Both the position numbers and the translations under genes were made by a program. From Desarmillaria ectypa (lineage: Eukaryota; Basidiomycota; Agaricomycetes; Agaricales; Physalacriaceae), in NCBI GenBank assembly GCA_030407005.1, contig JAUDYN010000001.1, positions 3,968,001-4,032,000 on the forward strand: a DNA stretch of 64,000 nucleotides, in the 5' to 3' direction. Shown piece by piece: positions 1 through 64,000 of the stretch. The notes under the pieces are model-generated. The model was given only the letters and a program-made list of their open reading frames with translations, ran no database searches and was not told the DNA's origin. Each line of letters starts with the position of its first letter. Within the stretch, counting starts at the first letter, position 1.

Positions 1-3000
1 TGATTAAGTGTAGAGTAGTAAGAGGTTTAGTGTGATTGGTGTTCATTGCCATTCCCTAATTCTTTTGTCACTCACCATTACCAAGCACATCAATGGATGA
101 GCCAAGGACTGGTGGATGATGGAGATGGCTGAGCTAAGAAGCTCAAGTAGAGGAAAATTTAGATTTTCCACATAGAATGCATTTGTTGAAATGATCATTG
201 ACAAATTCCAAGATGCAGCAGTCAAGGAAGTACACAAGAAGAAGATGTATAACCTCCACATGGGTGACAAAACTGCCCAGGAGTATTTTCAGAAACTGGA
301 AAAACAGGCTAAGCTGGTCAGACTCCAAAATGACACTAGTCCTCATAGACACATGGTTGAGGCACTCTGACAAGGAGTGCCCAAATTGTACACTCTTGCT
401 ATCTCTAACCTTAGTATATTCATTCCTGTGGGCTATAAGGAATGAAAGGACTGCATTATCATCATAAACCAAGAGTGACAATGTCAGCAGATTATAGATT
501 CAACCCATGGTGTTTATCCCAACAATAAAAAATCCAATAACAATAACACTGAAACTTCAAAAGGAAGTTCTGGCATGACAAGTAGGATGCCAGAGAAGAA
601 AACCAGCACTGGTACCACTTATAGAGGTCAAGAGCAGCTAATGGACATTGATACCATTATGCTCTCAAATCAGAAGGAAAATGTTTCTGTTGTAAAAAGA
701 AGGGACATCATTCAAAGGACTGCTCAGAGCAGTCATGGAACAAGAAGAAAGAGGAGATTAGAGCCTCAACAACTATGCCTGTCACAGACTCTAAGATTGA
801 AGAGGTAAAAGATGCTGCTGGAAAGTGAGTGATTCCACTTGCTCAGTGAAAGGACAGTCTGATGTGCATTTGGAACTCATAAAGTAGACTCATAGTATTT
901 CTGTAATTAGTTCTGTATTATTCATGTATTCCAATATATCTATTGTCATCCTCTGCATCCAGACAAAGAAAGAATCACACAACCAGTATGCTATCTTGGT
1001 CAAGGACCAAGAAGACATACCAACTGACAAAGAAGATAACCCACTCAATCACCCACAAGGATCAAGCAGGCTGAACTGGAGACAGAGAGTCCCCAATAAA
1101 GATCCAACCCACAAAGTTGACCTTGTCAAAGTTCCAGATGAAGAAGATGACACTGCCTTCAGGAACTACCAGGAGAAGCAGAAGGAAAAAGAGATACCTC
1201 AGGAGGCAGCAAAGGACATGCTCTCAGAAAAGAAGCCAAAGAAATAGCTTAAACCCTTTAAGACCAAATGGACTTGGAGAGCTATTAAGGATGCCTGAAC
1301 TGAGGCAATCGCTAAAACTATCCTACTAAACTGGATAAACAAGTGTCAAGTTGAGAAAGTCATTGACAACCTTTTTGAAGGAATCAAAAATACAGAACAC
1401 TCCTGCACCTTGAATGGCTTGACAAACTTCACAAACCCATTCAATATAATATTTAGGCCCAGAATAGCAAACAATGGGACCTACAAATACCCATACAAAT
1501 CAAGATCTTAGATGCCTGCATAATACTAGAAGCCACAGCATTGATTGACAGCAGATGCACTAGGAGCTCTATTCATAGTTCCTATATCTATGCACACAAT
1601 CTCAAAATGAGACCAATATCTAGCCCCATCCCAGTATACAATGCTGATGAATCCTACAACAAGGTGGGGAAAATCATATTGTTTATAGAACTACATCTTA
1701 AAGTCAGGGATCACAGCAAATGAATTGACTTAGCAGTCACAGACTTAGGAAGCAAAGAAATATTCCTAGGATATGACTGGCTATTATGCCACAATCCTAT
1801 CATCAACTGAGAAATGGGCAAGATTATCTTTGCTTGCTATCAATGCATACAAAACCCCTACACACTATCTGATGCTGATAAAGACAATGAGTGGGAACTA
1901 GAAGAAGGGGAAACCATTCTAGCAGTGGACTTCACAGAAGTGATTGAAATATGGGCCATTCACAAAGCTAATGAGCTTGCAGCCAAAGCCAATGAAGGAA
2001 AAGCCAAGAAGTCCTTTGAAAGCATGATACCCAAAGATTATTGGGATTTCAAAGACTTGTTCAACAAAGAAAACTTTGACAAACTTCCAGAATGGAAGCC
2101 CTGGGATCATACAATTGAATTGGTCTCAAATGTCAAATCAACTTTAGACTGCAAAGTTTATCTGTTGAATTGAACTAAGCAGGAGGAACTCAATAAATTC
2201 CTCAAGGAAAATTTTATCTCAGGGTGAATTTGACTCTCCAAATCTCCAATGGCCTTGCAATTCTTCTTTGTCAAAAAGAAGGATGGAAAACTATGTCCCA
2301 TCCAGGATTATCAAAAACTCAATGAGATGACTATTAAAAATCAATATCTCTTACCACTCATATCTGAGTTGATGGACAAACTGGGAAGTGCCAAATACTT
2401 CACCAAGTTGGATGTACAGTGAGGATATAACAATGTGTGCATCAAAGAGGATGATGAATGGAAAGCAGCATTTAGAACAAACTGAGGGTTGTTTGAACTC
2501 ATGATGATGTTCTTCAGGCTCACCAATTCACCTGCCACCTTCCAATGGATGATGAATGATATTTTCAAAGATCTTATCATCACAAGAAAAGTTACAGTCT
2601 ATCTTGATGATATTCTGATATTCTCCAAAAACTTGGAAAAACATCAACAAATAGTCCAATGGGTGTTGGAGCTTCTCAGGAAACACAAGTTGTTCCTGAA
2701 AGCAGAGAAGTGCAAGTTTGAAGTACTTGAAACCAAGTACTTGAGCATCATCATCAGCAAAGGATCCATTTATATGAACCCAGTCAAAGTTGCAGGAATC
2801 ATAGAATAGCCAGTTCTCACTAAGAAACAGGAACTACAGTTGTTTTTAGGATTTACCAACTTCTATAGATACTTTATCAAAGGATATAGCAATATATTAA
2901 GGTTGATGACACAACTCACAGGGAAGGAGCTATAGACATGAGAAACAGCACAACAAGTCACATTTCAACAACTTAAAGCACAATTGGCAATGGATGTAGT

Positions 3001-5570
3001 CCTAGCCATTCCAATGGAGAAAGGATAATTCTGCATGGAAGCAGATTCTAGTGAGAGGGCAATTGGTGCCATTTTAAGCTAAGAACAGAATGGAAAATAG
3101 AGACCAGTCACATTTTTATCAAAAGCCTTAACTCTCACTAAGCAAAATTATGAGATATACAACAAGGAATTACTCACATCCATGCTAGCCCTTGATGAAT
3201 GGAGACATTACCTCATGAGAGCCACAGTAGATTTTGAGATCTGGACAGATTATCAAAATCTGCAATATTTTCACAAGCCACAAAAACTCAACCACAGACA
3301 AGTGTGATGGGTCACAGAACTTGTGGAATATCATTTCACTCTCTACCATAAACCAGGAATTGCCAAAAAAAAAAAAGTGGACCTACTCAGTCGATGAGCA
3401 GATCATGAACAAGGCAAGGACAATAACAAAGAAGTAGTTGTCCTTAAAGCCAAGTTCTTTAATGTCATGATCATGCTGACAGAAGCAGAGATCTGAGAAT
3501 ATGTTAAAAGTGCAACCCACAACAACCAGAAATGGGATCAAGGGATCACTAAGGCCCTTAACCATGAAAGAGAAAGATGGAAGATGGACTTATCTTCTAT
3601 TATCAAAGGATTTATGTTCCTTGAGATCATGCAGTATGAGGAGAAGTTATTGCCAGATATCATGACTATATTATGGTAAGATACCCAGGAGTGGAAAAGA
3701 TGAAAGAGCTAGTCCTAAGAGACTACTGGTGGCCCAAGATGAAGAAGGATGTCAAAACATATGTCCAAGCATGTGAAACATATGCTTGAACCAAAACCAA
3801 TACCCAAGCCAAGCATACACCCCTTCATCCAAATGAAATCCCATCAAAACCATGGATACATATATCTGTCAACATGGTTACTGGAGTACCTCTCTCCAAT
3901 GGCCATGATGTGATCTTGGTCATTGTCAACAGGTTCTCAAAAGAAATCATTCCTATCACCTGCAGCACAGAGCTTTCATCTGAAGGATGGGCTTGAATTC
4001 TACATGACAAGGTATATGCCAAACACAGCATGCCTGTCACTGTCATATCTGACAGAGGACCATAATTTATGTCCAAGTTCTTAAAAGACTTATATGATAT
4101 GTTATAAATCAAAGGAAATGCTTCCATAGCATTTCACCCTCAAATGGATGAACAAACAGAACACATTAATCAGGAGATAGAAAAATATCTATGAATATTC
4201 ATCAATCATTGACAAGATGACTGAATGGAATGGCTACCTTTAGCAGCCTTCCAACATAACAATTGCATATACTCCACCATAGGCAAAAGTCTATTTCAAA
4301 TCAACTATGGTAAAAATCCCTGAGTCACTCCTGACTTGCATACTCATTCTCCTCTCTGCATCCCTGCATCAGAATCATTCACAGACATGATGAAACACAT
4401 TCATGAAGAAACCCAAACTGCTTTACAGAAAGCTGGAGAATAAATGAAAACTCAATATAACAAAAAAAAAGAGAATGGCAGTCAAATACCAAACCAGTCA
4501 AAAGGTTTGGCTCAACACCACTAATATTCATATGCCATGACCAAAGAAAAAGCTCAATGACAAATGGGTTGAGCCCTTCACAATTCTTGAAAAATGAGGT
4601 CTTTCAGCCTACAAGCTGAAGCTACCTCCATAGTGGAAAATATACCTGGTTTTCAATGAAACTCTTCTTATGATGTACATTCCTCCTTTCCTAATCAGGA
4701 ACAGCCACCAGCACTATCACCAGACATTATCCATGATGAAGAAGAATATGAGATTGAAACAATTCTTGATGATAGACCCCAAAAAGTATGAGAACAAAAA
4801 GGTCAACCATCAAGAATGGTGATGGACTATCTAGTCAAGTGGAAGGGATATGGGCTGGAAGAAAACCAATGGGTCACAGAAAGGAACTTAGGTAATACAA
4901 AAGGAGCAATTGCCAAATACCTCAAAGTGAAGGGAGCAGTGGAAGTCTAAGCAATAGTAGTCACTCCTGCAAAATTTACAGTCATCATTGATGCAAAGAA
5001 AACTGTAGATCAATGGAGATATTTAGTCAAAAAATATCCCTGCATTGAATACTGGTACTACAAAGAGGAAATTACAGATCTGAAGGATCTCATCAATGAC
5101 TACTGGAAGGCAAACAACTAAGATGATGATGAAGAAGAATACCAATGGAATGGAGATGATGATGCAAGAAATGCAAGAGAGACTCCTTTGGAAGAACTGG
5201 TAGTCAGGTCATAATAAAAGTTGGGACATCTGTCCTAACAAGGGGGTAATGTTATGATTTCACCTATTTTTCATGCTTATTTTATCTTTTATCAAAGGCA
5301 CTGGATTATCATATCTAATCTCAGCACCCACAAAGACATGGAACTATGGCTCACTGCAGTTGTTCCACTATACCATTGTTTCCATTTATTTCACACATGG
5401 ACACACATGTAACCATCTATTATTAGAACCCATACTTTAGTATATAAGTAGCATAGCTCTCACTGTATATTCTCCAGCTTTGAGCTAAGTTTAATCATAC
5501 CAAACTTTACTTGTTGACTCCTCTTCTTGCCTAAGGCTAAAACCTTAGTCTCAACTCTTAGTCAACAACA
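1..5570 (+). mobile_element. Decayed Ty3/gypsy LTR retrotransposon (chromovirus type), left end outside window
   Basis: Broken reading frames on the plus strand follow the gypsy order. Gag-like helices lie at about 170-470. A CCHC zinc knuckle (CFCCKKKGHHSKDC) is at about 676-725. The protease region is near 1530-1800, where the usual DSG is DSR. Reverse transcriptase spans about 2230-2800 with the YLDDILIF active-site box, RNase H about 3000-3300, integrase about 3650-4430, and a C-terminal chromodomain (YLVKWKGYGLEENQW) is near 4820-4890. Many in-frame TGA and TAG codons break every domain, so it cannot code for working proteins. The 3' LTR is present, but the 5' LTR and primer binding site must lie left of base 1. 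The chromodomain places it among chromoviruses, which favour heterochromatin. The tract has almost no CpG and lower GC than the rest of the window, consistent with methylation and deamination. Confidence 0.93.
5250..5570 (+). repeat. 3' long terminal repeat of the gypsy element
   Basis: The repeat begins TGTTATGATT directly after a purine-rich polypurine tract (AAGGGGGTAA, 5240-5249) and ends TCAACAACA, giving the TGTT..AACA termini typical of LTRs. A TATA-like TATATAAGTA at 5441-5450 fits a U3 promoter. Its length is about 321 bp. The partner LTR is not in the window, so identity between LTRs, and so insertion age, cannot be judged here. Confidence 0.75.
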
Positions 5571-6879
5571 TTAAGTGGAATCATTGGGTGACTGTATGAA
5601 CATGATACAGCCCAGTGTTTACCATTGTTGTCCAATAGAGTTTGGGTCTAACATCTATAGCTACTATAAGTGAAAATGTCACCATATGTAGAGCAGTCAC
5701 TTAGCTATGTATCTCCTGGACTACATACAGGTTAGTTATTACTATAGGTACAATGGTTGTATTTAAGTAGCCATAAGCTGGCTAATGAAACCTTGCTAGC
5801 TTCTAACCCCCACTCTCTCTGGTATACTTTGCATATCATATTTGGAGAAGAGACAAAATATATCACAAATTCTCACAAGTTCATCACTAACACATACCTT
5901 ATTTTAACTGTAGCCATTCACCATGAGTGTGCTTTTGCATCTCATACTTTATCTCATATTGCATCACTTTCACAGTGCCAGGATAAGAAATGTCACTTAA
6001 TCATGCTGGTGGGTGCTTAGGATGCAGTCTCTTTGAATTTGCTCTTTCTCATTCAGTCAATCTCCTAGGAATCCACAATTCTGACATCGGATTTCTCATC
6101 CCATTCTGCTCAAGGTCATGATATTGGGTGGCCACATATAGTAATTATTGTGAATGGATCGGAGGTGGAGGCGTTGGTTCGTCCAAAGCCTTTTTCATCG
6201 AGCTACACTTACAGCTTTTGAAGGGCCTTGCTCACTGCGAATTTTCCATCATCTGTTGTTGCTTGTAAGTTGCATAGTGTCCCTACAGTCAACTGCTTCT
6301 GACATTGTTATTGCTCCTCTAGTCAATATACTTGCTTTATTGTCTCATCGAGACATTCATTGTGGCTGCTGGAGGATGATTTGATCATGGGTGTAGGGTT
6401 TACAAGGTGGCTGATTACATGGAATAGAATAATTATTAGGTACCGTTGTCGTTGATAGTTTCAATGAATATATGGATTAATATTCCGAATAGTCCTTGCT
6501 ATGTGAGACATACGAGAGCTATATTGGTGTAGGTACAAGTACAGGACCGCTACCGTAGTGATGTGGTAGCATGAATGGGGCGCTACCGGCTGCTACTGAT
6601 CGATACGTACTCTTAGCGGCGTGCCACCAGCGCGACGTAACGGGGACTTTCCTACCACGCTATCAGCACTGTGTGACCTACATAGTGCAATGTAGCAAAG
6701 TTTTTTTTTTTTCCTGAAGTGGGCCTGCTGGTCCTAAAGCCGTCAAGCCTACAAAAAGAAACCAGCTGCCGGTTCTTTGTACAAAGGGAAAGAATCGGGG
6801 ACCCGGCAAATGCCGCTACTATCTTTGCTACTTGCTCCTTTCAACCCAACTTAAATTGAGCCTAAACACTGTTTCTCAG
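5571..6879. other. No gene seen; CpG-poor to about 6085, then normal composition
   Basis: The first 515 bases keep the CpG-free, AT-rich character of the neighbouring retrotransposon but show no recognisable retroelement protein. CpG reappears abruptly near 6088. The rest, including a poly-T run near 6700, has only short open frames without family resemblance. It may be an older transposon fragment or flanking DNA affected by methylation spreading. Confidence 0.6.
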
Positions 6880-7360
6880 CAATGGTTTGTTACGATGTGG
6901 TACCAATTTGTATGCGATTTTCTGATCCGCATTTCAGAATTCTGACCACTTATAGTCACGTTTGCCAATGGTCTCGACTAGTCATTCATGATGCCCGAAC
7001 CCTCAAAGCACTCAAACGATTTCCTGAATACGTCGACTTTGCCCTGAACTGTAAATGAGAATTACTAGCACTCCACTTATTCGTAAAAGTATCTCACGTT
7101 GCAATGTTCTATACAATAAGTTCTATCGGCAACACGGATATTTGTCAGGAGCAACAACTAAATACTGGAAAAGAGCCCCTATGCCGCTTCAGCTTCAGTT
7201 TCGCCATCTTACTATTTGATTCGTCGTATATAGTGAGTGGTTACATATGTTCGGTTCTGATATTTAGCTAACACTGAATTACACCAACAGTGATTTCAAT
7301 TTACCCCGGAGGTCTGCTACTATGATATCAAGGTCTTATCTTTCTCTTATCATTTTGTAG
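6880..7360 (+). pseudogene. Decayed 5' part of the cytochrome P450 gene
   Basis: Translated pieces resemble the N-terminal third of fungal P450s. One reads SRLVIHDARTLKAL (about 6972-7013), where relatives have a strand-helix segment. Another is a GGLL stretch just before the GDDHKRHRK helix-C block. The pieces are interrupted: a TGA falls at about 7321, where relatives have tryptophan, and the only candidate intron before 7361 (GTCTTATC..TTGTAG) would be 28 nt, too short for normal splicing. No N-terminal membrane anchor was found. This may be a decayed 5' end, or one where the true exons escaped me. Confidence 0.45.
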
Positions 7361-9124
7361 GTGATGATCACAAGCGACACCGTAAAGTTCTCCTACCGGG
7401 TTTCGGAGGACCTGAAGTCAAATTCTATGTACCAGTGTTTTTCACATACGCTAGTAAGGTAAATAGAAAACCTTCTGTTCTCCAGGTCTACGCACTAAGT
7501 TCTTCATCTACTCAAAGATGGCATCAAAGTGGAAAGAGCTGATCTCCGCATCTGACAACCAGTCAGTTGTTCTTGATATGCCTTCATGGACATCGCGCGC
7601 AGCATTGGATGCGATAGGCGAAGGTACGTTAACTACGCAGTTGTACGTTGACTACTCCCATTAAGTCACGGTTCCAGCGGCTTTTGATTACCAGTTCGGC
7701 GCTCTCGATAACTCAGCCAATCCTCTTACCATCGCGTATACAAATCAACTGTCAGCTTGAGTTCTCTCGTAATGTGTGCTTCCCTGACGATACTTCCGCT
7801 TTTCAGTGTTGACACGTTTGCCGAACAAACGGACAACAGCACCCTATCGTTGTCTCTGATGGAATGGCTACCAGAAGGGCTTCTACGATTCATTGTTCAA
7901 AAGGCATCTATCGAGCGATTGAGACACGCTCGAATGACGAATGAGTTATCCAGCGAGGTTGCGAAGAAGTTGTTGCATGAGAAGCACCAAGCCCTTGTGG
8001 CCGGAAAACCGAGCAAGGATATCATGAGTCTATTAGGTTTGATTCTGCTTCTTCATCCCCTTATTTGCACGAGTCTCATTTGTACGGATGGTAGTGAAAG
8101 CGAATGTCTCGGAAAATCCAAAGACTCGACTGGACGATGAAGAACTTCTCGCTCAAATGAAGTATGTGTATTTCATCAATTATGAGTCCGCCACTTATTC
8201 TGCTGATGGCAGCACCATCATTTTCGCTGGTCATGAAACAACGGCTAATACGCTTTCTTGGACGCTTCTTGAACTTTCAAAACGTCCCGAGGTGCAAGAG
8301 CGATTGAGGGCGGAGATCAGAGCGAAAGAACATTTGGTTTTTGACCGCGGTGATACCGAGTTCACGGTGCAGGACTTGGATAGCATGCCTTATTTGATTG
8401 CTGTAGTGAAGGTCGAGTCCGATGCCTTCTCGCATTCTCTTGGGCTCGTCTCCTTGTAGGAAGTACTCCGGTTCCATCCCGCTTTTTACAACTCCGTCCG
8501 GGTAACATCTCGAGATGACGTGCTTCCCTTGAGCAAACCTGTGATGTTAGCAACAGGAAAAGTGGTACAAGAGGTGGCCGTACCGAAAGGAACATTCATC
8601 TTTGCTTCCGTTGCCGGATATAACAGGTGAGAATGAACTATGACGGTCATTGCAACCTTGTTGATTTTGCGCGACGAAAAGGAACAAGGATATTTGGGGA
8701 GAAGATGCCCACGTTTTCAATCCTGAAAGATGGCTCCGTGGAAGCATGAACAAAGACGTCTCAGTCGGTGTCTATGGGAACCTGTAGGTTTGGGGTTCAT
8801 TGTGAAGTGCTGACGATTCGTTGACATTATGTTATCCTAGATTCAGTTTTCTTGGAGGATCGAGGTCGTGTATCGGCTGGAGATTCGCGTATGGAGTATC
8901 TTATTGCGTACGACTCCTTGACATTTCTAACTCGAAGGTTTCATAGGGTTCTCGAACTCCATGCCTTTTTAATCGAGCTCATCAACAACTTTGAATTTTA
9001 TATGACTACAGAAGCTGAAAGGATTCGTAGGGAGGCTTGCATCATTATGATACCGACTGTGGAGGGAGCGGTGGAGAAGGGCTCACGACTGCCATTAAGA
9101 GTAGCGATAGCCTCTCGTGATTGA
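7361..9124 (+). CDS. Cytochrome P450 monooxygenase (3' exons; 5' end decayed)
   Basis: This is a heme-thiolate monooxygenase of the fungal microsomal type. Such enzymes insert one oxygen atom into lipophilic substrates using electrons from P450 reductase at the ER. Ten exons join in frame: 7361-7458, 7519-7623, 7678-7750, 7807-8036, 8095-8161, 8213-8411, 8460-8626, 8682-8783, 8841-8888 and 8947-9124. In order they show helix C (DDHKRHRK), the helix I oxygen-binding motif (AGHETT), the helix K ExxR (EVLR), the PERW meander, and the heme-cysteine loop FLGGSRSCIG. The last exon closes with TGA at 9122-9124. The region before 7361 carries a stop and an implausibly short intron, so the gene may be a 5'-damaged pseudogene despite seemingly intact downstream exons. 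No pathway partners are nearby, so the substrate cannot be inferred. Confidence 0.82.
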
Positions 9125-9526
9125 ACCTTGTAGTGTATAATTTGATCGCGACTCGCTTATGGATTCGTTTGACGAACTGCAGGTTATCAGTGAAAGTGGA
9201 AAAAATGGACTTTATCTCCTGCTCGCAACGGCAATTTGAAGTACGGTTCCTGGGATACATATCTAGCTTTATATGGAAAACACAGACTGTGGCCTCGGTA
9301 AGAGTATCAGCAATGCGCATGTCTATGTATCCATGTCTTATCAGCAAAGGTACTTGCGCTACACTATAGCTCCTAATACTATTGCAAAGACGACGTTAAG
9401 TTTAGTGATTAATAACAAACTTCTATGTGACAAATTTTGACATTCTAGGACTAGGAGTGCGGAGAAAAGATGACATCTAAGTACTGTACAACATGCGAAC
9501 CATACATGTGACGTGCATATGAATAC
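9125..9526. other. Intergenic, nothing recognised
   Basis: This lies between the ends of two convergent genes and presumably holds their 3' untranslated regions. No open frame resembles a known protein. Confidence 0.5.
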
Positions 9527-10623
9527 TCATGATACTTCCTTCACCGAGCTCGTAGTAGTCGGGCTGTGACTCGAGTTCCCGTCCTGCTGAGCTCTCAGCC
9601 AGCTTCCGAGCCCAACAGCAATAGCACCAACAGCCTGCGCAGCTCCAGAAGCCAATACGGCGCCACCAGCACCCGCAGCAACAGCTGGGATGGCCGGCAA
9701 ACTTCCTGCTGTTATAAGGATAGCACTTATCGTGGTCATCACCTTGGGATGTTCACTAGTCAAGAAATCTAGTGCATTACACGCATTAATCAACCAGACC
9801 GGTGCATTGGCCACCGTTGTGACAGCTAAGCAGTAGTTCAGCGCCTGATTTAGACTGTATAAGAAACGATCGAAACTCACTGTGATCAGTTGTCGACGAC
9901 CGTGTTGGTAAAGGGCGGGTCACCGTCACCGATGCGTCTGACTTATTCTTCTGCACCTGTGGTCTTGTCGTATCCGTCGTTGACGCCCTCCGTAAAGGTT
10001 TGAAGAAATTACCCGACGCCGATTTCGCACCAGTTAATAGTGGGGGTCGCTCTTTCTCCCCTTCCTTCTCCTTCTTCGACATCTGGAGATCGTTCACCGG
10101 TTCCTCAGTTATCGGACTTTCGGGCTCATCCTTCTTCCGCGTCGTCCACCAACGCCCGGACGACTTTGTGTGTACTTTAACGGTCGTCATCGCTGTGGCA
10201 TCGATATGCCCTAGAGATATGTAAGTAACCTCGCTAAATGCGCAAGGAATTGCTTACATTCCAAATTCCTCATAGCAATCTTGAATTTCTGCCAATTCCA
10301 CCGGTAATTTCCTCCATGCACCTTATGCATGACGACCTTGAGCTCGTCCAACCTGGCCATCGCGACATCAGCCTTCACTAGCCGCCTCAGGAACCATTCA
10401 AGACTCACCTCGCCTTCGCTTTCTCGCCCATGTATTTCTGTGCGACCTTGTGCCAATATTCCTTCGGTACGTTCCTCTCCTGGCATCCATCCTTGACCTT
10501 CTTCAGCCAATCATCGACCGACTCGTTCCTCCCGTCGCCATAGAACATAGGTGGATTCTCCCAAGCTGCATACACAGGTTCGAGGTCGTACGACCTGAGT
10601 TTGAATGCGTCTAGGACCGACAT
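9527..10623 (-). CDS. Unrecognised four-exon protein, about 312 residues
   Basis: Four exons join cleanly on the minus strand: 10623-10409, 10352-10258, 10210-9881 and 9825-9527, with GT..AG introns of 47-57 nt. The spliced length is 939 nt with one stop. The N-terminal third (MSVLDAFKLRSYDLEP..) is rich in Trp and basic residues, including DELKVVMHKVHGGNYRWNW. This compact helical look faintly recalls gag-like domains, but I cannot assign a family. The middle third is Ser/Thr/Lys-rich and probably disordered. The last third contains Ala/Gly-rich hydrophobic stretches (for example AILITAGSLPAIPAVAAGAGGA) that could form membrane helices or a buried hairpin. Regular splicing and a continuous frame argue for a real gene. 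Function is unknown. Confidence 0.72.
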
Positions 10624-12634
10624 GTGGGAAATAGGTTATAGCACTGACGCTGGCTGGAGGATTTATCTTAACTTCGGAATTCCCTTATTAAAAGGGTGTG
10701 CACCCCGGCACGGAACCAGAAACATTAGATAGGGTGAAAAACTGACAGTTGCTTGCGAACGCGCTGAACACACGTTGCAAGTATCGTGATGGATGACGAA
10801 GGCACATTGTAGCTGCGCGACCGGTGAACTTGGATGGTGACGGAAAGATCGCTGCTCCGCTGAGGTCTAGGCCACGTTCTGGGGTGCTGCCTTATGGCGT
10901 GTTTTCGCTATTGACGAGTGTAAAGATAAATGTAACCTATGCAGCATGCGATGCATACATATTCTGCATCGCTCGTCGCCGTTCGCAGATGTTATTCAAT
11001 CCATCGTTGATCCACTGATACCGTCGGCGGTATAGAAACAAGAGCCGATGTTCTTGGGAAGAAAGAAATCAAGTCGTGACAAACGAGTCTGTGAACGCTC
11101 GGAGAAAGTTGTCCCCGCGTTGAAGCCGACATGCTCAGCTGAAATGAATGTCCTTTTGGTGTTTCCGAGTCCGCATATAGAACCCCACCCGGCCGCACAG
11201 TCTACCTTTGGATGAAATATGTAATTAGGACGCAGTTGACATTGCGGGAGAGCAACCCTTGGGAAGTGGTTTACCGAAAGTTCCATGGAGCTGAAGATAT
11301 GTGCTCCCGAAACACGAAAGAGGAAACGGCGCTGCTAAGAAATCCCGAGATGGTTCCAAATGGAAACGGAGCTGAAACAGATCCCAGAGACGCATCCTTT
11401 TGGCGTGAGGTTTGAATGAAGATGGAACCCTCCAGTAAAGAAGATGTTTGCAAGAGGAGCCGTGTGGTGAACGACTCGGAAATGACACTGATTGTGCAGA
11501 GTAGGTACTTGGCGTTTGAAAATTTATGCCTGAAGCCTGAGGATCTTGGGACTGGCGCGGTGATTTGCATGCGCACAATATCCTGTCCACTAGGCTTTGC
11601 TGGCTTTCATGACCGGTACAGCTTTTCGAAATGTGCATTAATAGCAGCAATATGCTGCCGTACTAAAAGCTACTAGTTACATCAACGAAGACGAGAAGTT
11701 TGGGATCGGCTCACCAAGATGAGCTGTATACAACTGGATAGAAAGGGCAGGAACGCATGCAATCCCCGGGGCTACGACTCGTGTCGTCGGGAGGTTCGGC
11801 ATTCCCCATAAAGGTAAATGCCGACCATGGCAAACCGCCGAATCCCGTCCCAATGGCGGCCACGTTCTAGGCGAGCCTCTAAGCTTCCCTTTTACCTCCA
11901 TCGTTGCCTAGTTGCGAGCGTGTTATTCGTCTAAACACTCCTTCATTCCTTCGAAATATTTGTTCGGCAGTAGCGAAGTGATTGGCCATAGCAATTGACC
12001 TCACTGTTCCTGAAGTATAGGTGCACTGTCCAGCAGCCAGGCCTATTCCTTGCCAGACGAATTAGAATACAAAGGCCCCCACTACCACAGATTCTGGCAT
12101 GACTTGCAGGCCGAGGAAGGGTATAGGTGAGTTTGAGTAGAGCAGTATTACAAGCGACTCTGAGATCATGGTGGTTTACTCAGAGAAGGTTTTCAACATT
12201 TTTCCAAGTGTCTTGTTTCTCTTTATGTACTGCTGTTTACTTCATATAGGTAAAATATCTAAGGGATGTGCTAAGGACATTTTGACTGCTAAGCGCTGAA
12301 CTAAACCGAGGACCTCCGAGATCGCCGAAATAATGCGTCATGAATTCCAACTCGTGCTAACACGCCGACAGTCTATTCACCAGAAGTCCGAAGCAGTCAT
12401 GTCTCACGGCGGCCTGTATAGCAAATTTCGGTGATAAGGTGCATACAGCATTTAAAAGCAGTAGTTTTTTTCCCAGCTACCAACAAAAAACAAGTCCTGC
12501 ATTCATATTATACCTTCACCTATGCGAAGTCTGTATAGGACAATATGTCCATTTTAAAGTGATAAAGGATATAGAAGAGGAATAATGTAAATGATGCTGA
12601 AATCCTAAAGCTGTCCTATGGTGGTATGTGTCGG
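10624..12634. other. Two kilobases without a recognised gene
   Basis: Several overlapping open frames of 60-140 codons occur on both strands around 11000-11700. On the plus strand a frame from 11212 to 11676 is interrupted by a single TGA at 11413-11415. None shows a known motif or convincing introns. The left part should contain the promoter of the minus-strand gene ending at 10623, the right part the 3' end of the esterase gene. Confidence 0.4.
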
Positions 12635-14335
12635 TCACCGAATTCGTGATCTGAGTTCTTGAGTAAGGTAGTGCCAGGTATAGTGTGACCAGCCTTCTAA
12701 GACGCCAGCGCCTGTCATAATATGAAGGCAGTCGGACGTAACGTGCTAGAAGAAGTCAAGTCAGATGTCTCTTATGAATACTCCAAGGATCTGCGTCATT
12801 GGGTCTTGAAAATGCGGCCATCCTTCCCTTACCGCACACAGAGGGGTAATTCTCCGGCCACATGTTCCCGACGCAATGAAGATGCATGGATGCTAGCAGT
12901 GGAAAGAACCAAACTCACCGCATCAGGGCGTAAACGCGCTGGTCTGTCAATAGGAAGGAAGTGTATGTCAGGGTATTGCGTGTTTGAAAGCACGTCCTGT
13001 CATAACGAAAAAAAAACAATTCAGTTAAAATCCTTTGGAGAACCAGGATGAATTGGGCCTGTCGAGCTTTAGAAAAGTGACGCACGCCACTGTGTGCTCG
13101 ACGGGCTTTCATACACCCGTGAAATTACGAAGACATACCTGGAAGACCTGATTGTACTCTTCTATATTTGCCCAGTTGAACCACTTCCAAATCCACGGCT
13201 GGATCTTTGTCCAGGGTTCTTCAGCCTTATGGCAGTCTTCGTGTCCCGGAAGGTACGCGCGCACAATGACCTGTCTTCGACCTCTTTTGCCGTTGGCCAG
13301 TACCTGGCCGCCCATGCTCTTCACACCACTTTGTACCTGATCGGCCCAGAAAGACATTGCCTCTCTGAAGAAGCGAATAACTCCGTCGATCCCGTACCCT
13401 TCCTCCTCCTTCGACTCATCCCGGTAACCAGAAAAAAGAGTAGTCGTCCAGTGTCCGCCGGTGCTTAGAATCATGCTTCCATAGTTAGCCTCCGGCAGCG
13501 GGGCGGCGAATAATTGTAGATAATAATTCGGACTGAGATTCCACGCCTGTTCCTCACTAAAGAGGCTGAAGTCCTCCGGAGGATCATACAAAGTACGGTG
13601 AAGTTCCACGAGTTCCTGCTGCTCAAACAGCAGATCGACTCGGCGGAATGTGACGAGCGGTGTGATGGTGATATCGAAGCCTGGTGGTAGCCGAAGTTTG
13701 CGAATAAGCGGCGAGTCTGGGTTAAGGTATAGATTCTGGGGCCATGCACGGTCAAAGTAAGGGTTCTTGACGTAGTCTGGGGTTGCAATTACATGCGGGA
13801 AGAGCATGCAAGAAAGGGAGAAGAATTGGCCCTCCGTTATGGAGTCTGATTTCCCGTTAAAATGATTGGCGCATCAAAGAACGGCCGCCTACTCACCGCC
13901 AAGAAGCAACCACCCGCCCTGCTCTACCAAGTCACGTACCATCGCTTCTGCAGTGAATTCACGCGTCGTGCACTGCGGTGAAGGCTGCCAGCGCCAGTCG
14001 GTCACTCGTGGGAACCGCCGTTGCTCTTCCTCCTTCTCTCCGGTGCCGAGGTGCCAGTAGAATTCCCGTGAGCTTGCGCAGCCTTGAAAGCCAGAAAACT
14101 CGAGGGCGTCCGATTGGGACGTCATACTGCGGTTTTTGGCCGAGATGTCGTAGACCCATTGCCCGTTGGAGTACTCTTCTGGTGGACACGGCGACCTGAT
14201 TCTTCCTTCCGACAAGAATGGTAAGAAATCAAAAGATGGTGTGGTCATAAAGGTATAGAGAACGAGAAAGAGAGTTAATACACCGCCTAGGGCGACCAGC
14301 CTGAATGATATCGACCGCGTCCTTGGAATCATCAT
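12635..14335 (-). CDS. Membrane-anchored PC-esterase (Pmr5/Cas1p GDSL/SGNH-like acyl esterase)
   Basis: Four exons, 14335-13897, 13845-13139, 12996-12919 and 12745-12635, give 1335 nt and a 444-residue protein. An N-terminal hydrophobic segment (about residues 13-32) suggests a type II membrane protein of the secretory pathway. The catalytic serine motif GDS (G146-D147-S148) is created exactly across the first intron. The other catalytic pair, DxxH, is at D413 and H416 (SDCLHIMTGAG) in the last exon, so the SGNH-type machinery is complete. Between them lie Trp-rich conserved blocks (HWTTTLFSGYRD, PDIHFLPIDRPARLRPDA). Relatives of the PC-esterase/Cas1 group acetylate or deacetylate cell-surface polysaccharides; the substrate here is unknown. 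The single long open frame at 13807-13109 would miss both catalytic ends. Confidence 0.88.
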
Positions 14336-15075
14336 CGTGGCAAGAAGTAAAAGGAAAGACGAATTACAAAATTTGGTGCAGCGCCATTCACGCGATCACG
14401 TTCTATATTTAGACCTGGAACCCCTTGCTATGAAACCGCTTTTTTGCTATGACTACGATTATATACGCTCTAATGATTCACAGACCTTTTTGTCCCAAAG
14501 CTCTAATGGTTGCAAGAAAGTAAAGAGGCTAACCGGTCTAGTGGAGGCATCATATGTCCACATCATCGAGAACCATGTGAAGATTTTGAGGGTACAAAAT
14601 GGACTGATAGATTGCCATCCAGGCCCCTTTACCGTTACCACCATGATGTCATATGTTGCACTTGCAGTTCGTTGTACAGCTATGTTTAATTGTATCCACT
14701 GATATGAATATGTGGTGCAACCTGTAGTGAAGGCTGTGGATCTTCAGATGCTGTGGAATCCGGATGATGGCCTGAAGATCAGCTTGATTCTTCTGTGAAA
14801 TTGCTTGGCGGCCTAACCGGCATAAATGAATGGTTCTAAATAAGGCAATGCACATGATCCGCTGACCATGTGATGATGATGATGGGAGCTTGAATATGTC
14901 ACAATAGCACCGATTCAAAACAAGGACCATGACTATAAAATAGTCAGCAAGGACAAATTTTGACAAAGAGGTTACGCACTTGATAAATTACAAAACTTGC
15001 ATGGACACCACCACATACATTATAAACAAAAAATGTCATAGAATACAATTTTACTTTCCTTCTAACAACCATAAA
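14336..15075. other. Intergenic, AT-rich, no gene seen
   Basis: The stretch holds the upstream region of the esterase and the 3' flank of the importin gene. Only short meaningless frames are present. I specifically looked on the minus strand for a continuation of the importin C-terminus and found none. Confidence 0.5.
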
Positions 15076-18000
15076 TCATAGCTCCCATTCTTGCCTCAGC
15101 TTAGAGGTTCCTAGATCCCTGACACTCCCCAGCCCCACCAACAAAGCCTCGCCGTCCGGCCCAGGCGGTATTCTCCCTTCATACAACACTTCTAAAAGCT
15201 TTCCCATATCTTCCAATGCGAAATCCTCCATCTCCTCAATCAACGCCAAGTCCTCGTCTTCCTCCTCGTCCAATTGTCGCCCTGTCCTTCCCCGACGCAT
15301 CTCCGCGATCCGGCTCAGCTGCCGCTTGATCGCATCCAAGATGCTTTGCTTCACTTCTGGCGTCACGATCTCGTGTGACATCTGTATGCTGATCTTCAAA
15401 CAGTCACTTAGACTCTTGAATAGCGAGCTTAGGAATCCGGCGTCATGCTCCGTCGTTACACATGAGATGAGCTGGGCATATGTCGCGTGGATCATCTGGG
15501 GCGTGAGTGTGCCGGAAGTATGGCCTGAGTGTAGGAGAATAGGAAGGAGCCTGATTTTGGAGAATGCATCAGATGTGGGTGGGGAAGGAAGGCGGAGGAT
15601 AAGCTTAACTTACATGGCACACGCCTCTCTTACACCATCGTGAAAGTAGAATTTCAATCCCCCTAGAGCGACTTCCAGACTCTGGCTGACCCACATGCCG
15701 TATTTGCTTCCCAGGGTCGAGGCGTGGATGAGCATTGTCTCCAAAGCCTGGCATTTTTCCTCTATGCCTAACGTTCGCACAGAGAGGAGCTGATTGTCCA
15801 TGGAAATTATATCCCACCCTGGCGTCGACGGCGGGGTCTCGGTAGGAGAGGCCGGAGCGTCTAAGTAGAGACGACTATTTGAGAGAGAGAAAACCGAATC
15901 AGGGACTTGTCCTCACCATAAACGCTGACATCCGCCTTCTTACTTGCCATCGCCAAGAGACCCGGCATGACCACGGGAAGATAAGGCTCAAACTCCAGCC
16001 CCATAGCTTGACAGACCTTGGCCCAGGTGCCCATGAGATAATGCGCTACCTGTGTATCAGAAGGGTCCGGAGGAGATTCTGCGATGCATTCATGTGTTAG
16101 AACAGATAGAAAAGATAGGCCAAAGCCCGCACTTTGAATTCGGATGAGAAGTTCAACGAGTGTGCCGGAGTCACGTCGGAAAGTATCCGGTCCAACCGCA
16201 ATAGCTGTCCCAAATCGTTAGGATATAAATTAGTATAAAACAGGGACGAAAGGCATGCCAATCAGCCCTGCGCATTCCATAGCTTTATTCCTCATCCGCT
16301 TGAACTCGCTAGAATCGGCGTTGCGCAGTACATTTAGCAACAGCGGCATTATGATAACATAATGCTATGGATACATGAGTAATAGCGCAGCACTGCGAAC
16401 CAATGACATACCTTCCCGAATGTCCTCTCGCTAGCATCGGCTACCATTGCAAGTGTCGTAATAGCTTGTTCCTGAACATATCGTCGATCTGTTGTACCAG
16501 TAAGTAGCTTCAGCAATCGTTCTACGATAGGATCCAGGTACGGCAATAGGGTATCCCGCTCAACGCCCTCGCAAAAGTTAATCAAAGCCGCCGAAGCGTG
16601 AGAGTGAACTCTACAATTACAGTTAGCTCAAGATGAACACAGCTGACAGGATGATCACCTAGGTTCAGGGTCTTCTAGTGTGGGTATGAGGACACTCAGA
16701 AGAGAATTGTAGTGGTCTTCTTGTAGCAGGTCCGCGAGATCAGTGCAGAGTTGACCCCTTGAAAAGACATTAGCCCTGACCACGCCAAATGATTATTGCG
16801 GACATACACGCATTGGCATGCCGCCCAGCGCACTCGAGGGTGGGTGTCTGCGAACATCGGGGTCACAAGCCTGTAGAATCGATGGTCAGGAAAACACTAA
16901 AACGTCACGCAACAGAAGACGCCTACCCTACTACTTTGGTCAACTCGTTTTGCATAGTCTGGGCGATACTATAAGTCAAAAAATGATACATTCGAGGTGT
17001 ATAAGAATTCATTACCTTTCCGGTACCTTCCGCGATGGCCGCGATGGCCATAAGACCAGCATGCCTAGCCCTCCAGTCATAGTTTGCAAGCATAGAAGGA
17101 ATGTACTGAAATGCCGGCGGAAGCACTGCGTTCCCCCCCAACGCACAGGCGACGCGATCAAGAGAATGTTCATACAGAGCAGGTGAAGTGTCATCTGCTT
17201 CCGTTGTCCCTGCAGATGGCTATGGGAAAAGAAATTGCGCTTCAGCCGGCAGAAACGACGACCAGAAGCGATAAAACTATAACTCACGTCTTCTTTGAGC
17301 CACTCCAGCGTGCTGTCCTCGTCATCATCATACTCGCCCATACCCTCGAGACAAGCGCGGACGAGTAATCCTACCCACCCCTCGACATTTCTAACCATGC
17401 TCGGCTTGGCTTCCGTTAGACTAACCATCATCTCCAAGGCAGCGAGTCTCAGGGTTTTGATATCCTCATCATCTTGATCAGGGTCTTTTCCTTGTGATGA
17501 AGACGAAGGAGGAAATGTGAAGGGTTGTTTCATCGTCGGGGTTGGGCCACTGTCAGCAGCCGGTAGAACCAAGGAAGGAAGGAAGGATAATAATCCATGT
17601 AGGTGAATTGAAAAAAGTGTCGGATGCGTGGAACATAGGGGATGTAATGCGGTCAAAAGGGAGGTGAGATGACGATGGGGTGTAGATGGTAATGTCTCGA
17701 GGATAGGATACATTAACGACAGCGATTGGGCAAGCTGGGTTGCATCTGCTGCATTGAGGTAAGCGACAGATGCTAGGAGAGCTGCGTGTCGAACATCAAT
17801 AGATGATGGATCCTGCAAGCCGTTTCTAAAAACGTGGAGCACAGCATCGGTTTGAAGGTCCATGACGAGGTTAGGACAGCCCGAGAAAACACGGTAAGCT
17901 GTTTCCCGCATGGAAGGTTCTTGATCTCGCGCCATGGAAAATACCTGGGCTTGTAACGCATGCCATGGCCGGCCTCGAGACATGCCCTGGTTTGCGAGAT

Positions 18001-18487
18001 CACATACCGAGTCCACGGATTTCCGGCGTACCACTGATGACGGCTCGTGGGAAAGGGAGTGCAAGAGGAGCCGCTCGAGAGTGGTCAAGGTTTGTGATGA
18101 TAGGTGGTCATATAAAGTGAGGCGTGGGTGTGTCGGTGAGTTCGCTTGCGATTGACGAAAAAGTAATCTTCTAAGGAGAACTAGGGAAAAAGAACGCATC
18201 TAGATGACATTCCAGCAAGTCGCCACCTATACAGGGAAATTAGTTACGCACTACTTCTGTATCTGCTACAATCGAAAATTGAGCTAATGCCAGGAGATAT
18301 AGCTCTGGCGTATGTGCCAGGCGGTCGTTGACTGTTTGCTCGGCACTACAAGATTTTTCGTGTTAGTACCAATTGGTGAAGTGGACACGAAAACCAACTT
18401 GGATCTGATCTCATTGTCCCCCAGTACGAGATTAGAGAGTATCTGTGTTAGTTCAGCAGTGATTTCTGGAGGGACGACTGGGTCCAT
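15076..18487 (-). CDS. Importin-beta family nuclear transport receptor, Kap121/importin-5 type, short C-terminus
   Basis: Karyopherins of this type bind cargo such as ribosomal proteins and histones together with Ran-GTP and carry it through nuclear pores. Thirteen exons were traced: 18487-18399, 18345-18252, 18199-17288, 17219-17016, 16958-16927, 16870-16808, 16757-16659, 16610-16412, 16364-16259, 16204-16133, 16078-15917, 15860-15614 and 15550-15076. They give about 917 residues of HEAT repeats. The start MDPVVPPEITAELTQIL and the segments LADLLQEDHYNSLLSVLIP, PYLPVVMPGLL and LGIEEKCQALETML match the family in order. An acidic patch (DEEEDEDLALIEEMEDF) follows near residue 850. Typical members run to about 1090 residues with further HEAT repeats after that patch. 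Here a TGA at 15076-15078 ends the frame soon after it. The intron at 16258-16205 appears to use a GC donor. Confidence 0.9.
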
Positions 18488-19879
18488 GTCGTGATCGGTG
18501 ATCAAGGAAAGACAGCACTCCGTGTCGAAAAAATGACCACGAGGTGCTCGGCCCGAGTATCCGCATCCTGTTGTCGACGCCGTACCAAGTACTGGCTGTC
18601 GGTCGAGATTTACGCTGTACAGGATGGTGAAGTCCACCCAGTCGAGACTATCTCATTCAAGTAGGCTGGGTATGCAACAAGAGTCTGCATTACAATCTGT
18701 TCTGTACATTTCAGCAGTCTTCGAAGTAATAAGCCGACGGCGAGAAATTTAACTGGATTTTTTTGCGAACCAAGAAGCAGTAGCCCCTGAATTTGTCTTC
18801 CTGCAGGTAACTGACTTGGAAACTTCTGAGAAGTTTCGGGGTTTCTTGTGGCGTTTTGACACCCTGTATCTGTGTTCTAGAATTTGAGGAGATTTAGCCA
18901 CAACAATCTCACAAAATATGCCCTTTGAAAAGTACCTCGAAACCACAGAGATCCCAAAGAAGAGTGAGACCGCAGGTCAATGCGTCTCTAGCAGATCTTC
19001 TTGACTCCATACGCCATTTCATTTGACGTACAAGTACAGACGAGCTCTTCAAAGGAAGACGAAGGAGTACATATATCGGAAGCCTGCTGAGTTGTTGACG
19101 CTCTCCCCACACAAACGTGACAGCCTGAACGGTGACAACGATGATGCATCGATACAGAGCATTTAGCGTAGAAATATGATGGTAATACTTCGATTTTCTG
19201 CGGTAAAAACGGCGTAATACCGTCTGGTGGATCGGGGAGTGAATCAACCTGTCTCAGCAGAAACGTTCCCGCCCCGCGCTTACGGGACAAAGGACTGTTT
19301 TCGGAAATAGAGGTGTTAATGTGGCTAGACATGCCTTCTACTGTCTCCCTAGATATGACATGACAATTGTGACATTCATGATTAATATATGCGCAGCATT
19401 AAATAGAAAAAGAAAGCAAGAGCCAGCAGAAGTTGATAGATTCTCAACGAATGCATATGACTACCGGATCAAGAGCAAATGTACTCGCAAACAATCTAAC
19501 TGTTTGACCAGAGCAACATTCAGTGGCATATATTGTCAAACAAGCTTGCCAATGAACGGAGTGAGTCAAAGAAATTCAAAGACGCGTTGCGCGCAGAGAT
19601 CACGTGAACGTCATGTGATATTAACACCTCGATAACTCCTATCTATGTTAGTTTTCCGAGATCAACACACACCAACACCAACACCATCCGCGTTTTGTGG
19701 AGATTGGATTGACAACAAATGACTTTTTCTCCATGGGGCTCATCATTCTTTTACGTTCCCTGCACGTACCGTTCTAATCGGCCCCTAAACCTAGACCCTA
19801 TTGACCTTTGTTGAGCTACCTAGTATGTACCTGAATCCTGAGCGCTACACCATCCTTTTTCTCTTCACACCTCCATGCT
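18488..19879. other. Intergenic with one weak open frame
   Basis: The part next to 18488 should contain the importin promoter, and the part before 19880 the promoter of the F-box gene. A minus-strand frame at 19332-18988 (114 codons, with several Cys/His pairs such as CSVSMHHRCHRSGCHVC) could suggest a small zinc-binding protein. I see no supporting introns or known family and do not call it a gene. Confidence 0.4.
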
Positions 19880-20731
19880 ATGGGGGAGGACGGTTTACCG
19901 AAGGTTCCCGAACTGCCTATTGAACTCGAAAGAGATATTTTCGAGCTCACAGCGACACTGTATCCTGGTAGTGCCTACCAACTAACTACAGTCTCAAAAC
20001 GGGTCCAAATATGGTGAGTCTCTTTCTTATCATGCGGAATTTTACTGATGGTTCGTAACAGGATGGAAATTCTCATATATCAAACGGTCGTCCTTGGCTT
20101 CCCCAAGTTGCAGACGAACCTCTTCTTACAGACAGTCGACTCTCGACCTGCCAGCTTTTTCGCTTCTCACGTCAAAAATCTCTACCTCACCTTTGTGAGC
20201 TATCCACAAGCCCAGAAGGTTCTCTCCGTATGTACCGGCGTGACCAACCTTGCCTGCTGGGCGGCTTCTTCCAGTCTAGAGCTGCTTCCCCTTCCTCGGC
20301 AACCACTAGAGCGACTGTCCGTGAATGTCGCTACCCTTATGCAACTGTGTGAAACACGAAAGCCGGACTTTTCACATCCTGCTTTCCGAGCGCTGACCCA
20401 CTTGGATATTACCGAACCCCCAACTTCGTCGGTAGATATTGATTGGTCAGCCCTGTATAAACTCCCTAAACTCACGCATATCTCAATCGGGAACTTAACG
20501 GAGAGCCACCATCTATTCCTACTCAAGGAACTGCTGGCGAACTGTGAATCACTGCTCTATTTAGTGGTGATTTCGGATCACGGGGAGTTCACCAAGCGCG
20601 TCAGCGAGGAGATAGATGACAGACGGCTAAAAATACTTCCGTATTTTCACCATCCTAAAGAATATCGCACGTATTGGGAGGATGTTCAGAGAGGCCTGCC
20701 GGACTTCTGGGGATATTTGGGAGATAATTGA
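19880..20731 (+). CDS. F-box-like protein, about 267 residues
   Basis: Exon 19880-20013 joins exon 20062-20731 through a 48-nt intron (GTGAGT..AACAG), giving 804 nt. The N-terminal segment VPELPIELERDIFELTA followed by a hydrophobic helix looks like the degenerate F-box seen in large basidiomycete families. Such boxes dock to Skp1 in SCF ubiquitin ligases. The rest has leucine-rich stretches (HVKNLYLTF, FRALTHLDI, LPKLTHISIGNL) spaced like irregular leucine-rich repeats, the usual substrate-binding part. These families expand and vary strongly, so a specific target cannot be named. The first ATG in frame after an upstream region without coding character was chosen as start. Confidence 0.72.
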
Positions 20732-23700
20732 TGGTGGGCGCCCTGCTGACTTGCTATATATACTGATTCAGTGCTACGCAGCGAGCGAAAACTTTATGCG
20801 TTTAGCGCTGATGATAACTTTGTTCCTTCCTCTTTTTAATGGGATTGATCGCGGAAGGCGACCGACAACAACATTCCGAATTGTTGATCATGTACAACAT
20901 CTGTCCATCCAGGGCAAATATCACCTCATCTATTAAACCTTTCCCAGCACCGCGAAATATACCCTCTCGAACGAAACTATGATACCTGAGCCTTCCACAG
21001 AGCTTGAACTATGAGCTCGAAAATTGCCGTCGCCCCCAAAAAATTAGGATGCGTCGCTCTAGCGGTGTCTGTAACCCAGCTAGTGAGATTGCAGTCCCTT
21101 GCTTATCATGTGTAAGCAAACCCCGCCCATTTCATACTTCGTGTTGCCATAACATGTCATATCTTGACTGGCATGATATGAAGAGTACCAAAACAGCGGC
21201 TCGAAGCACGAGTTGATAGACATCCGCTCAGCCATGCCGTATGATCCCTTCGCCGCACAGTCGAATCTCTGTTGACGCGCAAGCTCCCCGCTCTACAAAC
21301 GAAGTTAGACTGCATAATCACCATGCCTCGAGGCCTGCTCGGCTTCACTTAGCCTATCCGCCGTGAGGTTGTAGACTAGGACTGGTCAAGTGTTATTAAA
21401 GCATTTTACATAACACCTATATGAATCAAGGCCTTTGATTCGTGAAGCGATCCACGATATCAGTTTTGTACCAGTTTTTATGAGAAAACTGCACGCGTAC
21501 TCCACGGATGCTCACTTGTATGTACAATATGCCGTCCGTCCCCAAGCCTTCACTGACACTGCGATTAGATAACCATCCGGGCGAGTTCGGGTCTAAATGC
21601 CACCGTATCTGACGTCCTCCCCAGCTCTGGTCTCTAGTACTTAATGAACCTTCATGAAGAGAGCTAGACCTCAGTTCTTTGGTAGCCCAATTTGTGAAAG
21701 CGATAACGATCGAAGAGTACAGGGTGCTTGCTGAGAACAGATCGCGTCCATAGATGTCCCTCCCGGAGAGGAAACTTCGATGCTGCGGCATCGTAAGCAG
21801 AACGAAATGGACGAACAACGGACCCTTCGTAACATCCCGCCTGCTTCGGCCCATGATTACTATGACTTACCTGCAAAGCTCTGGGCTGTGGGCTGGTACG
21901 CAGTGCAGCATGGCATACGCTGATCAGATACTAAAATCTGCAGCTGCCCGTTTTCAGTCGAGCTCACACAATATCAATACTTCGCCTGGATTGAAGTTTC
22001 GTCACCATAGGAGAAATGTATCTCGGCACTCTCTATTCATTTCGTCTTCCATTCGGCCGATATCCGCATCCACCGTTACAAATGCCAGTGGCGCGCACCA
22101 ACATCTTCCGACCTGAGAGGACCCTGTCCGGACCTCAATACTTAGCTTCCCGTTTTTTTTCCCACTTCACACCTGATGCAGACCTTGCAATCTTACCAGT
22201 CGCGGACATCTTCCTAGGAACGGCAGGAGTGTCATTATTCCTTATTTGCTAGAGCGTGAGTTTGATGGGCTTTACCTATTACGGCCTCAGTCTAGTTGTT
22301 CACGGAGGGCTTCAACACTCTCCATGAGAAGCCTGGCTTTTTTACACTCAAGCTACCATTCATCAAGCTAGCGACAATCCGTACCACTTTTTGTTGTGAA
22401 ACGGGGGATCAGTTCGATCCCGGTCAGTACATGCGCGTTGTCAGGCCAGTAGTATTGCGCTTGGCTGAGCTCTTCAAACGCATGCAGATGTAGACTACTC
22501 TACCTCCTTTCATACTAAATGTTATGAATCTTCTACTAATTTCCTCTTTCTTCCTCCTTAATCAGCAAGTTCGGCCATCATCTCGGCTTAACTCTCAGAT
22601 TCCAACACTTTGGGGAATTGGTTTGAAGCTAATTGTTTAGTAAGGATACCCTGCCATCTTCTAGTTCGTATGTCTTTTCGACCGTTCTACCTCGATTCCT
22701 ACTGTAGCTCTCTTCCTGTCAGCATCACTCTATTCCCAACAAGGTCGCACGGAATTTATGAACTTCTGTGCTACCAATCCTCTATTAGCCAGTGCTAAAA
22801 CGAAGTGAATAACTGAATGGCACTCATTTAGAGAGTACATTCAATAAAACGCTCAATTTAAAGTAATTTTGATGTTTAGTTTACCTACTCTTTGCAGCGT
22901 TGCAGGTTGCCATTAAATAAAGCAAGGTTTGGACATAACTAAAAGGTGCGAATATGAGATGTTTTTGAAAGATATTTAGATCTGAAGTGAGTACCTCGAA
23001 TAAGACTGCGACTCGGAACGACTCGGTTAAATGAGGTTCAATACAGGGACCGTGACACAATGTACTACTAGTATCGTCCTCATGTGGATGCCTACGGCCC
23101 TACGCTCCAATGAGCTCAATCATTTGCTTTGTGCTTATTCCTCTGTTGGGAGCATTAGTTCTCGTACGCTATCAGGAACTACACTCGACGCAGACACGAA
23201 TTCATCGGCGCTTCTAGGGAGGCCACAATGCATCTTCTCGAGATCTAGCCCCGACCCCTTGTTCGGAATTGAGCTTACACCTCCGGCCAGGAAAGGACGT
23301 CGTGGGAAAGCAATGCTCTGGACTTTGAGCTCTCGTCATCTATAACGAGGGGTTCCCCACTCAGCCGCGTGAGGAATAAACCCAGCACATCAACAATCGA
23401 GAGCTGACGATTGTAGGTATAGTTAGTTATTCATTCATTCCGCGGACAAGGAATAAGACATGATCCGGTGCTACGAACACAATTGGATGGCATGAGTGAT
23501 CGCATGCATTGTAGACGGGCTCCCTGATCCGACATACCTATTACTTCTACCTCTAATATACTCTTATCGCAAATTATAAAGTGTTAAGTATAGTCTGAGG
23601 GCCCTAACATTTTGTCAGAATTATCTTCTGAATGTGCTTACTTATCTCCCGTAGAAAATATCTTGATAGGCCTCGTGGTTCAGAATTTTATTAATGTGGA

Positions 23701-25384
23701 ATATAATGACACGTGCCACGTTTTAGACCCTATATAGCATTAAATGGCCTTACTACGGGAGAGTCGACATTATAATAAAAACATATTCCAAAATGAGGCA
23801 TTTGCAAAATGTCCGACGGACCGTGGTTCTTGATTCGAATGGCAGCGCATGCGAACATGACAGGACCGCCTGCGACACTGTTCAGCCTCTCAGTACTTCC
23901 GAATCCAAGAATACTTGAACCTTATCTGCATCAGCCCCTCTGACAAAACAATCTAGTAAGATGAGTGCTTGGCAGCTGCACATACAACGTAGTCGAACGA
24001 GTTTCGTATCAACACGGATAAATAGTGTCATCTGAGTTATCTAGTAACAGCATAGCGACGGTCCCGATAAAATCCAGGTTCATCAGTATAAGATACAAGA
24101 TCAATCAACCTGAGATCATACTCTAACTTCCTAAACCCAATCCGTCGTCTACATCGATATCTCACTCACCATAATGACAGTGCAAAATCGTGTCAATAAC
24201 AATAAAGAGACATCTACCGAAGCGGAAATGCACCATACAAGTTGATGAATTGGAATTTAACGGCTTCATGCGAAGAAAAAAAGTCGTAAAAACGACCCTC
24301 TGTGAGGCTGCTGGCCGGCGGCAAGAAGTTCGAACGATCACAAATGATGACGCATCCAACAGCCTCTGTTAGGGGGTGGCATACCCCGGTCTCCTCGTTT
24401 TTTTTAGGTGCTTGATCACGACATGGAAGTGTATTACCTCTTCATTGCATCCACGTATCCTAAGCCAGATACTAGGATCTAACCCAACCCGGATATATGA
24501 CTCAATGACGAGAATCCGCGGCTCGTCTCAGGGACGCTGGTCACGCTAACAACTCAGCAATCCTATACTTCCACAAGGCCTTCCCTTCCCACATATCGAA
24601 GAATCGGCTCTGTACGGTCACTTCAACACCTTCACAGGATCCTTTCCCACCGGCGATTATACATATCTGCGCTTTCGGGTGGGGAAATGCTAGTCAGAAA
24701 CACTGCTCAGGGATGTCCATTTCCCACACATACGCTCTCGCTTTCAGATGGCATTAGCAGCCATCAGATACTAAGCGACAAGATTGCTCAAGCGGAGAAT
24801 ATTCCTACTTTAACAGGCGTTGAGGTTCGATTAGTGGCAAGAGAGGAAGGGAAGTGGGGAGTATCGCGTCAGCATTACAAGACCGTATAGAGATGTTCAA
24901 GTTTGGTATGGAGGGACGATGGGATGCTGTTCTAGAGGTGTGATATTGCAGAGATGTTTTTTGAACTATGTCTATCTTGCGCTTTGCGCTATTTTCAGGG
25001 CCTCGGGTGGCTTAAGAACGTGTGGACCCGTGGTGACGGCACCGCAATCATTTGCTTCCTTAACACCTCTTGGCGTAACACCAGGGAGAGTTGCTGGGCA
25101 TTTTTATTGGATTAGCAATTCATATCGGTCTGAGGTTAGATATGTACCATGGTGTTTCCAAGTGTAGCTTTTGCACTAGCGATAACACCTAAAAATAATT
25201 AGATCTCAGCAGCTCGCTCGAAGGACGACGCACGCGCTCCCACGAGCAGCGAGAAATGGTGGATACAGGAATACAGAAATTACAGAACAGCAGTAGTGGC
25301 ATTATGTAAGGTAGATATGGAGTAACAGAAAGACAACAAATGACAACACAAAGCAGAGCAGTAGAATTAAAAACAAAGAACGGT
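20732..25384. other. 4.6 kb gene-poor region
   Basis: Open frames are short and overlap on both strands. The longest is a minus-strand frame at 21854-21426 (142 codons), which has no recognised motif. Near 24660-24890 a plus-strand frame contains HQILSDKIAQAENIPTLTGVEVRLV, vaguely like a tautomerase or other small enzyme, but without a full domain. The final 200 bases are the 3' flank of the cyclophilin gene. Decayed mobile DNA is possible, yet I found no repeats or transposase motifs. Confidence 0.4.
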
Positions 25385-26210
25385 TCACTCAACTGTGCCT
25401 GACGCTGATATATCCACCTTCTTCTTTGGTGCACCGCTGGCGGTACCTATCATTTCGATCTCCTTCACAAGATCCATACCTTCTACAACTTCTCCAAACA
25501 CCACATGTCGCCCGTCCAGCTAATAGAAACAGCGGTAAGTACCTTGTGACGATAGTATATCGTGACACTTACCCAAGGAGTTTTTACAGTCGTGATGAAA
25601 AACTGAATCGATGTAAGTCATATGTCTAGATGCAATCAAAGAAAATAGATAGACCTGAGAACCATTAGTGTTTGGACCGGCGTTTGCCATGGACAAAAGC
25701 CCAGGTCGGTCATGTTTTCTCCTGAAACTCTCGTCTAGACGAATCCAGTCAAACCCTAGGCCAGAATTGGACAATTCAACACTCACCTCGAAACTTCAAG
25801 CCGTATATAGACTTTCCACCCGTCCCGTTATGCGCGGTAAAGTCACCCGCCTGAATCATAAACTAGGACCGGTCAATCTCCAGTATCGAGAAAGATGGAC
25901 AAGAACAATATCTTCCATTGAAGATACTCACGCCTGGTATTATACGATGGAAACTACAGCCAGCGTATCCGAATCCATGCTGGCCTGTGGCCAGCTCCCG
26001 AAAGTTCCTCGCCGTCCTAGGGACTATATCATCGTACAGACGGAACACGATCCTTCCTGCAGGATGGGAATCGATGGCTATATCGAACTACAAGTCGCGT
26101 CGAGGCAGGTAACAAAATGACCATCGAGGACACACATACGAATACGTTTGACCTGTGTGCACATCTCTTCAGTGATTGTGCATGAAAAATAGAGTTGAAG
26201 GAACATACAT
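25385..26210 (-). CDS. Cyclophilin A-type peptidyl-prolyl cis-trans isomerase
   Basis: It catalyses cis-trans isomerisation of X-Pro bonds and would bind cyclosporin A; this short form without signal peptide is cytosolic. Seven coding exons are inferred: 26210-26209 (only AT), 26152-26140, 26087-25932, 25862-25787, 25734-25655, 25602-25573 and 25519-25385. Together they give 492 nt and 163 residues, the normal length. The protein begins MSNVFFDIAI and keeps the catalytic Arg in FHRIIPG, then [30 protein letters not shown] and [16 protein letters not shown]. The Trp of TPW, important for cyclosporin binding, is present. The first intron (26208-26153) splits the start codon between T and G, and the next coding exon has only 13 nt. 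An alternative start at 26229 with a 42-nt intron is possible but gives an N-terminus unlike the family. Confidence 0.93.
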
Positions 26211-26255
26211 GAATCTGTCGGTCGAGAGCCATGGCGGTCCGGGAAATAAAGTAGA

Positions 26256-26620
26256 TCAGCAGAAAACCAGAAGGGAATGGGCACGTGACGTACGGACTGC
26301 TTTTTTCTTTCTCAGACACCAGAGGGGGGTGAACTTGTATGTCGGACGTGAAGATTGGAACTGGGGCAAGTACTCCGGAATACGTGGCTTAAATATGTGC
26401 TTGCTCACCACCTCGGGAACTTCCGTCCGTGGTAGCCTGGCCGCTATAGCCGTCTCAATGGCAAGCTCCGACAACGCATCAGCGAACATTATAAGTACTG
26501 GGTCGGTCCTAGGGCCAGGTGGCGTTCGAATCGTCCTCGTTGCAAGCAGCGCCTCATGGCATGCGGCACAGAAGTTTTTCCAACATATTGTAAGCGTCGA
26601 ATTTATTCACTTTACGTCCA
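26256..26620 (-). CDS. Possible small two-exon gene of unknown function
   Basis: A minus-strand frame encodes TIRTPPGPRTDPVLIMFADA and then LSELAIETAIAARLPRTEVP, with a codon pattern that looks coding. It ends at 26256, only 46 bases upstream of the cyclophilin start. A candidate first exon with ATG at about 26620 (MDVK) could join through an intron ending near 26545. I recognise no family. The very short gap to the cyclophilin start would leave little room for that gene's promoter, so this could also be chance or an upstream region. Confidence 0.27.
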
Positions 26621-27889
26621 TGTTCACTTACACTTTCGATTTACAGCACCCCAAAAATTGACACAAATTGATTAGACTTCTAACCTTTCTGTCCCGCCGT
26701 GGAGCTTTCTCCGACCGAATTGATTCCCGGCTCTCGCTTTTGAATTAACCCCTCGCAAGGTACCTATGGCGGCGATCAAAGACACATGTGGTGCCGCTAA
26801 AAATGTGTTTCGAGGGCCTTTGGCTTCGTTGCCACACTATTCGGGCATCTCCGAGAGAATGCCCACTGGGCACATCGTTCAATCTGAAATAGACACTTGT
26901 ATTAGCACTTAGCGCTAGTTACCTCTTCCACATCACCGCCACTTTGGCATACCAATTTAGTATGTGCATCTTCCCCCCTCAATCTTACGTTCTCATTACC
27001 TGCTATTAGGTTACATTGATCGGCGGATTCCGACCCGCTTATTATCCTGTCTAGTATGTTCATTCCACTGGCGGGGGATGCCAGCGTCAGTAGTGTGTTT
27101 CTTTCAAGAAAAAATCCGACAATACGCCTAAACCCGAAGATGTAAAGATTAATCCTTACGCAGAAATCGCCAGCGTGGTTAAATTTGGCCTTGGCTCTGA
27201 TCTCTCACACCCGCAAACGTCGTATCATCCGTCAAGCAATGAATGGTTCTCTTGAGTTGTTGGATCAACCTGCAGGCGAGATTTGTACTCTTCGAAGGAT
27301 CTAGTGCGGATGAGAAGTTGATATTGATATGGATCAACACAATCGAAAGTACCCCACGATTGCCTCGTGCTGATTACTAGTCTTTGGTCATCGAGTTCGT
27401 GTGCGAATGTCTTTATTGTCGAGATGCCTACTCCTGTAACTGTTTCCAACACGCACTCGTGGTTTTTGTTACCCTCGGGAACCAGAGGAGTGGTACCATT
27501 AATTTATTGCTCATATCTTTCGACCAGCCTTCTGGATAGGTCCTTACTCCCCATTGACGATGGATTCGAAGCCTTGCGACTCCTGGATGTTTGCGTCATT
27601 CTCGCTATCATCCTATCAATATATATTTGATATCATCACGAGCATAGCTGTGTACTTAAATGACGGTCATGCTACAGGTCTCCGCCGACAACTGGAGGTC
27701 GGAACTTCCTTATGACCGTCACAGGCCGACGCACGATGCCGGTCACCCTATTAGAATGCGTTCGTACTTAGGCTGATGGTTGTACATTTTTACTACTGGT
27801 ATGAGAAAGCGTGCGTTGGCACGCATTGCAATTGTGCACATCAAATTTCGTTACAAATACTATGGCACGGCTACTGCAGTGAGCATGTG
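26621..27889. other. Intergenic, nothing recognised
   Basis: Only short frames are present. A 75-codon minus-strand frame at 27452-27225 has no recognisable motif. The right part contains the 3' flank of the large ZZ-domain gene. Confidence 0.45.
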
Positions 27890-30800
27890 TCAATCATTTC
27901 CCTTCAAGATATTTCCGTTGACTGAACTGCTGAAGTATTCCTTCAGCATCGTTTCCATCGCGGATAATCGGCTCTCGACTCTGTCTTCAAGTGCCGCGAG
28001 CCGCTGATCAACTTTGTCGAACTTCTTTTCGAGAGCTGCCAGTTTCACCTCGGTCGTGACGACCTCCACCGGCGGATTACAATCGGCGATTCGTAGAAGG
28101 GGCTCCCCGAGCTCGTGAGGATCATTTGGTATTGGTTCCTTCTTCTTGGCATCGCATTCGTCGCAAACATACGCATCGATGGCTGGAGCCCGTGTGAATG
28201 AGCGTTCGGAGTACGGGCGGCAAACGAAAAGGACGTACTGCAGATCAAGCATACCCAACAAGGTAATGATATCACTTTCCCACAACACCGACATTTTGGG
28301 GGTACAGGTGCGGTCGAAGCTTCCTTCTTCGACTGGCCACTATGGGATAAGCCACTCTTCTCCACAGGCTCGATACGGTTCTTGAGAGAAGACCGGAACT
28401 CCCCTTTGATGCGGACCACCATAGAACAGGCTTCAGGAATTATCCACCGCAGACGACCATCTAGGACGACACTATCAAACTTCAGCAGGACATGGGACGG
28501 ATCATGCACGAATCCACCACGTTCACAGCTTGTGTCAATACAACTCATGCATAGATCAATCGTGTCTGTAAATGAGTCATTCATACAGGTGAGGCAGGCC
28601 AGTCTGCTCCCCAAAATAAGACCATTACACGAGTCGCAACCGTAACCACTGGTTTAACGGAAATTGTCAGTATTAAGGAAAAACACAGGACTCTGGGCTG
28701 TTGACTTACATGAACATGCGCCGGGTTATCTCGTCAGCGACAAAAGAGTAGTAATACCGACTATCCATTGGACAAATGGTGCACCTCAAACGGTACAACT
28801 CCTGTTGTTCCTCCTCTGACAATGGGTTACGTGGGCAATAATTCTCGTCCATACACCGTTCCCTGACAGCCAATTCCACGAAGCGACGTCTTTCAGCGAA
28901 CCTGTCCTTCAGGAACTTCCAAGAAAAAGACTTCCTCCTCATTCGGTCCAGCACAGAGGTGCAGGCAAACCTCCATCGCGCCCGAGCACGACTTTCTGCG
29001 TCCTCATCAGCCGCTGGGAGATCTCGCGGATCACCGGGAAGAAATCTGCACAAGGAAGCAGGGATTCGGCGCAAAATAAACTTGTAAAAATAATCCTCTG
29101 ACTCTGGATCGGTAGATCCTGAGCTATCGGATGCTTGTGAAGCATCATTGTCAACGTCAGCTTCATTAGACTCGGGGTCAGCTGCGCCGCTTTGGTTTTC
29201 TTCAGTTGCATTGGTTTCATCGTTCTGGAGGGTCGAACTGCGCTCCCCATCTGTACTTTCTTCGGAAGCTGCCTGGACCTCCCCCTGGGACACGGCATCT
29301 CCATCCTTATTCTCTTCGGCTGTTCCTTGGTCACCGTTGTCGTCACCTTGCTCGTCACCTCCCTCATTATCGGACGACTGCGCGTCTGAGCCATCTTCGT
29401 CTTCATCCCCGGAGCCACCTATGTATTTGCACCACCCTTTGATTATGCCCTTTTCAGCATCAAGGTCCCCAGTAAGGTCCACAAAGTCACCATCTTCGAA
29501 AGCAAGGCGGATGTACACCTTGTTGCTCTCTTTGACGTCGCCAGAGATATTCATAGTCCACTTCCATGTCGCCGCTTTCCCAGTCAAAGCGCCATCTATC
29601 AGGGAATCGATGACAAGCTGTACCAGACAGATATCCGATTTACGCTCATAGTAAAGGTGACCGGTCCACTGTCCTTGTATTGGGTCTTGGGGGTGTTCTT
29701 CAGCGAAGTCGGAGGAAAGGTAGTACATATCAGATCCAGAAATGTCGGGAAGAGGATATCGCAGAATGCTGAGAGGGATGTCCATAAGAGGTTCGGTGCC
29801 TTCATCATCAATGGTGGGATCTTCATTGACATAGTCAGAGATAAAGCTGTTGGACGGTCGCTTTTCGGGATTATTGTAGGAGAGTTTGAACTGCATGAGA
29901 CATATGAGAACTTCAAATGTACAACATGGACAACATGTCTTGCCATGCCAAAAGCAAAGTTCTCGAGCTTTTCAACTACATCGACATTACTCTGCTTGAA
30001 GATTGCTGATAACAACATTTATCAATATAAACCAGAGATCGCAAGAATCATGAACGTACAAGCTAGATTTTGCATTCGTTGGTCGACTACCGAGAACAAG
30101 TTCCACAAGGATGAGGACATGTTCGACATTTCATATGGGTCTAGAACTAATCTGGTGGATAGACGGACTACTCTTAGCTGATGCCTGAGAAGAAGATAGA
30201 GCATGGGATAAATGTACTGAAAAGTGATCAGTGAAAGCTGATAATCGAGAGCCGGTTAACCTACACGTTCGATACGCCCAGGTCCGGCTATCAGAGACAC
30301 GGTGGATCTTGCATCGATATCATATAGGACATCTTCAAGGTTACGCATCATACGTGTTTCCTCGCTCTGAGTGTACGCTTCAGTGAGTCTTCGCAACTCA
30401 CTACTTTCCAAAGCGTGCGAAGGTATGTCTCGAGTAGACTGAAGAAGCTTATCGACCTGGTAAATAGCATCGTGCTGAAGATACAGGGCCACCGCCTCAC
30501 GATTCGCGGGTAACACATGGGGAAACGCGTTGTACATTGTAGAGAGAATCATGTGAATCTTCTTTTTATATTGATCCACACTGACATGCCAGCCTAGTGT
30601 GGGATTCATTAGCAGGAATGAACAAAGTGCGCTGCGAGACATGCCTTCGGCCCAGTATGCGATCCATTGGGGGAGTCTGCAGGAGGCAGTCAATAGGCTG
30701 CGAACGAGACGGGTTATGACGGAACTCACGTCCAACCCGATGGCATAGACTTTGTGAAGGTATTGATCTCTTTGGTGGTGATGAAGCCTGTCGCGTCATC

Positions 30801-32649
30801 ATCCACGGCTTCGAGGATGGGCTGAACATGGGCAACATTAAAGTACGCCAGAGCCCAGCGATCATTCCTACATTCGAGAGAGAGAAAATCGTCGTTAACA
30901 GCACTTATCGGTGAGATAATAGGGCTTCCGGGTTCAGAGGCACCGGGCGACATAATAGACGAGACACTCAGAGCGCCGAGCTTGTCAATAAAGTAGTCAT
31001 GCAGGGCAAGAACGAGGTGCTTAGCCTTGACACTACCTCTCCAAGCCTATCGAATGGGATCAACACATACAATGCGACAAGAATAAAACATAGCAAAAAA
31101 CACGTACCATATCTTTCCAAAGCTCCTTCATGTCCTTGAAAGAAATGAGCACGCGAATGAAACGAAACAGCACAACTTACCTCATTGATAATTCGGTCAT
31201 GAGCACCAGAGGCCATGGCGGTAAGGATATGAGATTCGGTGTTTCTCAATGAATCTTTGAAAATCGACGTCAGTTGTCGGTTCTGGATTTCCAGCTTCTT
31301 CTCAAAGTGGGCAATGTTCCTTTCTAGAGCTTGCTCGACGTCCTCGGCCCATTCTTTCCGCATCTCTTTCTGGACCTTGTCCTTGGCCCCAGACCATGTT
31401 TCTCCCGTCCCTGATTGATGCCCAAGTACACCTGCAATTCCCTCCCCACTTTTGTCGATAAGTTCGTGTAATAATTGCTCGTTGTCTATGCACACCTTGA
31501 CTCCGCCCTTCTCTTTGATGAACGTCTGAACATCTCGCTCCCGGGAGGTGTCCAACTTCCTAAACACCGACATCATCACTTCCATGGTCTGGTCGAGCTT
31601 GCGATCCATGGACTTCAGTCTTTTGTCCTGACCATCCAGCTTAGCATTGGCAGATTCGACTCCACGCGCTGTATGAATTTGTAGGGCGAAATCGATGTCC
31701 TCGCGATATTGCGTGAACTTTGCGGCGTAACCTGCGAGACGAGTTTCATAAACCTTAGCTTTGATTGTCTTGGCTAATTCGAATATAAATGGCGAGTTCT
31801 GAAGAGAATTGAAAGGAGGAGACCCACCTAAAAACCCCTTCTTCAGGTAGTGGTCGCAGGCGGAGCCAGTTTCTCGGATGTCCTTTGCGATTGCTTCCAT
31901 CAAGGAACCCATCCGATCTTCGATCGTGGTGCCGTCGGAGTCAACTTCTTTAGGATCCTTAATATGACGAAGCCTGGAGAAATCTGTTAGTGGTATTTTG
32001 GAAATAAAAGGAGACATAGTATACTTACTGGAACAGTACGGTCATCGTGTCCTGCATTTGAAGCTTCACAGCGAGAACCTTTTTGTTGTTGCCTCGGCGT
32101 GTCATATCAAGCGTAATAACCAGTTTGAAAGCGAGGACGGCCACTGAGGGTAGGCTTTAAAATAAGCATCTAGGCGCTCGTGATTCATGACTGACCGCCA
32201 ACGAACGGATGCAATTGACCGAGCGCATCCAACCCCTTCATCACCACTTCAGAGGTCTCGGCAAACGAGCTCAATGCGCTATCGATCGATTTTGTGTCAA
32301 GCGAAAGCGAAGAAATTGCTGTAGCCGCCGAAGCGATTGCTGATTCGTTCACTGCATACCAAGTGTTGAGAGAGGCGTAGGAAGTCGTGATGCCAGACAG
32401 ACCGATGGTATCCACTAATATACGTTGGCATAATATCAAAATGACTATTAGCTACTCACTCAGCTTGTCAGCCTTCTTTTGCGTCTTAGACAGTTCCGTT
32501 TTGGAAAATGCAGCCTGGTACGCAGCGTCCAGGGATTGCTGGCGATGCAGGTCCTCAAGAATATCCTTGCTGTCTGCATCAGTTCCGTTTATGCTGATTT
32601 TTGGCACAGGAAGAGGTTTCTCCACGTCTGAGGGAGGAGCAGTCGACAT
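27890..32649 (-). CDS. Goodbye-domain, EF-hand and ZZ zinc-finger protein, about 1373 residues
   Basis: Thirteen exons give 4122 nt: 32649-32460, 32414-32196, 32143-32029, 31973-31828, 31773-31181, 31134-31108, 31046-30730, 30676-30265, 30216-30060, 30005-29944, 29890-28710, 28648-28239 and 28182-27890. The start resembles the fungal Goodbye domain (GLSGITTSYASLNTWYAV, AVLAFKLVITLDM), an N-terminal module known from fungal STAND proteins. A coiled coil follows (about 230-400). A canonical EF-hand loop is at D512-E523 (DDDATGFITTKE), a calcium-binding signature. A long acidic low-complexity stretch comes before the ZZ-type finger (CDSCNGLILGSRLACLTC, from about residue 1143). A second Cys-rich cluster (CRCCGK..CWVCLIC..CDECDAK) and a C-terminal coiled coil close the protein. 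One intron appears to use a GC donor (29943). Similar multi-domain proteins form large families in Agaricomycetes; a role in regulation or nonself sensing is inference. Confidence 0.87.
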
Positions 32650-33456
32650 GGTGGTAAGAAAATAACAAATATGGATCGCATCAACCCAAATTCAAAACAA
32701 AGGACGTTGATATTCAGGAACAATGATAGGTTATCACCGTTATTGATGTGTAGTAACCTCAAGGCTGTGTTTTGACGTTGACGCCCATGTAGTCCGTCTC
32801 CCAAAGGACGGTCCGAAATTTGGCCATGGATTACGACCCTGCATGGGCCAATACTACACAAAGTTGAAAAGCCACACTAAAAAAAACGGAAAGTGATAGT
32901 TAACACTTTCAAACACTCAGAAGCGGGTAGTCGGCGTACCGTATATAGGACCTATGTCACAGAAGAGTACTATGCAGGTGTGTAAGGATAGCACCCGTAA
33001 GTCTCAAGGTGGTGGTGTTACCGGCGCCAGGTCCTAATAAGGAACGGCCGTATCCACAGCACTAACATGGCAAGCCATGCGCTATGGGTAATTGTCAGCC
33101 ATTGACAATCTGAACTGGTTAAAGTTTTCGGCGTTCGCGTTTCATGGCATGTGACTCCCAGGGCCGGCTCCCCGGTCCAGGACTATCTAGGGCCGATAAT
33201 CCGGAAGGAGCCTGGGCCTGCCTCCCGAAAATTTCTTTTTCCTTCTTAGCACAACCTGCAATATTGAACACAGAATTTCCACGCAACCAGACATTAGGCA
33301 TGGAATTGAGCTAGGGTGCAGAAATTTCCAAGGAGTTTTCCACTTTTTTACGAGCTTTTAATAGCAGATTAAGGACCCGTGCCTGTGGCAATGGGCGCTA
33401 CGAGACCCTGACTCGGTCATTGCTTACTGATGGGGGTTCCCCGTTTCTTGGATATC
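32650..33456. other. Intergenic, nothing recognised
   Basis: This contains the presumed promoter of the minus-strand ZZ gene and the region before the NmrA-like pseudogene. No coding signal was seen. Confidence 0.5.
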
Positions 33457-34250
33457 ATGTCTCAGAAAAATATCCTTGTGACCGAATCTATAGGAAGGCA
33501 AGGTCAGGCATTCATTTCTGCACTTCGAGACGCGGCCGATTTTCATGTTTTAGCTCTCACCCGCAACTCTTCATCGCGAAAAGCCAGACGGCTGCTCGCT
33601 TCCGCGTCCAATGTGATGATAATCAAAATGGACCTCGACTCCGACGCGTCCATTCGGAACGCGTTTGAGAATACCAGATCCACTGGCGGCGGCACCTTGG
33701 GAGTCTTCTGTGTTTCTCGCTTTTCCGGGACTTGGCGTAAATGCAGATGGAGAAGAGACAAAGGAAAGGTACGTCATCTCATCTTCCGAACTCCGAGGTA
33801 TACGTGAAAGGCTGAAGGATGGATTCAGGTCCTCGCTCGAATATGGTGTCCCATGCTGCGTGTTCTCTTCTGTGGAGCGAGGAGGAGAATGCTCAGATGA
33901 TGTTCTCATGTTAGATAGACTAGCCAAGGCGAGAATTGAACGACATCTTCGCGTTTTGGGCTCCCACGGGCTTGCTTGAACGTACGTTGTTTCTTGCTCC
34001 GGAGCCTTCTCCACATTGATGAAAGGGTGGCGACAGAATATTACGGCCTGGCTTCTTAATGGACAACTACGAGGGTATTGTCAGTGCTATTACCGTCCCG
34101 GTATTAAAGGCAGGCCTGCAAAGCGATACGACGATTCAGTTGGTGGTAAGCGACGCGACTTCGTCCAATTTTCTGCCAAAGACTCTTGACAGTATAGAGA
34201 GGATATAGGCATGTAGCTGCCTTCCGAGCTAGCTGTCAGGATCTTGTCTT
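33457..34250 (+). pseudogene. NmrA-like NAD(P)-binding protein, pseudogene
   Basis: NmrA-like proteins are Rossmann-fold, NAD(P)-binding regulators or reductases. The copy starts well (MSQKNILVTESIGRQGQAF, then FHVLALTRNSSS) but the nucleotide-binding glycine pattern is already altered (TESIGRQG). Near 33700-33720 the frame shifts by one base: the continuation LAFPGLGVNADGEE lies in another frame. An apparent intron (33769-33828) is followed by the conserved block DRLAKARIERHLRVLG. Then comes a TGA at 33977-33979, where relatives have Trp (GLA-W-TILRPG). After a second intron, RPGFLMDNYEGIVSAITVP still reads in frame. The end breaks up after 34210. One frameshift plus one nonsense codon make this a pseudogene. 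Confidence 0.75.
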
Positions 34251-37245
34251 CTTTGCCTCCCAGATCCTTTTTGTTGTTGGAGAAGTTTACACTATATTTG
34301 AACAAGAGGAGGATTTTCGGCGCCGAACTGGTCGTGATCTCCCCTCAGCCACAGTCTCTGTGGGAAATCCTTCTCTCTATGAATGGGCATACACAAGGCT
34401 TGTCAGTTGTCCAGCTTTGTTTTAATTTTCTACTCTTAATGAATCATTAATATGCAGAGTAGCCGACATCGAGAGTTTGCCGCGCGCGTATGACTGGCGA
34501 ATGTCCCGATGAAGACGGTCAGATGGTCGCAACAAGATAGGCTTATCAAGACGTGACGATGTTTGCAAAATGGGCCGAACTGACAAGTGGGTCTTCGCTG
34601 AATAGATCACAAGGCTAGAATCGAATTACAATCAGAAAGCTCCTGTCAGGACGGTAGAAGTAGATGATGACTCGACTACTTGCTCATACCAAGTCCTCTC
34701 GTAATTGAGAATAAATCCGATTATTCTCGTGCCTAACACCTGGTCCTGCGAACTTCTTTACAATCATTGGCTCGTCCCCCGGGCTGCTTATCGGACGGAA
34801 CTATGGGTCTTTCCTACGCATAGGCCACTATTTTCAGCCACTGAATAGTCTTACACTGGACATAACAGATGTCAGCGATGACATACACTATTCAGTCATT
34901 AGGTTAGTGGTATCATGGTTTTATTCATGGTATACGACTTAACACCGCAGCAGATCGCCTTTCGGGATCCGCCAACGGACACAAGCTTACCCGTGTAATT
35001 TTTCGTGATCAACAATCGATTGGCTGGTTCCTCCTGCTTTAGGAAACCGGGATTGTTTTCTTCGTCTGTTTCCCATGAATCGTAATACACCCTTTACCAT
35101 GCCCCAGCCCACATGCTTCCTATTGCCGCGTGTGGTTTGTTCTATCCTAAGACGTCGGCTTATGACAAGTTGCAGCATATTGGATGGGAATATCCGAACC
35201 GAAGCTACTCACCCAAGTATGTTCTACCCATCGAGATGGCATCGTGGACAAGTGCGCAGAAAGGGTTGAGCCGTGGCATGACACTAAGGATCAGTGCCCG
35301 GCCTGGTCATTCCGGAAGGTGCCACTGTCGCCTGTGTTTGTGTCATCCCGTTTTTTGCCCCCTTTCCCGTCCAGCCTTCCTCCCCGACGCCACTTAATAG
35401 GACCATGTACCGGTTTTCCAAAGTTTAAACTCCTACTTCCAAAGAGCTGGTTGTACCAACTTGGATACACCCTTCCCTCTCTTTTAAAGGGGATCAGCGG
35501 GTATATTGGCTTACCCCATCGGTTACTTAATTTACTAAAATGATGCCCATTTTTTCAGCTCCCGTTAGAGGCATGACACTGACAATTAATACTTGGATCG
35601 CAAAATCTTGTGGGTATCACTGTCGCTCGCCCTTTCGTCGCCTTGGCACTGATATGGTACTTATTCTTTTAAAAAATTCACAGCAGAGACCAATCAGTAA
35701 CCGGGCTGACCAGAGGAGTTTTGCCATCGTCTGCCTTGCCATCGCCATTGCCTTTTATCTTATTCCATCCTGGCACCTGACAAAGGTCGTTGAGTTGACT
35801 CAACAAGCTACTCTTACGCCCTTCCCGGTCTCTCTTTCTCATGGCGATCAACAATTACGCATTACGCGTCGAGCTTACTTCATTGGAGACAGTTGTTAAT
35901 ATAGTGCCCGTTTTCAAGGTCCTTCGTCTGGGGTACCGGAGCATTTCCAGCGGTTAGGTCGTGAGGCGGCCAGCCCGCGGTTCCTGCTCTGAAAAGATCT
36001 CACTATTCGTACCCCCAGATCTTCTGATTCCCTAGATTGAGGAGTTCATTCGCTGCCGCGTTGAATTTTTGGAGAATCCATGTCGGTCTGGAAAACGGTG
36101 AGGAATCAGAGATAATAATCAGTGCCTATCCTTGTTATTCTAGACGCTCATCTCATCTGAACCTGACTCTTGCCGGACGCTAAAAACATGGGAATTTTCG
36201 TCTTTTCTTTGCTACCATTGACATCCCATCCACCTCAGCGGCATTCATTTGCAAGACACATCGTCGTGACACTGTTTGGATTATTATACCACCTTTCCTA
36301 ACTCGCCGCAATAGCGCTATCATGATCGCGCTGTGGCGGATCGACCTGACGACCAAGCTCCAAAGTTAGGCTTCTAGAAGTGTTATAGAGACCGTCAGGG
36401 AATTGCGAATGAGGCCAATTGAATTGTATGGTTCCTGTCTTGTGTCTACGGGCGGCGCACTCATTGAATCACGGTAGCCAACCTTTCTCAGGCCCTATCA
36501 CGCTGTTATAAATGATGTCGGAAGACTCATATTGTTATTGCAATTAGTCGAAGGCCGAATATGGAGAGGGAGATTTTGCTGCCAGTACTGAACGCGGGAC
36601 CGACGCCAGCCTGCTGCATACCACGAGGAATGTTGATGCCTTCTTTCAGAATCATCAAACCTCGGCTGCGAATATGTACAAGACGGTGTCTTGGGAATAT
36701 GAAATTTAGTTCCAATATCATTCCTCAAGTCCTTATGTGCAGCTGGGGAAATTTGCCACCAAGAGTCTTGTCGTCTCTTCATATATACAGCGCTATGCCT
36801 CTGTCCCAATTATGGGCTCAAAAGGAAGAAATAAGGGTCGTTCCCCAAGTGGGCTTCGATATATCGTCATTTGACATTTCGTTGTCGCATCGACACGTCG
36901 ACGTCAACGTCCAAAAACAAGATAAAAAGAAGAGTTAGATATGCTGTGACTGGAGAGCGTCAGCTGTCGATTGTTCTATGGTGAAAACATACTCCAAGGT
37001 ATCAAGTGAAGAAAATTGACTGCTCTGCTTTCCAGACAGTAAAATACCAAGCGACAGTAACGGTCATTTTCCGCTCAAGGACCACCGCATCTGTAGGTGG
37101 CGTCTATCAGCGAGCTAAGAGCAATTTTTTCGAATTTTACCAGACCTTATATTTGTAAAAGAAGCAAAAGAAGCACTTGGGCATCCCAAAAAGGAAGGCG
37201 TACTTTTCGATCACAGGCAGCACACTCACCACTTTCGTCCATACT
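34251..37245. other. 3 kb without a recognised gene
   Basis: Some plus-strand pieces near 35110-35260 (TSAYDKLQHIGWEYPNRSYS) and 35540-35900 have a coding look but no start, intron structure or family could be assigned. A minus-strand piece near 36560-36720 (EGINIPRGMQQAGVGPAFS) is similar. They may be decayed genes. Confidence 0.35.
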
Positions 37246-38311
37246 ATGACCATCTCCGATGTACCATTAGAATTCGAAACGACACCCTCAATAATGAACG
37301 ACCCACCGCCGCCATACCCTTCCAATCCAAGAAGAATACGAGGCTCCAATCGCTCACGGCGCAGCAATCATCTTCAGCTGTCGTCGACTGAATCCGCTGC
37401 GCCGTCGCCGGAGCTGCCCAATGAAACCACGCCTTTTCTGACACGACCTCGCTCGTTGTCGCATGGTAGTCTGCTATCCTCGATTTCGGTGTCGCCTTCG
37501 TTGGGCCAGACGATGGTCACGATGTTTGACGACTCGGACCCCGACCAGCATAACCAGAATGACGGGTGCGCTCTGCCGCAGACATCGTGGTCATACTTTC
37601 GTCCGCTGAGAAAAAAGGTCTATTATATGTCGCTGTTCCATTTAGCTGTCATCAACTTCCCCTACGCTCTGTTGACATGGATCTTCTTGTTTGTGTTTAC
37701 GCTGGTGCGTCATCTTATTATCTGTGCTATACTTGGTGCTGATGGTAGTAGCTCGGAACAACTCTCCTCGTGGCCTTGCCACTAGGGCTTTTGCTATGTT
37801 TTATTGATTTGCTAGTAGCCCGAGTCCTAGCGCGCGGAGAGGTCAGCATATTTCGTACCTTACCTAGTCTGTGGCTGATGTATCGGCAGCTATACCTCCA
37901 AACTAAATTTCATTTCCCTCAAACATCGCTCCGCCGTAAACCAGTCATATTTACGCGGCAGCGCTCACCTTCTCGAGAGGACCTCGAATCCACACCTCTT
38001 GCTACGAGCATCTTGCTTGATGAGACTTCCTTCTACAAAAATACATATGCAATGGTGTGTACTACCTTATATTTTCGAACTACTACCAACTCAAGTCTCA
38101 CCAGTTCACGGATCCCACGTCCTATCACTCATTATTCTACTTCCTCGTCATTAAGCCGCCTATCACCCTACTTTTTTCGCTATTCATCATCGTCATTGTC
38201 CTTCCTTCTTTAATTCTTGTTATACCTGCTCCTGCTGCCTTGCGCATCGTTAGGAGAATGGGCATGTGGCAGGCCGCAGTTGCCTTGGAAGGCTTAGCCG
38301 GAGAGGCTTGA
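37246..38311 (+). CDS. Multi-pass membrane protein of unknown function
   Basis: Three exons, 37246-37704, 37752-38054 and 38105-38311, give 969 nt and 322 residues. The N-terminal 115 residues are Pro/Ser/Arg-rich and probably disordered (MNDPPPPYPSNPRR.., TTPFLTRPRSLSHGSL). Membrane segments follow at about 130-153 (LAVINFPYALLTWIFLFVF) and 154-175 (GTTLLVALPLGLLLCFIDLL), then a cytosolic loop. A long hydrophobic pair sits near 268-298 (LVIKPPITLLFSLFIIVIVL, then LPSLILVIPAP). The C-terminus RIVRRMGMWQAAVALEGLAG is amphipathic. The layout of two membrane hairpins resembles fungal proteins annotated as putative sensor-domain proteins; that link is weak. Other starts at 37177 or 37294 are possible; 37246 was chosen as a compromise. 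Confidence 0.72.
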
Positions 38312-39699
38312 TTTCCTTGTACCTGTATTACTAACCGCGGACGCTTTGGTATCTCTATAATATACGTAGTTTCATTTCTCTTTGGACTGGTTAGAGCGTC
38401 TCTCTGTTTTAATGGTAAGACGACATTCGATTCGTACCCGTCGTGATCGCTGACAGCGGATGCAGGTCTATTCAATGGCCTGTACAAAAACTTTTTTGAG
38501 CAATATGATGACTCGGCCAATGTACTCTAGACTTGCGTGGTTTCATTTGAGTTATCCTTGCCTCCATCAACTTCGTGTTTTGAGCCTTTTGAAACGCCTC
38601 TAAAACTGCCTGTGGTTTGATAGCTACGTCTGTCCGTCAGCCACGGTGACGGGACACCCCAGTGAGTCCGATAGAGATGGAAGTCGTTCTTTGCTCATCT
38701 AATGCTTCTATGCTAGCAACGGCTGTCCCATCTCAAAGACTAAGGTACCCGTTAGACAGAGTTTTTAACAGTAGAACTGTTCTCTCCCTTTTCTCGCGGA
38801 CCTACGAGACAACGATGACTTTCGAAAGACACTCGCCAAAATAAACACATGCGATTACTATTATAATACATATAATACAAGACCCGATGGTGAAGAAGGC
38901 ATACGAGAACGAAATTGTGATTGCTGTTGCATTGTTCTCATCTGCTGGCCATTGAGGTGTGCCGGTAGCGGACACGAAGAGCACGTTCTCTACATTGGTG
39001 AAGGAAAAGCACCTTCCGAATTGTGCCTTCAAAAGGATAGCCTCCCGCTGGGCCAGGTCAAAGTCAAGCTTTCTACGCGAGTAATGCCAAGCTTTACCAT
39101 GCTACGCGTTTCTCTTGTCTAGCCTCTGTCGATCATTTATTAGCCGATTCATCCACTCAGCTCCGGTTACGTCGTTCTAGGAGCGCATGGGATTCGCGTT
39201 TCCTTATATTACGAGGAAGTATTCCCCAGCGTCGGCTGTCTGTGCAGGACCGGGGTGTCAGCCAGTTAAGTTATGAGGTCCATGCTTGGTCCGAAACGCG
39301 GACACAAAGGAGAGCGTGGGTAGGAGATGGAAGAAGAGGAGGACAAAGAGTATAAACAATGCCGTTGCTCGAAATAACATTTTTCTATTCTTCAGATGCT
39401 GTTGCTTCGTACACTACTTACGAAATCTCTACACCCACTTCACCCAAAGAACTGGTTTCTCGGTTCCATGGTCTTGCCATAATGCTGGTATATGCACCCT
39501 TGAAGAACCTCCGTTGGGCTTATGTATCTTATACAACCGGATCCCTTCTACTAGGTTGAACCAACAGCATAAAATCAAACCTTATTGGCACTGGGCTAAT
39601 ACGGTCTAGAGCACAGGATATCTTCACAGAAAGAAGGATAGTACTTTCTTAGTGAAGACAAAGGACCTCGAAAAATATACAGGCAATACTGATAATGCG
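38312..39699. other. Intergenic with one transmembrane-like fragment
   Basis: A minus-strand frame at 39032-38802 contains a clear hydrophobic helix (CIICIIIVIACVYFG) after SYAFFTIGS, which could be the last membrane exon of the broken gene upstream (39700-40920) or an unrelated remnant. No other coding signal was seen. Confidence 0.35.
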
Positions 39700-40920
39700 A
39701 TGTCAATAATATACTTACGATGGTCCATATGATCAGAGACTTACGCGGCGAATGTACTTGAAAGACTCCTAAGTGGGCTATTGGTTGACCCCGAGTCACT
39801 GCCTATGGTAGCAGTCGGAGAACTCTGTTCGCCATTGGCTGACCCTGAATAACTGCCGTTGGTGCCAGTAGTATCGTACACTTCCAGGGTGGCGAATAAG
39901 AATCTCGGCGAAGTAACAAACCCGGCAGACAGGGTCTCCGTTATGATTGCGGCGGAATCGTTTAGCTTTGGGAGTCATATGTCCCATTGGTGAACCCTAT
40001 TCAGCGGAACTGGTTTCGACCAAAAGCGACGACGTCAGACTCTTGGTGGAGAAAATATCCAAGGGGTAATTGGATGTCTCCGAATTCGAGTAGTTGAGGT
40101 TGATAGCGCAATCTTAGGAGTACGCAAAGTACAGAAGCTGCACGGAGCTCTGCATTAGACACCGTCATAAACTGAGCGAATCAGACATACCGCTGAAAGT
40201 GCGCCCTTATGGTGGGTGTAAAAATCGGTTTCCTACCTAGCGTTGGTGGCATTGAAGTCGCAGGAAATCAGTGCGATCTACCGTGTCTTCGTTGATGAGG
40301 TTTTAAAGTTGATGGTCCAGGTGAATGAAAATTGGGTGACACACTTCCAAGCGTATCCTCATTCACGCTGGATTTGGAGAAATGCTCCAGAGCGCCCTAA
40401 ATCCTTCAGTAGATCTTAGTGTTTCGTTTTCGTCGCTTACTTCACTGATACCAATACTGTTACGTCCGGTCAACGTGTAAGACACGGTGCCAATGTATGA
40501 TCTATTCTCGCGTCTACCTTCAGACCCAGGTGTGACACTAAACTCGAATACATACCCATTGGTGTACCATTGAAGATGTACCATAGATAGGTCTGTCATG
40601 TTCAAACTGTAAGAGATAGCGTCTTGTGTTGAATTTTTTGGCCATGCAGATACATGGAAATAGACAAGGGGGTAATTACCAAGCGGCAGGGAACCCTTGT
40701 GAGGCAAACACACAAGGGTGTCCTGCTCTATATACAACTTTTATACAACTTTTTGAAAGAAACTACTAGAATATTCATGAAAATAAAAGAAATCTGACTG
40801 AGTAAGACTCAGCACAGCACTTACCAATCCCGACGGTGAGTCTGGCTTGTGTGGGCGCTTGCTATCCGCGCTGACACAGTTTGGAGCCAAGAAGGACACC
40901 AGGGCCGACAACAATATTTA
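39700..40920 (-). pseudogene. Remains of a secreted or type I membrane protein gene
   Basis: Minus-strand pieces fit one gene. They are a signal-peptide-like LSALVSFLAPNCVSA near 40900-40860 (preceded in frame by a TAA) and a 124-codon frame at 40737-40363 rich in N-glycosylation-type sites (NSTQDA, NMTDL, NRSY, NETL). Next are a piece near 40320-40240 (TINFKTSSTKTR, then a TAG) and a Ser/Gly/Thr-rich linker (TGTNGSYSGSANGEQSSP) near 39870-39750. The linker ends at a good splice donor (39741). Order and composition resemble fungal cell-surface proteins with an ectodomain and mucin-like linker. Two in-frame stops suggest decay, unless exon borders were misread. No family recognised. Confidence 0.4.
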
Positions 40921-42522
40921 ATATTGCATAGGAGATGCACGAAGCCATAATCCGCAAGGAATGTATCTTCCTCTAGCTCAGGTCAAATTTTCCGGTATAG
41001 ATTGTCGAGGCCCAGCCGCATTATACGAAACTGTTTCCCATTGGAAGGCTATGCTTGTTCGTAGGTGATGGGATGATAGTTTATACTGTGCCTAGCGACA
41101 TGACAAAAAAACTCATCGAGTACTCCACAGTGTAGATTGGGGTCAAGGTGTTAACCAATGCTTATTTATTTTTATTCATCCACGTGTCTAGCAATGCGTC
41201 GGTCCGCCCCTGTGCTATTTTCGGATTTCCTCATTGACGCGTCGTAACATACAGCTAGGAAATTCTATGGGTCAGAGGTTTTTGGGGATTGTAGGACAGT
41301 CTGTACGTGAGCCGATCGGTACCTTGCTTTCACCATGCAAGCCTACGTGGACCTGACTTGGACAAATAAAGCTTTAGCGTAAAGCAAGCGCAGGGACGAA
41401 AGTAAGGGTGATCCCGCTCCCGTAAACCTTGTGGTTACACGTATCGTTGGTCGTGACGAAGCTCAAACGCCGCCGGCTTTTCATAAGCCTTTCTGTCTTC
41501 CTTACTGGTCCGTGTATCGGTTCTGAATCAGCTTGTTGCTGTAGGTATTATGTACCGACATATTACGTAGACAATATACATGCAGTTTTGTTCTCGTATT
41601 GTCGAAAAAGGGCTGTGGCATTACTTCCCGATGGTATGCAGTCCACTACCTTACCACAACTAGAGAATCTGCTACAACCACAACGGGATCTATAGTTCAT
41701 CAGCCGATTCATGAAAACCAGAGAACATCCACCACCACCACATGGAGTGCCTTGACTAATCACCAGGCTTGCCACCGCTACCGAGGCTTAGCATCGGCCC
41801 CGGTGGCGAACCTTCGACTTTAATGAACCGACACGCCCCTAGATCTTCAGACATAAGTAGAATGGAAGGGTGAAGAAGGTCCGTTCGGTTCCGGCGCCGT
41901 TATCTGATACTTATGTGCTCAAAGCACTTCGAATATACACAGAGCCTGGGTGCGGTCATTGAATCAAATACACCAGGCATTTGATTGACGCGAAGCAGGC
42001 AGATAAGGATCGACGGAGGTCCTGAGGACCTCCGTGAAAATAGGGGTGGAACGACGAGCGTATTTTTTGCTTTGATTCTTAAAAATTGACGTTGATGGAT
42101 CGTCTTCTTGCGGCTTGGGGCGAAGCGAGTTCCGGCGTACATTCCAAAGGTCTCTCGTGTACTTCATAAACATGAACCATCTGCGATTCTCCTTCTCATG
42201 GTAAATTGACTATTTGGCCGATGTCAGATGGCCCTTAGGACTTCTTGATGATCTGGTTCTCTTCAGCAGTGCATGTATTTATCCATGGAGTTCTCACATT
42301 ACTTGGCACATGCGGGAGCGAGAAGAGTGTATCATAAATACACACATTGAAGTAGGCGAACGATGGCGTGCACGGAGGCAAGTCTGATCCTTCTTTCGAC
42401 GAACACCAGCTTATAATATTGGACGTGCTACTCATTGTAAGAGTAAAGAATTTAATCGGGAGGTATCAGCTTGGAATTTTAGATACCTGTTGACATTAAT
42501 AAGCGTTCCCTTCGACCGCGAA
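40921..42522. other. Intergenic; only a short palindrome stands out
   Basis: No gene was recognised. A 66-codon minus-strand frame at 42435-42235 has no motif. A perfect inverted repeat lies at 42013-42035. Confidence 0.4.
42013..42035. repeat. Perfect 10-bp inverted repeat with 3-nt loop
   Basis: ACGGAGGTCC and its exact reverse complement GGACCTCCGT are separated by TGA. It could form a hairpin in RNA or DNA or be a binding site. No adjacent T-run marks it as a terminator, and the nearest gene is several hundred bases away. Confidence 0.6.
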
Positions 42523-43806
42523 TCAGTTGACGAAGAGCTCTTTCTTCTTGTGGGTCGATGCACTGGAGGAAAGGTTAGAACGGGGGTCTCTAGCTTGCTC
42601 TCGCGACAACGACGGCCCGTTCTGGTCTTGACTTGACGAGGACTTCAAAAGGTTTTCGTTGGCCATGGCTTGATCGCAGGAAGATGACGTGCCCACCTGG
42701 TGTCGCATCTCCTCAGCACGCTTCCGCGTTTGCCTGGCTTGTTGCGCCATACTTCTGCGTGACGGTAACAATGGAATCATCTTGCTCCGAACTGCCATCT
42801 GTGCCTGCTCCATGCGATTGGCTTAGATGAGTCATGCGCCAAGAGCGTCGAAACTTGAAAGTACCTCGGATTTAGCTTCTTGGTAAGGAATAGACGGTGG
42901 GGCGGGAGCGATACGTATGTGTCGGGGAAGCTGAACAGATTTGGGCGAATCCGAAGATGAAGCGGATGAATAGGATAAATCGGTGCCTATTGACAGTGTT
43001 GCCATTAAACCTTGGGCCTGAAAGGGTTTTTTTTAATGAATGAGCTTCTGCGTTTCTGAAGCAATACGGCGTCATACCGCATCATTGACAGGCTGAACTG
43101 AGCTGGACCCCGGTAATCCGGATGTTGGATCTAGGTGGCTCTTCTGCAATAGTACGTGAGTTTAATATACGAGGGGCGGCGTTAATATTAACCTTTTGTT
43201 TTGGGTTTGAAGATTGGCGAGCTAGGGCTCGTTCGCGTTCTCGCCGTAGCCTTTGGGCGATGCTTCTGTTTGACGACGGGACGTTGGAGGCGTTTAGTTG
43301 CTGATGGTCAAAAGTTTCTAGGGGCGTCATATTGGACTGTATAGATAAAGGTATTAGCGTTCTTCTACACACCGGGGTCCGCAGAAGAGACTCACTTTCA
43401 CCAAGAAAAAGTCACCGAGATAGGCGTAAGGTTAATAGTGAGGAACTCAACGAGGTAACCCAAAACGATGGAGAGTGTCACGAACAGTAAGATCGAGTCT
43501 GAGATTTGTTGAAAAGCCCAAGGGGTGATTCTTATATGGCGCGCAACGGGAGAAGAACACCCGAGCATCACGACGCTATGTGGCACAGTAATTGAAAGGC
43601 GATGAGCTTCTATTTTATGAAACCAAGACACGAGGCAAAAACTCCAGAACTGTAAGACGATGAGGCACGGACATACTTCTGTGTTACTTATGTCATGGAA
43701 GGAAAACTTACTACGAACACGAGATCAGGTTGCCGTCAGTTTGGTTCGTTACCAGTAAATCGCTGGGAATTTGGATCAGGTCCTGGACTGCTCCATAAAA
43801 ACTCAT
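42523..43806 (-). CDS. Unresolved multi-exon gene divergent from the RBR ligase
   Basis: The minus strand holds several coding-looking blocks in order. They are MSFYGAVQDLIQIPSDLLVT from an ATG at 43806, a hydrophobic block near 43500-43420 (SILLFVTLSIVLGYLVEFL), and a basic block near 43340-43110 (SIAQRLRRERERALARQSS). Then come a Ser/Pro-rich block near 43010-42870 (ATLSIGTDLSYSSASSSDSP) and a last block 42790-42523 (SMAQQARQTRKRAEEMRHQ) ending in KKKELFVN and a stop. Intron-like borders separate them (for example a donor at 42864 and an acceptor near 42795). I could not join all blocks into one open frame, so it may be two genes or partly broken. No family recognised. Its start lies about 160 bp from the divergent RBR start, so the two may share regulation. 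Confidence 0.38.
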
Positions 43807-43968
43807 CTCTCTCTCTCAGTTTACTGCGAAGCATGTGGGGGACAGAATGGGGGACAAAGGCGTCGCGTTACAACGAAAGAAAGGATAGAACGGCACGTGA
43901 CCTTGACTCACCCAGGCCCACTGCGTCGGCCACCACGACCTTATACCTTTCCTCATCCTCCTACCATC
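43807..43968. promoter_or_regulatory. Short divergent intergenic region
   Basis: About 160 bp separate the candidate ATG at 43806 (minus) from the RBR ligase ATG at 43969 (plus). It is the only space for both 5' regions. A pyrimidine-rich stretch (CCTTTCCTCATCCTCC) just before 43969 is typical for fungal transcription starts. No clear TATA box was seen. Confidence 0.4.
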
Positions 43969-45985
43969 ATGTCCGACTATAGCTTCTCTGACAATGAATA
44001 CTACGATGATGAAGATATGTTTGATGGAACTCAAGACGATGGTGAGCATGGCGCTTAGTAGTGCCTGTACGCCCCATATGCTCATTTACGGTCAGTGGAT
44101 GACGACGATGACATGGACATGGACGCCTATAATGAGGACTTCAAGGTCGACACTAGCAGCAAACGGAAATCGTACGAGATTGAGTACGAGTCGCTCAGCC
44201 AATCCGCTGTCGAGAAGCTTATGCAGCAAGAAGTTGAGTATATCACTGGTATTCTGGGCGTCGACGTGAGTTTGTCATAAGTATTCTCGAATTGCTGTAG
44301 CTGATGCAGAAATAGTCTGGCGTCGCAGCTCGGCTATTGCGCCACCTGTCGTGGAACAAGGAACGACTAATCGAGAAGTACATGGACAACCCCAACGCTA
44401 TTCTCGTCGCTGCAGGCGTCACCGTACCGGAGCCTCCATCAGCGGCTTCACCTATACGGTCCCATGCCGGAGACCGTCGTACCACGAGATCGTCATCGAA
44501 GATGTTTTCAACCCTGTCACCATCGTCCAAAACGTCTTCCAAGCCTTCATCATCATCATCTTATCAGCTAACACAGACCAGACCTAAAGAGGAGCCCTTT
44601 CTCTGTCCTATATGCTACGATGATTCATCAGATCTTCAAACCGCGTCGCTCGATTGTGGCCATCTTTTTTGCACAGGTTGTTGGACGGCATATGTCTCCT
44701 CCAAAATTCGCGACGAGGCTGAACATTGCGTTCGATGCATGGCCGAAGGGTGCGCCCTTGTGGCCCCAGACAATTTTATTCAATCTGTTCTCGCGGGCGA
44801 GGAGGAACCGACATGGGTTCGCTTCCAGGAGCTGCTCGCCCGCCACTTTGTCTCGTGTAACCCAAATTTGAAATACTGTCCTCATCCCGGATGTACTAAT
44901 ACAGTGTCATGTCCTGCCGCGGCATCCAAATCTAGTTTGACAACCGTTGTACCAACCGTATCGTGTGGAGCGCGGGGAATTCCGGGTGCTCCAGAAGCGT
45001 CAACTTCAGCTGTGGCGGCAAAGGAGCACTACTTTTGTTTTGGATGCCCGATCGACAGTGATCATCGTCCTGTGGTGTGCAGTGTCGCGAAGATGTGGCT
45101 GAAGAAGTGCGCGGATGATAGCGAAACAGCCAACTGGATCAAGAGTAACACGAAAGAATGCCCGAAGTGCCAGAGTACGATAGAGAAGAACGGAGGCTGC
45201 AAGTGCGTGTCTATAGTTCTCTTCGAAATCTTTTGCATTGATGATTCATCAGCCATATGACTTGTAAAAAGTGCAAACACGAGTTCTGCTGGGTTTGCAT
45301 GGGTCCATGGTCGGAACACGGCACCTCGTGGTACTCCTGCAACCGATACGAGGAGAAGAGTGGGAGTGATGCTCGAGATGCACAGAGTAAAAGCCGCGCG
45401 TCGCTGGAGCGATATCTACACGTGCGTTTTCGCGTTCTTTGACGTCGTTATTTTTAACCTTTTTGTTTAGTACTACAATCGTTGGGCTAACCACGAGCAA
45501 TCCGCCAAGCTCTCTCTGGATTTGTACGCTAAAACTGAGAAAAAGATGGAGGACATGCAGATTACGTCTTCATTGACCTGGATCGAGGTCCAGTTCATGA
45601 AGAAAGCAGTGGAAGAGGCCGACAAATGTCGTATGACGCTTAAATGGACCTATGCCATGGCGTATTATCTCGCGAGAGGGAACGAGAAGGAATTATTCGA
45701 AGATAATCAGCGAGATCTGGAGCAGGCTGTAGAAGACCTCGCCGAGCTACTTGAGCAGCCGATAGAAGCTGAAACAATCCCGACGTTAAGGCAGAAGGTG
45801 ACTGATAAGACGGTGTGTACTCACTATTCGGGATTGAGCGCATTGTTAATATTGCTTAGGTCTACGTGCAGAAGCGAAACGAGATCGTTTTGGAGGACAC
45901 AGCCCACGGATTTCTGGAAGGTCGCTGGAAATGGAATGCGCGAGTGGAAGGGTTTGACGAGCCAGACCAGGCTGATTTGGTTTAA
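43969..45985 (+). CDS. Ariadne-type RBR E3 ubiquitin-protein ligase
   Basis: RBR ligases take ubiquitin from an E2 onto a catalytic cysteine in RING2 and pass it to substrates. Six exons, 43969-44041, 44096-44265, 44316-45202, 45253-45421, 45471-45812 and 45860-45985, give 1767 nt and 588 residues. The N-terminus is very acidic ([18 protein letters not shown]), as in Ariadne proteins, followed by a UBA-like helical part. A Ser-rich linker leads to RING1 from C178 (CPICYDD.., [11 protein letters not shown]). Next come an IBR domain and RING2 ([20 protein letters not shown]) with the catalytic Cys at C376, whose codon lies just before an intron. The C-terminal Ariadne domain ([18 protein letters not shown].., [16 protein letters not shown]) is complete. 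The extra poly-Ser and Ala-rich inserts in the linker and IBR are lineage-specific. Nothing in the sequence suggests damage. Confidence 0.94.
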
Positions 45986-48900
45986 CCTGGACTGATTTTT
46001 TCTCTACTATTCTATTTAGATCCCTGATGCTCGTTGCTCGTCAGATCTTCCTGTGCGCTATCCTACCATTTTCCCTTTCTATCCATCGTTTGTACATATC
46101 CAGCGGGTACCTATTCTCGTCACGCAGAGTGTATATCAATAGCAAATGTACAAACAATATATAATGACCAATGAAACGCCCTCATAAAGGAAAGATCTTG
46201 AATGCGGCCCGGACGCCACAAGGTCCAAGTTGCCTCAATTATAAATGATCGGAGGTTCGGGAGGCCGGGTGTGTAGGACATGCAGGAACATTGAACAGGC
46301 GGTGATTCCGGAAGATATAACTGCAGCAGCTTCTTGGGAGTAGCGACCAAAGCAGCTATTCCTCCAATTCAATCGAATTTCCACGCCAATTACGCTATTG
46401 AGCCAAAGAGAAGCACCGAAAATTGTAGAAAACCTATCTTTTGGTCCACCTTTACTACTTGCATCAGAACATGCGCCTCTTAGTGCAAGTCGTATGCAAT
46501 CAATGACGACGAGAAGGCCTACCTCGGCGCTCCTCCCTCGGCCGAGACCCAACATTAATTATTAGAATGCTAAACGTGGCCAGGCGATTCAGGTCTAGGT
46601 AGAAGAGCTGAGTTGGACATCGAGATCGGAGAAAATGAATCTGCAATATCGCAATTTCCCCAAAAAGTCGGCATTTAGGACGCAGAATGTACTCGATATC
46701 CTCGGGAAAGGATTCGTAGAACCACGGAGAAATAAAGGTCGATACAAAAGGCATCACGCCACGGAAGGCGGTCCTCCAGGCGTACACATCTCACAAAGTT
46801 CCACCGTCAAACCTCCTCGAACACACCGCGGACTAGATACACGAGTCGAAGACGAGACACGCTTCGCTTCGCTTCCAACTGATTAACAAAGCGGCGCCAC
46901 AGGGTGAAAAGAACTTCCAGTTTGCGGAGGTGGGATGCGCTTTTCTCCAACAGCACTAGTGCGTTGTTGAACTGCCCCATGGAGTCGACAATGTTTTGTT
47001 TGACACACGATCTTCTGACACGGGACAGGCCAAACCCCATTGCAGCATTCAATTATGACTGAAACGCCACGTGAACCTTCTGTTAACGTTATGATCTCCG
47101 AGACTCGAGAGGGGATATAAGTCATTCTCATCCCCTCATTCGTCAGAACATTTACTGTACTTTATCTCCCAGGAAGGATGAAATGTGCCGTCGGGAGAGA
47201 CGGATTCCAATGGGTACATGATATGCGATGAAGGAGAACAAGAACCCCTCGGCAAACTGCGCTATAGGCTTTCGTTGATTTAAACAATCACGAAGTCCTA
47301 TTTTCAACAGGAACTCTTGAGGCGAAGTGACGCAATGAAGATCCGGGCTTCCTACGCAACGTTCCTATGTCTTGTCGGGGCTTTTCAACTATCCAAGATG
47401 GACCTGGGAGACATACAACTCAGCATACAGTACAGGTACGGTGGACAAAGTGCTGGCGCTGTCTTTGGTCCCAGCACAGAGAATTACTAAATAATGTATA
47501 ACCGGATGCCAAGATATCATGACATCCCCGTGGAGCGACTTTGTCCTGATTCTGGCGACAAAAGCGGGACAAAGGGAGAGAAAATGTTCTATTGAGATCG
47601 CGATCTGTTATGCCGATAGCACGATAACAGTGTTGATGGCTTATTCGAAGCCTTGCTCGTGACTGGACGGGGAACCACTGGAAAAGAACAGATTCAGTCA
47701 TGAGAAAGCTTATTGAACTAAACAGAGATACCACACCGATGTAAATCTGCATAGAGAAGCGCAAAAAAAAGAGGGTATATTCCCTCCTCGTTCCATCAAC
47801 ATCAGGCCGCCCATGCTTTTTGACCCTACTGTGGGTGATCACGATGTGCACATTTTGGTTTGCAGCACGTTCTAGATTATCGTCCTTCGGTTTTTTTTTG
47901 ATAGCTCATTGAAAGTGTATAACTCATAGTACGCTGTAATTCTCATTCCCACTCACTGTCGTCTTATCCACCAAATCAATACTACATATTGCCCTCTAGT
48001 TCTACTTTTAGCACTAACACTGCTCCAAATCATGCTTATATCAATACTTACATGTATCATAGATAATTCTATTTAGCATCTATTTCTCCTCCCATATGTA
48101 CCCGTTTTCTACATTGACCTGATGATGCTCATTGCTGGTTGGTCGCGCCTCGTCAGTGAGCCAATGGCGGACTTCCAATTTGACCGTGACATTCACTGTG
48201 ACGGGATCTTGCATATAGCGATTTCTTTTTTTACCTTTCCACCTCGGCCACCGCCCGATAACTGTTCTACTCAATATATTCTCCCTGAATATTTATCACA
48301 ACACTGTATAATATTTAGAAATATATTCATAAAAACTTTAAGGATACGGACCGCAGCTGAGAGCTACAGAAAATCATTCATCAAAATTTTGTACATGGCA
48401 ATTACCAATAGTAATTCGTAGTTTAATCAGCCACAGTAGTATGTCCGGATCATAAATCCAGTGATTGGCGGATCGAAACCAAGGAATCACATATTACGCA
48501 ACCAAACCAATCGTGAAGCTCGAAAACAAACCCACACAAAAGATCACCGAGAGCATAACGGTCTTCGACGCATTGCTGATTCATTCCAATGCTCCATCAC
48601 ACCATTGTATCCTTACAGGAATGCGGCAATGCCCGTAGCAAAGACGAAGGTGAGGCAGAATGCGGACTCTGAGAGGGGAAGTTGGAGCCCAAATGAAAAT
48701 GTATTGATCCAAAAAAAAAAAAAGAAAGACACCCGCGAGGTTCGAGATGACGAGGCATCTGTGCATACGTGAGTGCATGGATGATAATGGTAAAGATTCC
48801 ACTGTTTCAGATTCTATTCGCACTAGAATTTGCGGGACTAGGGGCGGGGAGACGTGCTTTGAGGCCGACGAAGTGAGGACGTTTGGTCTGGACAGTTCTT

Positions 48901-50270
48901 CGTGTCAGACAAGATAGAAAGACATAGAAATACGAAGGGCTTGTCATTCGGAAGCTGGTATATGGCGGCACTAGCAGTGCAACAGACTCGTGCAAAAAAA
49001 AAAAGACTGACGAACCTAGAATGCATATTTTTAGATATGGAGGGGAAAACGAAAACTTGACCCACGATCAGCAGTCCATAGTAGAGGGCCATCTTTGACA
49101 GAAAGTCTATCATTAGCTGGCAGTGTTGTTCATAAGGTTATATCCTCTGCAGATCAGTTGTAGGTAGGATTCCCTGTAAGATTAACTCAGTTCGAGGTAA
49201 TGACCAGGGCATATACAACTTTTGGACCATTTTCAACCGTTTTTCTCGCCATTGATCTCAGATTCGTACGACGTCCTGGTATTTAGCCTCCTTGTTTAAA
49301 AACTTCGCTGCTTCCGGTTAAGGAATGCGCCCTCGTTACTACGCTCGTGGTTATGATCATTGTTACCGTAGCACCTTGGTGGGATCTGTCCTTGAGCGAC
49401 TTTACAGCGAAGAAGACAGTCGTTGAGGGGTGTTGGTATCATTACGATAATGGTGGTGCTAGTAGGGCCAGTTGATTCGTAGATGGTGGCAGGGAGCAAG
49501 CCTTATTGGGCCAACTAACCCGATCACGGTGCTCCATGGCGTCGGCTCTTCCAAGAACCACGGTCATCAAGAAAATTCTGTGACCACCGGGCCTGGAATC
49601 GTACTGGCCTAAAGACTAATCGAAATCAGATGCGTTTTCAAATTTCGGTCTCTTCTGCATTCTGCCCGATCATGGAAGTCCTCCGATTGATGTTCCTCAC
49701 CTACCTACCTCTGTCTGGTAATCTTCACAGGTCTCAGGTCTCTGTGGAAAAATGTTGCTGTGCAGTTTTATTAAGTCATGGCAAGCCCGGTTATTTGACG
49801 ATAAATTCCAGGCCAAACTTAGAGCCTCCTCGGCTCGATGTGCAATGCGACTGTTTCAAGTGGTTTGTACGCGTATTTTCACTATCGGTAGCATCTAACT
49901 TGGTAGGGACGCACCCGTGAGTAATATGACCATAGTTTACCCTTCGGTCACTCACAAAACATTCCTCCAGAAACTCTAGACAGGGTTTAAACCATGAATC
50001 GGCCTCAAAAAAAAATCGCCACATTGAAGCAGGTATCTTATCAAAAGCAAAGCGACCCAGAAGCGCGCAAACACAATCACAGGAATCAATTCTAACAAGA
50101 TAGTGAAAAGTAGCGCCATGAAAACCAAGATCATCCTAGAAACATCAAATAGAAAACTGTAACAAAGAATCGCGAACGAAGACGTCGGGAGAGTAATAGA
50201 CAACGAACATAGCAACCAGTCTGAGAAGGTACCTCTCGGTTCGTATCATAATGGAAGGTCCAGCCACTTA
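45986..50270. other. 4.3 kb gene-poor region
   Basis: Minus-strand frames at 46787-46500 (FPEDIEYILRPKC, loosely like fungal membrane proteins of the DUF6533 type), 46555-46235 and 47052-46807 might be pieces of one decayed gene. Another minus-strand piece starts at 49113 (MALYYGLLIVGQ), and near 48680-48625 there is a hydrophobic ESAFCLTFVFATGIAAFL with stop; together they might be a small spliced membrane protein. None could be assembled with confidence. A poly-A run lies near 48711. Confidence 0.35.
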
Positions 50271-51251
50271 CTACAAACCCGTAATCGAAGCATACGATTT
50301 TTGAGGTCGTCGCGAGTACGCATCCTGACGTATCTCCCTCAACAACTCCAACTCATCAAGCAGCAGGCTATCTTCGAGCGCCTCCTTTCGGACAATCAAA
50401 GTAAGCGTATCCCGGGAGATAGCATACATCTTCTGCAACCGAAGGGGAGGATCATTCCTCATTAGATTCAATTTAACGCTCTCTTGCGTCTTCGTGACAA
50501 ATTCCCTGCGCGCTTCGTCAAGAAGCCTGACGGGATCGCTCCCCACACCAGCCCTCCGTCGTTTCCTCTTAACGATATTGTTAACGTGCACATCAGATTT
50601 GGAGCGAACAATGTAGGTGGGAATTTTATATCGCTCAGCGTTCTTCAAGATGGCTACGTCTGTGGCGGTGAAGCGGTCATTGAACAGGACGATGATGGCG
50701 TCGAAAATATAAAGTCCTTGGTCATTAAAATAGGTCCAGTCGGAGCAAGCGAGGGTTCCCGATGCCGGGACGTCGAACCAAATGAAAGGTTTGGTGGCGT
50801 TAGGGTCAGGGTATGAAGTGACGATGGAGGTGCTCTCCACATAGTCAGTTGAAGCAGCACCATCCTCGCCGTCCCATATGCCCCGGAGCGCATTAATAAG
50901 AGAAGATTTTCCCGTTCCTGATATTCCGGCGATGGCGACATGGAACTTTCCCTCTTTGTAATAGCGTCCCTTGGTCGACTCGAAATGTTCCCTAGAAGGC
51001 AGTTCGATAGGACGGAGACCCTTTCTCCATTTTGCCTCTACCTCCTTCTGAGCCTGGAGTGCCTTTTCTATCTCCGCATCCTTCCTTCTACCCTCCTCCC
51101 GCAGCTGGTTAGCGCGTTGTGCCGCCTGCTGTGCTTCTAGCTGCGCCCTCCTGGCATTGTTGGCTTCCTCCTGCGTCTCTCTCTGTAGCTGTTCGGTGCG
51201 ACGATAAGAATCGTCTATCTGTCTTCGGAGCTGCTCTTCCATTGAGACCAA
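50271..51251 (-). CDS. IRG-type GTPase, array copy 1 (altered switch II, short ends)
   Basis: A 326-codon frame encodes a shortened coiled coil (about 1-75), the linker KWRKGLRPIELP and a GTPase domain. The domain shows G1 GISGTGKSS (109-117), a switch II motif reading DVPA (160-163) where its paralogs have DVPG, and the G4-like RSKSD. The DxxG glycine normally contacts the gamma-phosphate, so hydrolysis may be impaired in this copy. Homology to paralogs (KENSTLVSMEEQ against QENPTMSAISEQ) continues upstream of the chosen ATG to about 51286. There a splice acceptor suggests a further 5' exon that I could not find. The C-terminus stops at SYASITGL and lacks the final LMKKAG helix of copies 2, 4 and 5. 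It is the left-most member of the array and may be decaying. Confidence 0.82.
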   Translation of the reverse strand: MVSMEEQLRRQIDDSYRRTEQLQRETQEEANNARRAQLEAQQAAQRANQLREEGRRKDAEIEKALQAQKEVEAKWRKGLRPIELPSREHFESTKGRYYKEGKFHVAIAGISGTGKSSLINALRGIWDGEDGAASTDYVESTSIVTSYPDPNATKPFIWFDVPASGTLACSDWTYFNDQGLYIFDAIIVLFNDRFTATDVAILKNAERYKIPTYIVRSKSDVHVNNIVKRKRRRAGVGSDPVRLLDEARREFVTKTQESVKLNLMRNDPPLRLQKMYAISRDTLTLIVRKEALEDSLLLDELELLREIRQDAYSRRPQKSYASITGL

Positions 51252-52779
51252 CGTCGAGTTTTCTTTGAGTGTGGTTTCGGATCCTGCTGCACGGAATAAC
51301 TATAGTCAGAAATCAGAGGTCGACATCACCACACAGAGGACATACCTAAAGGTCAAATACAAGATTGCGCTGGCAAGGGTCTTGGAACTTCAATTTTGAA
51401 ATCTAAGAGTAAACACGTTCAGAAAAGGAAGAACAGGTGGCTTATCGGTACTGACAGAAACGAAGACGTTTTAGAGGTGAAGATCAAAGAAAGAAGAATA
51501 AAGCAGATGAGAAAATGAACACAGAAATCGTTGCAGACAGGAGTCTAGCAAGATGCAGCACTCTGTAGCGTTTCCCGTACACTTTATAGATGGATTCGTA
51601 GGCTCAGACTCCTGCCTCTTCACGTCCCTCACTATCCTATATAAGTATAAGCACTCTTTGTTTCACAGTAAATCAGAAAACGCGTCAAACCTTGCGAACG
51701 AATGATTGGTATAGTGCTGTTCTCACATAACCGCCTGGCAGCTCTCACGGCATTTCGTGACTCCGCACGATGAGCTGCAACGACCGAGGTTCTGGAACCG
51801 CGCGCCTTGTGATGATACAAACTAAAGACAAATGAAGTGCCGTCCACGGACAAAGTGAGGAATACCATGAGGTTGATAGACGCTGCTAGTGATAGCCTAA
51901 GTGACAGGAAGGACAGCCAAGGAATATATTATAATGATCAGACTCCATTTTGATGTGCTAAGGAAAAAAAGGGTGGAGCGCTGTGAAAAGCCTCGCTTGG
52001 TGATTAAAGTGGTAGCCGTGAAGGCATGTCATTAGAAGATCATTGAGACGCTGGAAGGGAGGTCCTGCCTGTGCGGTGCCACAGCCTTGACTCGAGCTCC
52101 CTGAGAATTAAAACCTCGGATATATCACATACTGACAATCACTAATATAATTTCCATCCTTACCTTGCGTGCTTTGTTCCGAGACCGCGAGGCCTGACGG
52201 GGAAATGGCCGTCGAACCAAAAGGGAGCGCGTTTGTGGCGTGAGAATGTTGGTATTTTAGACTTCCGTCCTGCCCCTCGTGACTTCCAAGCCAGCCCGAC
52301 AGTGGACACTATCCACAACATGTCACGCTGGATGACGATTGGATGATGTGTCGCAGCACAGTGCCTCTAGACCTCCATCTGCATGAAGTTCCCGAACGAT
52401 GAATATTACGTCTAATTCACAAGGAATTCCATCCACTCAGAACCGTTTCAAACGTCGGGTTGCTGAATATATATTGTATATCGCGCGTCACTTACCGCAT
52501 TTTTACATTTTGATGTTCAGCCGGCAGCGTTCCCTCAAGAGCGTAGAAGGGCACATATTTCGAACCAAATCCAACTCGTCTTTTTCGTTTAATGAGAGGG
52601 AGGCGCTTCAAATACAAGTAACAAGGAAAGAGGAGTTCAATTCCAATTCGAATGCACCACAGGGTAAGAGCCAAGCTAAATCCGAAACTAAAATAGAAAA
52701 AAAGTCCGCAACAAAAACCGATGAACGAATCAGATCAACAAGTGTTGGAAAGAAGACGGACAAGAATCTTGCCACATTA
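51252..52779. other. Intergenic in GTPase array (copies 1-2)
   Basis: This holds the 5' region of copy 1 (a donor-like GTATGT at 51345 and an acceptor at 51287 suggest an intron) and the 3' flank of copy 2. The plus-strand frame 52399-52797 overlaps the end of copy 2 and looks spurious. Confidence 0.45.
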
Positions 52780-54051
52780 CTACGCGAACAGCCCTAAGAT
52801 TCCAGAACCTGCTTTCTTCATGAGCTCTGCCATCGAGCCGTACGACTTCTCTGATCGTCGCGAGAACGCATCCTGAAGGATGTCCTTCCATAACTCGTAC
52901 TCATCGAGTAGGAGGTTGTCCTCGAGTGGCTCCTCCCGAATCGTCAGGGTAAGCGCATCTCGAGAGACGACATACATCTTCTGCGATCGAAGTGGTGGAT
53001 CGTTCTTCATGAGATTAGCGCGAACACTGTCCCGCGTCTTCGTCATGTACTCCTTCCGAGCATCATCAAGAACCTTGGCGGGATCGCGCCTCGCACCGGG
53101 CACCCGCCGTGTCTTCTTAACGATGTTTTCGATGTGTATGTCGGATTTGGAGCGAACGATATAGGTAGGGATATTGTATCGCTCGGCATTTTTCAATATG
53201 GCTGCGTCTGTGGCGGTGAAGCGGTCGTTGAATAAAACGATGATGGCGTCGAAGATAAAAAGTCCTTGGTTGTTGAAGTATGTCCAATCAGAACACGAGA
53301 GTGTTCCTGACCCCGGGACGTCAAACCAAATGAAAGGGTTAGAGGGATTCGGATCAGGGTATGCAGTCACGATGGAAGTGCTTTCGACAACATCGGTCGG
53401 AGCGGCTTTCTCCTCGCCATCCCAAATACCTCGAAAGGCGTTGATGAGAGTCGACTTGCCGGTTCCAGAGATTCCAGCGATGGCGAGGTGGAATTTCCCC
53501 TCCTTGTAGTATTGCTGCTTGACCTTCTCATACTGCTCCTGAGAAGGCCACTCGACAGGACGAATCCCCTTCTTCCATCTTGCCTCCATTTCTTCCTTCG
53601 CCGCATGTATGTTCTTCATCTCCTCATCTTTCTGTTTTGCCTCGCCTTGTAGCTCGCCAACGATTTTGGCGGCCTTTTCGGCATCCAGCTTCGCCCTGCT
53701 GGCTACGTCAGCTTGCTCTTGCTTCTCCCTCTGAAGCTGTTCAACGCAGTCACGAGCTTGGTTTGCCTCGTTCTGGAACCGCTGGATCTTCAGCTTCGTG
53801 CTGCTGACTATGTCTGCGTGCTCCCTCTGAAGCTGTTCGGCATGGCTACGAGCTTGGTTTGCCTCGTCCTGGAACTTCTGAATGCGGCGGTCGGATTCTT
53901 CTCTCTCTTTTCGAAATCGCTCTTCGATAAGGGCCAAGGTCGGGTTCTCCTGAACCTTGCTACCCCGAATTGATTTAAGGATGGCTGGAATGGTTGCGAC
54001 AACTGTGGAAGCGAAGTCCCATATGACAACTAAAATATTACAATCAGACAT
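52780..54051 (-). CDS. IRG-type GTPase, array copy 2
   Basis: A single 423-codon frame. A hydrophobic N-terminal stretch (VVATIPAILKSIRGSKVQENPT, about 17-38) is followed by a coiled coil to about residue 158. That coiled coil includes a near-duplicate unit (FQDEANQARSHAEQLQRE and FQNEANQARDCVEQLQRE). The linker KKGIRPVEWPSQEQY leads into the GTPase domain with GISGTGKST (193-201), DVPGSG and RSKSD. The tail SYGSMAELMKKAGSGILGLF is complete. Unlike copies 3-5 it does not begin MGxxxS. An ATGGGA lies at 54022-54017, but one base out of frame, so a small indel may have moved the start to 54051, or a 5' intron exists. IRG GTPases of animals act on membranes of vacuoles around microbes; the role in fungi is unknown. 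Confidence 0.88.
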   Translation of the reverse strand: MSDCNILVVIWDFASTVVATIPAILKSIRGSKVQENPTLALIEERFRKEREESDRRIQKFQDEANQARSHAEQLQREHADIVSSTKLKIQRFQNEANQARDCVEQLQREKQEQADVASRAKLDAEKAAKIVGELQGEAKQKDEEMKNIHAAKEEMEARWKKGIRPVEWPSQEQYEKVKQQYYKEGKFHLAIAGISGTGKSTLINAFRGIWDGEEKAAPTDVVESTSIVTAYPDPNPSNPFIWFDVPGSGTLSCSDWTYFNNQGLFIFDAIIVLFNDRFTATDAAILKNAERYNIPTYIVRSKSDIHIENIVKKTRRVPGARRDPAKVLDDARKEYMTKTRDSVRANLMKNDPPLRSQKMYVVSRDALTLTIREEPLEDNLLLDEYELWKDILQDAFSRRSEKSYGSMAELMKKAGSGILGLFA

Positions 54052-55174
54052 AGGACGTTCATTTCTGTGTTGGGTACGTTACAGTAAGACATGCAGAATT
54101 TACTCAAATGCTATAATTGCGGGATTTAAAGCGACTGAGTTTATGCATTACGAGTGTGTCTTTCAGACTTACAGAAGAGTCTTGATGGTAAGAGTTCACA
54201 AAAGTGCCGATTCAAGGTACCACAGCGATGGTTGAATGTCAAAGCAGACTGAGGCACAGATGAGGGACGGAGGGAAATGAGCCCTCTGTGAAGATACTTG
54301 TAGTGCATGCGAAGTACCGCATCCGAAGTTTCCATCCTGAGGGATTTCATTTGGTTCTAGCTCACACTGTGAAGTTGTTACAAGAATAAGTAGGCGCCGG
54401 TTGATTATCTGATTTCACGAGCGATTCAAGAATACACTTACCAGAATTCATGATCTGAGATGCGGTGACGCATCTTTAGTATCACATAACTCCCTTTCAG
54501 ATCGCAGTATAGTATAGTCCTCATTTCTATGAGTCGTAACTGTGCACGACTTGGCGAACTTGAAACATCATAGAACAGCGCGTTATACTAGCGGTGATCT
54601 TGGCAATTCCAGGGACTAATCCAAGAGACTTGTTAACGCATTTAAGTAGGGTAGGCAGCGTGAAAACAACTTGGCTAACCAGTTGCCTTGATGCTTGAGG
54701 TCCTTTAATCCACATAAGGTCCTACGAGTTCTAGTCACTTCGAGTCACGGTCGTCCGAGAGCGCTCTGCGCATTGCGAATGTTCCCTTTAATGCTTCATG
54801 CTAGCCTTCCGAGTCAAGACGATACGGGGTACCTTTCTATTGATTTAATGTGACGGGTTCAACGAAGCTGGTAAACGCCGACATTATGGAGGCAAGGTCA
54901 CAACCAGTTTACTCTCGGAATGCGCTTTGATGATCACTGAGCGGTAACGTCTTACACTCACTTGAACCTAGTGAGTACTATGAAGGTGTGTTGTTGGAAA
55001 TCGCCGTAGATGTTCAAGGGGAAAGAGGTTTGCTGATCGTTACAGAGCAGAGCGTTCACGGGGCAGTTTGGTAGTCAAAGATTCGGAATGATAGGCAGCA
55101 ACGTATTTAGACAGCGATTGGGATATATATAGTAGATACTTCGTAGCAAATTCAAATACGACTGGGTCTTCTTT
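54052..55174. other. Intergenic in GTPase array (copies 2-3)
   Basis: This contains the upstream region of copy 2, including a GAAGATACTTGTAG element (54290-54303) also found upstream of copy 4, and the 3' flank of copy 3. No gene was seen. Confidence 0.5.
54290..54303 (-). promoter_or_regulatory. Shared upstream element of array copy 2
   Basis: CTACAAGTATCTTC on the minus strand lies about 240 bp before the copy 2 ATG. Near-identical or related elements lie upstream of copy 4 (59497-59509), copy 5 (62831-62845) and the N-terminal relic (60395-60410). It may be a core promoter element kept from the ancestral gene or simply shared ancestry of the flanks. Confidence 0.4.
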
Positions 55175-56353
55175 TCAAGATCGTGGGTGAAGCAGAATCG
55201 ATTTCTCCGAGCGTCGCCAGTACGCGTCCTGGAGTACGTCTCTCAGCAGCTCGTGCTCATTGAGAACAGTACAACTCCCAAGGCTCTCTGAGTCCCGTCG
55301 TACAACGTAAGTAAGCGTATCCCGACTGACAGCATACACTTTCTGTAACGGCAAAGGAGGGTCGTTCTTCGCCAGATGGACATTAACAGTCTTCTGCGAG
55401 GTCACGATGTATTCCTTACGAGCCTCCAAGGAGATCTTCACAAGATCAGCCTTCGGCCCAGCGCTCCGCTGTTTTTTACTGATGAGGTTGGCGATGTGTA
55501 CGTCGGATTTAGAGCGAACGAGGTATGCAGGGATCATATAGCGCGCGCAATTCTGAAGGATCGCTACGTCGGCGGCCGTGAAGCAATCGTTGAATAGGAT
55601 GATGATGGCATCAAAGATGTAGAGGCCTTGATCGTTAAAGTAAGTCCAATCGGGACAGGAGATAGTTCCCGAGCCCGGGACATCGAACCAAATGAAAGGA
55701 TTGGTAGGGTCAGGATCGGGATGGGGAGTAACAACTAAGGTAGTTTCAACGACATCAGTCGGAGCAGCGCCCTCATCGTCGTCCCAGATGCCTCGGACCG
55801 CGTTCACCAAGGATGATTTGCCGCTTCCTGAAGCTCCAGTAATGGCGATATGAAACTTCCCCTCCTTGTAAAATCGTCGCTTGTTTGCCTCGTACTGCTC
55901 TCGAGACGGCCACTCGACCGGATGGATCCCTTTCTTCCACTTTGCCTCTATCTCTTTCTGAGCTTCCAATATCTTCTTCATCTCTACATCCTTCCTGTCT
56001 ATCTGCTCTTTCAGCTCATCGGCAATTTGGGTCGCCCTCAGAGCTGCCTCACGCTCTTTGTTAGTATTATCCGCTTGCTGCTGCTTCTTCTTCTTCAGGT
56101 CTTCGACCGTTTGGGCTGCCCTCTGTGCTGTCTCCTGCGCCTTTGCGGCTTTATCGGCTAGATCCCGCTGCTCTTTTTCCAACTGGTCGGTGCGGCGTAA
56201 GGATTCCTCCTTCTCTGCTTCCGCTCTCCGGAGCTGTTCGTCGATAGTAACCATCGTTGGATTATCTTCAATTCTACGGCTTCTGATGACCCCGAGGGCG
56301 GAGAAAGTGGCAGCAGCAGCACTGGCAACAGCAGAGGATGCGGTGTTTCCCAT
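55175..56353 (-). CDS. IRG-type GTPase, array copy 3 (predicted N-myristoylated)
   Basis: A 392-codon frame. The start MGNTASSAV fits the N-myristoylation pattern MGxxxS, which would tether the protein to membranes. A short Ala-rich head with RRIEDNPTMVTIDEQ is followed by a coiled coil (about 38-138) and the linker KKGIHPVEWPSREQY. The GTPase domain has GASGSGKSS (173-181), DVPGSG and VRSKSDVHIANL. It is the most divergent copy of the array: DCFTAADVAIL and YMIPAYLVRSKSD differ from the other four. The C-terminus reads RRSEKSILLHPRS and then stops, so the final amphipathic helix is lost. The first ATG after an upstream non-coding region was used as start and agrees with copies 4 and 5. Confidence 0.88.
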   Translation of the reverse strand: MGNTASSAVASAAAATFSALGVIRSRRIEDNPTMVTIDEQLRRAEAEKEESLRRTDQLEKEQRDLADKAAKAQETAQRAAQTVEDLKKKKQQQADNTNKEREAALRATQIADELKEQIDRKDVEMKKILEAQKEIEAKWKKGIHPVEWPSREQYEANKRRFYKEGKFHIAITGASGSGKSSLVNAVRGIWDDDEGAAPTDVVETTLVVTPHPDPDPTNPFIWFDVPGSGTISCPDWTYFNDQGLYIFDAIIILFNDCFTAADVAILQNCARYMIPAYLVRSKSDVHIANLISKKQRSAGPKADLVKISLEARKEYIVTSQKTVNVHLAKNDPPLPLQKVYAVSRDTLTYVVRRDSESLGSCTVLNEHELLRDVLQDAYWRRSEKSILLHPRS

Positions 56354-57937
56354 GCTTTGATGAGTGGGGGCGATAACTGAGGAATATGACGATCAGAAAT
56401 GGAGGGTTGAGCCGAAAATGCGCTACGTACCAAATAGCGAAATGCAAGCAATCACCAACGAATGTAGTTTGAGAATCCGAGAGCGGGTGAGTATATGTAT
56501 ATGGAAACTTACGGCAGTACCTTTATGTTTCATTTCGAGCATGTAGCGGCTAGAAATATCGGCGCTAGCCTAATAGTTTCAAAATACCACCAAGTTCTGG
56601 ATCATATGGCTTGAGACGCGAGGAGGTCCCAGAGATCACGCTAGAATATGTTGAGTATTGATGTGCCGGAGCCAAAAGGTTACATGCGACATTATGCTTC
56701 AGAAAGGAATGAAACGGCCATGAGTATGATAGACGCCTGCTTGGAACTATATCGGATGCACTTTCGGAATAACAGTGAAAGGCTTCGCACATACCGTCGT
56801 AGAAAGGTGAGATTGGTGAAGGTGTGCTTCAGAAATCGATTCAAATGTTCGCAAGATGTGCTACGCCTGGAATGAAAGTAGATCACAAACAGAATGATAA
56901 CAAAGACGATCCTTACATTCATTATGCACTTCAGCAAAATGCACAAACCCGAATACAACGTGTACGTCGGTATGCGTTTTGATTGTATCTGATGCAACCG
57001 TGCAAGTTGACTTAAGAATGATATCTGCAGAGGTTTGATTAGCAAAGATCGGAAATCGATGTTATTTTCCAACTTTTCATATTCTATCCTTCCTTCCAGG
57101 GACGATGGAAACACCGCTAGAAGTGCGCATTGACAGGCCTCAAATGTCTTCATTGTTCTGGCGGGATACCATGTCGGATGATATACTGCAGCAATAGCGA
57201 TGTAATTGCGCATAACATTGATCGTCTTCAGGATATCACTACATGTGCGGCAAACGAAAATGATGTTGTTTCATCTCATCGGCAGGCTGGAGAGTAAACA
57301 TAGCAACATTGTAAATGCGAGGCATGCGCAGCTAATGAGTGTGGAAAATGCGTGATGGCGTGAAGAGCGAGGACTTTCGTTGGGTAGACCACTACCGCTG
57401 AACAGCTGGCGATCCCTTTAGGACAGGTCGACAAATGCATGTTTTTTTGCCATGACCTATGTAAACATCAAATCAAAAAAGAGCGAATCAAGTCACGCAG
57501 AACCACCAGACCTAAGCCCAAATCGAATTCCCTGCTCAATTGCAAAGAACTGCAGCAACAGATATTCTCTTCACGGTCGAAGGCGAGCGTCCAGTCGTAC
57601 CCTCGAAATATCCCCGAAATGAAAATCGTGGCGGTCAGGAGAGTGAAGCCTAATTGTTCCCACGCCACTACTCCTCATTCCCCGTCGTTCGAAACTTAGT
57701 TCTTTCTGCTCTCTCTTCGATCTCTCCCTCATAAGGCATTGAACGCTGAGCCCATATTCAGGTCTGTAATTGAGGAGAACGCAATGAACCCTTACCAAAA
57801 ATTTAAATAACAAGGTGAAGTGAATTTGGACTACCACGTACAGAACCAGACTAAAGTTGAACTAAATTAAAAACAAAGTCAAGACAAACACTGTCCTGTA
57901 AGGCATATGGAAAGGAGAAGAAATTCATGAGGAGAAC
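56354..57937. other. Intergenic in GTPase array (copies 3-4)
   Basis: No gene recognised. A 173-codon minus-strand frame (57213-56692) has no motif and lacks coding character. The stretch holds the 5' region of copy 3 and the 3' flank of copy 4. Confidence 0.45.
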
Positions 57938-59179
57938 CTAATTTGCAAAGAATCGAACAAAGTCCATGCCAGTCTTCCTCATGAGATTCGGCATCGTGCT
58001 ATACGACTTCTCAGATTGTCGCGAATATCCATCCTGAAGGATATCCCTCAGCAAATCTAACTCGTTCAGCACAATGGTATCTTCGAGCGGCTCGTCTCGA
58101 ACAACCATTGTCAACGTATCCCGGGAGACAGCGTACATTTTCTGCGACCGTATAGGAGGATCGTTCTTCATCAAATTTGACCGGACACTCTCCTGCGTCC
58201 TTGCAAGGTATTCCTTGCAAGCCTTATCAAGAATCTTGGAGGGATTAGTTCTACCCCCGGCTCCTCGCCTTTTCTTCTTGACGATATTCTCAACATGGAT
58301 GTCAGATTTGGAGCGGACGATATAGGTCGGGATGTCGTATCGCTCGCAATTCTTGAGAATGGCGATGTCGGTGGCGGTGAAACGGTCGTTGAACAGGACA
58401 ATGACGGCGTCGAAAATGTATAGACCTTGGTCGTTGAAGTAGGTCCAGTCGGAGCATGCGAGCGTTCCTGAACCCGGAACATCGAACCAGATGAAAGGTT
58501 TGGCAGGATTCGGGTCTGGATAGGGGGTGACAACGGAGGTACTTTCGACAATATCGGTCAGAGCGGCGCCCTCCTCATCGTCCCATATGCCTCGAAAGGC
58601 GTTGATGAGAGATGACTTTCCCGTTCCCGAAATTCCAGTGATAGCCAGATGAAACTTGCCCTCCATATAAAAACGACGTTTGGTTGCCTCGTATTTCTCC
58701 TTGGTAGGCCATTCGACCGGATGAATACCAGTCTTCCATTTGGACTCCATCACCTTCTGCGCCTCCAAAGTCTCCTTCATTTCTGCCTCCTTCTTCTGCA
58801 CCTGCTCTTGCAACTCTTTAACAGCCTGGGCCGCCTTCTGAGCTACCTCGCGTTCTCTTCTGACAATCTCCATCTGCTCTTGCTTCTCCTTCTCCAATCG
58901 TTGTGTGTTCTCAGCCGCCCTTTGTGCCTCTCCTTGCTGGACTCTGATTCTCTCGGCCTGTGCCTGCCTTTCTCGTTCTAGCTGCTTGGCAAGATGGGCC
59001 GCTCTCTGGGCTGCCTCCTGCTCCCTTCTGAGTCTTTCGGCCAGTTCCCGCCTCTCTCGTTCCATTTGCTCACTGCGTCGTTGGGATTCGGCTCTCTCTG
59101 CCTCCTCCCTTCTGTGCTGTTCTTCGATAGCCCGCATCGCCCGATTGCGCCGTCTGAGAGCGGATCCGCCACCACCCAT
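57938..59179 (-). CDS. IRG-type GTPase, array copy 4 (predicted N-myristoylated)
   Basis: A 413-codon frame. The start MGGGGSALRR again fits MGxxxS, followed by basic residues that could strengthen membrane binding. It lacks the hydrophobic head and the QENPT stretch of copies 2, 3 and 5. The coiled coil (about 16-148) is the most charged of the array, with repeated units such as RREQEAAQRAAHLAKQLERE and REREVAQKAAQAVKELQEQ. The GTPase domain has GISGTGKSS (182-190), DVPGSG and RSKSDIHVENI, and the tail is complete (SYSTMPNLMRKTGMDFVRFF). Intact motifs suggest an active enzyme. The shared upstream element lies at 59497-59509, about 320 bp before the start, and a donor-like GTAAGTC at about 59365 suggests an intron in the 5' untranslated region. 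Confidence 0.9.
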   Translation of the reverse strand: MGGGGSALRRRNRAMRAIEEQHRREEAERAESQRRSEQMERERRELAERLRREQEAAQRAAHLAKQLERERQAQAERIRVQQGEAQRAAENTQRLEKEKQEQMEIVRREREVAQKAAQAVKELQEQVQKKEAEMKETLEAQKVMESKWKTGIHPVEWPTKEKYEATKRRFYMEGKFHLAITGISGTGKSSLINAFRGIWDDEEGAALTDIVESTSVVTPYPDPNPAKPFIWFDVPGSGTLACSDWTYFNDQGLYIFDAVIVLFNDRFTATDIAILKNCERYDIPTYIVRSKSDIHVENIVKKKRRGAGGRTNPSKILDKACKEYLARTQESVRSNLMKNDPPIRSQKMYAVSRDTLTMVVRDEPLEDTIVLNELDLLRDILQDGYSRQSEKSYSTMPNLMRKTGMDFVRFFAN

Positions 59180-59834
59180 AATTTGATAATAGCTGAAGGA
59201 GACATCAGTGAGATATACGTGAGCATCTTCGACATGGCTCGCGTACCTTTCTACGAACTAACAAAGGTCCTTCGGGGATGAAGCGTTGATCGTCGAACTT
59301 CAACAACTTCTGACGAATATTGCGAATTAGTATATGAGATGTCGCATTGTTTTATAAGACTTACATTAGTGCCTCGATGGTGGCAATGGAGGAAAGTGGT
59401 GGTTATTAGAGATACGAACCTAGCTGCTAGGAGCAGCGACGAGGTCGAAGACAGAGAAAGCGACCAAGTGAGTTTCTGATGAAAAGAGGTTCCGAAAAGA
59501 TACTTGTAGGTTTCATACGAAGCCCCTCGTGACCGCAACTTCAACTGCCCAAAGTCCCTCGCACTATCTCGTCACACGCAGACGCGACTTGATCTCTCTT
59601 CTTCACATAAGAAGATCAAAAAAAATAACACCCTGGCGCTAATGCGTGGAATCTGGCAACCGTCCTATAGCCTACCGCCATGGAACTTGCAGTCGTGCCG
59701 GCTGTCGCAGGATAGTCATCGATAAGAAGTCGTTTCTCAACCCATGGCATGACAGCACACCTTCACATCACACATGAGATGAATACAGGATGAACGGAGG
59801 TGATCCTCCTGATCATAGGGACATGTTCGTGGCA
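59180..59834. other. Upstream region of GTPase copy 4
   Basis: This contains the shared element (AAGATACTTGTAG, 59497-59509) and a probable intron in the 5' untranslated region. No gene was seen. Confidence 0.5.
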
Positions 59835-59979
59835 TTAGTGATGATAGACGCCGGTATGGAAAGACTCTAAGACAGGCTGCAAGTATGGTCGGCCATGAGG
59901 TACGCACAGAGAAGGTGAATTGCCATGGAAGACTTTGTGGCCTACATGTAGCAACTTGAAGGTATTGGTGTCTGCGCTG

Positions 59980-60098
59980 TTATCTTCGGTAGCTCTCATA
60001 GTCGGGTTTTCTTCGACTCTGCTGGCACTGATTGCGCTAATGATAGCAGGGATCGTAGCTGCGGCCACGTTAGCGATGATAGACACAGCGGTACCCAT
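59980..60098 (-). pseudogene. N-terminal relic of a sixth IRG-type GTPase copy
   Basis: From ATG 60098 the minus strand reads MGTAVSIIANVAAATIPAII and then SAISASRVEENPTMRATEDN. This closely matches the heads of copies 2, 3 and 5 (IPAILKSIRGSKVQENPT, IPSILGAIRGSRVQENPT), including MGxxxS. After RATEDN homology stops at once: there is no coiled coil and no GTPase domain before the frame closes at 59835. A related upstream element is at 60395-60410. This is the stump of a deleted paralog, or possibly a short expressed head peptide. Confidence 0.75.
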
Positions 60099-60170
60099 TC
60101 TTTGACAATAGTTGTGACATTTACTGAAAAAACGGGAGAACATCTTTAAGTGATGCTGCATGCCCTTCAA

Positions 60171-61384
60171 TGAAGGTTGTACAAACGAAGCGTCAAAATG
60201 TCAAACTTGACAGTCTATGAACGAGTGATCATGAGTATGAGCATTATTTCAGCTTGTCCTGAGTGCTTACAACGAACGTTTGAAAGCGATAATTCAAACA
60301 ATAACCAGCAAAACGAACGTAATAGCAGTACCACCGAAGAACAAGTCGATAGTGAATCAAGCAGGGAACCGACAAAAGAAACACCATCCCGTGTGAAGTT
60401 ACTTGTATAGTTGTGTGCCAAGAGCCTCGTTATGATGGTATCCTGAACAACTTCATCAAGATACCCGTGACAGGATAGGCGCTATTTCTTCGCTTGAACA
60501 GCCAAAAATACACTGAGTCACAAACCTCAAGTTGCCTCGCAGATCACGGAATAGTCTTCTAGTCGTTATCGATTGGAAGCTGCGCCTAACCAAAGGATAC
60601 ATTTGTATTGTAAGGGGTGAGGGCGGCGATCTTCTTAATTCCAGTGACAAGCCAGTGAGGCTTTAGACGCTGACAGGAGTGAAAAGCAAGGTGAAGGGAC
60701 GGCGCTTTGTTGTATTACAGAGTGGAGAAAGAGTGAGGCGCCATAGAAACCTGATTGCCAGAGGGGTAGTGTGAAGGCGTGCTGTAAGAAGGGCCTAAGC
60801 GCTTTGCGAATGCCATATAGACCTGAGAATAAATACGTTAATTACCAAGGGCGGTCATTGAATTTACCTTGAGCGGTTAGATGCGATGTGGAACATGAAA
60901 GACAAACCAGAAGGAAGTAGGAAGAGCCTGCGCGGTGAGAGCGTTGCATCCATCCCCCGTATCTGGCGATTCCCGCATGATTGAGAAGTATTTCTGTCTT
61001 GTCCTCCAGGTTGATGTCAACATGTAACGACAACCGAAAAGTTTGAATCTATCGATATGACACGATCACTTCGACTGTAGACACAAACAAGGGTGGGCAC
61101 ATTGGCAGAGACGGGGTCTGTCTCCCAGAAATGCTTAGCAACTTACCCGGATACATCATCCAGGTTTTATGGTACTTGAGAAGAGTAATAGTGAATTTCA
61201 CTGAAGAAAAGCTCGAGGACGATTCAATAGGATGAGATCAACTCGAGCTAACCATGAAAACACATGAGAAATGAAACCGGTAATGACCAGGCTAAAAGCG
61301 TTTTAGATACCAAAAAACAATGCTGTAAGAAAAAATGTCTATAGATGGCCATAGCAGGGGGGGAATAGAAGGAATCTGACCTCG
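60171..61384. other. Intergenic in GTPase array (relic to copy 5)
   Basis: This holds the upstream region of the N-terminal relic and the 3' flank of copy 5. The plus-strand frame 60177-60410 (Ser/Asn/Glu-rich) overlaps the presumed relic promoter and is considered chance. Nothing else was seen. Confidence 0.45.
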
Positions 61385-62632
61385 TCAGTTGGTAAAGAAA
61401 CGGAAGATATCCATGCCAGCCTTTTTCATGAGATCCGCCATCGAACCGTATGATTTCTCAGATCGCCGTGAATACGCGTCCTGAAGGATGTCCTTCAACA
61501 GCTCTAGCTCGTTGAGAACGAGGCTATCCTCGAGCGACTCTTCTCGTACAACCATCGTCAACGTATCCCGGGAGACAGCGTACATCTTCTGCGACCGGAT
61601 AGGAGGATCGTTCTTCATCAAATTCAGTCTCACGCTCTCCTGCGTCTTCGTGATGTACTCCCTTCGGGCCTCGTCAAGAATCTTCGTAGGGTCTCTCCTC
61701 GCGCCAGCTCCCCGCTTTTTCCTCTTGACAACATTCTCGATGTGGATGTCAGATTTAGAGCGAACGATATAGGTTGGGATTTTGTATCGCTCGCAATTCT
61801 TCAAGATAGCGATATCGGTGGCAGTGAACCGATCGTTGAATAGGACGATGATGGCGTCGAAAATGTACAGTCCTTGGTCGTTGAAGTAGGTCCAATCAGA
61901 ACATGAGAGTGTGCCTGAACCCGGTACATCGAACCAAATGAAAGGGTTGGCGGGATTAGGATCGGGGTAAGGAGTAACGATGGCGGTACTTTCAACGATA
62001 TCGGTCGCAGCGGCGCCTGGTTCATCGTCCCATATGCCTCGAAAGGCGTTGATGAGAGACGACTTTCCTGTCCCTGAAATTCCGGCGATAGCAAGATGAA
62101 ACTTGCCCTCCTTGTAAAAACGTTGCTTGGTCGCCTCGAACTGCTCGCGAGAAGGCCATTCAACTGGATGAATACCCTTCTTCCACTTGCCCTCCATCTC
62201 CTTCTGGTTCTCTAAGATCTTCTTCATCTCTGCCTCCTTCAACTTTGCCTGCTCTTGCAACTCGTTAGCAGCATGAGTGGCATTCTCTGCTGCCTCGCGT
62301 TCTCTGTTAGCAATGTCGGCTTGCTCTTGCTTCTCCTTCTCCAGTTGCTCTACCTTCTGAGCTGCCATTTGAGCATCCTCCTCCATGATTCTGATCCTCT
62401 CTGCTTCATCCTGCTTCTCTCTCAGCAGCTGTTCAGCAGCTTGAGTCGCTTTCTGAGCTGCCTGCTGCAAGGTATGAATCTTCTCCGCTTGCTGCTGCTT
62501 CTCTCGTTCGAACTGCTCAGAGATGGCGGACATCGTCGGGTTTTCTTGGACTCTACTGCCTCGTATTGCCCCAAGGATGGAGGGAATGGCCATTGCAGCG
62601 GCAGAAGCGAGCAGGGATACGGCTCCACCCAT
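61385..62632 (-). CDS. IRG-type GTPase, array copy 5 (predicted N-myristoylated)
   Basis: A 415-codon frame and the best preserved copy. MGGAVSLLAS (MGxxxS) opens an Ala-rich head ending in IRGSRVQENPT (23-33). A coiled coil of irregular heptads spans about 35-150 (REKQEQADIANREREAAE is in the middle). The linker KKGIHPVEWPSREQF is nearly invariant in the family. The GTPase domain shows G1 GISGTGKSS (184-192), the T of switch I probably in AAATDIVEST (207-216), G3 DVPGSG (235-240), a conserved SDWTYFNDQGLYIFDAIIVL block and G4-like RSKSD (291-295). The C-terminal helix LMKKAGMDIFRFFTN (401-415) is amphipathic. Animal IRG proteins have the same order of G motifs. All key residues are intact here, so this copy serves as reference for the array. 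Confidence 0.92.
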   Translation of the reverse strand: MGGAVSLLASAAAMAIPSILGAIRGSRVQENPTMSAISEQFEREKQQQAEKIHTLQQAAQKATQAAEQLLREKQDEAERIRIMEEDAQMAAQKVEQLEKEKQEQADIANREREAAENATHAANELQEQAKLKEAEMKKILENQKEMEGKWKKGIHPVEWPSREQFEATKQRFYKEGKFHLAIAGISGTGKSSLINAFRGIWDDEPGAAATDIVESTAIVTPYPDPNPANPFIWFDVPGSGTLSCSDWTYFNDQGLYIFDAIIVLFNDRFTATDIAILKNCERYKIPTYIVRSKSDIHIENVVKRKKRGAGARRDPTKILDEARREYITKTQESVRLNLMKNDPPIRSQKMYAVSRDTLTMVVREESLEDSLVLNELELLKDILQDAYSRRSEKSYGSMADLMKKAGMDIFRFFTN

Positions 62633-64000
62633 TGCTAATGGATCTGAGGACTGAAAGCATGAAGGTTAGAAACGAGGTCTCGGCTTCAGTGGTGTCGAAT
62701 ACCTTGTATATAGATGGAAAAGGTCACTCTGACGAAGACCTAAGCGCAAATGTGATGATCCCAGAGATGAGAGAAACTGAAGTCAAAAAGATGCAGAAAG
62801 AGGGTCTTGGAATGGAAGCCAGTCTTCTGCGGAGATATTTGTACGTCGCTAACAAGCACTACTGGCGCGTCTAGTTGCATGTATTGAGTAGCCTTCACTT
62901 GTTAGCCGCTCGTGAAGATGTGCAGCCTTACCCTTCAGCTTTCACAGAAGTTCTGGGGAAGCGCCCAAAATCAGGACCTGAACCACAATTCGAAGGTTTC
63001 TCGCAGTGATCGGGGTTGGTTCTAGTTTCTCATCATGAGACTTTGAAAGAGTGTCGAGGTTAAGATTATGCGTGTCAATTGTTGCATTGACTCCGGTGTT
63101 CCATTGCTACGATAGTCAATGAGCCACGAGGTAGTGAAAAACTATCGAGAAACTCACACCTCATGGCTGGAGCTAAGGTGATGGGCGGTGAAAGAGTGCA
63201 TTGGAGAGAAAGAGTGGTGATGTTTGAATGGGACTAACCACCTCAGATCAGTTTCACAAGACAGCGCCACCCCAAACGGAGTCACTCAATGACGGTGGTT
63301 TCCTGTGCCTTCGCACAAAATTTAAACGGTATTGTCCTTCACACTATCACAGCAACATCATGGAGATGGGAGCGATAAGTGGCTTGCTGCACGGTGGTAC
63401 GAAGGGAGACGGTACTTTGGTAGTGAGAAAGCGCGTTTAGGCAAAAGAAGCGGTTGTTTGTCGATGAGTAACAGTGCTAGATTTCACATTGGGGGACTTG
63501 CTGGTATCTGCCGCACAGCTAAGTCGCCAATCTCGGAGAGCCCACGTCAGTGGTGGTTGGAGCGCCCTCGTCGCTCCGAGTTGAGTGTATGTGTTTGGAC
63601 ATGTTACGACTTGACAAGAACGTCTTTGACTTCGTTCGCGGTCAGCGTTGTAACAGTTAAATGCTTGCTTCGAATAATTGTTGGACGTCGAGCTTTGAAA
63701 CTTTCGTGAAGGGGGCGGGTCCAGGACCAGGCCACAACGTGGTGACGCATGACTTACGTTAGTGACGGCTCATGACGCGTTCAAATTATCACGTGCATGT
63801 TTTCCTCCTTTGCGTACAGGCCTCCCCGACGAGTATAAAAGGGCGTTGCCTTCGATTACCCATCGCTCCTTTCCTTCCTTCCATGCATTATCCCGTACAG
63901 CGAAGTCATCGTCTTACAAAACGACGTCACAGGAAGTTGTAGGCACCTCTTGGTCTACATCGCATCCCCAAGGATATTTTTATACATACCTGCCATCATC
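62633..64000. other. Upstream region of GTPase copy 5 and right flank
   Basis: A related upstream element is at 62831-62845 (GGAGATATTTGTACG). Plus-strand frames at 63228-63440 and 63332-63709 have no recognised motif. The last 200 bases look like a promoter. Confidence 0.45.
63780..63960 (+). promoter_or_regulatory. Probable promoter of a gene beyond the right edge
   Basis: A TATA box (GAGTATAAAAGGGCG, TATAAAA at 63834-63840) is followed about 25-40 bases later by the pyrimidine-rich CGCTCCTTTCCTTCCTTCC, a typical fungal transcription start setting. A CACGTG site lies upstream at 63791-63796. The ATG in the pyrimidine tract region (63883) or a later one would start the gene; its coding region is not visible here. 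Confidence 0.5.

Follow-up and report, generated by a model that had tools for sequence, protein, structure and literature searches.

GTPases of the IRG kind are known chiefly from vertebrates, and mouse cells turn them against the compartments that house intracellular parasites; to our knowledge, there is no interferon in fungi. A 2005 survey of these proteins (PMC1297648) reports an MGxxxS start in 11 mouse IRGs and a mouse IRG coding region formed by a single long coding exon. It calls the origin of IRGs obscure, the matches found in C. elegans and Cyanobacteria being no more than distant look-alikes of the G domain. The window analysed here, a 64,000-nucleotide stretch of the genome of the bog mushroom Desarmillaria ectypa, carries an array of genes whose products resemble the vertebrate GKS-class (p47) proteins Irga6, Irgb6, Irgb10 and GM4951 in G-domain sequence and fold, in the GX4GKS P-loop and in the equivalents of E106, T108, R159 and D164. 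They further share with vertebrate IRGs the MGxxxS start, the uninterrupted coding frame and the clustered, multi-copy gene arrangement. In contrast, a long coil built of 28-residue modules precedes the G domain in the fungal proteins alone, the C-terminal helical domain is absent from them, their heads include cysteine and basic variants, and K161, K162 and E77 are not retained. Some fungal relatives have two G domains, as do the mouse tandem IRGs (Irgb2-b1, Irgb5-b4), whereas the window copies have one. The window copies belong to an Agaricomycetes database family labelled "interferon-inducible GTPase-domain-containing protein", whose heads, coil and G domain are alike. The label is already in the databases; what is new here are the head types, the 28-residue coil, the chassis and the partly kept interface. 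A literature search for fungal IRGs returned no study of them among the matches listed.

An earlier note on this DNA had described five frames and a head-only stump between copies 4 and 5, and both hold up at their coordinates, all on the minus strand. The reference copy, c5 (61385..62632, 415 aa; public P0008), is full-length. It comprises a head with MGGAVS, a hydrophobic helix and ENPTM (residues 1-37, 62522..62632), a coiled coil that resembles itself when shifted by 28 or by 56 residues (residues 38-151, 62180..62521), a G domain (approximately residues 174-392, 61457..62113) with the P-loop GISGTGKSS at 62057-62083, and a last helix (residues 395-411, 61400..61450) that is amphipathic by moment, model confidence being low at this end. 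Copy 4 (c4, 57938..59179, 413 aa; public P0024) begins with a short, basic head, MGGGGSALRRRNRAM (59135-59179), followed by the coil and a G domain with its P-loop at 58610-58636. Copy 3 (c3, 55175..56353, 392 aa) has an MGNTASS hydrophobic head (56252-56353), the coil and the G domain, while copy 2 (c2, 52780..54051, 423 aa) combines a hydrophobic head without MG (53935-54051) with coil, G domain and tail. Copy 1 (c1, 50271..51251; public P0055) is a headless form with a short coil and an IRG-type G domain; its listed frame begins at TTG, its first ATG lies at 51242 (323 aa), and its orthologs P0058, P0061, P0072, P0073 and P0090 are likewise annotated as headless. The proposed combination of head, coiled coil and GTPase in all five frames thus fails for copy 1, and the proposed G motifs need correction in two places, since G3 of copy 1 reads DVPASG instead of DVPGSG and the P-loop of copy 3 reads GASGSGKSS. 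The G-domain stretch recurs in register in five copies, with 73-82% DNA identity to a reference copy (family D1). In the stump (59835..60170), positions 59991-60098 encode an MGTAVS...ENPTM head and little more, with no Pfam match; nothing was seen to suggest that it supplies copy 4 with an alternative first exon, an arrangement that would require an intron of about 0.8 kb.

Five copies on one strand is an accurate description of the window, but not of the whole cluster, in which six copies lie on the minus and four on the plus strand. The genome thus has ten G-domain copies, one of which, copy 9, is broken and lies beyond the window. The placement of the array in a fungus is confirmed by public Desarmillaria ectypa proteins, P0022 being copy 10 and P0044 copy 6. 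Two G domains occur in a single model in 49 of 191 relatives. In the public D. ectypa double-G model, P0009, c3 and c2 are run together and the c3 head and both stops are missing, so that it is probably a gene-model merger.

The assignment to the IRG-type GTPases is borne out by Pfam, by PDB sequence comparison and by the predicted fold. All five window frames exceed the 24-bit cut-off of the Pfam IIGP profile, scoring 79.5-84.4 bits, with a match spanning profile positions 33-185 of 375, and IRG entries are the best fold matches of the structure predicted for c5. A mitofusin or other dynamin-like class is less probable, as it falls behind 17 IRG entries in the fold ranking; mitofusin-like folds rank next, and mitofusin and the bacterial dynamin-like protein (BDLP), for which the sequence comparisons gave no match, show 11-14% identity at an rmsd of 3.6 to 9.0 Angstrom. 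The catalytic interface of Irga6 is partly retained, at 7 of 12 residues versus 2 of 17 controls. Equivalents of E106, R159 and D164, which in c5 are E214, R268 and D273, are present in 232/237, 219/235 and 234/235 domains, respectively, counted over 191 proteins from the first two protein searches, before the third added 39. The positions of E77, S132, K161 and K162 differ. Much of the interface through which GKS-class domains form their catalytic dimer (E106, R159, D164 and neighbours) is kept, and the conserved residues suggest GTP-dependent oligomerisation and cooperative hydrolysis.

As the earlier note proposed, a coiled coil stands in place of the animal helical arrangement. It steps in 28 residues, that is, in four-heptad modules (coil measurable in 43 of 60 rows). 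The C-terminal helical domain of IRGs is absent: the Pfam match stops at profile position 185 of 375 and the fold match to Irga6 at about position 257 of 413, and some 23 residues remain after the G domain in the predicted fungal fold.

The cluster combines purifying selection with mosaic duplicate pairs. G-domain dN/dS, obtained by our own NG86-type counting, is at most 0.15 in all 36 pairs that the nine intact members of the full cluster form, which would not be expected of chance frames and indicates that the frames are real. Positive selection was considered and rejected: wherever dN/dS is defined, it does not exceed 1 in any pair of G domains, coils or C-termini, and the lone head exception is the c4-c6 pair (18 codons, dN/dS 1.42). 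Head dN and dS are both elevated, and saturation of dS leaves the ratio undefined for many coil pairs and some head pairs. An inverted duplication has one half in the window (57939..63290) and the other outside it (C1, 4052690-4057140). The halves are 90.6-93% identical, save for a stretch of about 1.1 kb (59140-60252) that holds the stump and the c4 start. Furthermore, c5 and its inverted duplicate c7 differ at 22 of 111 head bases, and c4 and c8 have amino-acid-identical G domains with different heads. Words shared among the promoters of the copies did not exceed the random-window range. The birth-and-death pattern put forward previously is supported in part: the stump and the broken copy 9 fit it, as do three pairs of recent duplicates, but the G domain is strongly conserved and at least four lineages are old and common to several genera. 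In the body tree, these lineages are kept across Guyanagaster, Desarmillaria and Armillaria. That tree comprises 60 family rows and 2 outgroups, out of 191 proteins. Copy 9, the double-G models and some other relatives are not in it, and P0027, P0030, P0034 and P0037 were left out for lack of an anchor.

Protein searches, in which the best 120 of 430, of 804 and of 371 matches were examined, showed none of these to be fused with a recognised immune domain. The third, with an 801-aa relative as query, admitted longer proteins; the relatives above 801 aa among the matches listed are P0192 (1282 aa, with PF20152 in addition) and P0213 (988 aa, without a further Pfam domain), perhaps merged gene models. 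A bacterial origin was considered and found no support in a contig scan resting on two peptide patterns: at least three loci appear among the matches listed, and the frames of these three are, by eye, EngB-like (L016, L018) or HydF-like (L017) and not IRG, although IRG-like genes may yet exist in bacteria.

The MGxxxS motif is present in eight of the ten cluster copies and in the stump, and the second signal is hydrophobic, cysteine or basic depending on the copy. N-myristoylation is accordingly predicted for the heads of most copies. The head helix had been a candidate for strong amphipathicity, but its moments are merely moderate. Head type changes six times on the body tree in the final labelling, which follows our own rule; an earlier labelling, with some labels wrong, gave seven. 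The cysteine and basic heads all lie in one body clade, and head change is therefore local, not general.

Taken with a probability of about 0.62, our main reading is that these proteins are membrane-anchored, GTP-triggered assemblers, any defence role left aside. Each would consist of four parts: head, 28-residue-modular coil, G domain and short amphipathic tail. The head, in most copies through predicted N-myristoylation and a further signal for membranes, be it a hydrophobic helix, cysteine or a basic cluster, would bring each copy to a particular internal membrane. There, GTP would drive face-to-face pairing of G domains and mutual triggering of hydrolysis, while the coil would link the molecules into a coat by which the membrane is constricted, tethered or broken. 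The copies would thus have one engine in common and different addresses, with conversion-like exchange keeping the engine alike and the heads distinct. Lipidation, GTP-driven assembly and membrane remodelling are what we infer from these features.

Alternatively, the heads might be unreal, with MG starts that stem from gene calling or from the choice of sequences and with proteins that are soluble. Many public models start inside the coil, c1 and its orthologs are headless, the elevation of both dN and dS in the heads fits this explanation, and alignment A3 (80 of 191 proteins) was picked mostly for an MG start and a single P-loop, so that its head conservation is partly by choice. Against this, the MG motif stands at 96 of 186 starts versus 5 of 1688 internal Met residues (a control excluding internal MGxxx[ST] with NP 10-30 residues on), M1, G2, S6 and the NP motif are invariant across the 11 rows of alignment A1, and the mis-started P0011, P0046, P0059 and P0124 have the same kind of head in frame, which makes unreal heads very improbable. 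A more serious possibility, although less likely than not, is that the genes act constitutively in the dynamics of vesicle or organelle membranes of mushroom-forming fungi, with organelle-specific copies and no immune role. This would agree with the strong constraint on the G domain in all 36 pairs, with the retention of the lineages across the three genera, with the proximity of mitofusin-like folds to the IRGs and with the head classes, which read naturally as organelle addresses. The neighbourhood points the same way, as 9 of 20 frames tested exceed the Pfam cut-off and all nine are of housekeeping types. Core trafficking genes less commonly show the turnover of copies seen here in the stump, the broken c9 and the three recent duplicate pairs, or copy sets that differ, and the engine's nearest relatives are immune proteins, but neither objection is strong.

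Fungi employ multi-gene families for allorecognition and regulated cell death, and heads and coil might form a membrane-damaging assembly upon incompatible hyphal fusion. The multi-copy cluster with its decaying copies, variable heads and coils and membrane-directed N-terminus would suit such a role; the strong constraint and common lineages, where extreme polymorphism would be expected, do not, and no HET, NACHT, patatin or similar domain was found in the 20 tested neighbour frames or fused in the relatives listed, so that we regard it as improbable. Returning to membrane-anchored assemblers, the further step that the target is an intruder's membrane, that is, cell-autonomous defence, is a weaker and tentative inference, less probable than its converse. 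The fullest version is unlikely, albeit well short of implausible: that mushroom-forming fungi have their own IRG-like membrane attack, in which a homogenised engine bears interchangeable lipid-anchored heads and every copy guards an internal membrane of its own, be it against viruses, bacteria inside the cell, or nuclei or organelles of foreign origin.

In the large family of mushroom-forming fungi, the IRG engine, a good part of its catalytic face and the myristoylation motif recur on another chassis. It may consequently serve as an independent system in which to ask what the IRG engine does alone, and it allows the existence of fungal cell-autonomous membrane attack to be asked about. Furthermore, the c4/c8 pair constitutes a natural domain swap, by which the idea that the head is the address would be directly testable.

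The five minus-strand frames (window 50271-62632) and the head-only stump (59835-60170) described in the earlier note are confirmed in the sequence, and the G-domain stretches of these frames are in-register repeats. In the host, Desarmillaria ectypa, a basidiomycete of the Physalacriaceae, a whole-genome search (40.6 Mb in 32 contigs) places ten G-domain copies on contig JAUDYN010000001.1 (C1; 4568377 bases, of which the window covers 3968001-4032000), all within 4018250-4085948; diverged copies may exist elsewhere in the genome, because the search scored the best candidates only. Copies c1-c5 lie in the window. Outside it, c6 (C1 4050174-4051361) is also on the minus strand, while c7 (4053357-4054604), c8 (4055906-4057141), c9 (4079684-4080820, locus L013) and c10 (4084737-4085948) are on the plus strand, so that the same-strand arrangement claimed previously holds for c1-c5 and not for the whole cluster. 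The public D. ectypa proteins P0022 and P0044 correspond to c10 and c6. A further public model, P0009 (538 aa; window 52780-56353), runs from inside the c3 coil into c2, dropping the c3 head, and probably results from merging two genes in annotation; other Armillaria-group species have comparable double models (P0001-P0007).

In Irga6, a mouse immunity-related GTPase (IRG) of the GKS class, oligomerisation and hydrolysis depend on twelve residues, and many other surface residues are dispensable (PMC3042988). Pairwise alignment finds seven of the twelve identical in c5 (T102, E106, T108, R159, D164, N191 and K196; Irga6 numbering); of the 17 residues of that region that had no effect, two are identical (Fisher P 0.014, in a small test on chosen residues). 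Across 241 G domains from 191 fungal proteins, counted over non-gap cells, T108 is kept in 236/237, E106 in 232/237, D164 in 234/235, R159 in 219/235 and N191 in 210/233. In an 80-row alignment, K196 is kept in 31% of the rows and E77, S132, K161 and K162 in none, S132 being threonine throughout; G103 is replaced by D in the window copies. Since the mouse GMS regulator class replaces E106, R159 and D164 (PMC3042988), it is the catalytic GKS class that the fungal proteins resemble, and they have these three residues in common with it. By analogy, the engine should work as in IRGs. The earlier assignment to IRG-type GTPases stands for the engine; the helical-domain feature of vertebrate IRGs, however, is not shared by the fungal family, and for this reason the name "IRG protein" in the vertebrate sense should not be applied to it.

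An MGxxx[ST] start is present in 96 of 186 Met-starting relatives, versus 5 of 1688 internal methionines of the same proteins, and in eight of the ten D. ectypa copies plus the stump. The MGxxxS motif also marks 11 mouse IRGs (PMC1297648); judged from sequence, this common motif may be convergent, because the remaining N-terminus is unalignable between the two groups. The second signal of the heads differs between copies. In c3, c5, c6, c7, c9, c10 and the stump it is a hydrophobic helix whose end reads ENPTM or a variant of it; c8 carries MGSAMSCRAEENPTM, with a cysteine, a head type also seen in the Armillaria-type relatives P0023, P0025, P0027 and P0037; c4 carries the basic MGGGGSALRRRNRAM (compare P0032, P0036, P0039 and P0043); c2 and its orthologs have a hydrophobic head without MG, and c1 and its orthologs have none. 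A myristoyl group needs a second membrane signal of such a kind. Out of 18 positions, the c8 head shares 13-14 with the cysteine heads and 5 with basic heads of the P0032 type; the c4 head matches both alike (8-9/18), so its class rests on composition. For the mouse IRG Irgm1, palmitoylation is on record (PMC3994021).

The distance that separates the NPT motif from the G-domain entry groups around 83, 111 and 139 residues, in steps of 28 (four heptads), and equals 27 modulo 28 in 22 of 43 measured rows, related rows being non-independent. Coil self-similarity peaks at shifts of 28 and 56 in c4, c5 and c8 and at 28 in c3; in the same test, the c2 and c6 coils give no 28/56 peaks. DNA repeats at 84 and 168 bases match the spacing of the coil modules. 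The distance of 122 in c5 and c7 lies off the 28-residue grid, and over 114 measured relatives, each length counted once, no remainder of 7 is favoured.

Window 57939-63290 (c4, stump, c5) has an inverted copy at C1 4052690-4057140, in two pieces of 90.6% and 93.0% identity; about 1.1 kb, comprising the stump and the beginning of c4, is excepted, with about 190 bases standing opposite. A second inverted pair is formed by c6 and c9 (90.5% identity). Copy c9 is decaying, its frame interrupted by a TAG and its P-loop altered; the public model P0102 bypasses this stop, joining c9 to unrelated sequence. Between c4 and c8, the G domain shows zero nonsynonymous and 0.04 synonymous changes per site, the coil shows 0.33 synonymous changes per site, 7 of 18 head residues are alike, and DNA identity drops to about 0.5 just beyond the stop codon. 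Between c5 and c7, 22 of 111 bases differ in the head and 16 of 1137 in the body (P 7e-15); the upstream 300 bases have 23 differences in 291, and compared with them the head excess is milder (P 0.0013). By eye the c7 head is partly c10-like, and as a whole it is nearer c5 (80/102) than c10 (74/99). At the sequence level, both pairs fit either engine conversion or head replacement between paralogs.

All 36 pairs of the nine intact copies have a G-domain dN/dS of at most 0.15, and selection is looser in head and coil. A tree built from 60 family rows plus two outgroups places Guyanagaster and Armillaria members together in each of the clades of c1, c2 and c6 (SH-aLRT 100 each) and c4/c8 (98), and therefore at least four lineages predate these genera. 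The c3/c10 clade (97) contains no Guyanagaster rows, and c5/c7 join Guyanagaster P0014 only inside a group at 87 that also includes the c1 clade. On this phylogenetic evidence, recent duplication and loss overlie at least four old lineages. A single protein search gives at least 804 matches within the E 0.001 limit, and the named organisms among the matches listed in three such searches are, we take it, Agaricomycetes. Two or more G domains per model are present in 49 of 191 fungal relatives (P0042, P0069, P0071, P0124 and others), many from Boletales, with G domains about 255-270 residues apart and some with an MGxxxS head; these are either real tandem proteins or merged models. Metagenome-set relatives (P0107, P0142, P0154, P0169, P0204 and others) bear the names "chemotaxis protein histidine kinase CheA", "EngB" or "RsgA"; these are probably fungal genes mislabelled by automatic annotation.

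From window 13 kb to C1 4.077 Mb, 20 other open frames were tested; ten have a Pfam match with E no higher than 0.01, and nine of these pass a curated cut-off. The nine are an importin-like frame, a class II tRNA synthetase, HAMP and HATPase frames, three frames with glycosyltransferase matches (one also with an epimerase) and, adjoining the cluster, an ARIH1/Ariadne-like RBR E3 ubiquitin ligase in two frames (window 44316-45992). No known immune domain is among the Pfam matches of these 20 frames. A 421-residue frame (window 28709-29971) has a sub-threshold VPS13_N match only (14.3 bits vs cut-off 80), and a 766-residue open frame outside the window (locus L009 3272-5569; C1 about 4035272-4037569) has no Pfam match.

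No study of the family in fungi was among the papers that the literature searches listed; databases already label it. The computed results are the identity of the domain, its conserved motifs, the modular build and the selection. The working model that has most support is an assembler anchored to a membrane and triggered by GTP, for which we infer lipidation, assembly and membrane action. A role in defence, suggested by IRG kinship and copy turnover, is a weaker proposal than these, and the strongest competing explanation is a housekeeping role in membrane remodelling. Under the assembler model, the head would determine which membrane is involved, and the G domains would pair in the IRG manner.
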